Shown here in pieces: positions 1 to 64,000 of a stretch of DNA of 64,000 nucleotides; the first letter of the stretch is position 1, and each line of letters begins with the position of its first letter. Source of the stretch: Pseudomonas sp. S04 (lineage in GTDB: Bacteria > Pseudomonadota > Gammaproteobacteria > Pseudomonadales > Pseudomonadaceae). The DNA lies in the NCBI RefSeq assembly GCF_009834545.1, contig NZ_CP019427.1, forward strand, positions 2,362,001-2,426,000, read 5' to 3'. The notes beneath the pieces were generated by a model. It was not told the DNA's origin. It saw nothing but the letters and a program-made list of their open reading frames with translations, and did not search any database. The position numbers and the translations under genes are program-made.

Positions 1-626
1 TGTTCGCCGGCGGTATCGGCATCACCCCGATTCTCTGCATGGCCGAGCAACTGGCCGACAGCGGTGCCGATTTCGAATTGCATTACTGCGCGCGCGCCGG
101 CGACCGTGCGGCTTTTGTCGAACGACTCAAGGGGTCACCCTTTGCCGACCGCGTGCACCTGCATTTTGATCAAGACCCCGATTCGCGCCTGGATGCGGCC
201 AGCGTTCTCGCCGGTCCGGCACCGGACTTGCACCTGTATGTCTGTGGTCCTTCAGGCTTCATGCAGCATGTGCTCGACAGCGCCAGGCTCCAGGGCTGGA
301 GTGAAGCGCAGTTACACCGTGAATATTTCGCCGCAGCGCCGGTGGATACCAGTGCCGATGGGTCGTTCCAGGTGAAGCTTGGCAGTAGCGGCCGGGTGTT
401 CGACATTCCGGCCGACAAGACGGTGGTCCAGGTGCTGGAAAGTCACGGTGTCGAGATCGCGATCTCCTGTGAGCAGGGTGTTTGTGGAACCTGCCTGACC
501 CGTGTGCTGGAAGGGGTGCCCGAGCACCGTGACCTGTTTCTCACCGAAGAGGAGCAAGCTGCCAATGATCAGTTCACACCCTGCTGTTCGAGATCCAGAT
601 CGGCGTTGCTGGTGCTGGACCTCTGA
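1..626 (+). CDS. vanB: Vanillate O-demethylase reductase subunit, 3' part (first copy)
   Basis: The frame is open from the left edge (codons start at base 3), so the N-terminal FMN domain and the start lie outside the window. The first visible residues, [11 protein letters not shown], are the NAD(P)-binding motif of phthalate-dioxygenase-reductase-type proteins, and [10 protein letters not shown] follows. The C-terminus is a plant-type 2Fe-2S domain with CEQGVCGTC and a fourth Cys in TPCCSRSR. VanB passes electrons from NADH to the Rieske oxygenase VanA, which demethylates vanillate to protocatechuate. It is closely similar to the complete VanB at 16816-17769, so the genome has at least two copies. 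A vanA partner is probably just upstream. It converges on the VanR-type gene, with 9 bp between the stop codons. Confidence 0.9.
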
Positions 627-635
627 GCCAAACGA

Positions 636-1352
636 TCATTCGCCGCGCGCGATCACTTTAATCCCTTCGCTACTGGTGCCGCTCGCACCGAACACCTCGG
701 CATAACGCAGGGTCGCATTGGCATGTTCGCGCATGATGGCTTCGGCGCGAGCACCCTGGCGACTGACCAGCGCGTCGACCACCGAGTGGTGTTGCATATG
801 CGCGAAATTGAAGCGCCGGTATTCGCGTGCCATGTCCTCGCGATCGAAAGCCAGCGCCGACACTGAAGCGAAGGGACGATGGTCATTGCGCGCCAGGGCT
901 TCGGCGATGGCCGGGTTGGCGCTGCTTTCGACGATCACCTGGTGAAAGCGCATGTTGAGGTCATGAAACGCCTCAAGGTCTTCTTCTGTCACGTAGCCTT
1001 TGTCGAACAGTGCATCGCCTTGCACCAGGCATTCATGCAGTGCCGCCCGCGCTTGCTCGCTCAAGCCACGTTCGGCACTCTGCCGGGCGGCCAGCCCCTC
1101 CAGCACCCCACGCACTTCCACGGCGCCGGCAATATCGTCGGCACTCACCGAGCGCACCTGATAACCCCGTCCGCCGTGGCGTACCAGCAAGCCTTCCTGT
1201 TCGAGGGTCAGGAAAGCCATGCGTACCGGCATGCGCGAGACGCCGAAGCGATCCGCCGTCGGAATCTCCATCAGCCGTTCGCCCGCCGCCAGTTCGCCCG
1301 AGGCAATCATTTTGCGCAGTGCCACTAGCACCATTTGACCGGGTTTACTCAT
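636..1352 (-). CDS. vanR: GntR/FadR-subfamily regulator, VanR-like
   Basis: The 238-residue protein has an N-terminal GntR winged helix (about residues 10-75, with DRFGVSRMPVRMAFLTLEQEGL) and a C-terminal all-helical FCD ligand-binding domain (about 85-215, with conserved Asp and His residues in HDLNMRFH and HMQHH). This is the build of VanR, the repressor of vanAB that is released by vanillate. It lies tail to tail with vanB and upstream of an OprD porin and an aromatic-acid carrier on the same strand, as in van loci of Pseudomonas. The family call is firm. The VanR assignment rests on neighbours. Confidence 0.82.
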   Translation of the reverse strand: MSKPGQMVLVALRKMIASGELAAGERLMEIPTADRFGVSRMPVRMAFLTLEQEGLLVRHGGRGYQVRSVSADDIAGAVEVRGVLEGLAARQSAERGLSEQARAALHECLVQGDALFDKGYVTEEDLEAFHDLNMRFHQVIVESSANPAIAEALARNDHRPFASVSALAFDREDMAREYRRFNFAHMQHHSVVDALVSRQGARAEAIMREHANATLRYAEVFGASGTSSEGIKVIARGE

Positions 1353-1405
1353 GCAGGCGACTTCCAGAGAGGGGGTTCGCCATAGTAACGCAAGGAGGGG
1401 GAGAG

Positions 1406-1432
1406 CTGCAGGGGCGACAAGCGCCCCTGCAG
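1406..1432 (-). terminator. Strong hairpin 3' of the OprD gene
   Basis: A perfect 11-bp inverted repeat (CTGCAGGGGCG and CGCCCCTGCAG) with a 5-base loop sits 7 bp past the stop of the porin gene at 1439. There is no clear U-tract, so it may act as an mRNA 3' stabiliser rather than a classical terminator. Confidence 0.55.
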
Positions 1433-1438
1433 GGAGGA

Positions 1439-2689
1439 TCAGAGTGACAGCGGGTAGTTGATGATGATGCGGGTCTGATCGAAGTCACTGTTGAAGCTGC
1501 GACGGTTGGTGGCGTTGTTGACGCGCACGCTCAGGCTTTTCAGTGGACCGCTCTGCAGGGTGTAGCTGACTTCAGTGTCGCGCTCCCATTCCTTGCCATC
1601 GGTGCCGGCCTTGGTGGTGGCGTTTTCGCCGTGACCGTAGCGGGTCATCAGCAACAGGCCGGGGATCCCGGCGGCAGCGAAATCGTAATCATATCGAGCC
1701 TGCCAGGAGCGTTCGTCGGCGTTGCTGAAATTACCGTTGAACATGTCATTGCCCAGGGTTCGCCCGCTACTGCCATATACCGACATCCAGGCGGTGTCAC
1801 CGCTGACCTTCTGCAGGCCCAGGTACAGGGTGTGGCCGCCAAGTTTGGCTGAGAACAACCCGTAGGCGGTGTGGCTTTGCACATTGCCGATCCGTGCGCT
1901 GCCGTCTTCCTTGTCGATGAAATAGCCCAGGTTCGCGCCGAGGGTCCAGTCAGCGAACTGCTGTTTATGCAGCAGGTTCAGATAGCTTTGCTGATAGATG
2001 TCTTCGAGTTGCGAGTGCCAGGCGCCGACCAGGGTTTGTTGTTGGTTGAAGCGGTATTCGGCGCCCATGTAGTTGAAACCGTCCGACATCACGGTGGGGG
2101 CTGCCCACGCCGAGAGGTCTTGCATGTTCGAGGAATTGCGCAAGCTCACGTCGGTGTATTGACCTGCTTGCAGGTTCAGTCCCGGCAACTCTCGGGACAC
2201 CAGCATGGTGCCCTGAAAGGTCTGTGGCAGCAGGCGGCCGTCATCGTAGCGCAGCAGCGGGATGTCCGGCATGAGCTCGCCGAGCATCAGTTCTGTGGCG
2301 GATAGGCGCATTTTGGCGGCCACGCCAATGCGCCCGTAATCGTCGGCGGAGCGTCCGTCGTCGTGCACCGGAAGCAGTTCCGAACCGCTGCGTTGTGGGC
2401 CGCTGTCGAGCTTGAGGCCAAGCATCGCGATACCGTCAAGGCCAAAACCGAGCACGCCAGGGGTATAGCCAGAATTGAACTTGAGGATAGCGCCTTGGGC
2501 CCATTCTTCTATCTTGCTCTTGCTGGCGCCCGGATCGTTGAAATCACGATTGAAGTAGTAATTTCGCAGCACCAGGCTGGTCTTGGAATCCTCGAAAAAG
2601 CCACCGTCCTCAGCATGCGCTGAAGGTAGGAGGGCGATCAGGATTGCACCGCCGAGCAAGGCCCGGGGAGGGAGGGGGGAGCGAGTCAT
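1439..2689 (-). CDS. OprD-family outer-membrane porin (vanillate/aromatic-acid type)
   Basis: The 416-residue protein has a signal peptide (hydrophobic segment GGAILIALLPSAHA, cleavage after AHA). It continues with the OprD-family start FFEDSKTSLVLRNYYFNRDF and alternating beta-strands to a C-terminal YPLSL. OprD/OpdK-type channels let aromatic and other carboxylic acids cross the outer membrane. Its place between a VanR-like regulator and an MFS aromatic-acid carrier suggests a vanillate porin (VanP/OpdK type). The ATG follows an A-rich leader (AATACAATAATA). It resembles the other OprD gene in this window at 6135-7457. Substrate specificity is inferred from context. Confidence 0.88.
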   Translation of the reverse strand: MTRSPLPPRALLGGAILIALLPSAHAEDGGFFEDSKTSLVLRNYYFNRDFNDPGASKSKIEEWAQGAILKFNSGYTPGVLGFGLDGIAMLGLKLDSGPQRSGSELLPVHDDGRSADDYGRIGVAAKMRLSATELMLGELMPDIPLLRYDDGRLLPQTFQGTMLVSRELPGLNLQAGQYTDVSLRNSSNMQDLSAWAAPTVMSDGFNYMGAEYRFNQQQTLVGAWHSQLEDIYQQSYLNLLHKQQFADWTLGANLGYFIDKEDGSARIGNVQSHTAYGLFSAKLGGHTLYLGLQKVSGDTAWMSVYGSSGRTLGNDMFNGNFSNADERSWQARYDYDFAAAGIPGLLLMTRYGHGENATTKAGTDGKEWERDTEVSYTLQSGPLKSLSVRVNNATNRRSFNSDFDQTRIIINYPLSL

Positions 2690-2717
2690 TATTATTGTAT
2701 TCCTGGAGGATGTAGTC

Positions 2718-2743
2718 AGTAGCGAGGGCGGCCCCTCGCTACT
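2718..2743 (-). terminator. Hairpin between the MFS and porin genes
   Basis: A perfect 11-bp stem (AGTAGCGAGGG and CCCTCGCTACT) with a 4-base loop follows the stop of the MFS gene at 2756 and precedes the porin start. No U-tract is visible. It could end or attenuate transcription from the MFS gene into the porin gene. Confidence 0.5.
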
Positions 2744-2755
2744 CTTGGCATAGGC

Positions 2756-4090
2756 TCAAGCCTGGCTGAATTGGGCGTCAGGTTGCTGTTTGGCTTCAGG
2801 TCGCAGTAGTAGCAGCACGGCTGCGGCGATGACGAAAACCACAGCAAACACCCCATACAGATGCAGTGGCTGCCAGCCGCTATCGAGCAACAGGCCGGCC
2901 ACGGTCGGCGACAGAATCGCGCCGATCCGCCCGATACCGATGCCCCAGCCGACGCCAGTTGCTCGTACCGAAGCGTCATAGACAATCGGTGACAGCGCGT
3001 ACAAGCCCGCCACGCAGCCATTGGCAAACAGCCCGATCAACAGACCCAGTCCGAGGGCCATGGATACTGATGAGGCCGAGTCAACGAACAGCACCAGCAA
3101 ACCTGCCGTAGCCAGCATGAACAGCGACAGCACACGGGTCAGGCGCCAGCGCGAGGCCAGGGCACCAATCAGGGCTGCGCCGAAAATACCGCCGACGCTC
3201 AGCAACACGCCGCCGCTGATCCCTTGCTGTGCCGATAGCCCTGCCGATACCAGCAGCTTGGGTGTCCAGCTCATCACGAAATAGAAGCCGAACATCACCA
3301 GGAAGAACAGCAGCCAGATCAGCAGGGTCGTGCGCCGTGACGCCGGTGAGAGCAACTGCGCCAAGCGCCCGTGGCCTGAAGTCGGCGCCGAGAGGGCGGC
3401 GGGCAGCTCGCGCAGTGGTGGCTGACCGAGGCGGGCGGCCAGGCGATTGATACGTGCCAAGGCGTTGTCGGGGCGGCGGGCGAGCAGAAAGTCCAGCGAT
3501 TCGGGCAAATACATCAGCACCAGCGGAATCACCGCCAGGGTTACGGCACCACCGAAGATGAATACCGAGCGCCAGCCAAAGTGCGTCAACAGCCATACTG
3601 AAAGCAGGCCACCGAAGGTCGCACCCAGGGCATAACCGGTGGATTGCAGGCTCACCGCTAACCCACGCCAGCGTTTGTTGGCGTATTCACTGGCAATCAC
3701 GTTGCTGCTGGCCAGGATCCCGCCGATTCCCAGGCCGGTCAGCCCACGCAGTAGCGCCAGTTGCACGGGCGTCTGGCTCAGCGCTGACAACAGCATGCCG
3801 CCCCCCGAGAGCAGCAGGCAAAACAGAATCAATGGTCGACGACCAAAGCGATCCGCCCACGGTGCAATAAACAGAGAGCCGGCCGCCATGCCAAACAACC
3901 CGGCACTTAACAACAGCCCGATCTGCGCGCCGTTCAGACCCCATTCGGCAGAGACCGAGGAAGCCGTGAAGGCCATCACCAGCACGTCGAACCCATCGAT
4001 CATGTTCAGGACAATACAGATACCCACGGCCAACCACTGGAACGACGCCATCGGCCGTTCATCTACCACGTTCTTCAGCGCGACAGTCAT
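2756..4090 (-). CDS. MFS aromatic-acid:H+ symporter (AAHS family, VanK/PcaK-like)
   Basis: The 444-residue protein has 12 predicted membrane segments. The AAHS-type motif DGFDVLVMAFTASSV lies in the first helix and the MFS loop motif WADRFGRRPLIL after helix 2. Carriers of this family import vanillate, protocatechuate and 4-hydroxybenzoate. I place the start at 4090 (MTVALK), which has AAGGGG 8 bases upstream. A longer in-frame start at 4162 adds 24 residues without a good ribosome-binding site. It is co-directional with the porin and vanR, so vanillate or a related acid is the likely substrate. Confidence 0.85.
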   Translation of the reverse strand: MTVALKNVVDERPMASFQWLAVGICIVLNMIDGFDVLVMAFTASSVSAEWGLNGAQIGLLLSAGLFGMAAGSLFIAPWADRFGRRPLILFCLLLSGGGMLLSALSQTPVQLALLRGLTGLGIGGILASSNVIASEYANKRWRGLAVSLQSTGYALGATFGGLLSVWLLTHFGWRSVFIFGGAVTLAVIPLVLMYLPESLDFLLARRPDNALARINRLAARLGQPPLRELPAALSAPTSGHGRLAQLLSPASRRTTLLIWLLFFLVMFGFYFVMSWTPKLLVSAGLSAQQGISGGVLLSVGGIFGAALIGALASRWRLTRVLSLFMLATAGLLVLFVDSASSVSMALGLGLLIGLFANGCVAGLYALSPIVYDASVRATGVGWGIGIGRIGAILSPTVAGLLLDSGWQPLHLYGVFAVVFVIAAAVLLLLRPEAKQQPDAQFSQA

Positions 4091-4584
4091 AGCTGCTGCC
4101 CCTTGAGACGAGGCTGCGTACAGGTAAAACGAGAAAGGCACACGAAGGTGGGTACAAGCCAAGACTTGAGCCCGATTGAGAAGTCACTCATCACGACACC
4201 CTTGTTATTTTTATGAGCGGGCAGGCGTTTACCTGACACCGTGTGGCGCCAGTCAATCGTTTTATGGATCCATTGAAAAGTGGCTGTTAGAGGGTTTTGC
4301 TCTGTTTCTTAATATGAGTTTATAAAAACGCTTAAAAAACAAATGCTTATAGTTTTGTAAAGTGTTCGATTATCGAACGTTTCGTGGATTTCATCGCAAA
4401 GGATCCAATAGAGGAGTGTAATGGGCTGATGGGGTAGAGCCTGGGACATGCTTTGCGATTCGGGACGTTGTAACTGCACGCGCCCAGTCCCAGTGCACGC
4501 TGGCACTGGGAGAGGACGGCGGTGGTGAAACCGCACCTTACTCGATTGGATTTTGCTGCAAGGTTGAAAACTTCGCAGTGATGC
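4091..4584. other. Intergenic region with an AT-rich promoter zone and operator-like palindrome
   Basis: I see no credible gene here. It holds an A-rich leader (CTCATAAAAATAA on the minus strand at 4205-4217), a 15-bp palindrome at 4364-4378, a small hairpin CCCAGTGC-acgctg-GCACTGGG at about 4488-4509, and AT-rich sequence around 4310-4365 suited to a promoter for the carrier at 2756-4090. Confidence 0.6.
4364..4378. promoter_or_regulatory. Perfect 15-bp palindrome, IclR/PcaR-type operator candidate
   Basis: GTTCGATTATCGAAC is a perfect palindrome around its central T. It closely matches the PcaR-type (IclR family) operator described in Pseudomonas putida (GTTCGATAATCGCAC). It lies 274 bp upstream of the carrier start at 4090. 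A related site (GTTCGATTATCGGTC) is at 6013. No IclR gene is in the window, so the regulator would be encoded elsewhere. Confidence 0.5.
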
Positions 4585-5802
4585 TCAGTTGGCGGTATTC
4601 AGCGGTGCTTCAGTAGTCGAACTGGAGCGGGCAATCACGGTGATGATCGACAAGGCGGCGATCACCAGCCCGGGTGAAGTCGCTAGCAGCACGCCAGTAG
4701 TGCCGGCACCGGCGGCAAGGATCTGCCCGGCGGCCAAGGGGCCTGCCACTGAGCCCAGGCGACCGATGGCCACGGCCGCACCGACGCCGGTGGCGCGCAC
4801 TGCAGTCGGGTAGGACGGTGGCGCCAGGGCGTAGAGCACAAGTTGCGCAGCCATGACGAAAAGCCCGGCGGCAAACCCGGCGATGGACATTGGCACGATT
4901 CCGCTAGACAGGCCGACCCCGGCCAGCGCCGCCAGCAACCCGGCATACACGAACAGCACGACCTTGAGGCCGTTGCAACGGTCCAGAAGCAGGCCACCGA
5001 GCAGCGAGCCGAGGGCGCCACCGATGTTGAACAGCATCTGGATCATGCCCGCCTGGGGTTTGCTGAAGCCCTGTTCCAGCAGCAATGAAGGGAGCCAGTT
5101 GAGCAGCATGTACATCACGGTCAAGGTGAAGAAATAGCTCAGCCACAAGGCCAGGGTGTTGCGTGTCCGGCCTTCGCCGAACAGCGCCTGTGCGGTGGAC
5201 GGCCGTGGGCTGCCAGTTGCTGAACGTTGCTGGCGGAAGGCAGTGGACTCGGGCAGCAGCAGGGCCATCAGCGGTACAACCAGCAAGGGCACCAGGCCGC
5301 CGATGATGAAGGTGGTTTGCCAGTGTTCACTGGAAAACATCGCCACCACTGCCGCGAGCGCACCGCCCAGGGGCACGCCGCAGTACATGACACTGATGGC
5401 GGTGCCGCGGTTGCGTTCGCTTACGGCCTCGGCGCACAGGGCTATCAGGTTGGGCAGGGCGGCACCCAGGCCCAACCCGGTCATGAAGCGCACCAGCAAC
5501 AGGCTGGAGTAACTCTCGACATAGGCAGTGCAAAGGGAAAACAGGCCGAACAGCAGCACTGCACCGACGAGGATTTTCTTGCGGCCGATGCGATCGGCGA
5601 CCCAGCCGCCAAAAAACGCCCCAGGCAGCAGGCCGATGATCCCGGCACTGAACACCCAACCCATCATTTTCGGGTCCAGGGCAAAACTCTGGCGCAGCCC
5701 GGCGGCAGCAGTGCCGGCGGCCTGCAGATCGAAACCCTCGATCAACGCAACGATAAAGCACAAAGCGATTGTCAGCGTCGAACGACGCGATGGGCTGTCC
5801 AT
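4585..5802 (-). CDS. MFS aromatic-acid transporter, MhpT-like
   Basis: The 405-residue protein has 12 membrane segments. It closely follows E. coli MhpT, the 3-(3-hydroxyphenyl)propionate carrier, along its length: LTIALCFIVALIEGFDLQAAG at the start, then MTGLGLGAALPNLIAL and MYCGVPLGGALAA. The loop motif WVADRIGRKKIL is intact. The ATG is preceded by GAGG and by an A-rich Crc/Hfq-type stretch (5815-5831). It shares a promoter region of about 330 bp with the divergent porin at 6135. A phenylpropanoid or aromatic acid is the likely substrate, and the exact compound is unknown. Confidence 0.83.
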   Translation of the reverse strand: MDSPSRRSTLTIALCFIVALIEGFDLQAAGTAAAGLRQSFALDPKMMGWVFSAGIIGLLPGAFFGGWVADRIGRKKILVGAVLLFGLFSLCTAYVESYSSLLLVRFMTGLGLGAALPNLIALCAEAVSERNRGTAISVMYCGVPLGGALAAVVAMFSSEHWQTTFIIGGLVPLLVVPLMALLLPESTAFRQQRSATGSPRPSTAQALFGEGRTRNTLALWLSYFFTLTVMYMLLNWLPSLLLEQGFSKPQAGMIQMLFNIGGALGSLLGGLLLDRCNGLKVVLFVYAGLLAALAGVGLSSGIVPMSIAGFAAGLFVMAAQLVLYALAPPSYPTAVRATGVGAAVAIGRLGSVAGPLAAGQILAAGAGTTGVLLATSPGLVIAALSIITVIARSSSTTEAPLNTAN

Positions 5803-6134
5803 GGGGGGAACCTCATTGTTGTTTTTGTTGTGGAGTCGAGCCGTCCCATCGCACGAGGTACGCTGAAGATGACTGCTGATTAATAAGATAACAAAGATAA
5901 CTAAAAAATGAACTGGCCCATAAAAATCTATAAAAACAGGATAAAAGTTATATAAATCAATGGATAAAGAGATTATCGAAAGATCTGATGAAAAATAGAT
6001 AACAATATTAATGTTCGATTATCGGTCAGTTACCATTGACAGGAGTCATGGGCAATTTCCATTCTCTGTCCGCGAAGCCGGCTGTGCTGCGCTCTCCTGG
6101 CAGCACAAACAATAATAAAAAATGGAAATCGAAC
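5803..6134. promoter_or_regulatory. AT-rich divergent promoter region between MhpT-like carrier and OprD porin
   Basis: This 332-bp region is much more AT-rich than its surroundings (about 5880-6010) and contains no convincing gene. It carries an A-rich Crc/Hfq-type motif on the minus strand (5815-5831), another on the plus strand (6105-6122), a half-site GATTATCGAA at 5971-5980, and the operator-like GTTCGATTATCGGTC at 6013-6027. Confidence 0.55.
6013..6027. promoter_or_regulatory. IclR/PcaR-type operator candidate upstream of OprD porin
   Basis: GTTCGATTATCGGTC matches the perfect palindrome at 4364 in 13 of 15 positions, with its right arm degenerate. It lies about 110 bp upstream of the porin ATG at 6135. 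Confidence 0.4.
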
Positions 6135-7457
6135 ATGCCCAATCTCCCCACGTACGACGTTGCGACGGCGTCAGCCACCTGTGTACCCGGTATCGGTCGC
6201 GGGTGGGTCCTGGCGCTGCTCGGCTTGAGCGTTCTGCCCACCCAGCTTCGCGCCGCGGGCTTTATCGAAGACAGCCATGGCACCTTGACCCTGCGTAATT
6301 ACTACCTGGACCGCCAATACAAGGACGATGGGGCCAAGACCGCTGCCCAGGAGTGGGCCCAGGGTTTCATCATGAGCATGGAGTCGGGGTTTACCCAGGG
6401 GCCGCTGGGTTTTGGACTGGACGTCCGCGGGCTGCTGGGGGTCAAGCTCGACTCCGCGCCGGATCGCAGCGGCACTGAGTTGTTGCCGGTGTCGGCCAGC
6501 GACAATCGGGCGGCGGATGAGTACTCGCGCCTGGCCCCGACCGCCAAGCTGCGTTTTGCCCAGACCACGGTGAAGTCCGGGGACGTGTCGATCTTCCTGC
6601 CGTTTGCGTTTGCCAGCCCCTCGCGACTGCTGCCGCAAACCTTTCGCGGCACCATCCTGAGCTCCAGGGACATCGATGACCTGACGCTGAACACCGGGTA
6701 CATCGATCGCATCGACAAGCGCAATTCCACCAACTATGAGGCGATGACCATCGCGTCGCCCAACCGGCGCTTCAACGCGACTGCCACGACCTCGCACATG
6801 GCCTATGTGGGGGGCGATTATCAGGTCAGCAAGACGCTGAGCCTGCGTGCCTACCACGCCGAGGTGGCCGACCTGTACCAACAGGATACCTTTGCCTTGC
6901 TGCATGACCTGCCGCTGGGCGGCGGGACATTGACCAGCGACCTGCGCAGTTTTTTCAGTCGCGAGGATGGCAGTGCCAAGGCCGGTGAAGTGGACAACCG
7001 CAACGTCTCGGGGCTGTTCAGCTACCGCTATGGCGGGCATCGCCTGGGCCTCGGCTACATGCATTCCAGTGGCGACTCGGCGACGCCCTACATCTCCGGG
7101 ACAGAGTTGATGGGGATGAGTGAGCTGACCATGGCTTCGGACTTTCTCAACGCCAGGGAGCGCACGTGGCAGGCCATCTATGACTATGATTTCGCAGCGT
7201 CCGGAGTGCCCGGGCTAAGGGGGCGGTTGCGTTATTTGCGCGGTGACAATATCGAGCTGGCAGCCTTCAACGCCGAAGATCGCAAGGAGCGCGAGTTCCA
7301 GATGGAGCTGGGCTATGTGGTGCAGAGCGGGCCGCTGAAAAACGTTGGACTGGTGGCGCGCAAGGCGATTTATCGCAACGATTTCCCGGCCGGCGCAGCA
7401 TTTCGCGATGAAAACCAGACCCGCTTCCTGGTGACCTACACCTTGCCGATCTGGTAA
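6135..7457 (+). CDS. OprD-family outer-membrane porin
   Basis: From the ATG at 6135 the protein has 440 residues. It has a long signal peptide (hydrophobic part VLALLGLSVLPTQLRA), the OprD start FIEDSHGTLTLRNYYLDRQY, and beta-barrel strands to a C-terminal TYTLPIW with an aromatic last residue. An upstream in-frame TTG/ATG (6036/6048) would bury the signal peptide, so 6135 is preferred although its ribosome-binding site is weak. It is divergent from the MhpT-like carrier, and the pair probably moves the same aromatic acid across both membranes. It converges on the MarR gene. Confidence 0.86.
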   Translation: MPNLPTYDVATASATCVPGIGRGWVLALLGLSVLPTQLRAAGFIEDSHGTLTLRNYYLDRQYKDDGAKTAAQEWAQGFIMSMESGFTQGPLGFGLDVRGLLGVKLDSAPDRSGTELLPVSASDNRAADEYSRLAPTAKLRFAQTTVKSGDVSIFLPFAFASPSRLLPQTFRGTILSSRDIDDLTLNTGYIDRIDKRNSTNYEAMTIASPNRRFNATATTSHMAYVGGDYQVSKTLSLRAYHAEVADLYQQDTFALLHDLPLGGGTLTSDLRSFFSREDGSAKAGEVDNRNVSGLFSYRYGGHRLGLGYMHSSGDSATPYISGTELMGMSELTMASDFLNARERTWQAIYDYDFAASGVPGLRGRLRYLRGDNIELAAFNAEDRKEREFQMELGYVVQSGPLKNVGLVARKAIYRNDFPAGAAFRDENQTRFLVTYTLPIW

Positions 7458-7484
7458 CCCCGGGGACTGCAGGCTTCTCACCGA

Positions 7485-7503
7485 CACGCCCGTTGGGGGC
7501 GTG
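7485..7503. terminator. Hairpin between convergent porin and MarR genes
   Basis: CACGCCC-gttgg-GGGCGTG is a perfect 7-bp stem in the 48-bp gap between two converging genes. It could serve both directions, although no U-tract is present. Confidence 0.45.
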
Positions 7504-7505
7504 CG

Positions 7506-7994
7506 TCACTCCTGATAAATCTTCTTCAGCAGTCGCAGCAGCTCTTCGCGTTCCTGATCGTCCAGTGCCGCGGTGGCATCCAGGTCGCTTTGCGCGGCGA
7601 TCTGGTTGAGTTCCTTGAGCAGGGTCTCGCCGGTCTTGCTCAGGAAGATCCCATAGGAACGCTTGTCCGGCTTGCAACGCACGCGAACCGCCAGCGCACG
7701 GCTTTCCAGTTTATTGAGCAGAGGTACCACCTGGGGCGGCTCGATAGTCAGTGCCCGGGCCAGGTCGGCCTGCATCAGGCCGGGGTTCTGATTGATGATC
7801 GCCAGGGCCGAGAACTGGGCGGGTCGCAGATCGTGGGCCGAGAGGCGGCCAATCAGGTTCTGGAACAGTTTGAGTTGTGCGCGGCGCATGGCGTAGCCGA
7901 TCAGGTCGTTCAACGCCGAATCGAGTGGTGCCTGCATCTCGACGTTGGTCGACGCTGCCTCGATCGACTCGGCGAGGGGGGAGGGCTTGGCCAT
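7506..7994 (-). CDS. ferR: MarR-family regulator of hydroxycinnamate catabolism (FerR/HcaR-like)
   Basis: The 162-residue MarR protein has a winged-helix core from about residue 50 to 135 (LRPAQFSALAIINQNPG, then LARALTIEPPQVVPLLNKLESRALAVR and the wing). In Pseudomonas the same gene order, with a MarR gene divergent from ech-vdh-fcs, encodes the repressor released by feruloyl- or p-coumaroyl-CoA. I chose the ATG at 7994 (MAKPSPL), which has AGGA about 10 bases upstream, over a TTG at 8027. The family is certain. The specific role is inferred from position. Confidence 0.8.
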   Translation of the reverse strand: MAKPSPLAESIEAASTNVEMQAPLDSALNDLIGYAMRRAQLKLFQNLIGRLSAHDLRPAQFSALAIINQNPGLMQADLARALTIEPPQVVPLLNKLESRALAVRVRCKPDKRSYGIFLSKTGETLLKELNQIAAQSDLDATAALDDQEREELLRLLKKIYQE

Positions 7995-8132
7995 TGCAGG
8001 TGAGTCCTGAAGGTTGGAGGTTAACAAGACTATCTATTTTGCCGGCGTTGACCGGTGATTGCTATGACCAATGTTGCCTGGCGTTTTGGGGATGGAAGCT
8101 TCCAGTGCGAGGAAATTGGTTAATTCTATTAA

Positions 8133-8151
8133 TAGTTAATTGACATAACTA
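8133..8151 (+). promoter_or_regulatory. ech promoter -35 box overlapped by MarR-type inverted repeat
   Basis: TAGTTA and TAACTA form an inverted repeat that encloses TTGACA (8140-8145), a consensus sigma70 -35 box. A TTTAAT -10 candidate begins at 8161. A repressor bound here would block the ech promoter, which fits the divergent MarR gene. Confidence 0.55.
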
Positions 8152-8205
8152 ATTGGCTGATTTAATTTCCAGTCATCTTCAAACCAAGAACAAGAGAGCA
8201 TCGTC

Positions 8206-9036
8206 ATGAGCAATTACGAAGGTCGCTGGACAACGGTCAAAGTGGAAATCGAGGAAGGCATCGCGTGGGTCATCCTCAACCGCCCGGAAAAACGCAACGC
8301 CATGAGCCCGACCCTGAACCGCGAGATGATCGATGTTCTGGAGACCCTGGAGCAGGATCCGGACGCCGGTGTGCTGGTACTGACCGGTGCGGGCGAAGCC
8401 TGGACTGCGGGGATGGATCTCAAGGAATACTTTCGCGAAGTGGACGCTGGCCCGGAGATCCTCCAGGAAAAAATCCGCCGCGAAGCCTCGCAATGGCAGT
8501 GGAAGCTGTTGCGCATGTACGCCAAGCCGACCATTGCCATGGTCAACGGCTGGTGCTTCGGCGGCGGCTTCAGCCCCTTGGTGGCCTGCGACCTGGCGAT
8601 CTGTGCCGACGAAGCGACCTTCGGCCTTTCGGAGATCAACTGGGGTATCCCGCCGGGCAACCTGGTCAGCAAGGCCATGGCCGACACCGTGGGCCATCGC
8701 CAGTCGCTGTACTACATCATGACCGGCAAGACCTTTGGCGGGCAGAAGGCCGCCGAGATGGGCCTGGTCAATGAAAGCGTACCCCTGGCACAACTGCGGG
8801 AAGTCACTGTGGCGCTGGCGCGTAACCTGCTGGAGAAAAACCCGGTGGTGCTGCGTGCGGCCAAGCATGGTTTCAAACGTTGCCGCGAACTGACGTGGGA
8901 GCAGAACGAGGATTACCTGTACGCCAAGCTCGATCAGTCACGCCTGCTGGACACCGAAGGCGGCCGTGAGCAGGGCATGAAACAATTCCTCGACGACAAG
9001 AGCATCAAGCCGGGCCTGCAAGCGTACAAACGCTGA
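8206..9036 (+). CDS. ech: p-Hydroxycinnamoyl-CoA hydratase/lyase (feruloyl-CoA to vanillin)
   Basis: The 276-residue crotonase-fold enzyme has the length of the HCHL family, which hydrates feruloyl- or p-coumaroyl-CoA and splits off acetyl-CoA to give vanillin or 4-hydroxybenzaldehyde. The three residues known from P. fluorescens HCHL are present at the same numbers: Ser123 (GGFSPLV), Glu143 (LSEINWG) and Tyr239 (EDYLYAK). The oxyanion-hole segment GAGEAWTAGMDL is intact. AAGAGAG precedes the ATG. It is the first gene of ech-vdh-fcs-aat-acd. Confidence 0.95.
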   Translation: MSNYEGRWTTVKVEIEEGIAWVILNRPEKRNAMSPTLNREMIDVLETLEQDPDAGVLVLTGAGEAWTAGMDLKEYFREVDAGPEILQEKIRREASQWQWKLLRMYAKPTIAMVNGWCFGGGFSPLVACDLAICADEATFGLSEINWGIPPGNLVSKAMADTVGHRQSLYYIMTGKTFGGQKAAEMGLVNESVPLAQLREVTVALARNLLEKNPVVLRAAKHGFKRCRELTWEQNEDYLYAKLDQSRLLDTEGGREQGMKQFLDDKSIKPGLQAYKR

Positions 9037-9144
9037 GGTGCCGCGCCAGGCAGCCGGGCGCATCCTGCTACGGGCGGATGCGCCGGGAGCTGCGGTTACC
9101 TCGTTCCTACGTATTCCCGACAAAGACTATAAAGAGGAATCACC

Positions 9145-10593
9145 ATGCTGGACGTGCCCCTGCTGATTGGCGGCCAGTCGTGCCCCGCCCGCGACGGTCG
9201 AACCTTCGAACGCCGTAACCCGGTGACTGGCGAGTTGGTGTCGCGGGTCGCCGCCGCTACCCTGGAAGATGCCGACGCCGCGGTGGCCGCTGCGCAGAAG
9301 GCGTTTCCCGTCTGGGCTGCCCTGGCCCCCAATGAACGCCGGAGCCGTTTGCTCAAGGCGGCGGAGCAATTGCAGGCACGCAGTGCCGAGTTCATCGAGG
9401 CGGCCGGCGAAACCGGCGCCATGGCCAACTGGTACGCGTTCAACGTGCGGCTGGCGGCCAACATGCTGCGTGAAGCGGCGTCGATGACCACGCAGATCAA
9501 TGGCGAAGTCATCCCCTCGGATGTGCCTGGCAGTTTCGCCATGGCCCTGCGCCAACCCTGCGGCGTCGTCTTGGGTATCGCTCCCTGGAACGCCCCGGTG
9601 ATTCTCGCCACCCGCGCGATCGCCATGCCATTGGCGTGCGGCAACACCGTGGTGCTCAAGGCCTCCGAGCTCAGTCCTGCGGTGCATCGCCTGATCGGTC
9701 AGGTATTGCAAGACGCCGGCCTGGGCGATGGCGTGGTCAATGTGATCAGCAACGCACCTGAGGATGCCGCGGCGATTGTCGAGCGGCTGATCGCCAACCC
9801 GGCGATACGCCGGGTCAATTTCACCGGATCGACCCATGTCGGACGTATCGTCGGTGAACTCGCCGCGCGCCACCTCAAGCCGGCGTTGCTGGAACTGGGC
9901 GGCAAGGCACCGTTGCTGGTGCTCGACGATGCCGACCTGGACGCCGCGGTAGAGGCGGCCGCCTTTGGCGCTTATTTCAACCAGGGGCAGATCTGCATGT
10001 CCACCGAGCGGCTGATCGTCGATGCCAAGGTTGCCGATGCCTTTGTCGACAAGTTGGCGGCCAAGGTCGCCACCCTGCGCGCGGGAGACCCTGCGGCTGC
10101 GGAGTCGGTGCTCGGTTCGCTGGTGGACGCAAGCGCCGGAACGCGCATCAAGGGCTTGATCGACGATGCCCTGGCCAAGGGCGCGCGGCTGGTGGTCGGC
10201 GGGCAACTGGACGGCAGCATCTTGCAGCCGACCCTGCTCGACGGCGTCAACGCAAGCATGCGCCTGTACCGCGAGGAGTCGTTCGGACCGGTGGCCGTGT
10301 TGCTGCGCGGTGACGGGGATGAAGCACTTCTGCACTTGGCCAACGACTCCGAGTTTGGTTTGTCGGCGGCGATTTTCAGCCGCGATAGCGGGCGTGCCCT
10401 GGCCTTGGCCCAACGGGTCGAGTCGGGCATCTGTCATATCAACGGCCCGACCGTGCACGACGAGGCGCAGATGCCCTTTGGCGGGGTCAAGTCCAGCGGC
10501 TACGGAAGTTTCGGTGGCAAGGCATCCATCGAGCACTTCACCCAGTTGCGTTGGGTCACCTTGCAGAATGGACCGCGGCACTACCCGATCTGA
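9145..10593 (+). CDS. vdh: Vanillin dehydrogenase
   Basis: The 482-residue aldehyde dehydrogenase oxidises vanillin to vanillate and 4-hydroxybenzaldehyde to 4-hydroxybenzoate, using NAD+. The catalytic Cys is at about 284 (NQGQICMST) and the general base Glu at about 250 (LLELGGKAP). The cofactor segments APWNAP (146-151) and FTGST (226-230) are present. A strong AAAGAGGAA precedes the ATG. It sits between ech and fcs, so its aldehyde substrates come directly from the lyase. Confidence 0.94.
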   Translation: MLDVPLLIGGQSCPARDGRTFERRNPVTGELVSRVAAATLEDADAAVAAAQKAFPVWAALAPNERRSRLLKAAEQLQARSAEFIEAAGETGAMANWYAFNVRLAANMLREAASMTTQINGEVIPSDVPGSFAMALRQPCGVVLGIAPWNAPVILATRAIAMPLACGNTVVLKASELSPAVHRLIGQVLQDAGLGDGVVNVISNAPEDAAAIVERLIANPAIRRVNFTGSTHVGRIVGELAARHLKPALLELGGKAPLLVLDDADLDAAVEAAAFGAYFNQGQICMSTERLIVDAKVADAFVDKLAAKVATLRAGDPAAAESVLGSLVDASAGTRIKGLIDDALAKGARLVVGGQLDGSILQPTLLDGVNASMRLYREESFGPVAVLLRGDGDEALLHLANDSEFGLSAAIFSRDSGRALALAQRVESGICHINGPTVHDEAQMPFGGVKSSGYGSFGGKASIEHFTQLRWVTLQNGPRHYPI

Positions 10594-10645
10594 ACAGGCG
10601 GGCATTGGCTTCCCCCGCAAGTCAAATGCCCGTGTGCAAGGCCGA

Positions 10646-10660
10646 AATAACAATAACAAG
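10646..10660 (+). promoter_or_regulatory. A-rich Crc/Hfq-type CA motif upstream of fcs
   Basis: AATAACAATAACAAG fits the AANAANAA pattern recognised by Hfq with Crc in Pseudomonas. It lies about 85 bases before fcs, in the 149-bp vdh-fcs gap. That gap also contains a GCAGCC-aac... hairpin at 10664-10678. Confidence 0.4.
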
Positions 10661-10742
10661 GCTGCAGCCAACGGCTGCCACGCTATCGCTGAGTCGCCTG
10701 TGTGTGGCTTGGGTTTAGCGTGCCTCGACGGAGAAGAAACAG

Positions 10743-12626
10743 GTGAGTTCCGAATTCAGTTTGCAACCCCATGTCCAAGCCAGCGCACCGCGCTATCGCC
10801 ACGTGTCCATCGGTTGCGCGGCGGTCGAGGTTACCGAGCAGCACGGCGTATTGCACATGCGCTCCCTCGAACCGTTGGCCGAGATGCCCAGGCGGTTGCT
10901 CGACCGTCTGGTGCATTGGGCCCAGGTGCGTCCCGAGCAGACCTTTATCGCCGCCCGCCAGGACGACGGTGAATGGCGTCGGGTGAGTTACGCGCAAATG
11001 CTCGCCAGTGTCCGGGCTATCGCCCAATGCCTGCTGGGCCATGGCCTTTCGGCTGACAAACCCCTGGTGCTGCTTTCGGGTAATGACATCGAGCATTTGC
11101 AAGTCGCCTTCGGTGCCATGTATGCGGGCATTCCCTACTGCCCGGTATCGCCAGCCTATTCGCTGCTGTCCCAGGACTTCTCCAAGCTGCGCCACGTGTG
11201 CGACCTGCTGCAACCAGGCCTGGTGTTCGTCAGTGATGCCCCGGCGTACCAGCGCGCCATCGAGGCTGTGCTGCCGGCCGATACACCACTGATCAGCGTC
11301 CGTGGCCAGGTCGCGGGCCGCCGCCAGGTGAGCTTTTCCAGCCTGCTTGAGCAACCGGGCGGCGCCGAGGCTGAAGCCGCTTTTGCCGCCACCGGCCCGG
11401 ACAGCATCGCCAAGTTTCTGTTCACTTCCGGCTCGACCAGGCTGCCCAAGGCCGTAATCACCACCCAGCGCATGCTCTGCGCCAACCAACAGATGTTGTT
11501 GCAGACTTTTCCAGTGTTCGGTCAAGAGCCTCCGGTGCTAGTGGATTGGCTGCCGTGGAACCACACGTTCGGCGGCAGCCATAACCTGGGCATCGTGCTC
11601 TACAACGGCGGCAGTTTTTACCTGGACGACGGCAAACCTACTGCTCAGGGCTTTGCCCAGACCCTGCGCAACCTCAAGGAGGTATCTCCCACTGCCTACC
11701 TGACCGTGCCCAAGGGTTGGGAAGAACTGGTCTCGGCCCTGGAACAGGACGCGGAGCTCCGGGAGTGTTTTTTCAAGCGCGTCAGCCTATTTTTCTTCGC
11801 CGCTGCCGGGCTGTCGCAAAGCGTCTGGGATCGCCTGGACCGGGTCGCCGAACAACACTGTGGCGAACGCATCCGGATGATGGCCGGGCTCGGCATGACC
11901 GAGGCCGCGCCTTCCTGCACCTTTACCACCGGGCCATTGTCCATGGCCGGTTATATCGGCTTGCCGGCGCCGGGTTGCGAGGTTCGGTTGGTACCCAAGG
12001 ACGGCAAGCTGGAAGGGCGCTTCCGTGGGCCGCACATCATGCCCGGTTACTGGCGGTCACCGCAGCAGACCGCCGAGGTGTTCGACGAACAAGGCTTTTA
12101 CTGCTCCGGGGATGCGCTCAAGCTGGCCAACGCGCATGACCCGCAACTGGGGCTGATGTTCGATGGGCGCATCGCCGAGGACTTCAAGCTGTCTTCAGGG
12201 GTGTTCGTCAGTGTCGGCCCGCTGCGCAATCGTGCGGTACTGGAGGGCTCGCCCTATGTCCAGGACCTGGTAGTGACCGCGCCGGATCGTCAATGCCTCG
12301 GCGCGCTGGTGTTCCCGAGATTGTACGAATGCCGACGCCTGGCGGGGCTGGCGGCCAGTGCCAGCGACGCCCAGGTGTTGGCAAGCGCGCCGGTACGCGA
12401 GTGGTTCGCCGATTGGTTGCAGCGGCTCAATCGCGAAGCCGGCGGCAATGCCAGTCGCCTGGAATGGATTGCCTTGCTCGACGAGCCGGCCTCCATTGAT
12501 CGTGGGGAAATCACCGACAAGGGCTCGATCAATCAGCGTGCGGTGTTGCAGTGGCGCGCGGAGCAGGTCGAGGCCCTGTATCGCGGGCTCGATCCGACCA
12601 TCCTGCGGGCCGGAGCGAAATCGTGA
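10743..12626 (+). CDS. fcs: Feruloyl-CoA synthetase
   Basis: The 627-residue ANL-superfamily ligase activates ferulate, p-coumarate and caffeate with ATP and CoA. The AMP-binding signature is at about residue 225 (FTSGSTRLPKAVITT), and a GTG start is supported by GGAGAAG 6 bases upstream. MMAGLGMTEAAPSCTF and YCSGDALKL are the later adenylation motifs. In the P-loop the usual Gly (STGxPK) is Arg (STRLPK), which is unusual for this superfamily. Its stop overlaps the next start (GTGA), so the two genes are translationally coupled. Confidence 0.93.
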   Translation: MSSEFSLQPHVQASAPRYRHVSIGCAAVEVTEQHGVLHMRSLEPLAEMPRRLLDRLVHWAQVRPEQTFIAARQDDGEWRRVSYAQMLASVRAIAQCLLGHGLSADKPLVLLSGNDIEHLQVAFGAMYAGIPYCPVSPAYSLLSQDFSKLRHVCDLLQPGLVFVSDAPAYQRAIEAVLPADTPLISVRGQVAGRRQVSFSSLLEQPGGAEAEAAFAATGPDSIAKFLFTSGSTRLPKAVITTQRMLCANQQMLLQTFPVFGQEPPVLVDWLPWNHTFGGSHNLGIVLYNGGSFYLDDGKPTAQGFAQTLRNLKEVSPTAYLTVPKGWEELVSALEQDAELRECFFKRVSLFFFAAAGLSQSVWDRLDRVAEQHCGERIRMMAGLGMTEAAPSCTFTTGPLSMAGYIGLPAPGCEVRLVPKDGKLEGRFRGPHIMPGYWRSPQQTAEVFDEQGFYCSGDALKLANAHDPQLGLMFDGRIAEDFKLSSGVFVSVGPLRNRAVLEGSPYVQDLVVTAPDRQCLGALVFPRLYECRRLAGLAASASDAQVLASAPVREWFADWLQRLNREAGGNASRLEWIALLDEPASIDRGEITDKGSINQRAVLQWRAEQVEALYRGLDPTILRAGAKS

Positions 12627-13876
12627 GCGAAGTGCTGAACACCGACGGGCAGTACTCGGCCTTTGCCGATGCAGCGATTTTCGATGCAGTGCGCACGCCG
12701 TGGGTGGACCTCGGTGGTGCACTGGCTGAAGTTTCGCCAATCGACCTGGGCATCAAGGTCGGGCGCGAAGTACTGGCTCGTGCGGGCGTCGATCCACTGG
12801 CGGTAGACAGCGTGCTGGCGGGCTCCATGGCCCAGGCCAGTTTCGATGCCTACCTGCTGCCACGGCATATCGGTCTGTATAGCGGCGTGGCGCAATCGGT
12901 TCCGGCACTGGGCGTACAGCGCATCTGTGCCACCGGATTCGAATTGCTGCGCCAGGCCGCCAGGCAACTGGATGACGGTGTGCAACTGGCGCTGTGCGTG
13001 GCCACCGAGTCGATGTCACGCAATCCGATTGCCGCCTATACCCATCGTGGCGGTTTCCGCCTTGGCGCCGAGGTACAGTTCAAGGACTTTCTCTGGGAAG
13101 CGTTGTACGACCCAGCGCCCGGGGTGGACATGATCGCCACTGCCGACAAGCTGGCACGGCGCTATGGGCTGAGTCGCGAAGCCGTGGACGTCTATGCCTG
13201 TGCCAGTCATCAGCAGGCGTTTGCAGCGCAGCAGACAGGGTGGCTGGCGCCGGAGATTGTTGCTGTGGCTCCACAGATCTTTGAACTTGAAGGCTATCAA
13301 TCTCGCAGTATTCGCTTGCCGCGGGGCGTCGACTCAGTGAGTAAAGACAGCCACCCACGACCCGCAAATCTCGCCGCCCTGGCCCGGCTGCGCGCCGTGC
13401 ACGAGGGCGGCGTACAAACCGCTGGAAACAGCTGTGCGGTAGCCGATGGTGCGGCGGCGGCGCTGGTCGGACCTGCTTCGGCTAGCCGCGGCACACCGTT
13501 AGCCTTGCTGCGGGCCAGCGCGGTGGTGGGAGTGGCACCGGAGTTCATGGGGATCGGACCTGCACCGGCGATTCGTCTGTTGGTGCAGCGCAGCGGCTTG
13601 AGCCTGGATCAGATCGACAGGTTTGAAATCAATGAAGCCCAAGCCGCCCAGGTCCTCGCCGTGGCTCAGGAGTTGCAGCTGGACCGCTGCCGTCTCAACG
13701 TCCAGGGGGGCTCGCTGGCCCTCGGTCACCCGTTGGCTGCCAGTGGCCTGCGCCTGGTATTGACCCTGTCCCGGCAACTGCGCGAACACAACCTGCGCTA
13801 TGGGATTGCCGCGGCCTGTGTCGGCGGCGGGCAGGGCATGGCCCTGCTGATCGAGAACCCGACCTGGCGCGCCTGA
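12623..13876 (+). CDS. aat: Beta-ketothiolase / acetyl-CoA acetyltransferase of the ferulate cluster
   Basis: Starting from the GTG that overlaps the fcs stop, the protein has 417 residues and the thiolase fold. The nucleophile Cys lies in QRICATGFELL, the catalytic His in GHPLAASG and the second Cys in AACVGGGQGMA. NEAQAAQ replaces the common NEAFA. In P. putida the equivalent gene accompanies ech-vdh-fcs and is proposed to serve an alternative beta-oxidation route for hydroxycinnamoyl-CoA. That role is not essential in species with HCHL, so its function here is inferred. Confidence 0.85.
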   Translation: MSEVLNTDGQYSAFADAAIFDAVRTPWVDLGGALAEVSPIDLGIKVGREVLARAGVDPLAVDSVLAGSMAQASFDAYLLPRHIGLYSGVAQSVPALGVQRICATGFELLRQAARQLDDGVQLALCVATESMSRNPIAAYTHRGGFRLGAEVQFKDFLWEALYDPAPGVDMIATADKLARRYGLSREAVDVYACASHQQAFAAQQTGWLAPEIVAVAPQIFELEGYQSRSIRLPRGVDSVSKDSHPRPANLAALARLRAVHEGGVQTAGNSCAVADGAAAALVGPASASRGTPLALLRASAVVGVAPEFMGIGPAPAIRLLVQRSGLSLDQIDRFEINEAQAAQVLAVAQELQLDRCRLNVQGGSLALGHPLAASGLRLVLTLSRQLREHNLRYGIAAACVGGGQGMALLIENPTWRA

Positions 13877-13937
13877 GGCATCAGTAGCCCGCCCGTAGCG
13901 ACGGATGTCACCTGTTCACTACCCTATGAGGTTTCAC

Positions 13938-15692
13938 ATGTGGAGCTATCAGGCGCCCTTGCGCGATATGCAATTTGTTCTTGAACACTGGCTGCAGGCA
14001 CCCGAAGCGTGGCGTCGGAGTTCGGTATTCGAGGCGCTGGATTTGCCGCTGGCCGTGCAGGTACTGGAGCAAGCTGGGCGTTTCAGCAGTGGCATCCTGG
14101 CGCCGTTAAACAGCATTGGCGATCGTCAGGGTTGCCGTTTGGCTGAGGGGCGGGTCACCACTGCGGATGGCTTTGCCGACGCGTATCGGGCCTATGTCGA
14201 AGGCGGTTGGCCGGCCCTGGCCTGTGCCGAGGCGCTGGGCGGACAAGGCTTGCCGCAAGTGCTCGACGCGGCGCTGCAAGAGATGCTTTACGCCAGTAAC
14301 CACGCGTGGGCCATGTACACCGGCATCGTCCACGGCGCCTACCTGTGTTTGAAGACCCACGCAGCCGCTTGGCTGCAGGAGCGCTATCTTCCCGGGATAA
14401 TCAGTGGCGAAACCTTGGCCACCATGTGCCTGACTGAGCCCCAGGCTGGCAGTGATGTAGGCCTGCTACGCTGTCGCGCCGAACCTCAGGACGACGGCAG
14501 TTATCGGCTCAGTGGCAGCAAGCTGTTTATCTCAGGCGGCGAGCACGACCTCACCAACAACATCCTGCATCTGGTGCTGGCTCGCGTGCCGGGAGCGCCA
14601 ACCGGCAGCCAAGGGGTTTCGCTGTTCCTGGTGCCGAAGTTATTGAATCAAGGGCAGGCCAACGGCGTGGCCTGCGACGGTATCGAGCACAAGATGGGGA
14701 TCAGGGGCAGTGCCACCTGTTCCCTGGTGTTCGAGACGGCCCAGGGCTGGTTGATTGGCGAGGTCAATCGTGGCTTGAAGGCGATGTTCGTGATGATGAA
14801 CTCGGCACGTCTTCACGTAGGCCTGCAAGGCCTGGGGCACTGTGAAGCGGCCTGGCAGAACTGCCGTAGCTACGCCAGTCAACGCCAGCAGATGCGTGCA
14901 CCGTCAAGACCGGCCGGGGTCGTGGCGCAGGCAGCCGACCCGATCCACTACCATCCGGCAATACGCCGCGTCCTGCTCGAGTTACGCGCCACCAGCGAAG
15001 GCATGCGCGCTATTGGCTATTGGGTCGCACACCTGTTGGACCAGGCCGAACATGACCCGCAGCTGCTGGCTCGGCAACAAGCCGGGCAACTGGCGCAACT
15101 GCTAACGCCGATCATTAAGGCGTTTTTCACCGAACAGGGTTTTCGCCAGGCCAGCAACGCCTTGCAGGTGTTTGGCGGTTACGGTTACGTCACCGAATTT
15201 GCCATCGAGCAAACCCTGCGCGACAGCCGTATCGCCATGATCTACGAAGGTAGCAACGAGATTCAGGCCAACGACCTGCTGCTACGCAAAGTACTGGGCG
15301 ACCAGGGCCAGGCTTTCGACCTGTTGTTGGCGCAATTGCGCGAGGAGTCCAGGCTGGGCGCCGAAATGCCACAGTGCGCCGACTTTGCTGCACAACTGGT
15401 GAACCTGTGTAGTGCGCTTCACGTGCTGGTTGGCGAGGTGCGTGAGCGATCACTCGAAGATGTCGAGTACCCCTATCGAGCTGCAGGGAGTTTTCTTCAG
15501 CTATGCGGCCTGACCTTGCTAGCGCTGGCCTGGGCACGGGCGGCTCGGGTCTCGCGGCAATTGCCTGAAGACGATCCGCTGCGCGCCGTCAAACTGGAAA
15601 CCGCCGGGTTCTTTTTCAGCTACCTGCTGCCCCAGGCCGAGCAGCACATGGCTGCGGTGCGTGGGGCGCGAGCAAGGTTGGCGTTTATTTAA
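13938..15692 (+). CDS. Acyl-CoA dehydrogenase of the ferulate cluster
   Basis: The 584-residue acyl-CoA dehydrogenase is of the long Pseudomonas type, with about 200 residues more than classical ACADs. The N-terminal MWSYQAPLRDMQFVL is typical of this group. The FAD/substrate segments MCLTEPQAGSDVG and ALQVFGGYGYV and the helix YEGSNEIQANDL are present. I chose the ATG at 13938 because GAGGT lies 6 bases upstream. ATGs at 13905 and 13926 lack one. It follows aat as in P. putida and is thought to take part in side-chain beta-oxidation. The substrate is not proven. Confidence 0.84.
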   Translation: MWSYQAPLRDMQFVLEHWLQAPEAWRRSSVFEALDLPLAVQVLEQAGRFSSGILAPLNSIGDRQGCRLAEGRVTTADGFADAYRAYVEGGWPALACAEALGGQGLPQVLDAALQEMLYASNHAWAMYTGIVHGAYLCLKTHAAAWLQERYLPGIISGETLATMCLTEPQAGSDVGLLRCRAEPQDDGSYRLSGSKLFISGGEHDLTNNILHLVLARVPGAPTGSQGVSLFLVPKLLNQGQANGVACDGIEHKMGIRGSATCSLVFETAQGWLIGEVNRGLKAMFVMMNSARLHVGLQGLGHCEAAWQNCRSYASQRQQMRAPSRPAGVVAQAADPIHYHPAIRRVLLELRATSEGMRAIGYWVAHLLDQAEHDPQLLARQQAGQLAQLLTPIIKAFFTEQGFRQASNALQVFGGYGYVTEFAIEQTLRDSRIAMIYEGSNEIQANDLLLRKVLGDQGQAFDLLLAQLREESRLGAEMPQCADFAAQLVNLCSALHVLVGEVRERSLEDVEYPYRAAGSFLQLCGLTLLALAWARAARVSRQLPEDDPLRAVKLETAGFFFSYLLPQAEQHMAAVRGARARLAFI

Positions 15693-15698
15693 CTGGAT

Positions 15699-16775
15699 TC
15701 AACGATTGGATTGGCGAAGTTGCTCGATGATTCGGCGGGCGCGATTGGCGCCGACATCAACGTGGATGTCGATCATCGGACGCGCACCGAACCGGCACAT
15801 GTTCTGATACTGGGCTTCAATCACTTCCTTGTCTTCATCGAAGGTCAGGATAGTTTGCTCGACGACCTTGGCCTTGATGGTTTCTGGATCACTCGCCGGG
15901 TTGGTGGCAATGGTCCAGAAGTAGTGACTGGTGGTGTCGGTTTCCGGCGTTACGCCGTGGAACCCGCGCATGTGGAAGCCACCGCGATCGGGGTCGTCCA
16001 GCGAGTCGGTGCCGGCATCCACCGCGCCGGTCCAGATCCGCAGATGACTGACGTGAAATTCGATTTCCTGCCAACGGTCCACGTTGCCTTTGAAGGGGTA
16101 GGCGGCGGTGTAAGTGGGCGGTGGAACAGAGTCCGGCATATGGCGCACCACCCGTACGACGTTGTCTTCGCTTTCCACACTCATCCGCGCATTCATGTGG
16201 ATGCTGGCGTTACCGCCGATGGTGCGCAGGTGGACATACCCCAAATGGCTCAAGTCCATGAGGTTGTCGTGGATCAGCTGATAGGGCGCGTTGTAGTGGT
16301 ACACGTTGCCGTCGAACAGGTATTTGCCACTGCTGTGCACGGCGTAGGCCGGTGGCTCACACATAGGCTCAGGTTGTGCCTCGCTGCCAAACCAGATCCA
16401 GACGATCTGGTCCTGCTCACACACGTGATACGCCGGCACTTTGGCTTTGCTCGGGATCTTGTCCTGGCCCGGGATCTCGATGCATTTTCCATGGTCATCG
16501 AACAGCAGGCCGTGATAACCGCAACGAATGCCCATTGCTTCGAGCGTGCCGTTCGACAGGGGGAGTGCCCTGTGGCAACAGCGGTCCTCCAATGCCGCGA
16601 CCTCGCCGTTGGCCTTGCGAAACAGCACCACTGGCTTGTTGAGTAATGTTCGGCCCACAGGTTTGTCCTTCAACTCCCAACCCAGGGCAGCGACGTACCA
16701 CTGGTTGAGGGGAAAGCTGGGCAAGGCAGGTGCCGGAATTTCTTCGGCAAGGGTTTGGAGAGTGGAGGTGTTCAT
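15699..16775 (-). CDS. vanA: Vanillate O-demethylase oxygenase subunit
   Basis: The 358-residue Rieske oxygenase removes the methyl group of vanillate as formaldehyde, giving protocatechuate. The Rieske ligands are Cys66-X-His68 (CCHRALPL) and Cys85-X2-His88 (CGYHGLLF). The mononuclear iron motif is D170NLMDLSHLGYVH, with His177 and His182. It lies downstream of vanB in the same direction (40 bp gap), which reverses the usual vanA-vanB order. It converges on acd with only 6 bp between the genes. An A-rich Crc/Hfq-type motif precedes it at 16798-16812. Confidence 0.95.
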   Translation of the reverse strand: MNTSTLQTLAEEIPAPALPSFPLNQWYVAALGWELKDKPVGRTLLNKPVVLFRKANGEVAALEDRCCHRALPLSNGTLEAMGIRCGYHGLLFDDHGKCIEIPGQDKIPSKAKVPAYHVCEQDQIVWIWFGSEAQPEPMCEPPAYAVHSSGKYLFDGNVYHYNAPYQLIHDNLMDLSHLGYVHLRTIGGNASIHMNARMSVESEDNVVRVVRHMPDSVPPPTYTAAYPFKGNVDRWQEIEFHVSHLRIWTGAVDAGTDSLDDPDRGGFHMRGFHGVTPETDTTSHYFWTIATNPASDPETIKAKVVEQTILTFDEDKEVIEAQYQNMCRFGARPMIDIHVDVGANRARRIIEQLRQSNR

Positions 16776-16797
16776 GGTGTTCTCCAGGAGGCACGGT

Positions 16798-16812
16798 TGA
16801 TGTTGTTGTTTG
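16798..16812 (-). promoter_or_regulatory. A-rich Crc/Hfq-type CA motif in the vanA leader
   Basis: On the minus strand the sequence reads CAAACAACAACATCA, shortly before the vanA ribosome-binding site. It fits the AANAANAA-type Hfq/Crc target. Confidence 0.45.
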
Positions 16813-16815
16813 AAT

Positions 16816-17769
16816 TCACAGGTCGAGCACCAGGCGTGATGATCTGGCGCGGGAGCAGCAGGGGGTAAAACGATCGTTTGCGGCGTGTTCGGCCAGGGTC
16901 AGGAACTTGTCCCGGTGTTCGGGAATACCCTTGAGGATGCGGGTGACGCACGTACCGCAGACGCCTTGCTCGCAGGATGACTCGATCGCTATGCCGGCCT
17001 CGTCGAGTACTTCAAACACCGTACGTTCGGCAGGAATATGAAAAACCTGGCCACTGCTTGCCAGTTCAACTTCGAACGCTGCATTGGCGCCTTGATCGAT
17101 AGGGGCGGCGGCGAAGAACTCTTTGTGTACCCGCTCCTGCGGCCACCCGCCGTTCTGCGCCGAATCGAGGATGTAGTTGATGAAACCGCTCGGCCCGCAC
17201 ACATACAGATGGGTGCCAGCCTGGCAGGGTGTGAGCAAGGCGCGTGCATCCAGCTTCTGCATCTGGGGGCCGCTGTCGTCATGAAGCTTTATGCGGTCGG
17301 CGAAAGGGGTTTGCTCGAGCATCGCGACGAACGCTGCACGCTCGCTCGAACGGAAGCAGTAGTGCAGCTCGAAATCTGCTCCTTGATGCGACAGCTCCCA
17401 GGCCATGGCCAGCATGGGTGTGATACCGATTCCACCACCAAATAGCAGGTGTCGCTTGGCTGAGCGATCAAGCGGGAACAGATTGCGCGGAGCGCTGATG
17501 GTGATTGTTTGCCCAGACTTAATCTGCTCGTGCATGGCCCTGGAGCCGCCCCGTGAGTTCGGGTCCTTGAGCACGCTGATCAGGTAGCGGTGACGTTCCT
17601 TGGGATCGTTGCACAAGGAGTACTGGCGGGTGAGGCCATCGGCAAGATGAATGTCGATGTGGGCACCGGCCTCGAACGCCGGCAGCGGGCTGCCGTGCGC
17701 GGCGCATAACTCGAAACTGCAGATGCCTTCGGCTTCGTCTGTTTTGCGGGTGACGTTGACTTGAAGCAT
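16816..17769 (-). CDS. vanB: Vanillate O-demethylase reductase subunit (second copy, complete)
   Basis: The 317-residue protein has an FMN-binding barrel (RQYSLCNDP, residues 48-56), an NAD-binding motif GGGIGITP (111-118) and a C-terminal 2Fe-2S domain with Cys266, 271, 274 and 304/305. The ATG at 17769 has GGAGG about 9 bases upstream. A GTG at 17784 would include that site and is less likely. It is the first gene of a vanB-vanA unit. It has clear similarity to the partial vanB at 1-626 but many substitutions, so this is an older duplication or a separately acquired copy. Confidence 0.94.
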   Translation of the reverse strand: MLQVNVTRKTDEAEGICSFELCAAHGSPLPAFEAGAHIDIHLADGLTRQYSLCNDPKERHRYLISVLKDPNSRGGSRAMHEQIKSGQTITISAPRNLFPLDRSAKRHLLFGGGIGITPMLAMAWELSHQGADFELHYCFRSSERAAFVAMLEQTPFADRIKLHDDSGPQMQKLDARALLTPCQAGTHLYVCGPSGFINYILDSAQNGGWPQERVHKEFFAAAPIDQGANAAFEVELASSGQVFHIPAERTVFEVLDEAGIAIESSCEQGVCGTCVTRILKGIPEHRDKFLTLAEHAANDRFTPCCSRARSSRLVLDL

Positions 17770-18041
17770 GACCTGTCCCTCCACACTGAAGTGGCTGCTG
17801 AAAAAAAGCGTCGGTTAGAGCACTGGCCGGGGACGGGTCAGCCGGGTGCTGGCACGAGAAAGACGAAGGCGATGAGATTGAAAGGGTGCATGACCAAAAC
17901 CTGATAATTATTTTTATGAGGCAGGGCGACGGCCTATCATGCAGCGAATCGCCCGTAATGTTCGGTTGAGAAATCCTCCGATTATTTAGTTGCGGTGTCA
18001 ACCAATATTCCAAGGCCCCGCCGATCCAAGGTGTTCGCTCA
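17770..18041. promoter_or_regulatory. Divergent promoter region between vanB and a MarR gene
   Basis: The region is AT-rich around 17900-17920 and 17975-18000. It shares the 13-mer TTATTTTTATGAG (17908-17920) with the leader of the carrier gene at 4205-4217. An ATAATTAT palindrome at 17904-17911 overlaps it. I see no gene. Confidence 0.45.
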
Positions 18042-18512
18042 ATGTCCGCAGAATCCCAACTGAACCTGACGCGTTATGTCCCTGCACTGTTGAATTTTTT
18101 GTCCAACAAGCTCTCTGCAGGGGCATCGCAGTGCTATCGCAAACACTTCGGTATCGGTGTGGTCGAGTGGCGAATGCTCTCGATGCTTGCCGTGGAAAAT
18201 GACATCACGGCCAATCGAATCTGCCAGACGATCGGTCTGGACAAGAGCGCGGTCAGTCGCTCACTCCAGTCCCTGGAAACGGCAGGGCACATTCGCAGCC
18301 AAGTCGATTCAACCGATGCGCGGCGCTACACCGTCAGCCTGACGGACAGCGGCAAAGCCTTGCATGAACGGGTATTGAAGGTGGCACTGGAACGCGAGCG
18401 GCGCCTGCTCAGCGGGCTCTCTGCCTCGGAAGTGGACACCCTCGTCGAGTTGTTGGGCCGGCTGCATTCGCAGGTCACCAACGTCAACGAGTACGACCCG
18501 CTAGACGCTTGA
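18042..18512 (+). CDS. MarR-family transcriptional regulator
   Basis: The 156-residue protein is a typical MarR repressor: dimerisation helices at both ends and a winged helix at about residues 45-115 (WRMLSMLAVENDITANRICQ, KSAVSRSLQSLETAGHIR, DARRYTVSLTDSGKAL). It is divergent from vanB-vanA, so it may control that operon through the intervening 272 bp. No ligand can be read from the sequence. Confidence 0.8.
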   Translation: MSAESQLNLTRYVPALLNFLSNKLSAGASQCYRKHFGIGVVEWRMLSMLAVENDITANRICQTIGLDKSAVSRSLQSLETAGHIRSQVDSTDARRYTVSLTDSGKALHERVLKVALERERRLLSGLSASEVDTLVELLGRLHSQVTNVNEYDPLDA

Positions 18513-18538
18513 GTTCACACCCAATGCGCCTGCGCGCC

Positions 18539-18586
18539 AGGTATCGTGATTGACGATAGGTTGCATCCCTGAACTCGATTAGTCAG
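18539..18586 (+). promoter_or_regulatory. Nod-box-like element A, upstream of a NodD-like LysR gene
   Basis: The core at 18543-18579 is ATC-N9-GAT-N7-ATC-N9-GAT. The flanks AGGT and TAGTCAG are shared with elements B and C. It ends 71 bp before the LysR ATG at 18650. The geometry equals the rhizobial nod box, the NodD target, and also gives two T-N11-A LysR boxes. Confidence 0.75.
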
Positions 18587-18649
18587 CCTCCCTCAGTCAC
18601 GGCAGTCTGGCTGTCATCAGAAAACTCCAGGGTGCGAGACAGGTACAAC

Positions 18650-19585
18650 ATGCGTTATCGACGCCTTGACTTGAACCTGCTGGTCGCGCTGGAAGCCTTG
18701 TTGAGCGAAGGCAGCGTCAGCAGGGCCGCCGAGCGATTGTGCCTGGGTCAGTCGGCAACCAGTTCGGCACTCGGGCGTTTGCGCGAGCATTTCAATGATC
18801 CGTTGCTGGTCCAGGTAGGACGGCGATTGGAAGCCACGGCACTGGGGGTGGCGCTGCTTCCCAAAGTGCGTGAAGCATTGGCACTGACGCGTGAAATCAT
18901 CGATGCACCGGTCAACTTCGAGCCGGCCGACTGTTATCGCAACTTCACGTTGGTGGCGTCCGACTACGTGGCTGGCGTGTTGTTGCCGGCAGTCAGCCTT
19001 GAATTGGCTCGAGTCGCACCTGGCGTTCGCTTGAGTCTGCGGGATTTGCCCGTACCGCGCGACGGTGATGTGGTCAGCGAAGCGCTCGATTATCGACGCA
19101 GTGACTATGTGATTGTTCCCAAGCGGCGCTTGAACCCGGCTTACCCTCATGTACCACTGATGAGTGACCAGCTCTGTTGCATCGTCTGCGCGCGGGAGCC
19201 GCAGTTCGCCGACGGATTAAGCCTGGCCGACTACTGCAGCGCCGAGCACGTGGTTCGCGAGTTTGCCGAGGGTCAAAACCTGGCGATGGATGCTGTGCAT
19301 CTGCATGAGTTGGGTATTCAACGTCGAGTGGCGGTGGCCCTGGAAAGTTTTGTGCTGATGCCCGAGTTCATCGTAGGAACTGCGCGGATCGCCACGGTGT
19401 TTCGCCGACAGGCACAGCGCTTCGCTCAACATTATCCGCTGCGTATTCACCCTACACCGTTGGCATTTCCCGACGCTGTGCAGGTGCTGCAATGGCATCC
19501 CTATCAAGACCATGACCCGGCAATGGCGTGGTTCCGCGGCCTGCTATCGGAGCAGGCCGCGTTGCTTGATCAAAGTGCCAACTGA
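18650..19585 (+). CDS. LysR-family regulator, NodD/NahR-like (first)
   Basis: The 311-residue LysR protein begins MRYRRLDLNLLVALEALLSEGSVSRAAERL, followed by ALGRLREHFNDPLLVQVGR. This N-terminus is typical of the NodD/NahR/FdeR group. The effector domain runs from about residue 90. The ATG at 18650 has AGGT 7 bases upstream, and a GTG at 18632 is less likely. A nod-box-like element lies just upstream, suggesting auto- or cross-regulation with the second LysR at 22927. It overlaps the end of the converging DUF336 gene by 16 bp. Inducers of this group are flavonoids or aromatic acids; the inducer here is unknown. Confidence 0.85.
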   Translation: MRYRRLDLNLLVALEALLSEGSVSRAAERLCLGQSATSSALGRLREHFNDPLLVQVGRRLEATALGVALLPKVREALALTREIIDAPVNFEPADCYRNFTLVASDYVAGVLLPAVSLELARVAPGVRLSLRDLPVPRDGDVVSEALDYRRSDYVIVPKRRLNPAYPHVPLMSDQLCCIVCAREPQFADGLSLADYCSAEHVVREFAEGQNLAMDAVHLHELGIQRRVAVALESFVLMPEFIVGTARIATVFRRQAQRFAQHYPLRIHPTPLAFPDAVQVLQWHPYQDHDPAMAWFRGLLSEQAALLDQSAN

Positions 19586-20031
19586 TCACCGGTGTCCGCC
19601 ACCAGTGCCGCCTGCTCAATAGCCTGCAAAGCGCATCGTTCGTCATTGTCCGAAGTGTCGCCGCTGACACCCACGGCCCCCAGAATCAGGCCCTCGGCAT
19701 TGCGAATCAGCACGCCGCCGGCTGCGGGAATGACCTCGCCGCCGGTCAGGCTGTTGATGGCGTCGTAAAACGCCGGCATCGCCTGTGCGCGCCGGGCCAG
19801 TTCACGCCCGCCGAAACCCATTCCCAGGCAACCGCGGGCCTTGCCGGTGGCAATTTGTGGTCGCAGGAAACTGGCACTTTCATCACGCAAGACTGCCAGC
19901 GGATGACCTGCAGCATCCAGCACGGCGACGGCCAGTGGCTTGATGCCCGTTTCCCGGGCGATACGGATCGCGCTACTGGCGATATGGGTGGCGGTCATCA
20001 GGTCGAGGTGTTGCATCGTGTCGGTTCTCAT
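19570..20031 (-). CDS. DUF336 (GlcG/HbpS-like) protein
   Basis: The 153-residue protein belongs to the GlcG/HbpS family. Typical segments are GIKPLAVAVLDAAGHPLAV, a SFLRPQIATGKA helix, and GEVIPAAGGVLIRNAEGLILGAVGVSGDTSDNDE at the C-terminal half. The family's biochemical role is poorly defined, with haem or small-ligand binding described for HbpS. Such genes often sit in aromatic or glycolate operons. Its ATG overlaps the stop of the amidohydrolase (ATGA), so the two are co-translated and probably work in one step. Confidence 0.8.
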   Translation of the reverse strand: MRTDTMQHLDLMTATHIASSAIRIARETGIKPLAVAVLDAAGHPLAVLRDESASFLRPQIATGKARGCLGMGFGGRELARRAQAMPAFYDAINSLTGGEVIPAAGGVLIRNAEGLILGAVGVSGDTSDNDERCALQAIEQAALVADTGDQLAL

Positions 20032-21377
20032 TGCGCCCACTTGCCCAATTGGGTAACGCGGTCCCTGGTGTACAGGTCAGTCCATTTCAGCGAGTTGAAA
20101 TCAGAAACCTGCTTGGGGTTGTAAGGGCTGCGCTCCATGCGCGCAGGTTGGCCTGCCTTGTACACGGCTTTAAGGCGAGAGCGGTCTTGCAGGATGCGGA
20201 TGTCGTGCAGCGGCGAACCGTCGAGCAACAGGAAGTCCGCTTGCTTGCCCACTTCGAGGGTGCCGATGGTTTCACCGCGTGGCATGCAACGTGCGCCGAC
20301 GGCCGTGGCGGCGTACAACGCTTCTGCGGGTGAGAAGCCCAGGCGAGTGACCAACAACTCCAGTTCACGGGCATGCCATTCGCCATAAGGCGTTACTGCA
20401 AAACCACTGTCACTGCCGCAGGCGAAAGGCACGCCCGCGGCTTTGGCACGCTTGAGCACCGCTGAACCGATTTCCAGGGTGCGGGCACAATAGCCGGCGT
20501 AACCGGTGCTGATGGCCGGATCGTGGGGCTGGCAGAAGTCCACGGTGTTTTGCGGGAAGGTCATGGTCGGCGCGAGGATGCTGCCGGCTTCGAGCAAGGC
20601 CTCGATGCATGCGTCGTCCATGTAGAAGGCATGGAACACCAGATCGACACCGGCGCGCGCGGCATACATCACCGCCTCTCGACCATAGGCATGGGTCGCT
20701 ACTTTGCAGCCCAGGCGATGGGCTTCCTGGACCATTTCATAGGTTTCTTCTGCGGTGAACGCGGCGATGATTTCGCCATTCGAGCGGCGGTGAGTACCGT
20801 CCATGGCGATCTTGATAAGGTCGACGCCATCCTTGGCTTGTTTGCGGATTTGCGCCAATGCTTCACTGCGGCTGGTGACCAGGTGCGCGGTGAAATATTC
20901 CGGAGCGCCTACGCGGCTCGGGAACCAGTCGTTGAGGCTCTGTCGATTGGTGATGACCCGGCTGCTGGCGGCGATGCGCGGGCCCTCGAACAAGCCGGCC
21001 GCGATTGCAGTGCGCACCGCGATGCTGAGTTGGCCGCTATCGCCAGGGCAGACCATGCTGGTCACGCCAGCGGCCAGTACATGTTGGGCGAAGAACATGC
21101 CGCGCAGGGCGCGGAACTCGTCACTGGTCCAGATATCAATGTCTTCTTCGCTCTGCGCGTTGCCAAAGGCCAGGTGGGTGTGCACATCCACCAGGCCGGG
21201 CATGACAAAGTTATCGCCGGCGTCCAGCAGCGTGTCTCCCGGTTGTGGCTGCGGTGCAGCAGCGGTCGGGCCGACATATGACAGCAGGCCGTTTTCCACG
21301 ACCAGGGTTTGCTGTTGACGGGTGTGCAGACCGGTTCCGTCGAACAGCGTCTGGCATTTCAGGTGCAGGGCGGGCAT
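20028..21377 (-). CDS. Metal-dependent amidohydrolase (imidazolonepropionase-like)
   Basis: From the ATG at 21377 (MPALHLK) the protein has 449 residues. The signature is the metal-binding HxH in VMPGLVDVHTHLAFG, later His residues in KVATHAYGREA and VFHAFYMDD, and the Asp in CGSDSGFAVTP. These fit the COG1228 amidohydrolase superfamily with one or two metals. Longer in-frame starts reach 21704 but run through the terminator and gene remnant, so I rejected them. In this cluster it would hydrolyse a cyclic amide, lactone or a C-C/C-O bond of a ring-cleavage product. The substrate is unknown. Confidence 0.82.
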   Translation of the reverse strand: MPALHLKCQTLFDGTGLHTRQQQTLVVENGLLSYVGPTAAAPQPQPGDTLLDAGDNFVMPGLVDVHTHLAFGNAQSEEDIDIWTSDEFRALRGMFFAQHVLAAGVTSMVCPGDSGQLSIAVRTAIAAGLFEGPRIAASSRVITNRQSLNDWFPSRVGAPEYFTAHLVTSRSEALAQIRKQAKDGVDLIKIAMDGTHRRSNGEIIAAFTAEETYEMVQEAHRLGCKVATHAYGREAVMYAARAGVDLVFHAFYMDDACIEALLEAGSILAPTMTFPQNTVDFCQPHDPAISTGYAGYCARTLEIGSAVLKRAKAAGVPFACGSDSGFAVTPYGEWHARELELLVTRLGFSPAEALYAATAVGARCMPRGETIGTLEVGKQADFLLLDGSPLHDIRILQDRSRLKAVYKAGQPARMERSPYNPKQVSDFNSLKWTDLYTRDRVTQLGKWAQ

Positions 21378-21463
21378 GGCAATTTCACTTTGCTGATTGT
21401 TATGCAAAGCGAAGCTAGGGCAGAGCCTTGGATGCCACCAGCAACTTGTATCAATGCTCACGT

Positions 21464-21478
21464 ATTGATGGCGTCGAT
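21464..21478 (+). promoter_or_regulatory. Possible LysR half-site (ATT-N9-GAT)
   Basis: ATT-N9-GAT has the same form as the first half of element C, in the 110-bp region between the amidohydrolase start and a gene remnant. The second half is not recognisable, so support is weak. Confidence 0.25.
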
Positions 21479-21487
21479 AGCGGTCCG

Positions 21488-21730
21488 ATGACCACCGCAA
21501 CCGAAAAAACCGAACTCCGGGCACTTGAGCAAGCACGTCGCCGGGCATTGGTAGAGGAAGACTATTCGCGTGTCGCGCAGTTGTTCGCCGACGATCGGGT
21601 GTACTTACACACCGCGGGGGTGGTGCAAGGCAAGTCGGAGTATCTGGGGTATGCGAAAAACGCCGGAGAGCCCCAGGGCTGTCCGGCGTTTGTTGTCTTG
21701 CCAAGCGTTTTAAGCGGTGTGGCCGCCTAA
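21488..21730 (+). pseudogene. Truncated SnoaL/NTF2-like gene remnant
   Basis: The frame starting MTTATEKTELRALEQARRRALVEEDYSRVAQL resembles the first two helices and strand of a DUF4440/SnoaL-type NTF2 fold (LFADDRVYLHTAGVVQGKSEYLGYAKN). After about 57 residues it runs into a perfect transcription terminator on the opposite strand (21657-21690), and the remaining residues look random. NTF2-like proteins are usually 120-150 residues. I read this as the 5' remnant of a gene cut off by insertion or rearrangement. The coding status is uncertain. Confidence 0.45.
21656..21690 (-). terminator. Rho-independent terminator of the alpha/beta hydrolase gene
   Basis: On the minus strand AACGCCGGA pairs with TCCGGCGTT, with an inner GCCC/GGGC stem, and is followed by five Ts. 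It lies 20 bp past the hydrolase stop at 21710. Confidence 0.8.
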
Positions 21731-22867
21731 GGTTTCGGCAATCCAGTCAGCGATGTAATGACCCGCGTTGATGCTGTTATCAAAGCTGGAATGCTGTACG
21801 CCGCCTTCGCGCTCGGTGAAGATTTTAAGCTCACGTTTAGGGCTGTTAACCAGTTGCTCGTAAGTACGCTGTGCCCACTTGAGCGGTATCTGCGAGTCCT
21901 TTTCACCGTGGGTGACCAGGAACGGAACCTTGATGCGGTCCAGTACGCCGTCCAGGTGCACATTTTCGGCGATGGTCATGAACTCATCCATATCCTTTGC
22001 CCCCCACACCCAGCACACGTGCGCCCAATAGTGCGGGACGGGGAAGCTACCTTCTTTTTCCAGGCGGCGTTTTTGCACGTCGCGCCAGTCATGGTTGGCG
22101 CCCCACACCACACCACAGGCAAACCGTGGTTCAAACGCCACCGCACGCGGGCAGTAATAACCGCCGAGTGAAACGCCTTCCAGGCCGATACGCTGGGCAT
22201 CAACGTCACTTCGGGTTTGCAGCCAGTCGACCACGCGGCTGGCCCAATGCTCGCTGTCATATCGGGCAATCAGGTTATGCAAGCGCAGTGCTTCACCCGT
22301 TCCGGGTTGGTCGATAATCAACGATGACACTCCGCGTTTTGCCAACCACCCCGGCAGTCCGACGCGATATTTCATTTCTTTGGTCGAGTCCAGTCCATTG
22401 ACCTGCACCAGGATCGGCGCTGGGCCGGTCACGCCTTCGGCACGCACCAGCAAGCCGGAAATATGTTTGCCCTCGTAGGGGATTTCAACGCGCTCGCAGT
22501 TCTCCCGTGACAGTTCGATACCGCGTTTGAATGTCTGAAGGAAGCGCTGGTAAAGCGCTGTACGACCAGGGGCCCCGTGGGCTTGAAGGCGCTCGCAGGT
22601 GAGGTAGTAAGTGGCGGCGCGGCTGTACTTCTCGCCGGCGGACAGCAGTCGTCCATGGCCTTCATCTTCTTCGGCCAGGCCGCAGAGCTTGTCAGCCATC
22701 TTCGCCCAGGTTTCGCGAAATGCTTTGGTTCCAGCGGCGTCAGGCTGCTGCGCGGCTTCCTGAAGCGGTGCACACATCTCCTCAATTTCGCCCATCCGGG
22801 CACCCATCTCGATGGCCAGGTCGACTGAGAGATTCCACACGTAATTGGTCGGGAAGTAGCGGAACAT
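21710..22867 (-). CDS. Alpha/beta hydrolase with helical N-terminal cap (DHPON-hydrolase-like)
   Basis: The 385-residue hydrolase has the nucleophile elbow GVSLGG with Ser233, an acidic residue in VTHGEKDSQIPL and a His in GGVQHSSFD. About 120 helical residues precede the core. This build matches 2,6-dihydroxypseudooxynicotine hydrolase and relatives, which cleave C-C bonds next to a hydroxylated aromatic ketone. That would suit a flavonoid- or acylphenol-derived intermediate, but the activity here is inferred. Its promoter contains nod-box-like element D, which lies inside the 3' end of the upstream LysR gene. AAGGACAACAACAAT before the ATG includes a Crc/Hfq-type motif. Confidence 0.83.
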   Translation of the reverse strand: MFRYFPTNYVWNLSVDLAIEMGARMGEIEEMCAPLQEAAQQPDAAGTKAFRETWAKMADKLCGLAEEDEGHGRLLSAGEKYSRAATYYLTCERLQAHGAPGRTALYQRFLQTFKRGIELSRENCERVEIPYEGKHISGLLVRAEGVTGPAPILVQVNGLDSTKEMKYRVGLPGWLAKRGVSSLIIDQPGTGEALRLHNLIARYDSEHWASRVVDWLQTRSDVDAQRIGLEGVSLGGYYCPRAVAFEPRFACGVVWGANHDWRDVQKRRLEKEGSFPVPHYWAHVCWVWGAKDMDEFMTIAENVHLDGVLDRIKVPFLVTHGEKDSQIPLKWAQRTYEQLVNSPKRELKIFTEREGGVQHSSFDNSINAGHYIADWIAETLGGHTA

Positions 22868-22881
22868 GATTGTTGTTGTCC
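22868..22881 (-). promoter_or_regulatory. A-rich Crc/Hfq-type motif before the hydrolase start
   Basis: The minus strand reads GGACAACAACAATC directly before ATG, with an AAGG ribosome-binding site overlapping it. A translational repressor bound here would cover the initiation site. Confidence 0.5.
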
Positions 22882-22926
22882 TTATGGTTGCCTTGGCGTT
22901 TACAAGGCAAGGTAAGGACGCCCCGA

Positions 22927-23889
22927 CTAATTGGCCAATCGTGAGTCGGGATGGGAGGTATCGCGAGCAGCGATATGATCGTGTTCAAGATGCTGGATGA
23001 ATTCGCTAATGCGTTCGCGCAGCCAGCGGTGCATGGGGTCGCCGTCGACGCTGCGGTGCCAGAGCATGACCTCGCGCATCACCGGTATCTTCACCGGCGG
23101 ATTGAGGATGCGCAGCGGCAGGTGTTCGGCATACAACCGCGCCAGACGCTGGTGCATGGTGGCGATGCGTTGGGTGCCAACGACTAGTTGTGGTAGGGTG
23201 TTGAAGTCGTTCGTGATGACCTCGATACGCCGATTGAAACCGTACTGGTTCATGAACCACTCTTCGATGCTCAAGTGCCGGCTACGGCCGAACCCGACAG
23301 AAACGTGGCCCATGCCCATGTACTGCTCAAGGGTCAGGCTGTCGCCGACCTGGGTATTGCCGTCCCACACCACGCAGACATGCTCCTCTTCAAACAGCAG
23401 CTTGTGAGGGTGACCGTCAATGATGTAACGCTCAGGCACGATCATCAGGTCGACCTCGCCGCGAACCAGTAACTCACCGGAATTGTCGCCAGGGCCAAGC
23501 ATCTCGAAAGTGATGTTGGGCGCCTCTTGGTGAATCTTCTGAATCACCTGGGCAAACAGCACGCTGATCAGGTAGTCCGAGGTCACGAGGCGGAAATGAC
23601 GTTTGCTGGTCGTGGGGTCGAACACCGGCTTGGCAGTGATCGACGACTGGATCGTCAACAGTACCTCGCGGATGGGTTTGGCCAGTTCCTGGGCATACGG
23701 TGTGGGCTGCATCTTACGCCCCACCTGTACCAGCAGTTCGTCTTCGAAATAAGTACGCAGGCGTCCCAATACACCGCTGGTGGCGGACTGAGTCATGTGC
23801 AGGCGTTCGGCGGCACGGGTGATGTTCTGCTCTTCTAGCAAAACATCGAGGGCGACCAGCAGGTTCAAATCCAGATGATTGAAACGCAT
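22927..23889 (-). CDS. LysR-family regulator, NodD/FdeR-like (second)
   Basis: The 320-residue LysR protein starts MRFNHLDLNLLVALDVLL and continues LGRLRTYFEDELLVQVGR. This resembles the N-terminus of NodD (MRFKGLDLNLLVALDAL...). The helix-turn-helix covers about residues 20-45 and the effector domain about 95-300. It is divergent from the dioxygenase gene, with element B between them. Its own 3' end holds element D. NodD and FdeR respond to flavonoids, so a polyphenol inducer is plausible. It is the best candidate for the protein that binds elements A-D. Confidence 0.87.
   Translation of the reverse strand: MRFNHLDLNLLVALDVLLEEQNITRAAERLHMTQSATSGVLGRLRTYFEDELLVQVGRKMQPTPYAQELAKPIREVLLTIQSSITAKPVFDPTTSKRHFRLVTSDYLISVLFAQVIQKIHQEAPNITFEMLGPGDNSGELLVRGEVDLMIVPERYIIDGHPHKLLFEEEHVCVVWDGNTQVGDSLTLEQYMGMGHVSVGFGRSRHLSIEEWFMNQYGFNRRIEVITNDFNTLPQLVVGTQRIATMHQRLARLYAEHLPLRILNPPVKIPVMREVMLWHRSVDGDPMHRWLRERISEFIQHLEHDHIAARDTSHPDSRLAN
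22932..22974 (-). promoter_or_regulatory. Nod-box-like element D, inside the end of the LysR gene
   Basis: On the minus strand the core (22974 down to 22938) is ATC-N9-GAT-N7-ATC-N9-GAT. A 33-base segment (22932-22964) differs from element C at 7 positions. It lies 70 bp upstream of the hydrolase ATG and overlaps the last 12-16 codons of the LysR gene. A protein-coding sequence and an operator therefore share the same bases. Confidence 0.7.
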
Positions 23890-23983
23890 TGGGCAGGTCC
23901 GTTTTTGTATTTATTTTCGCGATACATTCCGGTGAATTGAGCATCCCGTCAACCCCGCCTGTGCGCTGCCGTTCCGCGCACTC

Positions 23984-24031
23984 AGGTATCGCGTTTTCGG
24001 ATAGGTCGCATCCCCACTCGCGATTAGTCAG
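23984..24031 (+). promoter_or_regulatory. Nod-box-like element B, divergent LysR / dioxygenase promoter
   Basis: The core at 23988-24024 is ATC-N9-GAT-N7-ATC-N9-GAT, flanked by AGGT and TAGTCAG. It lies 99 bp from the LysR ATG (23889) and 142 bp from the dioxygenase ATG (24167), so one bound regulator could act in both directions. Confidence 0.78.
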
Positions 24032-24166
24032 CTGCCAAACCGCACGGCAATCTTCGCCGCAGTCGGACTTCTTGCCGACACCACCACCGGATTCCCTGCA
24101 TCGCTCAACGGCCTGTCGAGCCGTCGGTGCCGGTTTGCGGATACTAATTTCAATGGAGTGGTAGCC

Positions 24167-25096
24167 ATGAACATCATTGGCCTTGATGCCCTGATCTTTG
24201 GCGTCGATGACATCCAAGCCTGTACCGATTGCCTGCGTGATTACGGCCTGACGCCGGTTGACGTCGACAACACGGGTGGGCGTTTTGAAGCATTGGACGG
24301 CACGTCTGTGATCATTCGTCGAGCGGACGATCCAACGCTGCCGGTTGCCATCGGCCCGGCACCGTCGATTCGCGAAACCATTTACGGCGTTGCCAGCGCG
24401 GCAGACCTTGATGCAATCGAAGATGAGTTGGCGCGCGATCGTCAGGTCACCCGTGAAAACGGTCTGCTGCACAGCTTCGACGACATGGGGTTTGCCATCG
24501 CATTCCAGGTCACTGTTCGCAGGTCCTACAGCGCCCCGGATGACTTGACCAACGCCGCCGGCCATGCGCCACAGCGTCCGCTCAACCAACCCGGCATTAC
24601 CCTCGACATGCGTGCGGTGCCACGTACCTTGTCCCATGTGGTGTATTTCGTCCCCGATGCCGCCAAGGCCGAGGCCTTCTACGCCGACCGCCTGGGTTTC
24701 AGAACCACTGACACCTTCATTGGGGCGGGGCCATTCATGCGTCCGGCGGGTTCCGATGATCACCATTGCCTGTTCATGATCCAGACCCCGCCGCACATGA
24801 AGGGCTGCGAGCACTTCACCTTCCACATGGGCAGCGGCACTGAAGTGTTGCTGGCCGGTACACGCTTCGAGCAAAAAGGCTGGACCAGTTTTTGGGGCCC
24901 TGGCCGTCACCTGTTTGGCTCCAACTGGTTCTGGTACTTCAACAGTCCGCTGGGCTGCCACATCGAATACGACGCCGACATGGACAAGCACGATGACGCC
25001 TGGGAGGCGCGCCGTGCCCCTCTGTCGGCGGATAACTCGCAGCTGTTCCTGTTCACTTCGAAAGAAAAATGGGCGCCAGGCGGCCCGCCGCGGTAG
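24167..25096 (+). CDS. VOC-superfamily (type I extradiol-like) dioxygenase, FdeC-like
   Basis: The 309-residue protein has two VOC (glyoxalase/extradiol dioxygenase) modules, about residues 1-120 and 150-290. The C-terminal module has the three likely metal ligands of type I extradiol enzymes: His157 (LSHVVYFV), His216 (CEHFTFHM) and Glu267 (CHIEYDAD). Such enzymes open a catecholic ring beside the hydroxyl pair. The ATG at 24167 has GGAG 9 bases upstream, and a GTG at 24158 is less likely. It is followed by a Rieske ferredoxin and an FAD hydroxylase, the same trio as fdeC-fdeD-fdeE of Herbaspirillum. The assignment to a polyphenol ring is inferred. Confidence 0.8.
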   Translation: MNIIGLDALIFGVDDIQACTDCLRDYGLTPVDVDNTGGRFEALDGTSVIIRRADDPTLPVAIGPAPSIRETIYGVASAADLDAIEDELARDRQVTRENGLLHSFDDMGFAIAFQVTVRRSYSAPDDLTNAAGHAPQRPLNQPGITLDMRAVPRTLSHVVYFVPDAAKAEAFYADRLGFRTTDTFIGAGPFMRPAGSDDHHCLFMIQTPPHMKGCEHFTFHMGSGTEVLLAGTRFEQKGWTSFWGPGRHLFGSNWFWYFNSPLGCHIEYDADMDKHDDAWEARRAPLSADNSQLFLFTSKEKWAPGGPPR

Positions 25097-25105
25097 GTAT
25101 CTGCC

Positions 25106-25447
25106 ATGGACCGCAGCGATTTTCCCCTGTGCCGGATGGATGAACTGGTGGAAGGACAGGCACGCGGATTCGATCCGTTGCAGCGCGGCAAGGACAGTGT
25201 TTTTGCCTTGTTGCATGCGGGGCAGGTGCGGATTTATCGCAACAGTTGCCCGCATCTGGACGTGCGCCTGGAGTACCGCAAGGACCGGTTCTTGTCGGCT
25301 GATGGGCAGTTGATTGTCTGTTACGCCCACGGTGCGCAGTTCCTCCCGAGCACTGGCGAATGTGTCTACGGCCCGTGCCTGGGCCAAAAACTGGACGCCT
25401 TGCCTTGGCACCAGGAGGCCGGCTGGGTGGTGCTGGAAGGCCTGTAA
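25106..25447 (+). CDS. Rieske [2Fe-2S] ferredoxin-like protein
   Basis: The 113-residue protein carries one Rieske cluster. Its ligands are Cys-X-His in NSCPHLDV (about residues 48-50) and Cys-X2-His in VCYAHGAQF (about 72-75). It has no membrane anchor or other domain. It starts 9 bp after the dioxygenase and is probably translated with it. A small ferredoxin beside an extradiol dioxygenase could keep its active-site iron reduced, as XylT does for catechol 2,3-dioxygenase, or could serve an oxygenase. Confidence 0.86.
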   Translation: MDRSDFPLCRMDELVEGQARGFDPLQRGKDSVFALLHAGQVRIYRNSCPHLDVRLEYRKDRFLSADGQLIVCYAHGAQFLPSTGECVYGPCLGQKLDALPWHQEAGWVVLEGL

Positions 25448-25471
25448 CAACAGCGTGCTCAGGGGCGATTG

Positions 25472-25519
25472 AGGTATTGCGTTTGGCGATACATCGCATC
25501 CCTACACGCGATTAGTCAA
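25472..25519 (+). promoter_or_regulatory. Nod-box-like element C, upstream of the FAD hydroxylase operon
   Basis: The core at 25476-25512 is ATT-N9-GAT-N7-ATC-N9-GAT, flanked by AGGT and TAGTCAA. It ends 90 bp before the hydroxylase ATG at 25603. The first triplet is ATT instead of ATC and every spacing is identical to A, B and D. Confidence 0.75.
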
Positions 25520-25602
25520 ATCCTTGTTTTGACCGGAAGCTGGACCTACCGACGCAGTGCCCGGCGCTGCATCGAATCACAAGAATAAAAAGTGAGTAAG
25601 CC

Positions 25603-26727
25603 ATGAGTGCAGTGAACAAAGTTCTGATCGTGGGCGGTGGTATTGGTGGCTTGTGTGCGGCCATAGCCCTACGACGCAAGGGCATTGAGGTCGATCTGGT
25701 CGAACTCAAGTCAGAATGGACCGTTTACGGTGTCGGGATCATCCAGCAAAGCAACGTGGTCCGCGAAATGGCCAAGCTGGGTGTGCTTGACGGTTATCTC
25801 GATGCGGCGTATGCCTTTGAAGACGTCGCGATCTACGGCCCGGCGGGTCAGCAGCTGGCGCGCATCCCGGGCCAGCGCCTGGCAGGGCCTGCGTACCCGG
25901 CCAACGTCGGCATCTCGCGTCTGGCGCTGCACAAAGTCCTCAGTGAAACGGCGCTGGAGCTGGGCGCCAAGGTCCGTTTGGGGCTTAGCGTTGAATCCCT
26001 GAACGACAATGGCGACAGCGTGGAAGTGCTGTTCACCGATGCCAGCAGCGCCGCCTACGACCTGGTGGTTGGAGCTGACGGCCTGTTCTCCAAGGTTCGA
26101 GATTTGCTGCTCGGCGACACCTACACGCCGCGCTTCACCGGCCAATCGGTGTGGCGCTACAACTTCGCGCGTGATCCGCAAATCGATCACCTCGCCAACT
26201 ACCAGAGCGCCGAAGGCAACGCCGGCCTGGTACCGCTGGCCGGCGACTTGATGTACCTGTTCCTCACCTCCCATGAACCGTCCAATCCGCGGATGGACCC
26301 CGCGACGCTGGCCGAACAGATGCGGCAGCGCTTGCAAGGCTTCACCGGCCTCATCGGCCAATTGCGTGAACAGATCACCGACAGCAGCCAAGTGGTTTAC
26401 AAGCCAATGGAAGTGGTCTTCGTCGACGAGCCCTGGTACCGCGGTCGCGTTCTGCTGATCGGTGACGCCGCGCACGCGACTACGCCGCACCTCGGGCAAG
26501 GGGCCGGCATGGCAATTGAAGATGCCATCGTGCTCAGCGAAGAGCTGACCCGCGACGGCAGCGTCGAGCAGCAGCTTCAACGCTTCATGACGCGCCGTTT
26601 CGAGCGCTGCAAGTACATCAGCGAAAGCTCGGTGCTGGCCGGCGACAAGGAAATGCAGCACGACCGGGACTTCGACCGCATCGGCCTGGTCAAGCAGATG
26701 CTTGCGCGCACGGCTGAGCCGATCTGA
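25603..26727 (+). CDS. FAD-dependent aromatic hydroxylase (UbiH/PHBH fold), FdeE-like
   Basis: The 374-residue class A flavin monooxygenase has the dinucleotide motif VLIVGGGIGGLCAA (residues 7-20), the VVGADGLFSKVR segment, and the FAD-ribityl motif IGDAAHATTPHLGQGAG near residue 287. It would hydroxylate a phenolic ring using NAD(P)H and oxygen, making the ortho-dihydroxy substrate for the neighbouring dioxygenase. In Herbaspirillum, FdeE hydroxylates naringenin at C8. The similarity of gene set is the reason for that link; the substrate is not proven. It is the first gene after element C and leads a long run of co-directional genes. Confidence 0.85.
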   Translation: MSAVNKVLIVGGGIGGLCAAIALRRKGIEVDLVELKSEWTVYGVGIIQQSNVVREMAKLGVLDGYLDAAYAFEDVAIYGPAGQQLARIPGQRLAGPAYPANVGISRLALHKVLSETALELGAKVRLGLSVESLNDNGDSVEVLFTDASSAAYDLVVGADGLFSKVRDLLLGDTYTPRFTGQSVWRYNFARDPQIDHLANYQSAEGNAGLVPLAGDLMYLFLTSHEPSNPRMDPATLAEQMRQRLQGFTGLIGQLREQITDSSQVVYKPMEVVFVDEPWYRGRVLLIGDAAHATTPHLGQGAGMAIEDAIVLSEELTRDGSVEQQLQRFMTRRFERCKYISESSVLAGDKEMQHDRDFDRIGLVKQMLARTAEPI

Positions 26728-26783
26728 TTCGACAGGGCCGTCACCCACAGCAGTTACCACTATAAAAACAAGAGGTTAACGCG

Positions 26784-28481
26784 ATGGTTAGTTCCACGAC
26801 TGCGACGCTTGCGCGCCGCCGGGTCTGCACGTCTGCACCCTTTGGTTTCAGTTTGGCCGCGGCGTTGGTGCTGTGCAGCCAGGCCGCCCATGCCTTTTCG
26901 GTGGATACCGGCAATCCGGATTTCAACCTGCGCTGGGATAACACCGTGAAGTACAGCGCCGCCTGGCGCACCCAGAATCCCAGCAGCAAGCTGACCGAGG
27001 GCCAGGTGGCACTCAACCAGGACGATGGCGATCGGGCGTTCAAAAAGGGTCTGATTTCCAACCGCACGGACATCCTCTCCGAGCTGGATATGTCGTTCAA
27101 AAACGTCGGCGCGCGCCTCAGTGGAGCCGCCTGGTACGACACCGCCTACCAGCACGACAACGATAACGACGATCCGGCGCGGGCCAACGCGCGTTCCGTG
27201 GGCTATGACGAATTCACCGACGACACCCGCCACCTGCATGGCGGCGACGGCGAATTGCTCGATGCGTTCGTGTACTGGAACGGCGAGCTGGCTGATCATT
27301 CCACGTCCGTGCGTGTCGGCCGCCACGGGTTGATCTGGGGCGAGAGCCTGTTCTTCGGCGCCAACGGCATTGCCGGTGGCATGGCGCCGGTCGACGTGGT
27401 GAAAGCGCAGTCCGTTCCCAACACCCAGTTCAAGGAAATCACCCGGCCGGTCAATCAGCTGTCGGGTACCTTCCAGCTGACCGACGATGTGTCGCTCGGC
27501 GCCTTCTACCAGTTGGAGTGGGAGGAGACACGCCTGCCGGGTGCCGGTAGTTATTTCTCCACCAGCGACACCATTGGTGAAGGCAATGAACGCTTGATCG
27601 TAGGGGCGCCGTTTCCTGCGTTCCTCGGTGGCAATCCCAGCAGTCCGGCGGCGTTCTTCCATGGCAACGACAAGGAAGCGAAAAGTTCAGGGCAGGGCGG
27701 CCTGCAGTTGAAATACAGCGCGGAAACGGTCGAGTACGGCCTGTACGCGATTCAATATCACGACAAGACCCCCAAGCTGTACCTCAAACCCTCTACCGGT
27801 GTGCCGAACTTCAGTACCGGCCAGATCGGCGAGTACTACTGGGTGTACCCGGAGGACATTCGCGCCTTTGGGGGCAGTTTTTCCACCACGGTCGACGAAT
27901 ACAGCTTCGCCGGTGAAGCCTCGATGCGCTGGAACATGCCGCTGGTTTCCAACGGGCAAACCGTCCTGCCGGGTGTCGTCGCCGACAACGATGACGATGC
28001 ACTGTATGCAGTGGGCCGTACCGCTCACGTCAACCTAAACGTCCTGGCTTCATTCGGGCCGAACTTCCTTGCCAGGGAGTCGGGACTGGTCGGTGAGATC
28101 GCCTGGAACCGCCTGCTGAGCGTCACAAAAAACCGTGCCGCCCTTGACCCCAACGCTACCGATGACGGTCTCGGGTTCAAGGTGGTCTACACCCCGACCT
28201 ACCGCCAGTTTTTCTCCGGCATCGATATCAGCATTCCGCTTGGCCTCAGCTACTTCCCGCTGGGTAAATCGGCCGTTGTCAGCTCGTTCGGTCCGGACAA
28301 AGGCGGCGATATGAACATCGGTATCACCGCCACCTACCTGGATCGCGTCACCGCCGGCCTGACCTACACGCATTACTACGGCGCCGAGGACACCAACCTC
28401 AACGCTGCCAGCCAGTTCAATTACAAGCAATCGCTCAAAGACCGGGACTACCTGGCCTTTTCCGTCAAGACCACGTTTTAA
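26784..28481 (+). CDS. DUF1302 outer-membrane beta-barrel protein
   Basis: The 565-residue protein has a signal peptide (SLAAALVLCSQAAHA, cleavage before FSVDTGN). Its many amphipathic strands end in SVKTTF with a terminal Phe, as outer-membrane barrels do. DUF1302 proteins occur next to DUF1329, YCF48-like and MMPL/RND genes in clusters for degrading hydrophobic compounds such as steroids and aromatic esters. A role in moving a poorly soluble substrate across the outer membrane is likely but unproven. An A-rich leader (ATAAAAACAAGAGG) precedes the start. Confidence 0.85.
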   Translation: MVSSTTATLARRRVCTSAPFGFSLAAALVLCSQAAHAFSVDTGNPDFNLRWDNTVKYSAAWRTQNPSSKLTEGQVALNQDDGDRAFKKGLISNRTDILSELDMSFKNVGARLSGAAWYDTAYQHDNDNDDPARANARSVGYDEFTDDTRHLHGGDGELLDAFVYWNGELADHSTSVRVGRHGLIWGESLFFGANGIAGGMAPVDVVKAQSVPNTQFKEITRPVNQLSGTFQLTDDVSLGAFYQLEWEETRLPGAGSYFSTSDTIGEGNERLIVGAPFPAFLGGNPSSPAAFFHGNDKEAKSSGQGGLQLKYSAETVEYGLYAIQYHDKTPKLYLKPSTGVPNFSTGQIGEYYWVYPEDIRAFGGSFSTTVDEYSFAGEASMRWNMPLVSNGQTVLPGVVADNDDDALYAVGRTAHVNLNVLASFGPNFLARESGLVGEIAWNRLLSVTKNRAALDPNATDDGLGFKVVYTPTYRQFFSGIDISIPLGLSYFPLGKSAVVSSFGPDKGGDMNIGITATYLDRVTAGLTYTHYYGAEDTNLNAASQFNYKQSLKDRDYLAFSVKTTF

Positions 28482-28493
28482 GAGGACTTGCGC

Positions 28494-29882
28494 ATGACCC
28501 ACAATAAGAAAACCGCAGCCTTCAAGCTCAAAGCCCTTTGCCTGGCGCTGCTCGGCGGCCTGGCCATTTGCAGCCAAGTGACATTGGCGGCGACGGCTGA
28601 AGAGGCGGCCAAACTGTCAAAGAACCTGACACCGTTCGGCGCCGAGCGCGCTGGTAACGCTGACGGCAGCATTCCCGCCTGGGACGGTGGTTACACCAAG
28701 GTGGATCCTTCGTACAAGGAGGGCGGCAAGCGCTCCGATCCATTCGCTGCCGACAAACCGCTGTTGAGCATTACCTCGAAAAACCTCGCGCAATACGCTG
28801 GCAAGCTCAGCGACGGCACCAAGGAAATGTTCAAGCGTTTCCCCGAGACTTATCGCATCGACGTTTACCCGACACGGCGCACCGCCGCCGCGCCGCAATG
28901 GGTGTATGACAACACCCTGAAAAACGCCACCCGCGCCAAATTAGTCGAGAGCAGCGCCGGTCCGGTTCCCGAAGGCGCTTTTGGCGGCATTCCGTTTCCG
29001 ATCCCGAAAAACGGCGCCGAAGCCATGTGGAACCACGTGCTCAATTGGCGCGGGACCTCGGTGTCGATGCATTTTCGGCATTACCTGATGACGGCCGACG
29101 GCAAGCAGGTGATGACCACCGACGGCAAGGCCATTCAGGAGATGCCGTATTACTACCAGGAAGGGACACCAGAGTCGTTTGCCGGTGACTACTGGCTGTT
29201 CCGGCTGCTCAACGTCGGCCCACCATTGCGCGCTGGCGAGCAGATCATGGGCCGCACCAACATCAACGGCGACCTGTCCCAGGCGCACGTTTACCTGACC
29301 GGTCAGCGCCGTGTGCGCAAGCTGCCCAATGCCTGCTGCGATACGCCGACACCGGCGACAGCCGGGGTCATGTCGTTTGACGAATTGAGTGTGTTCCAGG
29401 GCCGCATGGACCGCTTCGACTGGAAGCTGATCGGCAAGCAGGAGATGTACATCCCCTACAACACCAACAAGGTGCAAGCCGCCGCCAAACCTGAAGACCT
29501 GTTCCTCGCTCACCACATGAACCCGGATTACGTGCGTTGGGAGCTACACCGGGTGTGGGTCGTGGAAGCGGACCTGGCACCGGGCAAACGTCACCAATTG
29601 CCGAAGGGCCGTTACTACCTCGATGAGGACACTTGGCAAGCCATGTTGGGCGACCGCTGGGATGCCAACGGCCAATTGGCCAAGACGCTGTGGTCGTTGC
29701 CGGCGGTACTTCCGGACCTGCCTGCGCAAGCGCAATTGTCCTCGGGTTTCTACGACCTGACCTCCGGCGCCTGGTTTATCCAGAACGTCTACACCGGCCA
29801 GCCTGAGCAGTACGGCATGGTGGATCGCTACAAGGCCTCCGAGTTTTCACCGGCGGCGATGGCGGGTGCCGGGGTTCGTTGA
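28494..29882 (+). CDS. DUF1329 periplasmic protein
   Basis: The 462-residue protein has a signal peptide (LCLALLGGLAICSQVTLA). The mature start LTPFGAERAGNADGSIPAWDGG is the typical opening of DUF1329 proteins. AGAGGA lies 7 bases before the ATG at 28494. The family is distantly similar to LolA/LolB-like lipid carriers, so a periplasmic shuttle between the DUF1302 barrel and the RND pump is a reasonable model. It follows the DUF1302 gene by 12 bp. Confidence 0.85.
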   Translation: MTHNKKTAAFKLKALCLALLGGLAICSQVTLAATAEEAAKLSKNLTPFGAERAGNADGSIPAWDGGYTKVDPSYKEGGKRSDPFAADKPLLSITSKNLAQYAGKLSDGTKEMFKRFPETYRIDVYPTRRTAAAPQWVYDNTLKNATRAKLVESSAGPVPEGAFGGIPFPIPKNGAEAMWNHVLNWRGTSVSMHFRHYLMTADGKQVMTTDGKAIQEMPYYYQEGTPESFAGDYWLFRLLNVGPPLRAGEQIMGRTNINGDLSQAHVYLTGQRRVRKLPNACCDTPTPATAGVMSFDELSVFQGRMDRFDWKLIGKQEMYIPYNTNKVQAAAKPEDLFLAHHMNPDYVRWELHRVWVVEADLAPGKRHQLPKGRYYLDEDTWQAMLGDRWDANGQLAKTLWSLPAVLPDLPAQAQLSSGFYDLTSGAWFIQNVYTGQPEQYGMVDRYKASEFSPAAMAGAGVR

Positions 29883-29943
29883 GCAAGGCCGGATCGCGGT
29901 TTACCAACCGTGATTCGGTTTCACAAGGGTTGTCGAGGTCGCA

Positions 29944-31038
29944 ATGAACAGAATCTGTCAGGTGGTCGGTCGGCTGATGTGTCTTATGGCGTTGCCGTTG
30001 AGTCAGGCGCACGCCGCGGCGGTGGGCGACGCGCTCGCTACGCCGGCAATGCAGGCCCCACAAGCAAAATCCGCGGTGTTGCTGGACTTGGCCCGTGCAG
30101 GTGCGCGGCTGGTGGCGGTGGGCGAGCGGGGCATCGTGCTGCTTTCCGATGACAACGGTGTCAGCTGGCGTCAAGCGCAAGTGCCGGTGTCGGTCAGCCT
30201 CACGGCCGTGCAGTTTGTCGACGCCCATACGGGTTGGGCAGTCGGGCATGCGGGTGTGGTCTTGGTCTCGCATGACGCGGGTGAGCATTGGGTTACGCAA
30301 CTGGATGGACTGCGAGCGGCACAGCTAGAGCTGGCAGACGCTCGCCGGCAACTGCCGTTGGCCAATGACCAGGAGGCTGCCGCGGCGCGGGTCCAAACAG
30401 CCGAGCGCCTGGTCGATGAGGGTGCTGACAAGCCGTTTCTGGCCGTGCACTTCGTGGACGCCCAGCGCGGTCTGATCGTGGGGGCGTACGGTCTGGCCTT
30501 GCGCACTCTCGATGGCGGCACAACCTGGCAATCGCTCATGGGCAACATCGATAACCCGATGGGCGCCCATCTGTCCGCCATCGCTCAGCAAGGAGAGCAC
30601 TGGTTCCTGGCCGGCGAGCAGGGATACCTCGCGCGTTCGGACGATGCCGGCAAATCGTTCGCGCCATTGCAAAGCCCCTATGCGGGCAGCTTTTTCACCC
30701 TACAAATGCGCGATGACGGCGTCTTGCTGGTGGCTGGGTTAAAGGGCAATGCGTTTGTCTCCAGTGACCTGGGCGACAGTTTCAAACTTGCGCCGGTCTC
30801 GATGCCGGTGTCTTTCAGCGATGCCATTCGCACCGACGACGGCCAGTTGCTGCTGGTTAACCAGAGCGGCGCCTTGTTTCGCACCAACAGTCAGCCCGGC
30901 GCAATGCTCAAGCCCTTCGGCAAACCGCTCGGCAAGCCCGTCTCCAGTGTTATCCAGGCCGCCGATGGCAGCCTGACGCTGGCTGGTTTTACTGGATTGA
31001 CGCGCGTATCGCCGTCAACCACTAGCGCTTCGGAGTGA
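29944..31038 (+). CDS. YCF48/BNR-repeat periplasmic beta-propeller protein
   Basis: The 364-residue protein has a signal peptide (MCLMALPLSQAHA). Its repeats have the BNR/YCF48 pattern: LLSDDNGVSWRQA, LVSHDAGEHWVTQ, LRTLDGGTTWQSL, ARSDDAGKSFAPL, VSSDLGDSFKLA. This predicts a seven-bladed propeller like the photosystem assembly factor Ycf48. In this gene set it is found between DUF1329 and the RND protein and may be an assembly or adaptor part. The function is not known. Confidence 0.82.
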   Translation: MNRICQVVGRLMCLMALPLSQAHAAAVGDALATPAMQAPQAKSAVLLDLARAGARLVAVGERGIVLLSDDNGVSWRQAQVPVSVSLTAVQFVDAHTGWAVGHAGVVLVSHDAGEHWVTQLDGLRAAQLELADARRQLPLANDQEAAAARVQTAERLVDEGADKPFLAVHFVDAQRGLIVGAYGLALRTLDGGTTWQSLMGNIDNPMGAHLSAIAQQGEHWFLAGEQGYLARSDDAGKSFAPLQSPYAGSFFTLQMRDDGVLLVAGLKGNAFVSSDLGDSFKLAPVSMPVSFSDAIRTDDGQLLLVNQSGALFRTNSQPGAMLKPFGKPLGKPVSSVIQAADGSLTLAGFTGLTRVSPSTTSASE

Positions 31039-31042
31039 GGTT

Positions 31043-33517
31043 ATGAAGTCTTTCGACAACGCCACGGCTAGCCTGGCGAATTTCGATCCACGCTCCGGTT
31101 CAGTGGTCGAACGCACGCTGTTTAATCACCGCCTGTGGGTTCTGCTGGTGTGTGTACTGACGACGCTGGTGCTGGGTTATCAAGCCACCCGTATCGAGCT
31201 CAATGCCAGCTTCGAAAAAATGATCCCCACACAGCAACCCTACATTGCCAACTACCTTGAGCATCAGAAACAGCTCACGGGATTGGGCAACGCCCTGCGC
31301 ATCGTGGTTGCGAACAGGCAAGGCGATATCTATGACGCCGAGTACCTCAAGACCCTGCAGGCCCTGAGCGACCGACTCTACCTTCTGCCGGGTGTCGACC
31401 GGGCATACATGAAGTCACTTTGGACACCGGCCACGCGCTGGGTCGCCGTGACCGAAGACGGCCTCGACGGCGGGCCGGTGATACCGGACGACTACAGCGG
31501 CACCGTCGCCAACCTGGATGCCTTGCGCCGCAATGTGCAGCGCTCCAACGAACTGGGGCAACTGGTGGCCCTGGACCAGACCTCCAGCATCATTTATGTG
31601 CCGTTGCTGGCGAGCACCGCTGATGGTAAACCGCTGGATTACTCGGTCTTGTCCGAGCAATTGGAAACCCTGCGCAGCACCTACCAAAGTGACAACATTG
31701 ATATTCGCATCACCGGTTTCGCGAAAAAAGTCGGCGATCTTATTGCCGGCCTGAAGCAGATTCTGCTGTTCTTCGCCGTCGCGATCCTGATCACCACCGC
31801 TGTGCTGTTCTGGTACACCCGCTGCCTGCGCAGCACGGTGCTGGTGGTGCTGTGCTCGCTGGTGGCGGTGGTCTGGCAGCTTGGGTTGCTGCCATTGCTG
31901 AACTACCAGTTGGACCCGTATTCGGTGCTTGTGCCGTTTCTCGTGTTTGCCATCGGCATGAGCCACGGCGCGCAGAAAATGAACGGCATCATGCAGGACA
32001 TCGGGCGTGGCATGCACCGGGTGGTGGCCGCACGATTTACCTTCCGACGCCTGTTCCTGGCGGGGCTGACAGCGCTGCTGTGCGATGCCGTGGGGTTCGC
32101 GGTGCTGATGCTGATCAAGATCCAGGTGATTCAAGACCTTGCGGTAATCGCCAGCATTGGCGTGGCCGTGTTGATTTTCACCAACTTGATCCTGCTGCCG
32201 GTTTTGCTCTCTTATGTTGGTGTTTCACCGCGTGCCGCCCAACTGAGCCTGAAGAGCGAGCAGGCCGAGCAAAGCGGTCAGACCCGCCATGGGTTCTGGC
32301 GTTTTCTGGATCTGTTCACCCATCGTCGTTGGGCCAGCCTGTGTATCGCCATCAGCCTTGCGTTGGCAGCCGTGGGCTTTTTGGTCAGCTTGCAACTGAA
32401 AATTGGTGACCTGGATGCCGGTGCGCCGGAACTGCGTGCAGACTCGCGTTACAACCAGGACGATGCCTTCCTGACCCGTCATTACGGTGCCAGCAGTGAC
32501 CTGTTTGCGGTGATGGTGAAAACCCCAGCCAGCAGCTGTGCACGCTACGACATCCTGGCCAAAGTCGATGCGCTGGACTGGCAACTGCGTGCCTTGCCGG
32601 GCGTGGACTCGACCAACTCGCTGGCGTTGCTCAACCGGCGCATGCTGGTCGGGCTCAGTGAAGGCAACCCAAAATGGTACGAGCTGCAGAACAACCAGGC
32701 GATGCTCAACATGATCACCGCCAGCGCACCGCGCGGGTTGTACAACGAAGACTGCAGTCTGTTGACCCTTTATGCCTATCTCACCGACCACAAGGCCGAA
32801 ACGCTGACCCGTCTGGTGGAGCACGTCGAGCAGTTCGCTGCCGAGAACAATACAGACGAAGTGCAATTTCTGTTGGCGGCCGGAAACGCTGGGATCGAAG
32901 CGGCCACCAACATTGTGGTCAAACAAGCCAACCGCGAGATGCTCGTCTGGGTCTACGGCGCGGTCATTGTGCTGTGCCTGATTACCTTCCGTTCCTGGCG
33001 CGCGACGCTGTGTGCGGTGATTCCGCTGATGCTCACGTCCATCCTCTGCGAAGCCTTGATGGTCTGGCTGAACATCGGTGTGAAAGTCGCCACGCTGCCG
33101 GTCATCGCCCTGGGCGTCGGTATCGGCGTCGATTATGCGTTGTACGTGATGAGCATTCTGTTGGGCCATCTGCGCCAAGGGGCGAGCCTGTCCGAAGCGT
33201 ATTACCGTGCACTGGTTTCCACCGGCAAGGTGGTGATGCTGACCGGTATCACCCTGGCTATCGGCGTGGCGACCTGGACGTTTTCACCCATCAAGTTTCA
33301 GGCCGACATGGGTGTGCTGTTGGCCTTCATGTTTGTCTGGAACATGGTCGGTGCCTTGGTGTTGCTGCCGGCGCTGGCGTACTTTCTGTTACCTGCGCGG
33401 AACCAGCCGCAGGGTGCCGTTGTGCCGAGGTCGGTGACTCACGTGGTGGGTGCTGAGGCGGCGGTGGACGTGGACATTCAGCCCTTGCGCATCAAGGAGC
33501 TTTGTCATGGTCGCTGA
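31043..33517 (+). CDS. MMPL/RND-family inner-membrane transporter
   Basis: The 824-residue protein has two repeats of one membrane helix, a large periplasmic loop and about five further helices, the layout of MMPL/RND (HAE3-like) proteins. Clear markers are FLVFAIGMSHGAQKM and LGVGIGVDYALYVMS in the paired helices. RND proteins of this branch move lipids or hydrophobic molecules using the proton gradient. It starts 4 bp after the YCF48-like gene and overlaps the next gene by 11 bp. With DUF1302 and DUF1329 it forms a trans-envelope transport unit for the cluster substrate. Confidence 0.88.
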   Translation: MKSFDNATASLANFDPRSGSVVERTLFNHRLWVLLVCVLTTLVLGYQATRIELNASFEKMIPTQQPYIANYLEHQKQLTGLGNALRIVVANRQGDIYDAEYLKTLQALSDRLYLLPGVDRAYMKSLWTPATRWVAVTEDGLDGGPVIPDDYSGTVANLDALRRNVQRSNELGQLVALDQTSSIIYVPLLASTADGKPLDYSVLSEQLETLRSTYQSDNIDIRITGFAKKVGDLIAGLKQILLFFAVAILITTAVLFWYTRCLRSTVLVVLCSLVAVVWQLGLLPLLNYQLDPYSVLVPFLVFAIGMSHGAQKMNGIMQDIGRGMHRVVAARFTFRRLFLAGLTALLCDAVGFAVLMLIKIQVIQDLAVIASIGVAVLIFTNLILLPVLLSYVGVSPRAAQLSLKSEQAEQSGQTRHGFWRFLDLFTHRRWASLCIAISLALAAVGFLVSLQLKIGDLDAGAPELRADSRYNQDDAFLTRHYGASSDLFAVMVKTPASSCARYDILAKVDALDWQLRALPGVDSTNSLALLNRRMLVGLSEGNPKWYELQNNQAMLNMITASAPRGLYNEDCSLLTLYAYLTDHKAETLTRLVEHVEQFAAENNTDEVQFLLAAGNAGIEAATNIVVKQANREMLVWVYGAVIVLCLITFRSWRATLCAVIPLMLTSILCEALMVWLNIGVKVATLPVIALGVGIGVDYALYVMSILLGHLRQGASLSEAYYRALVSTGKVVMLTGITLAIGVATWTFSPIKFQADMGVLLAFMFVWNMVGALVLLPALAYFLLPARNQPQGAVVPRSVTHVVGAEAAVDVDIQPLRIKELCHGR

Positions 33518-34754
33518 TACCTTCGTAAAACCCGAGCGCCAAGCCGGATCGATGCAATCGCTATTGCTCCTGCTGGGCAGCTGCCTGCCGGTGTTGGGCG
33601 CGGTGTTGCTGGCCCCGGTGCTGCCACGGATGCAGGCGCATTTTGCCGGCGTGGAGGGCAGCGCCGTGCTGGTTCCCATCGTTCTGACGTTGCCAGCGTT
33701 GGTGATCGCAGTGCTGGCGCCATTCGCCGGGCTGATCGCCGATCGCCTTGGGCGCAAGCCGTTGTTGCTGGCAAGCATGCTGCTGTACGTGATCTGCGGC
33801 GTGCTGCCGCTGTGGCTCGACTCACTGCAGGCCATCGTGCTCAGCCGAGCGGGCATTGGCTTGGCCGAGGCGGGCATCATGACCTGCTGCACCACACTGA
33901 TGGGCGACTACTACAGCGGCGCCAGGCGCGAGCGTCTGTTTGCCTTGCAGATGGTCGCCACGTCGTTGTCGGCTGCGGTGTTCATCGCGTTGGGTGGCTT
34001 TCTGGGGCAAAACGACTGGCGTACGCCATTTTCGTTGTATGCCGTGGGTTTGATTTTCCTGCCGCTGATGGCCTGGAAATTGTGGGAACCGCAAGCCCGC
34101 ACACAACCCGAGCAACCCACACAGTCGGTGCCGACCGGGAAGTTTCCGTGGCGTGCGCTCACGCCCATGTATGTGCTGTCGCTGTTGGCAGGTTTGAGCC
34201 TGTTTATCGTGCCGGTGCAGGCCGGTTACTTGCTCAACCTGCTGCACGTGGATGCTCCTCAACAAATCGGTATGACCATGGGCGCCAACCAGCTGGGCGT
34301 GCTCGTCGGGGCGCTGAGTTTTCGTTTGTTCAGTGGCATGCGTGGGCAGCACATGCTGCTGATTGCCTACGTGTTGGCGGGCGTCGGCGGGTTGTTGATG
34401 GCGGGTGCCGCGAGCCATCTGCAGGTTGTGGTCGCAGTGACGATCAATGGACTGGGCATCGGCTTGATGCTGCCAACACTGATCACCTGGATTATGGCGC
34501 AAGTCAATTTCCATCAGCGTGGGCGGGCGGCGGGGTGTTTCACTGCCGCGATCTTTGCCGGCGAATTTATCAGCCCCCTGGTGGTTCTGGGCCTGAGCCG
34601 AGGTGTCGCCACCGAGCTACCCCAGGCGTTGGCCATTGTCGGTGGGTTGCAACTGCTGGTCGCGCTGTTTTGCCTGGCCGTACCCAGGCTCGGCGGTCTG
34701 TTGCACGACGCAAATGCTGTACCCGGTGGCACGACCATCGGCGACGGAAACTGA
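33507..34754 (+). CDS. MFS transporter
   Basis: The 415-residue MFS protein has 12 predicted helices, with the motif LIADRLGRKPLLLASM after helix 2. AAGGAG lies 8 bases before the ATG at 33507, inside the end of the RND gene. A longer frame from 33450 lacks such a site. It differs from the AAHS carriers elsewhere in the window and looks more like a drug/metabolite-type MFS. It may import the aromatic substrate across the inner membrane or export a toxic intermediate. Confidence 0.82.
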   Translation: MVADTFVKPERQAGSMQSLLLLLGSCLPVLGAVLLAPVLPRMQAHFAGVEGSAVLVPIVLTLPALVIAVLAPFAGLIADRLGRKPLLLASMLLYVICGVLPLWLDSLQAIVLSRAGIGLAEAGIMTCCTTLMGDYYSGARRERLFALQMVATSLSAAVFIALGGFLGQNDWRTPFSLYAVGLIFLPLMAWKLWEPQARTQPEQPTQSVPTGKFPWRALTPMYVLSLLAGLSLFIVPVQAGYLLNLLHVDAPQQIGMTMGANQLGVLVGALSFRLFSGMRGQHMLLIAYVLAGVGGLLMAGAASHLQVVVAVTINGLGIGLMLPTLITWIMAQVNFHQRGRAAGCFTAAIFAGEFISPLVVLGLSRGVATELPQALAIVGGLQLLVALFCLAVPRLGGLLHDANAVPGGTTIGDGN

Positions 34755-34767
34755 ACGAGGATTGTCC

Positions 34768-35349
34768 ATGCAAGCGCTTCCTGAATTCAAACGAGTGGTC
34801 ACCGGTCACGATCCGCATGGCCAGGCCATCGTCGCCAGCAACGGACCCACGCCGAACGTGTTCGCGCTATCAGCGGTGCCAGGTACGGTGTTTTATGAGC
34901 TGTGGAACAGCAGCACCAGCCCGGTTTTGCTCGACAACGCCGCTGACCCCAGCAGCAAGCCTCTGCAACTGAGCCCCGGGGCCCAGGGCAGTGTCATCCG
35001 GGTGGTGGACATTCCACCGGACAGCGTGCAGGACCAGGTCAGCGCTGAAGATGCAGCGGCGGTGTTCGCCGAAATCGGCGAGTCCCAAGCAGGCACCGGC
35101 CAACGCGACTCCAAACACAAGTTGATGCACCGCACCGAAACGCTCGACTACGGCATCGTCACCGAAGGCGAAGTCTGGCTGGTCCTGGATGAAGAGGAGG
35201 TGCATCTCAAACGCGGCGACGTGGTAGTTCAACGCGGTACCAATCACGCCTGGAGCAATCGCACCGAAGCGATGGCGCGCATGGTCTTCATCCTCCTCGA
35301 CGGGCGCTATGGCGCTGAATTGAGCAACGACAAGGAAGCATCGGCATGA
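34768..35349 (+). CDS. Cupin-domain protein
   Basis: The 193-residue protein has a C-terminal cupin barrel, with motif 1 around HRTETLDYGIVTEGEVWLV and motif 2 in LKRGDVVVQRGTNHAWSN. His and Glu residues are in the positions of metal ligands. ACGAGG precedes the ATG at 34768. Its stop overlaps the next ATG (ATGA). Single cupins in aromatic clusters can be isomerases, dioxygenases or decarboxylase-like enzymes acting after ring cleavage. I cannot choose between them. Confidence 0.82.
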   Translation: MQALPEFKRVVTGHDPHGQAIVASNGPTPNVFALSAVPGTVFYELWNSSTSPVLLDNAADPSSKPLQLSPGAQGSVIRVVDIPPDSVQDQVSAEDAAAVFAEIGESQAGTGQRDSKHKLMHRTETLDYGIVTEGEVWLVLDEEEVHLKRGDVVVQRGTNHAWSNRTEAMARMVFILLDGRYGAELSNDKEASA

Positions 35350-36329
35350 AACTCGCCACCCTGAAAAACGGTAGTCGCGATGGTCGACTCGTGGTGGTCT
35401 CGCGGGATCTCGCTTGGGCCTTGGATGCCGGCTCCGTGGCGCCCACCTTGCAACAGGCGATCGAGAGCTGGAGTAGCAGCCAGCCTCGCTTGCAGGTGCT
35501 GTCGAATCAGTTGAATGCGGGCGAGGCGGCGGATGCCTTTGTTTTTGACCCAAGCCAGGCCATGGCTCCATTGCCCCGCGCTTATCAATGGTGCGATGGC
35601 TCGGCATTTCTCAGTCACGGCGCCTTGATGCAGAAAGCGTTCAACCTCGATCCAATCGACGGCGTCGAACATACGCCGCTGATGTACCAGGGGGCAGGCG
35701 ACGATTTCATTGGCGCACGCGACGATATCGCGTTGCCCAGCGAGAGCCTGGGCATCGACTTCGAAGGTGAGTTTGTCGTGTTGGTGGATGATGTACCCAT
35801 GGGCTGCGCAGCGGGGCAGGCGCTGCAACACATCAAGCTGATCCTGCAAATCAACGACGTCAGTTTGCGCGCCTTGGCCCCCCGTGAAATGAGTACAGGT
35901 TTTGGGTTCTTGCAGGCCAAGCCGTCCTCCAGCTTCGCGCCGCTGGCCATTACCCCGGACGAACTGGGCGATGCCTGGCATGACGGTCGAGTGCATTTGC
36001 CTTTGCAGGTGCACTGGAACGGCCAATGGTTTGGTCATCCCCATGGCGGGCAGATGAACTTCAGTTTCGGCCAGTTGATCGCTCACGCTGCGCTCACCCG
36101 CAGGCTGCGAGCGGGGACGTTGATTGGCTCCGGTACGGTCTCCAATGCTGGAAGAAGTGCGGGGTCGGCGTGCATTGCCGAGCGTCGCGCCATCGAGATG
36201 ATTGAGCATGGCGCCGCCCACACAGGTTACATGCGGTTTGGCGACCGCGTGCACATGGATGTCACAGGCAGCGATGGCCAGTCGCTGTTCGGTGCAATCG
36301 ATCAATGTGTTGTTCAGGCCCAAGGCTGA
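35346..36329 (+). CDS. Fumarylacetoacetate hydrolase (FAH) family protein
   Basis: The 327-residue protein has the FAH catalytic fold. It shows DDFIGARDDIALPSESLGIDFEGEFVV (acidic metal ligands near residues 125-160), NFSFGQLIAHAALTRRL and GTLIGSGTVSN, which is the GTxxGxG-type segment. FAH enzymes hydrolyse or decarboxylate 3-oxo or diketo acids using Mg2+ or Ca2+, as needed after meta-cleavage of a ring. It is coupled to the cupin gene through an ATGA overlap. Confidence 0.85.
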   Translation: MKLATLKNGSRDGRLVVVSRDLAWALDAGSVAPTLQQAIESWSSSQPRLQVLSNQLNAGEAADAFVFDPSQAMAPLPRAYQWCDGSAFLSHGALMQKAFNLDPIDGVEHTPLMYQGAGDDFIGARDDIALPSESLGIDFEGEFVVLVDDVPMGCAAGQALQHIKLILQINDVSLRALAPREMSTGFGFLQAKPSSSFAPLAITPDELGDAWHDGRVHLPLQVHWNGQWFGHPHGGQMNFSFGQLIAHAALTRRLRAGTLIGSGTVSNAGRSAGSACIAERRAIEMIEHGAAHTGYMRFGDRVHMDVTGSDGQSLFGAIDQCVVQAQG

Positions 36330-36339
36330 GGGGCGCCCT

Positions 36340-37338
36340 ATGCGTGTGTTGATTACCGGTGCCAATGGTTTTGTCGGGCGAGAGCTGGTGCGTTGCCTGC
36401 TGGCGCAGGGCAGCTTGCGCGGGCGGGCCATTGGCTCGTTGCTGGTGCTGGATAAAGACTTGCAGGCCTTGCCGGAGGACAAGCGTCTTCGGCGTCATTT
36501 CGGTAGCGTGACCGACCCGGCCTTGATGCGGCGGGTATTGGCCGACGGCGTTGATGTGGTGTTCCATTTGGTCAGTGTTCCAGGTGGCGCGGCGGAAGAG
36601 CATTACGAACTCGGCTATCAGGTCAACCTGTTGGCCAGCCTGGAATTGCTCAACCAACTGCGTAACGTAAATCAGCCACCGGTGCTGGTGTATGCCAGCA
36701 GCGTTGCGGTGTACGGCGGCGACCTCCCGGCGCGAATGAGCGAGACTGCCGAACTGCATCCCGAGTTGTCCTATGGCGCCCACAAAGCCATGGTGGAAAG
36801 TGCCATAAGCGATCTTGCCAGGCGCGGCGATGTCGATGGACGGGTGTTGCGCTTGCCGGGCATCGTCGCTCGGCCCCGCGAGCCCAATGGACTGCGTTCT
36901 GCATTCATGAGCGATCTGATGCGGGCCTTCGCTGAAGGTGAAGCCTATTGCTGCCCGGTATCTCCCGAGGCGACGGCATGGTGGATGTCAGCCCGTTGTT
37001 GCGTGAGCAACCTGATCCACGCTGCAGAACTGGACAGCGGCTTACTTGGGGCGCAACGGGTGTGGCAGTTGCCGGTATTGCATCTGTCGATCGCCCAGGT
37101 GGTCGACGCATTGGCCGATCGTTACGGCCAGGAGCGCCGCGCATTGATCAGCTATGCACCCGACGCCCGCCTGCAAGCATTGTTCGCCTGTATGCCGCCA
37201 TTAAAAACACCACTGGCACGCGCCGCCGGCTTCAACCATGACCGCAACGCCGCCACGCTGGTGCGCAACGCCCTGAATCCTTCGCCCCGTCGACCCTTGC
37301 CACTGACCGGAGACACCTTGCATGTCGCAGCCAACTAA
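36340..37338 (+). CDS. NAD-dependent epimerase/dehydratase-family (extended SDR) protein
   Basis: The 332-residue extended SDR begins MRVLITGANGFVGREL, the GxxGxxG NAD-binding motif. The catalytic Tyr-X3-Lys is in LSYGAHKAMVE and Ser in YASSVAVYGG. GAGGGG lies upstream of the ATG at 36340. Members close to this group include D-erythronate dehydrogenase (DenD) and various hydroxy-acid dehydrogenases. In this operon it could reduce or oxidise a side-chain carbonyl. The substrate is unknown. Confidence 0.83.
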   Translation: MRVLITGANGFVGRELVRCLLAQGSLRGRAIGSLLVLDKDLQALPEDKRLRRHFGSVTDPALMRRVLADGVDVVFHLVSVPGGAAEEHYELGYQVNLLASLELLNQLRNVNQPPVLVYASSVAVYGGDLPARMSETAELHPELSYGAHKAMVESAISDLARRGDVDGRVLRLPGIVARPREPNGLRSAFMSDLMRAFAEGEAYCCPVSPEATAWWMSARCCVSNLIHAAELDSGLLGAQRVWQLPVLHLSIAQVVDALADRYGQERRALISYAPDARLQALFACMPPLKTPLARAAGFNHDRNAATLVRNALNPSPRRPLPLTGDTLHVAAN

Positions 37339-38116
37339 ATCCAAACGTCGTCTCGTGGACCTCTCGGTCACCCTCGACAACAACCCCTACACCGATCCAC
37401 CACCGTTGCTGCCCAAGATCGATTACATGGATCACCAGCAAGGCTGGCCGGAAATGGCCGCGATGTTTCCGGGCCTGCAACTTGAGCAGATGCCGGGCAA
37501 CGAATCCTGGGCAGCCGAACGATTGCACATCACCACCCACAGCGGCACACACATGGATGCGCCCTGGCATTACGCTTCGACCACCGATGGCGGCCAGCCG
37601 GCTTTTGGTATTGATGAGCTGCCGCTCGATTGGTGTCTACAGCCGGGTGTGAAGCTGGATTTTCGACATCTGGCCGATGGTCATGTGGTGACTGCCGGCG
37701 AGATCGAAGCCGAGCTGGCGCGAATCGGCCATCAATTGCAGCCTCTGGAAATCGTACTGATCAACACCCGTGCCGGCGCCTTGTTCGGTCAACCGGGTTA
37801 TCTGGATGCCGGTGTCGGAATCGGTCGCGAAGCCACGATGTATTTGCTGGAGCGTGGCGTGCGGGTCGTCGGCACCGATGCCTGGAGTTGGGATGCACCG
37901 TTCAAGTACACCCGTGAGCGTTTTGCCGCCAACGGTGATGCCTCGATTATTTGGGAAGGGCACAAGGCCGGGCGCGATATCGGTTATGGGCAAATGGAAA
38001 AGCTCGCCAACCTGCAATCCCTGCCGGCCAGTGGATTCGTGGTGTCGTGTTTCCCCTACAAGATCAAGCATGCATCGGCGGGTTTTGTTCGCGCGGTGGC
38101 GATATTCGAAGAGTAG
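37322..38116 (+). CDS. Cyclase-family (kynurenine-formamidase-like) metal hydrolase
   Basis: The 264-residue protein has the family signature HSGTHMDAPWH (HxGTHxDxPxH) at about residues 73-83, which binds the catalytic metal. The N-terminal RRLVDLSVTLDNNPYTDPP is also typical. Enzymes of this family hydrolyse amides, lactones or esters. The gene starts inside the end of the SDR gene (17-bp overlap), so translation is coupled. It closes the continuous block that starts at 31043. Confidence 0.85.
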   Translation: MSQPTKSKRRLVDLSVTLDNNPYTDPPPLLPKIDYMDHQQGWPEMAAMFPGLQLEQMPGNESWAAERLHITTHSGTHMDAPWHYASTTDGGQPAFGIDELPLDWCLQPGVKLDFRHLADGHVVTAGEIEAELARIGHQLQPLEIVLINTRAGALFGQPGYLDAGVGIGREATMYLLERGVRVVGTDAWSWDAPFKYTRERFAANGDASIIWEGHKAGRDIGYGQMEKLANLQSLPASGFVVSCFPYKIKHASAGFVRAVAIFEE

Positions 38117-38172
38117 GGCGCCTGCGGGAAAAGCAGAAAAAGCCCTCGGTCAAACATAACAAGAGAAAAAAC

Positions 38173-39816
38173 ATGGCTCTTTTGCGTCTGCCTCAAACCT
38201 TACGCACGACCGTTCTGGTCCTGGGCAGCAGTCTGGCCGTGGCGGCCAGTGCTGATCCGGCGCAGCCCAATATCCTGTTGATCGTGGCTGATGACCTGGG
38301 TTACTCGGACCTGGGCAGCTATGGCGGTGAAATCAGCACGCCAACCCTGGATCAACTGGCCAGGGAGGGTTTGCAGTTCACTAACATGTACGCCGCGCCG
38401 ACCTGTTCGATCACGCGTTCGATGCTGATGTCCGGTACCGACAACCACCTGGCCGGACTCGGCACCATGGCTGAAGCCTTGCAACCGTTTCAACGCGGCA
38501 AGCCGGGTTACGAGGGGTATCTGAACCAGCGCTCGTATTCGATTGCCGAGCTGCTGAAACAAGGCGGCTACAGCACGCTGATGGTTGGTAAGTGGCACCT
38601 GGGGCTAGAGCCGGATCAAGGACCGGATCAGCGCGGATTCGGGCAATCGTTCACCCTACTGGAGGGCGGTGCCTCGCACTTCAAGCCGTCCAGTGTCGAC
38701 CCAAGCAAGCTTGAACAAGTGCACTACCGCGAAAATGGCAAGGCCGTGGCGCTGCCGGATAACTTCTACTCCACGGATTTCTACACCGACAAGTTGATCG
38801 GTTACCTGCAAAACAGCCAAAAAGACGGGAAACCGTTTTTCGCCTACGCGGCTTTCACTTCGCCGCACTGGCCGCTGCAAGCCACCAGGGAATATCTGGA
38901 CAAATACCGTGGGCGGTTTGATCGGGGGTACGACAGCGTGCGTCTGGCCCGCATTCAACGGATGAAAAGCCTCGGCCTCATGGCGAGCGATGCCCAGCCT
39001 GCGCAGCCGTTGCCGGCGAACCCCAAGCTGCCTGTGTGGGAGCAACTGAGTCCTGAACAACAACGAGTCGAAGCACGGAAAATGGAAATCTACGCCGCCA
39101 TGGTCGATAACCTCGACCATAACATTGGCCGCTTGATCGACTACCTGCGCCAGAGCGGGCAGTACGACAACACGCTGATTGTGTTTATGTCGGACAACGG
39201 CGCAGCAGGCGAAAACCACACTCAGTTCTCTGCGTTGGGCGCGCACACCGACAATAGCTTGGCCAACCTCGGAAAAAAAGGCTCACAGATTGACTATGGC
39301 CTGCGCTGGGCTGAAGTCAGCGCGGCACCGTTCCATCTGTTCAAAGGCACCACCGCAGAAGGTGGGATCAGCGTCCCGGCGATTGTCCAGTTGCCCAAGA
39401 CACTGCGTCGTCAGGGTGTGGAACGTGGCGTTGCGCGAGTGGATGACATAGCGCCGACGTTTCTGGAAATGGCCGGTATCGCATTGCCGAGCGATAGCGC
39501 TAAACACCCGATTACCGGCAAATCCATGCTGCCAATGCTCGCCGGCAAGGGCAGCGCGCACAGCAACCATAGCCTGGCCGCAGAGCTGTTTGGCAACGCT
39601 TATTACCGCGAGGGAAATCTCAAGCTGTTGGGTATGCGACCCCAGGCAGGCTTTGGCGATAACGCGCAGGCGCTGCAATGGCAATTGTTCGATGTGGCGC
39701 AGGATCGCGGCGAAACCACCGACCTGGCTGCCTCCCGGCCCGAGACGGTGCAACGGCTCAAGGCTGCATGGTTGCAGTATGCCGAGCAGGTCGGTGTGGT
39801 GTTTCCTGCACATTGA
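38173..39816 (+). CDS. Secreted arylsulfatase-like protein with altered active-site motif
   Basis: The 547-residue sulfatase-family protein has a signal peptide (TTVLVLGSSLAVAASA). It follows P. aeruginosa AtsA in outline: NILLIVADDLGYSDLGSYGGE metal-binding start, VGKWHLG, and FMSDNGAAGE. The modification motif is Cys78-Ser-Ile-Thr-Arg, where the formylglycine consensus C-X-P/A-X-R has Pro or Ala at the third place. The Ile could impair maturation or indicate a different enzyme of the alkaline-phosphatase superfamily. In this cluster it could desulfate phenolic sulfates. An A-rich leader precedes the start. Confidence 0.85.
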   Translation: MALLRLPQTLRTTVLVLGSSLAVAASADPAQPNILLIVADDLGYSDLGSYGGEISTPTLDQLAREGLQFTNMYAAPTCSITRSMLMSGTDNHLAGLGTMAEALQPFQRGKPGYEGYLNQRSYSIAELLKQGGYSTLMVGKWHLGLEPDQGPDQRGFGQSFTLLEGGASHFKPSSVDPSKLEQVHYRENGKAVALPDNFYSTDFYTDKLIGYLQNSQKDGKPFFAYAAFTSPHWPLQATREYLDKYRGRFDRGYDSVRLARIQRMKSLGLMASDAQPAQPLPANPKLPVWEQLSPEQQRVEARKMEIYAAMVDNLDHNIGRLIDYLRQSGQYDNTLIVFMSDNGAAGENHTQFSALGAHTDNSLANLGKKGSQIDYGLRWAEVSAAPFHLFKGTTAEGGISVPAIVQLPKTLRRQGVERGVARVDDIAPTFLEMAGIALPSDSAKHPITGKSMLPMLAGKGSAHSNHSLAAELFGNAYYREGNLKLLGMRPQAGFGDNAQALQWQLFDVAQDRGETTDLAASRPETVQRLKAAWLQYAEQVGVVFPAH

Positions 39817-39837
39817 CCTGAGCACCGGGCTCAGGTC
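39815..39837. terminator. Hairpin between convergent arylsulfatase and pobA
   Basis: GACCTGAGC-accgg-GCTCAGGTC is a perfect 9-bp stem that starts at the arylsulfatase stop and lies 13 bp from the pobA stop. It probably ends transcription from both sides. Confidence 0.6.
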
Positions 39838-39849
39838 ACGACTTGCCCA

Positions 39850-41169
<1,320 letters not shown>

Positions 41170-41188
41170 GTCGCCATTGGGGGGAAAC

Positions 41189-42055
41189 GTGAAATCTTCT
41201 GCCATGTCTGTTCCAGTGTTCAAACTCTATGGTGAGACCACGGTCTGGCCGACTCCCGATCTGCTGCATTGCGAGTCCATTCCAGAGCGCAGTCAGCTGC
41301 ACAGTTGGGAAATAAAACCGCACTGGCACAGCGATCTGGTCCAGCTGTTGTATGTGCAGGCGGGACAGGCGGTACTGGAAGTCGAAGACCTGAGCACGCA
41401 AGTTCAAGGCCCGGCGTTACAGGTGGTACCCGCATTGAGTGTGCACGCCTTCAGGTTTTCCGAGGATATCCAGGGCCATGTCATTACTCTGGCCGTGCCC
41501 TTGGTCGAGCAGCTCGGCGCTGCGCTGGACAGCACGGCGCTGAATACCCCGGGCTGTTATTTGCCAGGTCCTGAGTCTGCTTACCTGGACACGCTGTTCG
41601 CCGCGATCAGTCGGGAATATAGCCAGGACCAACCTGGCCGCGATCCTATGTTGCACTCGTTGATCACGTTGCTGGTTGTCTGGCTCAGTCGTCGCAGCCT
41701 GGCGCTTTCACCGCCCGACACCAAACTCCGTGAGCGTGGTCGAGAGCATCTGCAGGGGTTTACCCGAGCCTTGGAGTTACGCTTTCGCGAGCACCTGCCC
41801 ATCGAGCACTATGCGACGGCGCTGGGGATCAGCGCTGCTCACCTCAATGCCCTGTGTCGGCGCTTGTGTGGGCAATCGGCATTGGCGATGATCAACCAGC
41901 GACTGCTGCTCGAAGCCAAGCGCAATCTGGTGTATACGGCGATGACCGTCAATCAGGTGTCGGACAGCCTGGGCTTTTCCGAGCCTGCCTACTTCTCGCG
42001 CTTCTTCAAACGCGGAACCGGGCAGTCACCGAAACAATTTCGCATCCCGCGTTAG
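41189..42055 (+). CDS. pobR: AraC-family activator of pobA (PobR-like)
   Basis: The 288-residue protein has an N-terminal cupin-like effector domain (about residues 30-140) and a C-terminal AraC double helix-turn-helix (about 185-285, ending VNQVSDSLGFSEPAYFSRFFKRGTG). The AraC-type PobR of Pseudomonas activates pobA with 4-hydroxybenzoate, and the divergent pobA supports that name. A GTG at 41189 has a strong GGGGGG upstream. The ATG at 41204 is the alternative start. Confidence 0.87.
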   Translation: MKSSAMSVPVFKLYGETTVWPTPDLLHCESIPERSQLHSWEIKPHWHSDLVQLLYVQAGQAVLEVEDLSTQVQGPALQVVPALSVHAFRFSEDIQGHVITLAVPLVEQLGAALDSTALNTPGCYLPGPESAYLDTLFAAISREYSQDQPGRDPMLHSLITLLVVWLSRRSLALSPPDTKLRERGREHLQGFTRALELRFREHLPIEHYATALGISAAHLNALCRRLCGQSALAMINQRLLLEAKRNLVYTAMTVNQVSDSLGFSEPAYFSRFFKRGTGQSPKQFRIPR

Positions 42056-42087
42056 CGGATGCCAGACCTGCAAGGCAGCCAACTGCG

Positions 42088-43017
42088 GTGAATATCGATA
42101 CCCGGATAAAATTTCGTCATTTGCTGTGTTTTCTCGAAGTAGCGCGCCAGGGAAGCCTGGCCCGTGCCTCGGATAAATTGGCAATCAGCCAGCCAGCGCT
42201 TTCCAAAACCCTCAAGGAACTGGAAACCTTGCTGGCCACCCGCTTGTTCACACGCAGCAAGAGTGGCGCCGCGCTGACCGACGCTGGGGTGGCTTTTCTG
42301 CGCTATGCCGGACCGAGCGTGCAAGCCCTGCGCGAAGGGGTCAATAACCTGCGTTCTGGTGAACATGCGCCGATCACCGCAAGGCTCGGGGTGCTGTCCA
42401 CAGTGGAAAGCCTGCTGGTACCGGAAGTCATCTGCCGCTTGCACGCCCGCCATCCGGCCTTGGTCGTGAGCGTGGTGACCGGACCCAGCGCGTACCTGCT
42501 GTCGCAACTGCGCGTCGGTGAGTTGGATCTGGTGGTCGGGCGGATGACCGATAGCCCACAGATTCTTGGCCTGGCATTCGAGCACCTGTACAGCGAATCC
42601 ATGACCCTGGTGGTGCGTAGCGGCCATCCGCTGCTGAGCGATCCCCACGGTCACCAAAGTCTTGAAGACTATCCGCTGGTACTGCCATTGGCCGGGACGA
42701 CGATCCGCAAGTTCGCCGACAGCCTGTTTGTGCAGCACGACATCAGCCCGCCGCGCCGGCGTCTTGAAACCTTGTCGCTGACCCTGAGTCGGCGTTACGT
42801 GGAGTGCAGTGAGGCGGTCTGGGTCGCGCCGTTGGATGCCGTCAGGCAAGACCTGAGCCGCGGTGCATTGGTCGAATTGGATTTGGGCATTCGTGAACCG
42901 GGCGGCTCGGTTGGCATGTGCAGCAACCCCGCGCTGCACATGCCCCTGGCGACCCAATGGTGCGTGGAGGTACTGCGCGAAGTGGGGGAGGAGTATCGCG
43001 AGGGACGCTATCCATAA
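42088..43017 (+). CDS. pcaQ: LysR-family regulator PcaQ
   Basis: The 309-residue LysR protein has the helix-turn-helix at about residues 20-45 ([25 protein letters not shown]). It resembles PcaQ, the activator of protocatechuate genes that responds to beta-carboxy-cis,cis-muconate. It uses a GTG start at 42088 and lies directly upstream of pcaHG. Its stop codon overlaps a PcaQ-box-like operator at 43014-43029. The C-terminus includes a [13 protein letters not shown] segment typical of this regulator. Confidence 0.85.
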
Positions 43018-43034
43018 CCATTTGGATATGGATA
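43009..43034. promoter_or_regulatory. PcaQ-box-like operator upstream of pcaHG
   Basis: TATCCATA and TATGGATA form an outer inverted repeat (43009-43034). Inside it, ATAACC-N4-GGATAT (43014-43029) is close to the PcaQ motif ATAACC-N4-GGTTAA known from rhizobia. It lies about 105 bp before the pcaH ATG and overlaps the pcaQ stop. Confidence 0.6.
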
Positions 43035-43133
43035 GCGGCTGTTTTTTCAGTTTTGGATCAGCTCTTGCCAGGAGAGACTGGGCGACAGGCTGTTGCCTAT
43101 CAGCCGTTACCCATAACAATCAAGGAGACTGAT

Positions 43134-43853
43134 ATGTCTGATGCGGACAATGCCCGCTTCGTCATTCGTGACCGCAATTGGCATCCCAAGGCCCTGACCC
43201 CGGATTACAAAACCTCGATCTTGCGTTCCCCCCGGCAGGCCCTGGTCAGCATTCCTCAGTCTCTCTCGGAAACCACCGGGCCGGACTTTTCCCACCTGAA
43301 AATGGGCCAGCACGATAACGATCTGCTGCTCAACTTCAACCACGGTGGGCTTCCCGTCGGCGAACGCATCATCGTCGCCGGACGGGTCTGTGACCAATAC
43401 GGCAAGCCGATCCCCCATACCCTGGTCGAGATGTGGCAAGCCAATGCCGGTGGTCGCTACCGGCACAAGAAAGACAGCTACCTGGCAGCCATCGATCCGA
43501 ATTTTGGTGGCGTTGGCCGGGCCTTGACCGACCGCGACGGCAACTACAGTTTCCGCACGGTCAAACCTGGCCCGTACCCATGGCGCAACGGCCCCAATGA
43601 CTGGCGGCCTGCGCATATTCACTTCTCGATCAGTGGCCCGTCCATTGCGACCCGCTTGATCACTCAGCTGTACTTTGAAGGCGACCCGCTGATCCCCATG
43701 TGCCCGATCGTCAAGTCGATCGCCAATCCGGATGCGGTGCAGAGCTTGATCGCCAAGCTCGACATGAGCATGGCCAATCCGATGGACTGCCTGGCTTATC
43801 GCTTTGATATCGTTTTGCGCGGTCAACGCCAGACCCATTTCGAAAACTGCTGA
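43134..43853 (+). CDS. pcaH: Protocatechuate 3,4-dioxygenase beta subunit
   Basis: The 239-residue subunit holds the non-haem Fe(III) site. Tyr109, Tyr148, His161 and His163 correspond to the known Tyr108, Tyr147, His160 and His162. It performs intradiol cleavage of protocatechuate to beta-carboxy-cis,cis-muconate. CAAGGAG precedes the ATG. It begins the pcaHG-K-B-C run. Confidence 0.96.
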
Positions 43854-43865
43854 GGAGGCTCGCGC

Positions 43866-44468
43866 ATGCCCGTTCAACTTTTACCAGAAACCCCTTCGCA
43901 AACGGCTGGCCCTTACGTGCATATCGGCCTGGCGCTGGAGGCGGCTGGCAATCCACCCCGCGAGCAGGAAATCTGGAACGAGATGGCCAAACCCGGAGCC
44001 CCGGGCGAGCATATTCTGCTGCTGGGCAATGTCTATGACGGCAATGGCCACCTGATCCGTGACTCGTTCCTGGAGTTTTGGCAGGCCAACCACGAGGGTG
44101 TGTACGAGGTCGAATACAACCTTGAAAACCCCTTCAATAGTTTTGGCCGGACCGCCACCACGGATGTCGGCGAGTGGCGGTTGCATACCATCAAGCCGGG
44201 CGTCGTTCGCAACGCAGCCGGTGTGCCCATGGCGGCGCATATCAATCTGTCGTTGTTTGCCCGTGGCATCAACATTCACTTGCAGACCCGCCTGTACTTC
44301 GACGATGAGGCCGAGGCCAATTCCCGCGACCCGGTACTTAACCTGATCGAGCAGCCGCAACGTCGGGAAAGCTTGATCGCCAAGCGTTGCACCGTTGACG
44401 GCAAGCTGGCCTACCGCTTTGACATTCGTGTCCAAGGTGAGGCGGAAACAGTGTTCTTCGACTTCTAG
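43866..44468 (+). CDS. pcaG: Protocatechuate 3,4-dioxygenase alpha subunit
   Basis: The 200-residue subunit starts with the family motif PVQLLPETPSQTAGPYVHIGLA and contains FLEFWQANHEGVYEVE and NLSLFARGINIHLQTRLYF. It shares the beta-subunit fold but lacks the full iron ligand set, as expected for the alpha chain. It follows pcaH by 12 bp with GAGGAGG before the ATG. Confidence 0.95.
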   Translation: MPVQLLPETPSQTAGPYVHIGLALEAAGNPPREQEIWNEMAKPGAPGEHILLLGNVYDGNGHLIRDSFLEFWQANHEGVYEVEYNLENPFNSFGRTATTDVGEWRLHTIKPGVVRNAAGVPMAAHINLSLFARGINIHLQTRLYFDDEAEANSRDPVLNLIEQPQRRESLIAKRCTVDGKLAYRFDIRVQGEAETVFFDF

Positions 44469-44510
44469 GGTTGCAAGCCTGCGTGCGCTGTACCGGTTTT
44501 CCAAGCGTCT

Positions 44511-44527
44511 AATAAAAATAAAGGAAA
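44511..44527 (+). promoter_or_regulatory. A-rich Crc/Hfq-type motif in the pcaK leader
   Basis: AATAAAAATAAAGGAAA contains the AANAANAA pattern and overlaps the AAGGAAA ribosome-binding site of pcaK. Confidence 0.4.
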
Positions 44528-44533
44528 TTTTGC

Positions 44534-45883
44534 ATGACTGTCTCCGTACCTGCGCCGGTGGCCGGCACGCTCGATGTCGAGGCGTTGATCAACACCAAGG
44601 CACTCTCCACCTACCAATGGCGGATCGTCTTGCTGTGCTTTCTGATCGTGTTCCTGGATGGTCTGGACACGGCCGCCATGGGCTTTATCGCACCGGCGCT
44701 GAGCCAGGACTGGGGCATTGATCGCGCCAGCCTGGGGCCGGTGATGAGTGCGGCATTGATTGGCATGGTCTTCGGCGCCCTGGGTTCCGGGCCACTGGCG
44801 GACCGTTTCGGGCGCAAAGTGGTGCTGGTGGTCTCGGTGTTTCTGTTCGGCTTGTTCAGCTTGCTCTCGGCCTACAGCAACAACGTCGAGCAGTTGCTGG
44901 CTTTGCGTCTGCTGACCGGCCTGGGGTTGGGCGCAGCGATGCCCAACGCCACCACATTGCTGTCCGAATACACCCCGGATCGACTCAAGTCACTGCTGGT
45001 GACCAGCATGTTCTGCGGTTTCAACCTGGGAATGGCGTGTGGCGGATTCATCTCGGCGAAGATGATTCCGTTGCTGGGCTGGCACAGCCTGTTGATGCTC
45101 GGCGGGATCTTGCCATTGGTGTTGTCCGTGGTGCTGTTGCTCTGGCTACCGGAGTCGGCGCGCTTTCTGGTGGTGCGTAATCACAGCGTAAAGCGGATTC
45201 GCCAGGTTCTGGCACCGATCGCCCCGCAGGAGGTCGCCTCGGCGGCGGGCTTCAGCGTGCCGGAGCAGGGCGTGGTGCAAAGCCGCAATGTGCTGAAAGT
45301 GATTTTCTCCGGTACTTACAGCGTCGGCACCTTGTTGCTCTGGCTCACCTACTTCATGGGGTTGGTGATCGTTTACCTGTTGACCAGTTGGCTGCCAACC
45401 CTGATGCGTGACAGCGGCGCGAGCATGGAGCAGTCGGCGTTCATCGGTGCATTGTTCCAGTTCGGTGGCGTGCTCAGTGCAGTGGGTGTGGGCTGGGCGA
45501 TGGACAAGTTCAATCCACACAAGGTCATCGGCATCACCTACCTGTTGGCTGGCGTCTTTGTCTGGCTGGTCGGGCAGAGCCTGGGCAATGTCACCTTGCT
45601 TGCGACCCTGGTGCTGTTGGCGGGTATGTGCATCAACGGCGCACAATCGGCGATGCCATCGCTGGCGGCGCGTTTTTATCCGACCCAGGGGCGCGCCACG
45701 GGTGTGTCGTGGATGCTCGGCGTTGGCCGTTTTGGGGCAATCCTCGGTGCTTGGACTGGGGCGACATTACTGGGGCTGGGGTGGAACTTCGAGCAGGTGC
45801 TGAGCGCCTTGGTGGTGCCCGCGGCATTGGCCACCGTTGCGGTCGTGATCAAGGGGCTGGTGAGCCATGCGGACGCCACCTGA
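44534..45883 (+). CDS. pcaK: MFS 4-hydroxybenzoate/protocatechuate transporter
   Basis: The 449-residue AAHS-family carrier has 12 helices. The first-helix motif is DGLDTAAMGFIAPAL, the PcaK-type D-G-x-D-x-x signature, and the loop motif is LADRFGRKVVLV. PcaK imports 4-hydroxybenzoate and protocatechuate with protons. It lies between pcaG and pcaB in a single run, which supports the name. Confidence 0.9.
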   Translation: MTVSVPAPVAGTLDVEALINTKALSTYQWRIVLLCFLIVFLDGLDTAAMGFIAPALSQDWGIDRASLGPVMSAALIGMVFGALGSGPLADRFGRKVVLVVSVFLFGLFSLLSAYSNNVEQLLALRLLTGLGLGAAMPNATTLLSEYTPDRLKSLLVTSMFCGFNLGMACGGFISAKMIPLLGWHSLLMLGGILPLVLSVVLLLWLPESARFLVVRNHSVKRIRQVLAPIAPQEVASAAGFSVPEQGVVQSRNVLKVIFSGTYSVGTLLLWLTYFMGLVIVYLLTSWLPTLMRDSGASMEQSAFIGALFQFGGVLSAVGVGWAMDKFNPHKVIGITYLLAGVFVWLVGQSLGNVTLLATLVLLAGMCINGAQSAMPSLAARFYPTQGRATGVSWMLGVGRFGAILGAWTGATLLGLGWNFEQVLSALVVPAALATVAVVIKGLVSHADAT

Positions 45884-45920
45884 GATGACCTGACTGATTT
45901 CTGAATTCTGGAGTAATGGC

Positions 45921-47282
45921 GTGAATAGACCCACCAATCAACTCTTCGATAGCTATTTCACACAGTCGGCCATGCGCGAGATTTTTTCCGACCGGGGCCG
46001 GGTGCAGGGCATGCTGGATTTCGAAGCCGCGCTGGCCCGCGCCGAAGCCGGCATCAAGCTCATTCCCCCCGAAGTGGTGGCGGATATCGTCGCGGCCTGT
46101 CGCGCCGAACGCTACGATTTCGATGCGTTGGCCATTGCCATTGGCAGCGCGGGCAACTCGGCGATTCCCTTGGTCAAGGCGCTGGGCAAGGAGGTGGCGG
46201 GGCAAAATCCGGCGGCTGAACGTTACGTACACCTGGGCGCGACCAGCCAGGACGCGATGGACAGCGGCCTGGTGTTGCAATTGCGTGCAGCCATCGAGTT
46301 GTTGGAAGGCGATATGGCGCAACTGGCCGACGTGCTTGCGCAGCAGGCGCTGCGTTATGCGGGCACGCCGATGGTCGGACGTACGTGGTTGCAACAGGCA
46401 ACGCCGGTGACCCTCGGTATGAAGATCGCTGGCTGGCTGGGCGCCATCACCCGTCATCGCCAACGCCTGGTTGAAATCAAGCCGCGTTTGCTCTGCCTGC
46501 AGTTTGGCGGTGCCTCCGGCAGCTTGGCGGCGCTAGGTGATCAAGCCTTTGTTGTGGCGCAAGCCCTGGCCACTGAACTGAAATTGAACCTGCCCGAGCA
46601 GCCCTGGCACACCCAGCGTGATCGCCTGGTGGAATTTGCCAGCCTGCTGGGAATGATCGCCGGCAGTCTGGGCAAGGTCGGCCGGGATCTGAGCCTGCTG
46701 ATGCAGACCGAAGTGGGGGAAGTGTTCGAACCCACTGCGCAGGGCAAGGGTGGTTCTTCGACCATGCCGCACAAGCGCAATCCGGTTGGCGCAGCGGTGA
46801 TGATCGGTGCGGCGACCCGTGCGCCGGGACTGGTGTCGACCATGTTTGCCGCCATGCCACAAGAACATGAACGTAGCCTCGGGCTCTGGCATGCCGAATG
46901 GGAAACCTTGCCGCAATTGTGCTGCCTGGTATCGGGCTCATTGCAACAGGCGCTGCAGGTGGTTCCCTGGCTGGAAGTCGATGCCGAGCGCATGCTGCAC
47001 AACTTGCAGCTGAGCCAGGGGCTGGTGCTGGCAGAGGCCGTCAGTATCGCTCTTGCCCAGCGTATCGGTCGCGATGCTGCCCACCACCTGATAGAGCAAT
47101 GCTGTCGCCGCGCCGTAGAGCAGGGCGTGCATTTACGTGAAGTACTCGACAGCGAACCGCAAGTCAGCGCGCAGCTGTCCGCGGATGAACTGGAGCGGCT
47201 GCTCGACCCCTCCCATTACCTGGGGCAAGCGCAGTGCTGGGTCGAGCGCGCGGTTGCCGATCATCAGGCTTTTACCCTTTGA
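45921..47282 (+). CDS. pcaB: 3-Carboxy-cis,cis-muconate cycloisomerase
   Basis: The 453-residue enzyme belongs to the fumarase/aspartase superfamily. The signature GGSSTMPHKRNPVG is at about residues 276-289, and the active-site segments GATSQDAMDSG and GRTWLQQATP are present. It cyclises beta-carboxy-cis,cis-muconate to gamma-carboxymuconolactone. In most Pseudomonas loci pcaD follows directly. Here pcaC follows after 23 bp. Confidence 0.94.
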   Translation: MNRPTNQLFDSYFTQSAMREIFSDRGRVQGMLDFEAALARAEAGIKLIPPEVVADIVAACRAERYDFDALAIAIGSAGNSAIPLVKALGKEVAGQNPAAERYVHLGATSQDAMDSGLVLQLRAAIELLEGDMAQLADVLAQQALRYAGTPMVGRTWLQQATPVTLGMKIAGWLGAITRHRQRLVEIKPRLLCLQFGGASGSLAALGDQAFVVAQALATELKLNLPEQPWHTQRDRLVEFASLLGMIAGSLGKVGRDLSLLMQTEVGEVFEPTAQGKGGSSTMPHKRNPVGAAVMIGAATRAPGLVSTMFAAMPQEHERSLGLWHAEWETLPQLCCLVSGSLQQALQVVPWLEVDAERMLHNLQLSQGLVLAEAVSIALAQRIGRDAAHHLIEQCCRRAVEQGVHLREVLDSEPQVSAQLSADELERLLDPSHYLGQAQCWVERAVADHQAFTL

Positions 47283-47305
47283 ACGCTTGGCAAGAGGATT
47301 GTGAA

Positions 47306-47695
47306 ATGGACGAAAAGCAACGTTACGAAGCCGGCATGCAAGTGCGCCGCGAGGTGCTGGGCGATGCCCATGTTGATCGCAGCCTGGAACAGCTGACGCC
47401 CTTCAATGCGCAGTTCCAGGAAATGATCACTCGACATGCCTGGGGCGACATCTGGACCCGTCCCGGCCTGCCGCGCCATACCCGCAGCCTGATCACCATT
47501 GCCATGCTGATCGGGATGAACCGCGAAGGTGAGTTACGCCTGCATCTACGTGCGGCGAAGAACAATGGCGTGACCCGTGATGAGATCAAGGAAGTCTTGA
47601 TGCAGAGTGCTATCTACTGCGGCATTCCTGCTGCCAACGCGAGCTTCCATCTTGCTGAGTCCATCTGGGACGAAGTGGGCGTGGAGTCGTTGTGA
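47306..47695 (+). CDS. pcaC: 4-Carboxymuconolactone decarboxylase
   Basis: The 129-residue protein is a typical stand-alone CMD: RYEAGMQVRREVLGDAHVDRSL at the N-terminus, then the conserved GDIWTRPGLPRHTRSLITIAML and NNGVTRDEIKEVLMQSAIYCG. It converts gamma-carboxymuconolactone to beta-ketoadipate enol-lactone. The ATG at 47306 follows GAGGATTG. The next enzyme, PcaD, is not encoded in the window. Confidence 0.94.
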   Translation: MDEKQRYEAGMQVRREVLGDAHVDRSLEQLTPFNAQFQEMITRHAWGDIWTRPGLPRHTRSLITIAMLIGMNREGELRLHLRAAKNNGVTRDEIKEVLMQSAIYCGIPAANASFHLAESIWDEVGVESL

Positions 47696-47711
47696 AGCTG
47701 CTCGCGCGGGC

Positions 47712-48935
47712 TTATTGACTGTGGGCCGGGGAGTCTGCAGTCAAGCGTTCACCTGTCACCAGGCCAGAAGCCCCGAGAAAGTAAAACACCCCACCGGCAA
47801 CCACAAACACCCCAAGCATGTAGAAGATAAAGTGCGCAGGCTGGCTCGCCAGGACCATACCGCACAGCACCGGCCCCAGTGCCGCGCCGAGGTTGCTGAG
47901 GTTTTGTGCGCCGTAGTACAAACCGCGCAGAGGGGCTGGGGCAATGTGGTCGATGAACATGTATTCGGCGGGGAACACGATGATTTCGCCGAGGGTGAAA
48001 ATGGCCATGGACAGCACCCAGAGCATGACGCTGGTCGAGAGGGCAAACCCGCCCAGCCCCAGCAGGAACATGCTCAAGCCCGCCGCCAGCCAGAGGTTCA
48101 GCTGGCGCTGGGAGATCCTCCGGCCGATCAGGTATTGCAGGCTGATCACCATGACCGCATTGGTCGTGACCAGGGCGCTGATGACCTGATAAGCGAACTC
48201 GGGCGTGGTCGTGACCACCAGATACTGCGAGAGGTAGGCCGTGAACTGACCAAAGACCACGGCACTGAGCAGCCCGCCCAGGGTGAAGCAGACCAGTCGC
48301 CGGTCCTTGAGCAGCAGTTTGCCCGTCGCCAGAAATGCGCCGGGCGCACGGCTCGTATCAAGCACCTGCAGCGTTCTGTCGCCCCACCGCCAATAGACCC
48401 CGAAGAAGCCTGCGCCGAGCCCCGCGGACAACAGGAAAGGCAAGCTGATATCCAGCCGGGCCATCCCGGCGCCCAGCAATGGGCCGACGGCGTAACCGAT
48501 ATTGCTCAGGGTGTACTTGATCGAAAACACCCGGCTGCGCTCGGCTGGTGCGAGCAGGCGGCCGAACCCGGATTTGACCGCGATATCGATTACCACAAAT
48601 GCCAGGTTGATCACCACCAGGCAGAGGTAGAACAGCCACAGGTTGCGCGCCAGGAACGTGCCGAGAAAACCCAGGGCAAACACCGCGCTGCAAACCAGGA
48701 TCAGGCGGTGGCTGCACACTCTGTCCACCAGGAAGCCGCCGTAGAGGCTCAACAGCGACCCGACGATCAGGCTGCTGCCAATCACCAGTCCGACATTCGC
48801 CACACTCAAGCCGAAGTTGGCGCTCAAGTAGATCACTAGATAGGGCAGGGTGACTGCCCGCGCCAGGGTCAAGACCAGGGAGGCACTGAGCAGTAGTTGT
48901 ACTGTGCGTGGATAATTTTTCAGGGTGGCAAGCAT
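47712..48935 (-). CDS. MFS transporter (YdeE/MdtH-like)
   Basis: The 407-residue protein has 12 predicted membrane helices, beginning LLLSASLVLTLARAVTLPYLVIYL and with FLVDRVCSHRLILV in the loop 2-3 region. It resembles the YdeE/MdtH-type efflux group. The ATG at 48935 has GAGGA 6 bases upstream, and a start at 48953 is less likely. It is divergent from a LysR gene that may control it. It marks the end of the catabolic island. Confidence 0.8.
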   Translation of the reverse strand: MLATLKNYPRTVQLLLSASLVLTLARAVTLPYLVIYLSANFGLSVANVGLVIGSSLIVGSLLSLYGGFLVDRVCSHRLILVCSAVFALGFLGTFLARNLWLFYLCLVVINLAFVVIDIAVKSGFGRLLAPAERSRVFSIKYTLSNIGYAVGPLLGAGMARLDISLPFLLSAGLGAGFFGVYWRWGDRTLQVLDTSRAPGAFLATGKLLLKDRRLVCFTLGGLLSAVVFGQFTAYLSQYLVVTTTPEFAYQVISALVTTNAVMVISLQYLIGRRISQRQLNLWLAAGLSMFLLGLGGFALSTSVMLWVLSMAIFTLGEIIVFPAEYMFIDHIAPAPLRGLYYGAQNLSNLGAALGPVLCGMVLASQPAHFIFYMLGVFVVAGGVFYFLGASGLVTGERLTADSPAHSQ

Positions 48936-49000
48936 CCGTTCCTCATCGTTCAACGGGGTGGATTCAGCAGCGTTGTCAGGCGCGGGGCATTGATAGATAC

Positions 49001-49013
49001 GCTGGAATCCAGC
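49001..49013. promoter_or_regulatory. Palindromic operator candidate between MFS and LysR genes
   Basis: GCTGGA-A-TCCAGC is a perfect 13-bp palindrome in the 155-bp divergent gap. It could be a LysR or other dimer site. Confidence 0.35.
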
Positions 49014-49090
49014 TTACTGGGGAATGCTGTTCGGATTGGTGATGGTTTTTCCACTGCTACCGGAATCTGATTCATTAATGTGGGACGTGT

Positions 49091-50017
49091 ATGTTTTCTT
49101 CAGAACGCTTGAAGGGCATCGATGTGTTTGTCTGTGTCGCGGACGCTGGCAGTTTCCGGGTTGCCGCCGAGCGGATGCACCTGACGGCCTCGGCCATCAG
49201 CAAAAGCATCGCTCGCCTGGAGGCGCGGCTGGGGTCTCGGCTGTTCCAGCGCACGACGCGGCGCCTGGCATTGACCGATGCTGGGATGACGTTCTATCGC
49301 ACCTGTACCGCGGTACTGGCCGATCTGGAAGCGGCAGAGCTGTCGCTGCACAGCGAGCACACCGAGCTGCAGGGGCGAGTTCGGCTGGATCTTCCCGGTG
49401 CCTTCGGCCGGGTCCAGGCACTGCCGCTGATTCTGCGGTTTGCCCAGGAGCATCCGCGGTTGCTGCCACATATTTCCTTCTCCGACCGTTACAGCGACCC
49501 GATTGCCGAAGGAGTCGACATTGTGGTGCGCATTGGGGGCGCGGACATCTGGCCCGATACTCTGGGGCATCACTACCTGGGCAATGAGTGGCATGTCTTC
49601 TGCGCGTCACCCGCGTACTTGAGCCAGCATGGCACGCCCGTGTCCGAGGACGATCTGCAGCATCACCAGTGCATCGCCTACGGCTGGGTCGATGGCAACG
49701 TCAGCCCGTGGAGCTTTGCCGGTACCCGCGCCGGGGAAACCGAGCGTCGGCAGGTGCCTGCCACGCTGGTGGTGGGGGATGGCGAAGGATTGTTGGTCGC
49801 GGTACTGGCGGGGGGTGGAATTGCGCAACTACCGACGTGGTTGATCCAGCAGCACCTGGAAGCGGGGACCCTGGTCGAAGTGCTCCCTCGGTTGGCAACC
49901 GACGGCCAGGCGATCAACCTGGTCTGGCAAAAAAGCCGCCAGGCACTTCCCCGCATCAGTGCCTTGCTGGAGGTCCTCGCCACAGGCCTGAAGCCGTCCA
50001 GTGGCAACGGCGTGTGA
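49091..50017 (+). CDS. LysR-family regulator
   Basis: The 308-residue protein has the LysR helix-turn-helix (FRVAAERMHLTASAISKSIARLEARLG, about residues 20-46). Its effector domain belongs to the group often named after PgrR/DmlR-type regulators (RVRLDLPGAFGRVQALPLI). It is divergent from the MFS efflux gene at 47712-48935 and probably controls it. The inducer is unknown. Confidence 0.83.
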   Translation: MFSSERLKGIDVFVCVADAGSFRVAAERMHLTASAISKSIARLEARLGSRLFQRTTRRLALTDAGMTFYRTCTAVLADLEAAELSLHSEHTELQGRVRLDLPGAFGRVQALPLILRFAQEHPRLLPHISFSDRYSDPIAEGVDIVVRIGGADIWPDTLGHHYLGNEWHVFCASPAYLSQHGTPVSEDDLQHHQCIAYGWVDGNVSPWSFAGTRAGETERRQVPATLVVGDGEGLLVAVLAGGGIAQLPTWLIQQHLEAGTLVEVLPRLATDGQAINLVWQKSRQALPRISALLEVLATGLKPSSGNGV

Positions 50018-50037
50018 GGCGGTCTGGCTGGGAACAC

Positions 50038-50080
50038 CCCGTAGCAGCTGCCGAAGGCTGCGTTCGAGGACACAGTCCTC
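50038..50080. repeat. Pseudomonas-type intergenic repeat with hairpin
   Basis: GTAGCAGCTGCCGAAGGCTGCG is a sequence commonly found dispersed between genes in the P. fluorescens group. It is followed by a perfect GAGGAC-aca-GTCCTC hairpin (50066-50080). It lies between the ends of two converging genes and may also stop transcription. Confidence 0.5.
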
Positions 50081-50139
50081 GCCTAGGGAGGGCACAATAA
50101 ATTGCCGCAGGCGAGCTAACGCTCGGCCTGTTGCAACGT

Positions 50140-50775
50140 TTACTCAAGGCCTGCCGAGCTGCCACTGCGTTCGACCATCGCGACGATGGTTGCAAACAGT
50201 TCGTCTTGCGCCTCGGCAGGGGTGATTTCAGCCGTCGTGGCGGCGTGGGAGAGCGCCTCGGCGGCGCCGAGCATCGCTCGCAGGCCGGCGGCTGCAATCT
50301 GCCCACCCTTGGCGAAAGGGGCGAGGACGCTGCGGCATTTTTCGATGAAGATCGCCTGGTACTCAGCCTTGATTTTTTCCAGCTCCGGCGAGCTCGCCAG
50401 CGCTGCGATCACCCCTGGTATCTCGTTGCCCTGTAGCAAGACGCACTCGACATAGGAGCTGGCGATTACACTCGCCCGACTGGCCAGGGTCGGTTCGCTA
50501 GCCTCGAGCGCCGCGTCCATCAGTGACGTCTGGCGTCCGTCGAAATCCTGATAGAGCGCCGCCAGCAGCCCCGGCCGGGTGATGAAATGGTCATAGACCA
50601 CGGGTTTGGTGACTCCGGCTGCTTCGGCCAGGCGTCCCAGGGTCAAGGCCTCGGTGCCTTCCTCCCGGACCAGTTGCCAGGCGACATCCAATAACTGACG
50701 CAGACGGTCTTCGCGAGACAGGCGGCGCCGCGCTGGGGCGGTGGGATCTGACTGAGGCGGTTGGCGACTTGACAT
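50140..50775 (-). CDS. TetR-family transcriptional regulator
   Basis: The 211-residue protein has a TetR N-terminal domain (RLSREDRLRQLLDVAWQLVREEG, then LTLGRLAEAAGVTKPVVYDHF, about residues 18-65) and a helical ligand domain. It is divergent from a flavodoxin-fold oxidoreductase, with direct repeats between them, and probably represses it. Confidence 0.87.
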   Translation of the reverse strand: MSSRQPPQSDPTAPARRRLSREDRLRQLLDVAWQLVREEGTEALTLGRLAEAAGVTKPVVYDHFITRPGLLAALYQDFDGRQTSLMDAALEASEPTLASRASVIASSYVECVLLQGNEIPGVIAALASSPELEKIKAEYQAIFIEKCRSVLAPFAKGGQIAAAGLRAMLGAAEALSHAATTAEITPAEAQDELFATIVAMVERSGSSAGLE

Positions 50776-50778
50776 GCT

Positions 50779-50825
50779 TATATACCAAACGTAACTTAGC
50801 GGCGTTAACTTACTAAAAGTATATA
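50779..50825. promoter_or_regulatory. TetR operator region: direct and inverted repeats
   Basis: GTAACTTA (50791-50798) and GTTAACTTA (50804-50812) are near-identical direct repeats, enclosed by TATATAC and GTATATA (50779-50785 and 50819-50825). They lie in the 84-bp gap between the TetR gene and the divergent oxidoreductase gene. Confidence 0.5.
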
Positions 50826-50859
50826 GCTCTCGTCCTCACCCGTCAGCAGGAGTTTTGCC

Positions 50860-51507
50860 ATGCATGCACTCATCGTGGTCGCTCATCATGATCCCCGCTC
50901 GCTGAGCCAGAGTATCGCGGCGCAGATCGCCCAGGGCCTGGCCGATACTGGCAACACATTGGAAGTCGCTGACCTGTGGGCGGAAGGTTTCGACCCCAGG
51001 TTTGGCGCTGCCGATTTTGCCGTGCATCACCGCCAAGCCCCGGCGCCTGCCGAGGTGGCGGCCGAGCAGGCACGGATCGACCGCGCCGATGCCCTGGTGC
51101 TGGTGTATCCGGTGTTCTGGTGGTCGATGCCGGCGCTGCTCAAGGGCTGGATCGATCGAGTGTTCAGCAATGGCTGGGCGTTCGATTTCACCGCCGATGC
51201 GCCACTGCTGAAAAAACTCCAGCACCTGCAGGTGCACCTGATTGGGGTCGGTGGCGCGGACCGCGGCACCTACGAACGGCACGGCTATGGGCTGGCGATG
51301 AAGACCCAGATAGATCACGGGATCTTCGATTACTGCGGGGCCCAGGTCATGACGTCTGAGTTACTGCTGGAGTCGGAAACCCAAGACCCGCGAGCGCATC
51401 TGCAACTGGCGCGGCAGTTGGGGCGCAGTCTGTCCAGTGCAACGATCGCCGATCGCGCAGTGCGGGCTCCCGGCCCGGTCGCGCTCAAGGAATCGCATAG
51501 ACCTTGA
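50860..51507 (+). CDS. NAD(P)H-dependent flavodoxin-fold oxidoreductase
   Basis: The 215-residue protein belongs to the NQO1/MdaB/KefF flavodoxin-like family. HALIVVAHHDPRSLSQSIA forms the FMN phosphate loop and LVYPVFWWSMPALLKGWIDRVFSNGWAF the flavin-binding segment. AGGAG precedes the ATG. It probably reduces quinones by two electrons and is controlled by the adjacent TetR protein. Its last 23 bp overlap the end of the converging solute-binding gene. Confidence 0.85.
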   Translation: MHALIVVAHHDPRSLSQSIAAQIAQGLADTGNTLEVADLWAEGFDPRFGAADFAVHHRQAPAPAEVAAEQARIDRADALVLVYPVFWWSMPALLKGWIDRVFSNGWAFDFTADAPLLKKLQHLQVHLIGVGGADRGTYERHGYGLAMKTQIDHGIFDYCGAQVMTSELLLESETQDPRAHLQLARQLGRSLSSATIADRAVRAPGPVALKESHRP

Positions 51508-52387
51508 ACAGCTTTTTCGCCGTCTCGCCGACACCGCCCAGGTGCTTGGCGTAGGCCTGCTCGATCTCGCCCGAGCGATACATCTCACTCAAGGCGGTGT
51601 CCACCAGCAGGCGCCAATCTTCATCCTCGCGCGCCAGCGCCATGGCCGTCGGCGAGTACTCGAACACTCGATCCAGCAGGACCAGGTTGGCGGCGGGTTG
51701 ATTAGCGAGCAGGTTGCTCAGCAGCATGCGTTCGGCGAAGAAGGCATAGGCCTGGCCTTCGGCGACCAGCTTGAGGCCCGCCGCGGTGTCCGGCACGGTG
51801 ACCAGGCTGGACACCACGCCCAGCAATTGCATTTGCTGGCGGATCCAGGCTTCGGTGATGCCGCCGGCGGTAGTGGCGTAGGTCTGGTTGGACAGCCCAT
51901 GATTGACGGTCGCGCGCCAGGTCGGTCCGGTCCGAGCGACCTTGCCCTCCAGCACATTGAGCAGCGATTCGGATGCATCCTGGCGCACCACGGCCGACAG
52001 GCCGGCGGTATAGATCGGGATCGAGTAGCTCACCCGCTGGCGCCGCGCCAGGGTCGGTGGCGTCGGCGTACAGAGGATATCGACCTTGCCTGAGCTGACG
52101 GCCAGCATCTCGTCGTCGTTGGCCACCGGTTGGTAGCGCACCTGCAACGTTGGTAATCCCAGCTCGTTCTTGAGCTTGTCGGCGACTTTCAGGCACAGGT
52201 CGATGGCATAGCCGTTGGCGTTGTCGCCAGTCTGGACGCTAAAGGGGGCGAAATTCGCCAGGTAACCGAGGGTCAAGGTATGGCTCGCCCGCACGCGCTC
52301 CAGGGTACTGGCGCTGGCGATCATCGGCGCAATTGCCAGCAGGCAGGTAAAGAGCAGGTGGGTGGTTCTGGTGCGTTGTTGATTCAT
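51485..52387 (-). CDS. Periplasmic amino-acid-type solute-binding protein
   Basis: The 300-residue protein has a signal peptide (LLFTCLLAIAPMIASA) and a family 3 solute-binding fold: TLGYLANFAPFSVQ, KVDILCTPTPPTLARRQRVSYS and SGEIEQAYAKHLGG. It is usually a subunit of ABC importers for glutamate or similar amino acids. No ABC permease or ATPase is beside it. Instead it follows an APC-family permease by 45 bp on the same strand, so it may sense or deliver the same amino acid or act alone. Confidence 0.84.
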   Translation of the reverse strand: MNQQRTRTTHLLFTCLLAIAPMIASASTLERVRASHTLTLGYLANFAPFSVQTGDNANGYAIDLCLKVADKLKNELGLPTLQVRYQPVANDDEMLAVSSGKVDILCTPTPPTLARRQRVSYSIPIYTAGLSAVVRQDASESLLNVLEGKVARTGPTWRATVNHGLSNQTYATTAGGITEAWIRQQMQLLGVVSSLVTVPDTAAGLKLVAEGQAYAFFAERMLLSNLLANQPAANLVLLDRVFEYSPTAMALAREDEDWRLLVDTALSEMYRSGEIEQAYAKHLGGVGETAKKLFKVYAIP

Positions 52388-52432
52388 CGTCTGGCCCCGC
52401 AGTCGGCTGTCTGTGCGATCGGCAAATCAGTG

Positions 52433-53779
52433 CTAGGGATTACCGGTCCCGGTCCCGCTCGGGGCGGGTGCCTGGATGTCGACAAACCGCTTGGAGAGGA
52501 AACCGTAGAGCAAGTAACCGAATGCCAGGACAATCAGGCCGCCGAACACCGCATCCTTGCCGCAGGCATACAGGGCGTACAACGAGTAAGCCACGGCGAT
52601 CAGCAACAGCAGGGTGTTGCGGGTGTAGATCGCCGTGCTGACCCGGGCTTTGTACATCATCACCATCAGCCCGGTGGCAGCTGTCACGTAGGGAATCAGG
52701 TTGGTCACCGCCGCCAGGCTCACCAGTTTGGCGAACTGGGCGCTGGCATTGGGCGAAATGGTCGACAGCGCCATCAAGGTCTGCAATACGCCGCACACCA
52801 GCATGCCGATGATGGGGGCATCCTGCGCACTGACCTTGCTGAAGAATTTCGGGAACATCCCTTGGTCAGCGGTCATCTTTGCGGTTTGCGCCAGGGTGAA
52901 CTGCCAGCCCAGCAGTGAACCGACACACGCCATCACGGCCAGCGCCATGACGATGTTACCCACCATGGGGTTGAACATATGGGCATAGACGAGCGCGAAG
53001 GGCGCGGTCGAGTTGGCCAGTTCAGCGTTGGGGATCATGCCTTGGATCACCGTCGTCGACAGCACATAGACCACGGCCGCACCGAGGGTGCCGAACAGGC
53101 AGGCCAGAGGTACGTTGCGCTTGGGGTTCTCCACCGCATCGCTGGCCTGGGCCGCCGACTCCATGCCAAGAAACGCCCACAGGGTCAGGGGAATGGCCTT
53201 GCTGATGGCTTCGGAGATCGGCAGCTCATTGGGGTTCCAGGCGGCAATCAGCACCTCGGGCTTGAACCAGAACCAGCCGATGATACTCAAGCCGGCCACT
53301 GGGACAATTACCCCCCAGACGGTCAGCGCCCCGATCTTGCCGGTGATTCGCGGGCCACCGAAGTTGGCCACGGTGGTCAACCAGAGCAGGCCGACTGTAC
53401 CGACGAACAGAGGAATGGCGCCACTGCCCAGCCAGGGCACGAACGCGGTCATGTAGCCCACCGCAGAGATGGCGACGGCCACATTGGCGATGCCCAGCGA
53501 GAGAAAGTACAGGTACGAACAGAGAAAGAAGCCCGATTTGGCGTGAGCCTCCTCGGTGTAGGCGGACAACCCGCCGGAACGCATGCAATAGATGCCGCAC
53601 TGGGAAAAACAATAGGCGATGGCCATGGAGCCGATGGCCGTGACGATCCAGGACAGCAACGAGACGGCCCCCAGTTGGGCCATGCTCGTCGGCAGCAGGA
53701 TGATGCCCGACCCCATCATGTTCACCGTCACCAGCGTGGTGAGCCCGGTGAGGCTCATTTTTTTGCTTGAGTCGGCCAT
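52433..53779 (-). CDS. APC-family basic amino acid/polyamine antiporter (PotE-like)
   Basis: The 448-residue permease has 12 predicted helices and resembles PotE/CadB-type antiporters: LTTLVTVNMMGSGIILLPTSMAQLG at helix 1 with GSGI, and FLGMESAAQASDAVENPKRNVP around helix 6. The ATG at 53779 has GAGGAG 7 bases upstream. It would exchange ornithine/putrescine, lysine/cadaverine or arginine-type pairs. The substrate is not resolved. Confidence 0.85.
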   Translation of the reverse strand: MADSSKKMSLTGLTTLVTVNMMGSGIILLPTSMAQLGAVSLLSWIVTAIGSMAIAYCFSQCGIYCMRSGGLSAYTEEAHAKSGFFLCSYLYFLSLGIANVAVAISAVGYMTAFVPWLGSGAIPLFVGTVGLLWLTTVANFGGPRITGKIGALTVWGVIVPVAGLSIIGWFWFKPEVLIAAWNPNELPISEAISKAIPLTLWAFLGMESAAQASDAVENPKRNVPLACLFGTLGAAVVYVLSTTVIQGMIPNAELANSTAPFALVYAHMFNPMVGNIVMALAVMACVGSLLGWQFTLAQTAKMTADQGMFPKFFSKVSAQDAPIIGMLVCGVLQTLMALSTISPNASAQFAKLVSLAAVTNLIPYVTAATGLMVMMYKARVSTAIYTRNTLLLLIAVAYSLYALYACGKDAVFGGLIVLAFGYLLYGFLSKRFVDIQAPAPSGTGTGNP

Positions 53780-53866
53780 CAACCACTCCTCGATCCACAT
53801 TGCCCCCGGCAGGTGAAATCAGCGTAGCAGCGAGATTGGAAAAGCTACTGAGTACTCGCGGATCTT

Positions 53867-54538
53867 TTAGTCCTGGCGCTGGGCAATCAACAGCAGTGAC
53901 TGCGGCACCGGGCTCTGTGGGTGCTGCGGTTCCTGCAGGGCGCTCAGGCGCAAACCAGCCATGTCCAGGGCGTTGAGCCAACTGGACAAGGTGCGCATGT
54001 ACCACGGCATCGGTTGCCAGTCGCCCTTGAACCCGGCGAAGGTTTCTTCGCGCCAGCCGTCCTGATATTCGCCCGCCGCCGCTGTCCAGGGGTGCAGGGT
54101 CTGGATCAGCAGGGCGCCGCCAGGAGCGAGCAGGGCGTGCAGGGCGGCGAGCAGGGGGATGATGTCCTGGTGCAGCAGGGCGAAGTTGGCGCAGATCAGC
54201 GGGTACTGGTTCCCGATGTCGACCCGGGACTCGACCAGCGCCTCGTAGCTGGCCAGGTGTACGGGCGCCGAGCCTGCTGCCCGCGCGGCCTCCACCAGGG
54301 TTGGCGCGCCATCCACGCCGACCGCCTCGATCCCGCGTTTGCTCAGCTCACGCAACAGCCAGCCCTCGCCGCAACCGAGGTCGAGCACGCGTTCGGGCTG
54401 GCGCCCCAGCACCGCCAGCAGGATCGCCTGGTCGGTGACCTGCCGACGGCTTTCAATGCTGCCGCTGCGCACCGCCTCGATCCAGGATGAGGCGTTATGG
54501 TGCCAGCTTTGCAGCAGGGCGGATTCGGCAGTGGGCAT
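53867..54538 (-). CDS. Class I SAM-dependent methyltransferase
   Basis: The 223-residue protein has the Rossmann-like SAM motif VLDLGCGEGWLLREL, followed by GIEAVGVDGAPTLVEAA and the ANFALLHQDI segment. The ATG at 54538 follows GGAGG by 6 bases. The upstream in-frame start at 54574 is less likely. The family includes UbiG- and Tam-like small-molecule methyltransferases. The substrate is unknown. Confidence 0.82.
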   Translation of the reverse strand: MPTAESALLQSWHHNASSWIEAVRSGSIESRRQVTDQAILLAVLGRQPERVLDLGCGEGWLLRELSKRGIEAVGVDGAPTLVEAARAAGSAPVHLASYEALVESRVDIGNQYPLICANFALLHQDIIPLLAALHALLAPGGALLIQTLHPWTAAAGEYQDGWREETFAGFKGDWQPMPWYMRTLSSWLNALDMAGLRLSALQEPQHPQSPVPQSLLLIAQRQD

Positions 54539-54691
54539 CTCGACCTCCAGGCCTTTGACAGGCAGCGCGAACAATTTTTCACACTACACTGAATCTGGAT
54601 TGGGCCCCAGAGGCTGGCGTTGTCCATGTTCTGGCCTAGGTATTTTGCACAACGCGCAGCAGATCGAATTAACAGTGATGAGGATCAGTGC

Positions 54692-55354
54692 ATGGCCAAC
54701 ACCGACCACGCAAAGTGCGCCCGGGTCCTGGACCCCGTCGAACGAGTCACCGAAGTTATCTTCGGCCTGCTCATGGCAATGACCTTCACCGGCACTATCA
54801 GCGTCGCTACCGGCGGCCAGGAGGAAGAGCGCACGATGATGATCGCCGCGTTGGGATGCAACCTGGCCTGGGGCCTGGCCGATGCGGTGATGTATCTGCT
54901 GCGTAGCCTGATCGAACACAGCCGCAAGCGTTCCTTGCTCGACAGCCTGCGTGGCGGGGTGGACCCGGCTGCCGGGCGAGCGTTGATCGCGCAGGCATTG
55001 CCTGGGCGCCTGGTGGCCGCGGCCGGTACTGAGGAGCTGGAGGCGTTGCGCCAACGCTTGCTCCAGCACGCGACGACGGCGGTGCAGCCGCGCCTGGGCT
55101 GGGATGACTTCAAGGGAGCCGCCGGGGTTTTCCTGCTGGTGGTGTTGTCGACATTTCCCCTCGTGGTGCCGTTCCTGCTGCTCGACCAGACGGCGCTGGC
55201 GGTACGTCTGTCCAACCTGATCGGGCTGCTGGTGCTGTTCATTGCCGGTTGGGTACTGGCCAAGTATGCCGGTGGCAAACCCTGGCAAGGCGCCCTGACC
55301 ACAGCCACCACCGGCGCTGCGCTGATTGCCGCGATCATCGCCCTCGGCGGCTGA
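54692..55354 (+). CDS. VIT1/CCC1-like membrane protein
   Basis: The 220-residue protein starts with a helix bearing RVLDPVERVTEVIFGLLMAMTFTGTISVATGG, similar to the first segment of the VIT/CCC1 iron/manganese transporter family. Three or four further helices follow (ALGCNLAWGLADAVMYLL, GVFLLVVLSTFPLVVPFLLL, LSNLIGLLVLFIAGWVLAKY). A charged helical stretch lies in the middle. The ATG at 54692 has AGGA upstream. Metal transport is possible but not proven. Confidence 0.68.
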   Translation: MANTDHAKCARVLDPVERVTEVIFGLLMAMTFTGTISVATGGQEEERTMMIAALGCNLAWGLADAVMYLLRSLIEHSRKRSLLDSLRGGVDPAAGRALIAQALPGRLVAAAGTEELEALRQRLLQHATTAVQPRLGWDDFKGAAGVFLLVVLSTFPLVVPFLLLDQTALAVRLSNLIGLLVLFIAGWVLAKYAGGKPWQGALTTATTGAALIAAIIALGG

Positions 55355-55446
55355 GCGCCGCGCTGCGTACCTGGGCATCTGGGTGATAGCCAGTCCTGTT
55401 GCACGTTGATTTTTCCATTCGCTCTACAGTAGAAGGCCACCACCCC

Positions 55447-57216
55447 ATGAGCCAGACGGATCCCTTGCCTCCCGCCCCGGAACCGGGGCGCATCGCCCAT
55501 CGCCAGTCCAGCGACAGCCAGCCGGGCTGGGCCCGCTGGCTCCCCGGCCTGCAAACGCTGCGGCATTACCAGCTCGCCTGGTTGCGTCACGACATTGTCG
55601 CCGGGCTGGTGCTGACCACCATGCTGGTTCCCGTGGGCATTGCCTATGCGGTGGCGTCGGGCGTCCCCGGTATCTATGGGCTCTACGCGACCATCGTTCC
55701 ACTGCTGGCCTATGCCTTGTTCGGCCCCAGCCGGATCCTGGTGCTGGGGCCGGACTCTTCCCTGGCAGCGGTGATCCTCGCCGTGGTCCTGCCCCTGTCC
55801 GGTGGCGATCCGCAACGGGCCATCGCCCTGGCAGGAATGATGGCGCTCGTCTCCGGAACCGTGTGCATCCTGGCGGGTATAGCGCGCCTGGGATTCATCA
55901 CCGAACTGCTGTCCAAACCGATTCGTTATGGCTACATGAACGGGATCGCCGTGACCGTACTGATCAGCCAGTTGCCCAAGCTGTTCGGGTTTTCCATCGA
56001 CTCCGATGGCCCGCTGCGTAACCTGTGGTCGATCGCCACCGGGGTGCTGGACGGCAGGAGCAACTGGACCACCTTTGCCGTGGGCGCTGCCACCCTGGCA
56101 GTGATCCTGCTGCTCAAGGGCAGCAAACGTGTGCCAGGCATCCTCATCGCCGTAGCCGGCGCGACAATCGCCGTGGGGGTGCTGGACCTTGGCGCGCGGG
56201 CCGGGGTGGCGGTGCTGGGCTCGCTGCCGCAAGGGTTGCCGGCATTTGCGCTGCCGTGGATCACCCGTGCCGATATTGTCCCGGTGCTGATCGGCGGTTG
56301 TGCCGTGGCCCTGGTGTCGTTCGCCGACACCAGCGTGTTGTCACGGGTCTATGCGGCGCGGACCCGCACTTATGTCGACCCGAACCAGGAAATGGCGGGG
56401 TTGGGTTTTGCCAATCTGGCCGCCGGGTTTTTCCAGGGTTTTCCCATCAGCAGCAGCTCTTCGCGCACCCCGGTAGCCGAAGCCGCCGGGGCCAAGACCC
56501 AACTCACCGGGGTGGTCGGTGCGCTGGCGGTGGCTGGGTTGTTGATGGTCGCGCCGAACCTGTTGCAGGACCTGCCCAGCAGTGCCCTGGCCGCCGTGGT
56601 AATTGCCTCCGCCATCGGTCTGATCGAGGTCAGTGACCTGCGCCGGATTTATCGTATCCAGCGCTGGGAGTTCTGGTTGTCGATCGTCTGCACCATCGGT
56701 GTCGCCGTATTGGGTGCGATCGAGGGCATCGGCCTGGCCATCGTGATCGCCATCATCGAGTTTCTGTGGGATGCCTGGCGCCCTTATTCCGCGGTGCTCG
56801 GGCAAGCTGCCGGGGTCAAGGGTTACCACGACCTGCAGCGTTACCCCAACGCGAGCCTGATCCCGGGGCTGGTGCTGTTTCGCTGGGATGCGCCGTTGTT
56901 TTTTGCCAATGGCGAGCTGTTCAACGACCGCGTGCTGCAAGCCGTAACAGCCTCGCCAACGCCGGTGCGCTGGCTGGTGGTTGCGGCGGAGCCAGTGACC
57001 AGTGTCGACGTGACGTCCGCCGACATGCTGGCCGAACTGTACGACACCCTGCATGCGGCAGGAATCAGATTGTGCGTGGCTGAGATGAAGGACCCGGTCA
57101 AGGACAAGCTCAAGCGCTTCGGACTGTTCGACCGGCTTGGTGAAGCGGCGTTCTTTGCAACCATCGACGACGCCGTCGACAGCTACCTGGCGCTCGCGGG
57201 GCAAGATCAGCGCTGA
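55447..57216 (+). CDS. SulP-family anion permease with STAS domain
   Basis: The 589-residue protein has a SulP transport core (about residues 30-420), with the motif GLVLTTMLVPVGIAYAVASGVPGIYGLYATIVP and GRFxxG-like FPISSSSSRTPVAEAAGAKTQ. A C-terminal STAS domain follows (about 440-570, with VVAAEPVTSVDVTSADML). AGAAGG precedes the ATG at 55447. The family carries sulfate, bicarbonate or dicarboxylates. The length fits, and no accessory gene indicates the substrate. Confidence 0.88.
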   Translation: MSQTDPLPPAPEPGRIAHRQSSDSQPGWARWLPGLQTLRHYQLAWLRHDIVAGLVLTTMLVPVGIAYAVASGVPGIYGLYATIVPLLAYALFGPSRILVLGPDSSLAAVILAVVLPLSGGDPQRAIALAGMMALVSGTVCILAGIARLGFITELLSKPIRYGYMNGIAVTVLISQLPKLFGFSIDSDGPLRNLWSIATGVLDGRSNWTTFAVGAATLAVILLLKGSKRVPGILIAVAGATIAVGVLDLGARAGVAVLGSLPQGLPAFALPWITRADIVPVLIGGCAVALVSFADTSVLSRVYAARTRTYVDPNQEMAGLGFANLAAGFFQGFPISSSSSRTPVAEAAGAKTQLTGVVGALAVAGLLMVAPNLLQDLPSSALAAVVIASAIGLIEVSDLRRIYRIQRWEFWLSIVCTIGVAVLGAIEGIGLAIVIAIIEFLWDAWRPYSAVLGQAAGVKGYHDLQRYPNASLIPGLVLFRWDAPLFFANGELFNDRVLQAVTASPTPVRWLVVAAEPVTSVDVTSADMLAELYDTLHAAGIRLCVAEMKDPVKDKLKRFGLFDRLGEAAFFATIDDAVDSYLALAGQDQR

Positions 57217-57237
57217 ACACTTGGCTGCCGTTAATGG

Positions 57238-57429
57238 CTACATGCGGTGCATGCGCGGCTGGATCTGTTGGCGGGGCACAATCGCCGAGCCGGATCGATT
57301 GTTGCCCCCGTCCAGGGTGGCCGGGTTCTGTGGGGTGGCGGGGTCGGTACTGCTCTGGTCGTGGCAGGACGCGCCGCTGAGACAGATCGCGGCAGCGAGC
57401 AGGACAATCGGGCTCAATGACTTGAACAT
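57238..57429 (-). CDS. Small secreted protein of unknown function
   Basis: The 63-residue protein has a signal peptide (MFKSLSPIVLLAAAICLSGAS) followed by a short Pro-, Asn- and Gln-rich polar tail (SSTDPATPQNPATLDGG). GGAGA lies 6 bases before the ATG at 57429, which supports translation. The Cys at 22 could be lipidated but the preceding residues do not match a good lipobox. A much longer in-frame extension to 58587 overlaps the AraC-type gene antisense and is not credible. Confidence 0.6.
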   Translation of the reverse strand: MFKSLSPIVLLAAAICLSGASCHDQSSTDPATPQNPATLDGGNNRSGSAIVPRQQIQPRMHRM

Positions 57430-57642
57430 GCTTATCTCCGACGTTTGGCGGCCAGGCAAGAGGAGCCGGCACCCCGTACCTTGAGCGTAGTCGATTGCAT
57501 CGCCGGCCAGGTCCGGGTCGACCAAGTGCCGAGACCGCCCCGTGACAGTACTAGGGCTTTGCCCGCATCTACAGTTACCATTGGCTTTTTCGCAACGCAG
57601 CAGACACCTGCCTGGTGCAGCTATTCGAGTGGATCGAACGTG

Positions 57643-58653
57643 ATGGAGCGACGGCAATTCAGCGGTGGCATGAAGGGCAAGAATCTTCGGTACCTGAAGG
57701 AAACCCCCAACGCCATGCCGGCAACGGTTCGTACCGGGTTTGTGCTGCTCGAGCATTTCTCCTTGCCGGCATTCACCCAGGCGCTGGATACCCTGATCAC
57801 CGCCAACCTGCTGCGCCCTGGGTTGTTCACCACCCGCACGTTCGGCCTGGGTGAGTCTGAGGTGATCAGTGACTTGGGGCTGGTCATTCGCCCGGATGCG
57901 CGACTTGATGCGGGTGCGCTCAACGACCTCGACCTGCTGGTGATTTGTGGCGGTTACCGCACCGAACTCAAGGTCAGCGATGAGTTTATCGGCTTGCTCA
58001 AGACCGCAGCCGAGCGGGGCACCCACCTCGCCGGACTGTGGAATGGTGCCTGGTTCCTGGGCAGGGCGGGCTTGCTGGACGGCTATCGTTGCGCGATTCA
58101 CCCCGAACACCGTCCCGCGCTCACGGAAATCGCCCGGGCCACCCACGTCAGCAGTGAGCCCTACGTGATCGATCGTGACCGGCTCACCGCGTCCAGCCCT
58201 TCGGGGGCCTTCCACATGGCGCTGGACTGGATCAAGGGCCTGCACGACAAAGCCCTGGTCGAGGGCGTCGAGGACATCCTGGCGTTCGAGGAGTCGCGCT
58301 ACCGACGCATCAAGCCAACGGAAAACGTCTGCCTCAGCGCGCCCTTGCGCGAAGTGGTGAAGCTCATGGATGCCAACCTCGAAGAGCCGCTGGAACTCGA
58401 GCAACTGGCGGTCTATGCCGGGCGTTCGCGGCGCCAGCTCGAGCGCTTGTTCAAGGAACAATTGGGCACCACGCCGCAACGTTATTACCTGGAACTGCGC
58501 ATTACCGAAGCCCGTCGCTTGCTGCAGCACACCGAACTGTCCCAGGTGGACGTCCTGGTAGCGTGCGGGTTTGTCTCGCCGAGCCATTTCAGCAAGTGCT
58601 ACAGCGCATACTTTGGGTATCGGCCGTCCAAGGAGAAGCGCCTGGTCAAGTAA
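57643..58653 (+). CDS. GlxA-type AraC-family regulator
   Basis: The protein has about 336 residues. A DJ-1/PfpI-like N-terminal domain (about 30-190, including FGLGESEVISDLG and LWNGAWFLGRAGLLDG) precedes an AraC helix-turn-helix (about 235-325, ending LSQVDVLVACGFVSPSHFSKCYSAYFGYRPS). It is in the GlxA/GbdR/ArgR-like group that controls use of choline, betaine, carnitine or arginine in Pseudomonas. The start is uncertain: ATG at 57643 or at 57670, neither with a strong ribosome-binding site. Confidence 0.83.
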   Translation: MERRQFSGGMKGKNLRYLKETPNAMPATVRTGFVLLEHFSLPAFTQALDTLITANLLRPGLFTTRTFGLGESEVISDLGLVIRPDARLDAGALNDLDLLVICGGYRTELKVSDEFIGLLKTAAERGTHLAGLWNGAWFLGRAGLLDGYRCAIHPEHRPALTEIARATHVSSEPYVIDRDRLTASSPSGAFHMALDWIKGLHDKALVEGVEDILAFEESRYRRIKPTENVCLSAPLREVVKLMDANLEEPLELEQLAVYAGRSRRQLERLFKEQLGTTPQRYYLELRITEARRLLQHTELSQVDVLVACGFVSPSHFSKCYSAYFGYRPSKEKRLVK

Positions 58654-58674
58654 GGCGAACGTCGTGAGCGGCAG

Positions 58675-59418
58675 TTAAAACACGATGCCCAGTTTTGCCC
58701 CGTATTCATTCCTGATCTGCTTGTCGTAATGAGTGAAGTCAAACTGACCCTCAGGGTCATAGTTGAAGCGGTTGTAATACAGGCTGGCGATAATCGGCAA
58801 GCTGCCTTGCTGGTTGAACAGCAGGCTTAATTCAACATAGGGGTCGGTACTGTCCTGCAAGTCCAGGGTCTGATTGGAAACGCCCTGGATATCCAGTTGC
58901 GCTTCACCCTGAAGGGATCTTCGCGCGCCGGCTTCAAGGCGCAGGACAGCAGTATCGAACTGATGGTTATAGCCAATCGCAACTTTGGCGAAGGGGCTGC
59001 GATTGGTCAGTTCAATATCGTATTTGTTATAGCCCGGATCAAATCGATTCCATTTGTAGCCAGCGCCAACCAGCAGGTCGAGAAAGTTGTTGGCATCCAG
59101 CGCCAGGCGCCAGCCCAGATCCAGGTCGGCCTGCAGGTCTTTGACTCGCTGCCCCTGTTTTTCCGAGTACTGGCCACTGATTTCGGCCTGAAACACCAGG
59201 CCGGCATGGCCGGTCAGCTTGTTGCCGTAGTTGAGGAACACTCCGCCTTCGGGCATGCGCTCGATGTCGTTGCTTTGCCCTTTGAACTCCAGTTCGCTGT
59301 AACTCCCGAGCAAGCCCACTGCAAAAACTGGCTCGGTACTTACGGCCGCAGTGGAGTTGGGCGCAGCAGTTGCCGCGATAACTGCGCAGGCAACAGCAAG
59401 CATATTTATTGTTTTCAT
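58675..59418 (-). CDS. Outer-membrane beta-barrel-like hypothetical protein
   Basis: The 247-residue protein has a signal peptide (MLAVACAVIAATAAPNSTAA) and alternating amphipathic strands such as TGHAGLVFQAEISGQYSEK and DPYVELSLLFNQQG. It ends in GAKLGIVF with a terminal Phe, as in outer-membrane barrels. I do not recognise a named family. It lies after an AT-rich gap of about 260 bp and has no obvious operon partner. Confidence 0.62.
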   Translation of the reverse strand: MKTINMLAVACAVIAATAAPNSTAAVSTEPVFAVGLLGSYSELEFKGQSNDIERMPEGGVFLNYGNKLTGHAGLVFQAEISGQYSEKQGQRVKDLQADLDLGWRLALDANNFLDLLVGAGYKWNRFDPGYNKYDIELTNRSPFAKVAIGYNHQFDTAVLRLEAGARRSLQGEAQLDIQGVSNQTLDLQDSTDPYVELSLLFNQQGSLPIIASLYYNRFNYDPEGQFDFTHYDKQIRNEYGAKLGIVF

Positions 59419-59682
59419 AAGAACTCCAGCAGCGCGCCGCAGGTCCGTTATGGATTGCTCTTATGACGAATGTAGTTGTTTTGTTGGTGGTCATTTGTGG
59501 CGCGGAAGCGACTGGCGACGAATGGTTGGTTATATATGGATCCAAGTTGTCGAAGTATGCGTATTTGTTGGGTTTTGTGTTTTTAATTATTTTTCAGGGT
59601 GTTCGATTATGCGGATTGTAGTTGCGGATGATTTTCGTTAGTTGGACTTTTAATTGGCGTCAAAATTTAAAATTGGATGTTT
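59419..59682. other. AT-rich intergenic region without recognisable genes
   Basis: This 264-bp stretch is clearly more AT-rich than its neighbours, especially 59540-59680. It probably contains the promoter of the outer-membrane protein gene. I see no repeats or conserved site beyond a weak GTTCGATTATGCGGA (about 59600), which resembles only half of the IclR-type palindrome. Confidence 0.4.
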
Positions 59683-60570
59683 TCAAGTAACGTTTTTGAA
59701 CACTTTGTTTATCAGGTCGAATACGTTGCTTTTTACCGCGCTGTTCAAGTCGACCCAGGCCAGTCCAGTGGTGGCGCGGTAGTCGCCCAATTCCAGAGGA
59801 CGGGACAGCACATTCGCCGGCAGTGCGCGTCCGGCATTGGCGGGCAACAGGCCGACGCCGAGTCCGGCGGAAACCAGGGCCAGCATGGTGGTGAACTCGC
59901 CCAGTTCGGCACTGATCTGCAGCTGGATGCCGTGGCTGGCCAGCGCTTGCATCAGGCCATCGTAAAAGCCGGGGGCGTAGCGTCTGGCGAGGATGTACAC
60001 CGGCACCCCGGCAAGAGATGCCGGCGCCAGGCTGGCGCGTGTGGCCAGGGGATGGTCGCTGGGGAAGGCCAGCATCACGGTCTCGCGCAGCACTTCGAGG
60101 GTCTGGATGCCGGGAATCACCGCCGGCAAGCGCATCAGGCCAAAGTCCAGCTGGCCGCTTTTCAGGGCCGTGGCTTGCTCAGGTCCTGACATGTCCTTGA
60201 GTTCCAGTTCGATCCGCGGGAATTGCTCATGCAGCGAGCGCACCAGGGTGGGCAACAGCTGCGGCAGTACCGAGGAGACGAAACCTAGGCGCACCCGGCC
60301 GATTTCCCCGCGCCCCGACGCCTTCGCCACATCCACGGCGTGAGCCGCCTGATGCAGGGTCGCCAGCGCTTCCGGGAGGAACATCGCGCCGACCTCGGTC
60401 AGCGCCACCGAGTGGCGATTGCGCTCGAACAGGCGCACCCCGAGTTCATCCTCGAGCAACTTGATCTGCATGCTCAAGGCTGGCTGCACGATGGACAGCC
60501 GTTGTGCGGCGCGGCCGAAATGCAGCTCCTGGGCCAGGGTCACGAATGAGCGCAGCAGCTTGATTTCCAT
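59683..60570 (-). CDS. LysR-family regulator
   Basis: The 295-residue LysR protein starts MEIKLLRSFVTLAQELHFGRAAQRLSIVQPALSMQIK. The ATG at 60570 has GGAG 8 bases upstream, and an upstream in-frame start at 60642 is less likely. The effector domain starts at about residue 90. It is divergent from an SDR/MFS pair, with an ATC-N9-GAT box at 60607 between them, and probably controls those genes. Confidence 0.85.
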   Translation of the reverse strand: MEIKLLRSFVTLAQELHFGRAAQRLSIVQPALSMQIKLLEDELGVRLFERNRHSVALTEVGAMFLPEALATLHQAAHAVDVAKASGRGEIGRVRLGFVSSVLPQLLPTLVRSLHEQFPRIELELKDMSGPEQATALKSGQLDFGLMRLPAVIPGIQTLEVLRETVMLAFPSDHPLATRASLAPASLAGVPVYILARRYAPGFYDGLMQALASHGIQLQISAELGEFTTMLALVSAGLGVGLLPANAGRALPANVLSRPLELGDYRATTGLAWVDLNSAVKSNVFDLINKVFKNVT

Positions 60571-60606
60571 GCAGGGACTCCGGGAAGGCGGGCGCCAATG
60601 AGGTTG

Positions 60607-60621
60607 ATCATAGAATTTGAT
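60607..60621. promoter_or_regulatory. LysR box (ATC-N9-GAT) upstream of the SDR gene
   Basis: ATC-N9-GAT, part of the symmetrical TGATCA-tagaatt-TGATCA, lies 37 bp from the LysR ATG and 97 bp before the SDR ATG. It has the same half-site form as the nod-box-like elements but without a second half at the N7 spacing. Confidence 0.45.
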
Positions 60622-60717
60622 CACCAGATCAGCAATCACCATTGGACGCTGTGGGTGGGCTGCGGTGAACTGCTGCCAAGGCCGTTCAACAACAAAGGGC
60701 CATTGACGGAGAACAGT

Positions 60718-61491
60718 ATGGGATTTACCAATGACAGCTTTCGACTGGACGGGCGCAGGGCACTGATCACCGGTTCAGGCAAGGGCATTGGCCTGGAATT
60801 GGCCCGGGGGCTGGGTGCTGCGGGCGCCAGGGTGGTGATCAATGATCGCAATGCTGACAAGGCACGCTTGGTTGCCAGCCAACTGCGGGAGGAAGGAATC
60901 GAGGCCGAATTTGCCGTGTTCGACGTCACCGATCGGGTCCAGCTCCTGGAGGCGATCAACCACCTCGAAGCGAACAGCGGGGCCATCGATATCCTGGTCA
61001 ACAACGCCGGGATCCAGCGCCGTGCACCGCTGGAGGATTTCGACCCCAACGACTGGCACGAGCTGATGCGGGTCAACCTGGACGGGGTATTCCATGTCTC
61101 CCAGGCCGTCGCCCGGCACATGATTGCCCGCGGTCGCGGCAAGATCATCAACATCTGCTCGGTGCAGAGCGAGCTGGCGCGGCCGACCATTGCGCCCTAC
61201 GCCGCCTCCAAGGGCGCGGTGAAAATGCTCACCAAGGGCATGTGCGCCGAGTGGGCGCGCCACGGCATCCAGGCCAATGGCCTGGCCCCTGGTTACTTCG
61301 CCACCGAGATGAACCGCGCGCTGGTGGACAACCAGGAGTTCTCCCAGTGGCTGTGCAAACGCACGCCGGCCGGACGTTGGGGGCGGGTCGAGGAGTTGTG
61401 TGGCGCGGCGGTTTTCCTTGCTTCACCGGCTTCTGACTTCATCAATGGCCAGACGCTGTTCGTCGATGGTGGCTTGACCAGCGTGGTCTGA
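60718..61491 (+). CDS. Short-chain dehydrogenase (gluconate 5-dehydrogenase/IdnO-like)
   Basis: The 257-residue classical SDR has the cofactor motif TGSGKGIG (residues 18-25), NNAG near 90, and the catalytic Tyr-X3-Lys in APYAASKGAVK. It ends with the family motif ASDFINGQTLFVDGG. The closest described group is gluconate 5-dehydrogenase/5-ketogluconate reductase (IdnO). GGAG precedes the ATG at 60718. It is followed by an MFS carrier, so the pair likely takes up and oxidises or reduces a sugar acid. Confidence 0.8.
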   Translation: MGFTNDSFRLDGRRALITGSGKGIGLELARGLGAAGARVVINDRNADKARLVASQLREEGIEAEFAVFDVTDRVQLLEAINHLEANSGAIDILVNNAGIQRRAPLEDFDPNDWHELMRVNLDGVFHVSQAVARHMIARGRGKIINICSVQSELARPTIAPYAASKGAVKMLTKGMCAEWARHGIQANGLAPGYFATEMNRALVDNQEFSQWLCKRTPAGRWGRVEELCGAAVFLASPASDFINGQTLFVDGGLTSVV

Positions 61492-61533
61492 ACCGAACAC
61501 CCGTCGTTATAAAAACAACAACAGGGGACACCC

Positions 61534-62832
61534 ATGAGTGCACTCAAAGAGTCGTTACTGCCGCTGACCGATAACAGCGTTCAGCAGACCAAGGTCCAGG
61601 GCTTTGCCAGCAAACGCTGGTGGTACCTGATTCCTCTGATATTCATCACCTATAGCCTGGCCTACCTGGACCGCGCCAATTATGGCTTTGCCAGTGCAGC
61701 CGGGATCGAGCAGGACCTGGGTATCACCAAGAGCACCTCGTCGTTGATCGGTGCCTTGTTCTTTCTCGGCTACTTTTTCTTCCAAGTGCCGGGGGCGATC
61801 TACGCGCAGAAATACAGCGTACGCAAGTTGGTGTTCTGGAGCCTGATCCTGTGGGGCTTCTGCGCCATGGCCACGGGGCTGGTGACCAATATACCGATGC
61901 TGATGATCATCCGGGTTTCGCTGGGCATCGTCGAAGCGGCGGTGATGCCGGCGATGCTGATTTTCATCAGCAACTGGTTCACCCGCAAGGAACGCTCGCG
62001 GGCCAATACCTTCCTGGTGCTGGGCAATCCGGTGACGGTGCTGTGGATGTCGGTGGTCTCGGGCTACCTGATCCACGCCTGGGGCTGGCGCGAAATGTTC
62101 GTCATCGAAGGCGCGCCTGCCGTGCTGTGGGCGTTTGTCTGGTGGCGCCTGGCGCGGGACAAGCCCGAGCAGGTCGACTGGCTGAGCCGTCAGGAAAAAG
62201 ACCAGTTGGCCGCGACCCTGGCCGAAGAACAGAAAGGCATGCCAGTGGTGCGCAACTACCGCCAGGCGTTCACCAGCCCGGTCGTGATTCAGCTGTGCTG
62301 CGTCCATGCGCTGTGGAGCATCGGGGTCTATGGCTTCATCATGTGGCTGCCGACCATCATCAAGCAGGCGGCTGCGGCGGACATCGTCACGGTTGGCTGG
62401 TTGAGTGCGGTGCCCTATGTCGCGGCGGTCGGCACCATGCTGGCGGTGTCCTGGGCCTCGGATAAATCCCAGCAGCGCAAGCATTTCGTCTGGCCGCTGC
62501 TGGCCCTGGGGGCACTGGCTTTCTTCTGCTCCTACCTGCTGGGCTCCAGTCATTTCTGGTGGTCGTTTGCCTTGCTGACCCTTGCCGGTGCCGCGCTGTA
62601 TGCCCCGTACGGTCCGTTCTTCGCGCTGATCCCGGAGATCCTGCCGGCCAACGTGTTCGGCGGGGCCATCGGCCTGATCAATGCGTGCGGCGCCCTGGGG
62701 GCCTTTATCGGCTCATGGATCGTCGGCTACCTGATCGGCCTGACCGGCAACCCCGGCGCGGCCTACATCTTCATGACGGCCGGGGTGCTGTCGTCGGCCC
62801 TGTTGATGGCCTGGGTGAAGGTCAAGCGCTAG
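61534..62832 (+). CDS. MFS anion:cation symporter (sugar-acid or organic-acid type)
   Basis: The 432-residue protein has 12 predicted helices and ACS-family features: YSLAYLDRANYGFASAAGIEQDLGIT at helix 1 and GIVEAAVMPAMLIFISNWF at helix 4. Members carry gluconate-type sugar acids, phthalate, tartrate or similar anions. The IdnO-like SDR gene 42 bp upstream suggests a sugar acid. An A-rich leader (ATAAAAACAACAACA, 61509-61523) of Crc/Hfq type lies just before the ribosome-binding site. Confidence 0.83.
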   Translation: MSALKESLLPLTDNSVQQTKVQGFASKRWWYLIPLIFITYSLAYLDRANYGFASAAGIEQDLGITKSTSSLIGALFFLGYFFFQVPGAIYAQKYSVRKLVFWSLILWGFCAMATGLVTNIPMLMIIRVSLGIVEAAVMPAMLIFISNWFTRKERSRANTFLVLGNPVTVLWMSVVSGYLIHAWGWREMFVIEGAPAVLWAFVWWRLARDKPEQVDWLSRQEKDQLAATLAEEQKGMPVVRNYRQAFTSPVVIQLCCVHALWSIGVYGFIMWLPTIIKQAAAADIVTVGWLSAVPYVAAVGTMLAVSWASDKSQQRKHFVWPLLALGALAFFCSYLLGSSHFWWSFALLTLAGAALYAPYGPFFALIPEILPANVFGGAIGLINACGALGAFIGSWIVGYLIGLTGNPGAAYIFMTAGVLSSALLMAWVKVKR

Positions 62833-62840
62833 GGCCGCGT

Positions 62841-62915
62841 TGTGGGAGCCTGCCGGCGATGGTCGTTAACGATATCGCATGCATTCAGGGTGCACGCGGT
62901 GTTCTCCAGGCCATC
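62841..62915. repeat. REP-type repeat, copy 1
   Basis: This 75-bp unit starts TGTGGGAGCC and contains GCCGGCGATGG, then runs through GTTAACGATATCGCATGCATT to CCAGGCCATC. It is nearly identical to copy 2 at 62952-63030, except for a 4-base gap at the hairpin and a one-base difference. The first 25 bases are a Pseudomonas REP. Confidence 0.85.
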
Positions 62916-62951
62916 CCAGGCCAACACCAACCTCGGATACGCCGCAAACCC

Positions 62952-63030
62952 TGTGGGAGCCGGCTTGCCGGCGATGGTCGTTAACGATATCGCGTGCATT
63001 CAGGGTGCACGCGGTGTTCTCCAGGCCATC
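62952..63030. repeat. REP-type repeat, copy 2
   Basis: This 79-bp unit has the full REP hairpin GAGCCGGCTTGCCGGCGATGG, which copy 1 has lost by a 4-base deletion. The remaining sequence is the same. The pair lies in tandem, 36 bp apart, between the MFS gene and the YkvI-like gene. A third, different REP-like end (CCGCAAGCGGGCACCCGCTCCTACA) follows at about 63041-63066. Confidence 0.85.
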
Positions 63031-63071
63031 GCGAGCAGGCCGCAAGCGGGCACCCGCTCCTACAAAAGGCC

Positions 63072-64000
63072 TTACACCGCGGCCGCTGCGAGGCGGTCTC
63101 GGCGTAGCCAGCCGATCAGGACGGCGGCGATCAGCAGGAAGCCCAGGTAGCCGAACAGCGGGTACACCTGGCCCACCAGGCTGATGAAACCCACCAGGCT
63201 GCCCACGAAGGCCAGGGCGCCGGCCGCGGCCGAGCCGATGCGGAACTTGCGAGTGCCGGCAGGCAGCAGGCGGGCCGAGAAGGAGTAGAGCGTGCCGACG
63301 GCGGTGTTGAGGATCATGCAAAAAATGATCAACGCCATCAGCAGCCCGAGTGCCGGGGAGATCTCGGTGGCGATCGACAGCATCGGCATCGGCAGGTCCG
63401 CCACGCTGTCCAGGCGCGACAGCAGGCCCAGGCTCATCACCAGCATTAGCAGACCCAGCGCCGCACCACCAAGGATGCCGCCCCAGACCGCCTGCTTTTC
63501 GGTTTTCGCCGCGCCGCCCATGATCGCCAGGATCGGCACCCCCGCCACAATGTTGTACGACACATAGAGCAATGCCCCCAGCAACCAATGGCTGGCACCG
63601 GCCTGTTGCTGGCTGGCCAACTGATCGAGCTGGGCGAATTCCAGGTCGCGGCTGGCCACGCCATACAGTGCCACTGCCACTGCGGTGAGAATCAGAAAGG
63701 GCGTCGCAGCACCGATCATGCCGATCACCTTGTGCACGTCCAGGCACACCACCGCGACCACGATCAGGGTCACCAGAACACTGCCGAGCACCGCCGGAAT
63801 GCCGAACTGCTGCTCCAGCAACGCCCCCCCGCCTGCCAGCATGACCACGGTCACGGCGAACATGAAGAAGGTGATCATCAGGTCGACAAAGGTCCCCAGG
63901 TAGCGGCCGCACAAGGCGTACACCACGTCTTTGTGGGAGGTCGCCTGCAAACGACTGCCCATGCCGGCCAGCGCCATGCCGAGGAAGGTGAACAGCGCGG
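63072..64000 (-). CDS. YkvI-like membrane permease (APC-type fold), 3' part
   Basis: The gene enters from the right edge and its start is outside the window. The visible 309 or so residues carry at least eight membrane helices (FMFAVTVVMLAGGGALLEQQFG, FLILTAVAVALYGVAS, LLGALLYVSYNIVAGVPILA and others). They resemble the uncharacterised YkvI family (COG3949) with an amino-acid-permease-like fold. The last residues are a short basic tail. The substrate is unknown. Confidence 0.75.
   Translation of the reverse strand, partial: ALFTFLGMALAGMGSRLQATSHKDVVYALCGRYLGTFVDLMITFFMFAVTVVMLAGGGALLEQQFGIPAVLGSVLVTLIVVAVVCLDVHKVIGMIGAATPFLILTAVAVALYGVASRDLEFAQLDQLASQQQAGASHWLLGALLYVSYNIVAGVPILAIMGGAAKTEKQAVWGGILGGAALGLLMLVMSLGLLSRLDSVADLPMPMLSIATEISPALGLLMALIIFCMILNTAVGTLYSFSARLLPAGTRKFRIGSAAAGALAFVGSLVGFISLVGQVYPLFGYLGFLLIAAVLIGWLRRDRLAAAAV

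Follow-up and report, generated by a model that had tools for sequence, protein, structure and literature searches.

The locus studied here raises the question of whether a catabolic gene cluster of Pseudomonas sp. S04 is controlled through operators built like the rhizobial nod box and, if so, which of two LysR-type proteins encoded beside them owns these operators. The window, the whole stretch of DNA that was analysed, is 64,000 nucleotides long. The original prediction, made from its letters, had described four nod-box-like elements as a single regulon of a catabolic cluster and had put forward two NodD-like LysR proteins as its regulators.

Four operators with a common geometry

The four elements follow the pattern ATC-N9-GAT-N7-ATC-N9-GAT with 0, 0, 0 and 1 mismatch, exactly where the original prediction had placed them. 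Operator 1 (18543-18579, plus strand) precedes the LysR1 gene. Operator 2 (22938-22974, minus strand) precedes an alpha/beta hydrolase gene and falls within the LysR2 gene (22927-23889, minus strand), at the 3' end of its coding region. Operator 3 (23988-24024, plus strand) lies between the divergent LysR2 and dioxygenase genes, and Operator 4 (25476-25512, plus strand) precedes an operon of FAD hydroxylase and transport genes. The predicted distances to the start codons, 70 bp (LysR1), 70 bp (hydrolase), 142 bp (dioxygenase) and 90 bp (hydroxylase), were reproduced.

Scanning the window with up to two mismatches to the core geometry returned five places, where shuffled sequence gave 1.20 on average; the one beyond the four operators lies at 59593 and has two mismatches. 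As the geometry is near-palindromic, many elements match on both strands. Across the whole 6.1 Mb genome, an extended pattern that adds inner bases to the core (ATYGY-N7-GAT-N6-YATCCC-N6-CGAT) matched the four operators with 0 mismatches and no other place with one; a single further place has two (G000:C1:2127186, with 3-kb surroundings inspected by eye). The elements are therefore not scattered at random, as only these four places fall within one mismatch and each stands before a cluster gene. Chance origin is ruled out by the shuffled and genome scans and by the reversed-pattern controls, which returned 0 throughout, including in all 298 Pseudomonas genomes scanned.

A -35-like hexamer of the form T(A/G)G(T/C)CA touches the promoter-proximal dyad and is followed by 17 bp and then by a -10-like hexamer, an arrangement that fits a LysR activator recruiting RNA polymerase. 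The hexamer pairs are TAGTCA (18580-18585) and CAGTCT (18603-18608) at Operator 1, TGGCCA (22932-22937) and TACCTT (22909-22914), both on the minus strand, at Operator 2, TAGTCA (24025-24030) and CAATCT (24048-24053) at Operator 3, and TAGTCA (25513-25518) and GAAGCT (25536-25541) at Operator 4. Of 127 operators, 115 have the -10-like match xAxxxT at offset 23, all four window promoters included, compared with 34 at the next best offset; it is absent in 12, eight of them at the hydrolase. Not counted among the 127 are nine additional hydrolase-side copies lying over 150 bp away, six LysR1 rows (out of 11) in which the mismatches exceed one, the Amid rows (10) and the unassigned rows (8). Among the five remaining LysR1 rows, one (L095) is oriented towards the hydrolase and probably represents its operator. 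The -10 spacing was dropped as a nod-box trait because only two of five rhizobial nod boxes have it.

Gene content and likely substrate

The product of the dioxygenase gene (24167-25096, plus strand) is an FdeC-like ring-cleavage (VOC) enzyme, 69% identical to the database homolog P0052, 'naringenin degradation protein FdeC'. It is followed on the same strand by genes for an FdeD-like Rieske ferredoxin (25106-25447) and an FdeE-like FAD-dependent hydroxylase (25603-26727), by a probable transport set of DUF1302, DUF1329, YCF48/BNR and MMPL/RND genes (26784-33517), and by MFS transporter, cupin, FAA hydrolase, SDR, cyclase and sulfatase genes (33450-39816), likely a lower pathway. The DUF1302-to-MMPL/RND block is also found in Collimonas L140 and Aquabacterium L141. 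The alpha/beta hydrolase gene (21710-22867, minus strand) has a parallel in the ifc cluster of Variovorax, where the gene of the same type is likened to a C-C bond hydrolase (passage in PMC11069340). Genes for an HbpS-like protein and an amidohydrolase (19570-21380, minus strand) have no operator in the window. The NTF2/SnoaL-like gene remnant (21488-21730, plus strand) also lacks one here; an operator is present in 10 of the 11 relatives that keep this gene, and a fifth operator has apparently been lost from the window.

The gene content matches the fde and ifc sets, which bears out the expectation of a flavonoid-type substrate. The FdeC-like dioxygenase shares 64-70% identity with its counterparts in fde/ifc-like clusters outside Pseudomonas, several of which also contain the hydrolase, cupin, FAA hydrolase, SDR and cyclase genes. 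The cluster is flanked by genes for p-hydroxycinnamoyl-CoA hydratase/lyase and for 4-hydroxybenzoate hydroxylase, through which a p-hydroxyphenyl B ring could pass. Judged from these genes, the cluster likely breaks down plant flavonoids.

Co-occurrence with LysR2

A scan of Pseudomonas genomes for association with NodD-like LysR genes, proposed together with the original prediction, covered 298 genomes. Elements were present in 47/47 genomes with a LysR2 ortholog versus 12/251 without one, the latter as single matches (Fisher p 7e-44, uncorrected for kinship, with related genomes inflating the counts within a slot). The 47 comprise 43 close-genome stretches in which the elements were re-found and four further genomes (G009, G130, G023 and G060) in which they were found separately. 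Over the 43 clusters the element precedes the dioxygenase in 43, the hydroxylase in 42 and the hydrolase in 39. LysR2 is linked in 42/43, divergent from the dioxygenase and separated from it by the element. In three close clusters that have no linked LysR2 the elements are retained, and all three genomes encode a LysR2 of 73-79% identity elsewhere.

Both LysR proteins had been said to have NodD-like N-termini. Over its full length LysR2 is 43-46% identical to six NodDs, and LysR1 (18650-19585, plus strand), a separate lineage, 34-38%; the corresponding HTH identities are 51-58% and 48-52%. In an unrooted tree LysR2 is placed closer than LysR1 to NodD and FdeR-like proteins, with LysR1 split off at 100/100. 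With NahR added as outgroup, LysR1 takes no settled place among NodD, FdeR-like proteins and LysR2. A clade of LysR2 and NodD received support of 98/90 in one tree and 91/80 after removal of the longest branches. Sisterhood of LysR2 and NodD is thus favoured in the trees and possible, and we do not claim it as shown because the AU test also admits the alternative grouping of LysR2 with FdeR-like proteins (p-AU 0.31). By sequence, the nearest relatives with solved structures are two LysR-type effector domains (9x6w and 9iib) and older LysR-type regulators. Co-occurrence and NodD identity make LysR2 the predicted owner of the four operators.

Comparison with known systems

Five fetched rhizobial nod boxes match the core geometry with 2, 0, 1, 0 and 1 mismatches, which upholds the proposed likeness as one of core rather than of sequence. 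The conserved inner and distal sequence of the nod box (the ATCNAAACAATCRAT half) is not found in the window elements, which also lack an AAACAATCRAT inner block; the fetched boxes read AAACAATC(G/A)AT, whereas the window elements read ATCCC...CGAT-T(A/G)G(T/C)CA. Rhizobial nod boxes have nodulation genes downstream, while the window elements front LysR1, hydrolase, dioxygenase and hydroxylase genes and no nod genes.

The closer parallel is FdeR of Herbaspirillum seropedicae, a naringenin-dependent activator that protects 60 bp of the fdeR-fdeA region (passage in PMC10799723). As in that system, a NodD-like LysR gene is divergent from flavonoid degradation genes, with T-N11-A type sites by the promoter, and the arrangement LysR2, Operator 3, dioxygenase is of this type. 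FdeR is said (Wassem 2017) to bind a rhizobial nod box as well. The fde enzyme set, compared by description for H. seropedicae, has its counterparts here in the hydroxylase, ring-cleavage dioxygenase, ferredoxin, hydrolase and transport genes. The fde system as described has one intergenic operator region and one operon, whereas four separate operators and a second LysR are present here. Of 512 FdeC loci found, 80 were kept, 26 of them non-Pseudomonas. These 26 contain the element at only two places, each at one mismatch (shuffled mean 0) and with no common position, so the operator sequence is not common to those clusters. Upstream of FdeR-like genes only weak matches of 2-5 mismatches were found, some no better than plain letter shuffles.

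The ifc cluster of Variovorax resembles the present one in its FdeC/FdeE-like, pseudooxynicotine-hydrolase-like and cupin genes, and ifc homologs are noted in Pseudomonas (passages in PMC11069340); the words 'LysR' and 'ifcR' are absent from the main text of that paper. In Pseudomonas thivervalensis SC5 the cluster CE140_08155-08295 is annotated as naringenin degradation, and the passages describing it mention no operators. This is probably the same cluster as that of P. thivervalensis DSM 13194 (L143), in which the dioxygenase, LysR2 and elements are present.

Alternative explanations

The four elements might instead be controlled chiefly by LysR1, or be contested by the two LysR proteins. 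Their HTH regions are 62% identical and the recognition helices near-identical (QSATSSALGRLR vs QSATSGVLGRLR), so that they could share sites. LysR1 occurs in 31 of the 298 genomes, 30 of them with LysR2, and the element precedes it in the window, as does a variant with one core mismatch in a genome without LysR2 (G019). We nevertheless regard this reading as improbable: 17 of the 47 genomes have elements and LysR2 without LysR1, which rules out LysR1 as sole regulator, and it is LysR2 whose gene is linked and divergent in nearly all clusters. The two proteins therefore cannot stand as the equal candidates they were first taken for; the elements track LysR2, and LysR1, present in only 30/47 LysR2 genomes, seems to be a target or partner and not the owner of the operators. 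The elements might also be generic LysR or MexT-type sites, their rhizobial likeness being convergence of a common LysR layout. MexT is a LysR-type activator in Pseudomonas whose sites, called nod boxes, have the same 15-bp frame, ATYA(N7)YGAT, and whose named targets are efflux and safracin genes (passages in PMC11432991). Moreover, ATC-N9-GAT is near the generic LysR site T-N11-A (passage in PMC5002191) and matches the motif reported for the P. syringae regulator PSPPH2193, for which the passage gives no family (PMC11957545), so the half-site alone is not diagnostic; in trees without an adequate outgroup, an ancestor shared by LysR2 and NodD to the exclusion of other LysRs is no more than a possibility. 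The association with LysR2 across genomes argues against this explanation, and MexT-type sites are ruled against by the fourth base, which is A in the MexT consensus and G in all four first half-sites (ATCG, ATCG, ATCG and ATTG). We hold it to be quite improbable.

The substrate, and with it the inducer, could be an aromatic compound outside the flavonoids, or a relative of these such as an isoflavonoid or a stilbene. The FdeE-like hydroxylase is only ~40% identical to those of Burkholderiales clusters, which means that the substrate may differ, and isoflavones are the substrates of the ifc clusters, which carry related genes (passage in PMC11069340). Against this stand the dioxygenase identity and the shared gene set described above, and we judge such a substrate rather unlikely.

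Proposed mechanism

The preferred reading takes the four elements as copies of a single conserved promoter-operator type, most likely binding sites of LysR2, an FdeR-type protein that would activate the likely flavonoid-catabolic promoters with a flavonoid-like inducer. We hold it with good confidence, although LysR2 binding, activation and inducer class are what we infer from sequence comparison. The claim of one regulon stands on shared sequence, fixed promoter geometry, clustering and LysR2 co-occurrence. A LysR2 tetramer would occupy both ATC-N9-GAT dyads, whose centres are 22 bp, or about two helix turns, apart. Binding of a flavonoid-like inducer would shift the proximal LysR2 dimer and recruit RNA polymerase, and LysR2 would thus activate the likely flavonoid-catabolic promoters. 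Operator 3 may also serve the divergent promoter of LysR2 itself, and Operator 1 would put LysR1 under LysR2.

A chemoreceptor in related clusters and wider meaning

An MCP gene, found by means of one sensor domain, is present in 14 of the 43 clusters; two others are 79-88% identical to it and 11 only 34-43%, hence they do not form one clear ortholog set. Thirteen of these genes have a core element with at most one mismatch within 260 bp upstream, which in one case is the element of the hydrolase; in the 14th cluster a monooxygenase gene comes ahead of the MCP gene, and the element lies upstream of that monooxygenase gene.

The use of nod boxes outside symbiosis, as first proposed, is not new, having been published for FdeR in Herbaspirillum and MexT in Pseudomonas. 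What is new is the set of four operator promoters, found in relatives also before a chemoreceptor gene, under a regulator that is possibly a sister of NodD. Among titles and abstract openings, with subscription papers largely outside this scope, no paper on this regulon was found. Tentatively, and with more doubt than confidence, these features may be read as a Pseudomonas programme for finding and eating flavonoids, in which one NodD-sister protein would switch on catabolic enzymes, transport and a second LysR, and in many species a dedicated chemoreceptor as well, through nod-box-like promoters of fixed spacing; the rhizobial NodD and nod box could descend from such a switch or share a parent with it. 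The operator set extends the published single-promoter case of FdeR to a multi-operator regulon, which follows a precise promoter rule and was found in 47 of the 298 Pseudomonas genomes sampled. It would tie flavonoid feeding to chemotaxis in rhizosphere bacteria and provides a concrete comparison group for the question of a catabolic flavonoid switch as the origin of NodD and the nod box.

Predicted promoter layout of the nod-box-like elements

Direct inspection of the window sequence bore out the original prediction of four nod-box-like elements. Operators 1 (18543-18579, plus strand), 2 (22938-22974, minus strand), 3 (23988-24024, plus strand) and 4 (25476-25512, plus strand) precede the genes of the regulator LysR1 (18650-19585, plus strand), an alpha/beta hydrolase, an FdeC-like dioxygenase and the FdeE-like FAD hydroxylase operon, respectively. 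Read in the sense of these genes, the sequences are ATCGTGATTGACGATAGGTTGCATCCCTGAACTCGAT-TAGTCA, ATCGCTGCTCGCGATACCTCCCATCCCGACTCACGAT-TGGCCA, ATCGCGTTTTCGGATAGGTCGCATCCCCACTCGCGAT-TAGTCA and ATTGCGTTTGGCGATACATCGCATCCCTACACGCGAT-TAGTCA. The 6,098,669-base genome was scanned with a pattern, ATYGY-N7-GAT-N6-YATCCC-N6-CGAT, that adds inner bases to the core ATC-N9-GAT-N7-ATC-N9-GAT. Only the four operators match without mismatch, no place in the genome matches with one mismatch and a single further place matches with two; the elements are thus not scattered at random across the genome.

A set of 127 operators (43 of dioxygenase, 40 of hydroxylase, 39 of hydrolase and 5 of LysR1 genes), oriented from the TxGxCA flank only, was used to tally xAxxxT at each offset from 8 to 49 past the last base of the element. 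The motif occurs at offset 23 in 115 of the 127 (dioxygenase 41/43, hydroxylase 38/40, hydrolase 31/39, LysR1 5/5), at offset 24 in 34 and at every other offset in no more than 17. This peak indicates that in all four slots the element is followed by a -35-like T(A/G)G(T/C)CA, 17 bp and a -10-like hexamer. Copies of the same slot share descent, and the independent evidence is the agreement among four different promoters. With a predicted start about 7 nt past the -10-like hexamer, the element would span about -72 to -36. LysR activators bind in this region, a position that argues for a model of activation.

Conservation of the operators among clusters

Promoter slots were surveyed near 43 close dioxygenases, the window included, over up to 20 kb of sequence each, with a tolerance of three mismatches to the pattern and of one to its core. 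An element lies upstream of the dioxygenase in all 43 clusters, and in 42 one precedes the hydroxylase operon (labelled FdeE in 36, as the next gene in four and unlabelled at +1292 in two), with none in locus L105. The hydrolase has one in 39 clusters, a count that may be 40 because the element labelled LysR1 in L095 faces the hydrolase. A canonical element is directly upstream of LysR1 in the window, L066, L067 and L071; in L068, L069 and L070 it precedes a chemoreceptor gene, after which LysR1 comes. The LysR1 slot of the remaining clusters holds a variant element, ATC-N9-GAT-N7-A(A/G)CG...GCGAT, or none. In this variant, seen in L242 (about 10168), L072-L080 and many relatives, AAC/AGC-like bases replace the third ATC and a TAAGGT-like -10 follows at the same spacing. 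It also precedes LysR1 in G019, a genome without the second regulator, LysR2 (22927-23889 in the window, minus strand), and may be LysR1's own site. LysR2 is linked to the cluster in 42 of the 43, the exception being L106. L106 and two other loci, L132 and L154, contain no LysR2 within the stretch; their enzyme genes still carry elements, and the respective genomes (G161, G309 and G310) encode a LysR2 elsewhere that is 73-79% identical.

An NTF2/SnoaL-like gene adjoining the amidohydrolase gene is kept in 11 of the 42 other clusters, and in 10 of these an element with at most one mismatch lies 51-73 bp upstream of it. The window retains only a fragment of this (DUF4440) gene at 21488-21730, lacks about 143 bp including the element, and appears to have lost a fifth operator. 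A chemoreceptor gene follows an element in 13 of the 14 clusters having one; in the fourteenth, the element is followed by a monooxygenase gene and then the chemoreceptor gene. These chemoreceptors have HAMP and MCP signalling domains and a below-threshold match to a helical bimodular sensor. One is encoded between the canonical element and LysR1 at 15973-17922 in L068 and 2077-4023 in L070. The order MarR-element-chemoreceptor-LysR1 in L068-L070 corresponds to MarR-element-LysR1 in the window, from which a chemoreceptor copy appears to have been lost, judging by gene order. Other clusters contain more distant MCPs with variant elements.

Seven stretches that were read hold extra elements, mostly variant. 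Away from the cluster, these precede an NTF2-like gene (G086) or an FAD monooxygenase gene (G071), lie between divergent FAD monooxygenase and chemoreceptor genes, the latter followed by another LysR gene (G151), or stand before no recognizable target (G092). Those within a cluster or next to one precede FAD monooxygenase genes (G266, G229) and a BNR-type gene (G060).

Association with LysR2

Among 298 Pseudomonas genomes, the pattern occurs with at most one mismatch in 59, and the reversed pattern, used as a control, in none. The FdeC-like dioxygenase was found in 53 (E <= 1e-60), 43 of which have a copy 79-100% identical, LysR2 in 47 (E <= 1e-110) and LysR1 in 31 (E <= 1e-90), namely 30 of the 47 LysR2 genomes and G019. 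The association of the element with NodD-like LysR genes, for which a scan had been proposed, is evident: all 47 genomes with LysR2 have a match, versus 12 of the 251 others (p = 7e-44, a value too small given the kinship of the species). The contrast is plain despite this kinship. In the LysR2 genomes the matches sit at the cluster (the 43 close genomes, G009, G130, G023 and G060), that of G023 lying 35 bp past the LysR2 end. The 12 LysR2-negative genomes have a single place each, eleven with one match and G015 with a place matching on both strands. LysR2 is present in every one of the 43 genomes that have a close dioxygenase.

Identity to six NodDs is 43-46% for LysR2 and 34-38% for LysR1; the best LysR2 matches listed among plasmid records include many rhizobial NodDs. 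LysR2 falls beside NodD in a tree of 44 LysR proteins (support 98/90) and in a second tree without the two longest branches (91/80). The AU test does not reject a topology in which LysR2 groups with FdeR-like proteins instead (p-AU 0.31). LysR1 proteins split off as one group (100/100), but a good outgroup is absent and the tree with NahR added does not fix their placement; hence the trees are no proof of a NodD/FdeR/LysR2 clade. The recognition helices of LysR1 and LysR2 are very similar, so cross-talk between the two would be possible. Locus L243 (G243:C32) is a second cluster, with a LysR2 paralog (68%), an element with one core mismatch and DUF1302-DUF1329-BNR-RND, cupin and FAA hydrolase genes.

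Comparison with rhizobial nod boxes

Each of the five regions compared, from Rhizobium tropici, Cupriavidus taiwanensis, Paraburkholderia phymatum, Bradyrhizobium guangxiense and R. leguminosarum bv. trifolii, carries the core in the interval that separates nodD from the nod genes (2, 0, 1, 0 and 1 mismatches, respectively), and none of 60 letter shuffles equals these five matches. It was not found in the nodD2 region of Sinorhizobium americanum, which has no adjacent nod genes (best place, four mismatches). A -10 at offset 23 occurs in the two beta-rhizobial nod boxes but not in the other three. The core geometry is common to both systems whereas the inner sequences differ, and the Pseudomonas element is therefore nod-box-like rather than a nod box. 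FdeR reportedly also binds a rhizobial nod box.

Pathway genes and regulatory precedents

The genes around the elements encode the hydrolase, dioxygenase, a Rieske ferredoxin, the FAD hydroxylase, DUF1302, DUF1329, YCF48-like, MMPL, MFS, cupin, FAA hydrolase, SDR, cyclase and sulfatase proteins. Collimonas, Aquabacterium, Acidovorax and further non-Pseudomonas loci share much of this set and have FdeC-like proteins of 64-70% identity; the database homolog P0052 of the dioxygenase carries the source name 'naringenin degradation protein FdeC'. The same enzyme trio and cupins are described for the Variovorax ifc cluster (an FdeC-like glyoxalase, an FdeE-like monooxygenase and a pseudooxynicotine-hydrolase-like enzyme), and Pseudomonas is named there among the hosts (PMC11069340, ISME Communications). 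A p-hydroxycinnamoyl-CoA hydratase/lyase (8206-9036) and a 4-hydroxybenzoate 3-monooxygenase (39850-41034), both above the NCBI cut-off, suit the p-hydroxyphenyl B ring of a putative flavonoid substrate.

Region 8206-15692, with genes for this hydratase/lyase, an aldehyde dehydrogenase, an acyl-CoA synthetase, a thiolase and an acyl-CoA dehydrogenase, is likely a p-coumarate/ferulate route adjoining the cluster. At 15699-18512, a VanA-type Rieske oxygenase and a reductase, divergent from a MarR gene and with no nod-box-like element in this region, might form an O-demethylation module under MarR. The sulfatase gene that closes the operon (37951-39816) may act on sulfated phenolics.

FdeR is a naringenin-dependent activator of the fde operon that protects 60 bp near the promoter (PMC10799723), and is called NodD-like in the title of Wassem et al. 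2017. Also described are sites of Pseudomonas MexT termed nod boxes (PMC11432991), a P. thivervalensis SC5 cluster annotated as naringenin degradation (PMC8515041) and ATC-N9-GAT in Bradyrhizobium nod boxes (PMC5596368). Nod-box-like control of flavonoid catabolism is therefore already known from these precedents. New in the published literature, as far as examined, are the multi-operator form, the strict promoter rule and the occurrence in many species of the genus, together with the apparently lost fifth operator, the chemoreceptor genes behind elements and the further, mostly variant elements. The four elements are real, ordered and conserved, and most likely serve as operators for an FdeR-type regulator, NodD-like in sequence, that would control flavonoid catabolism.
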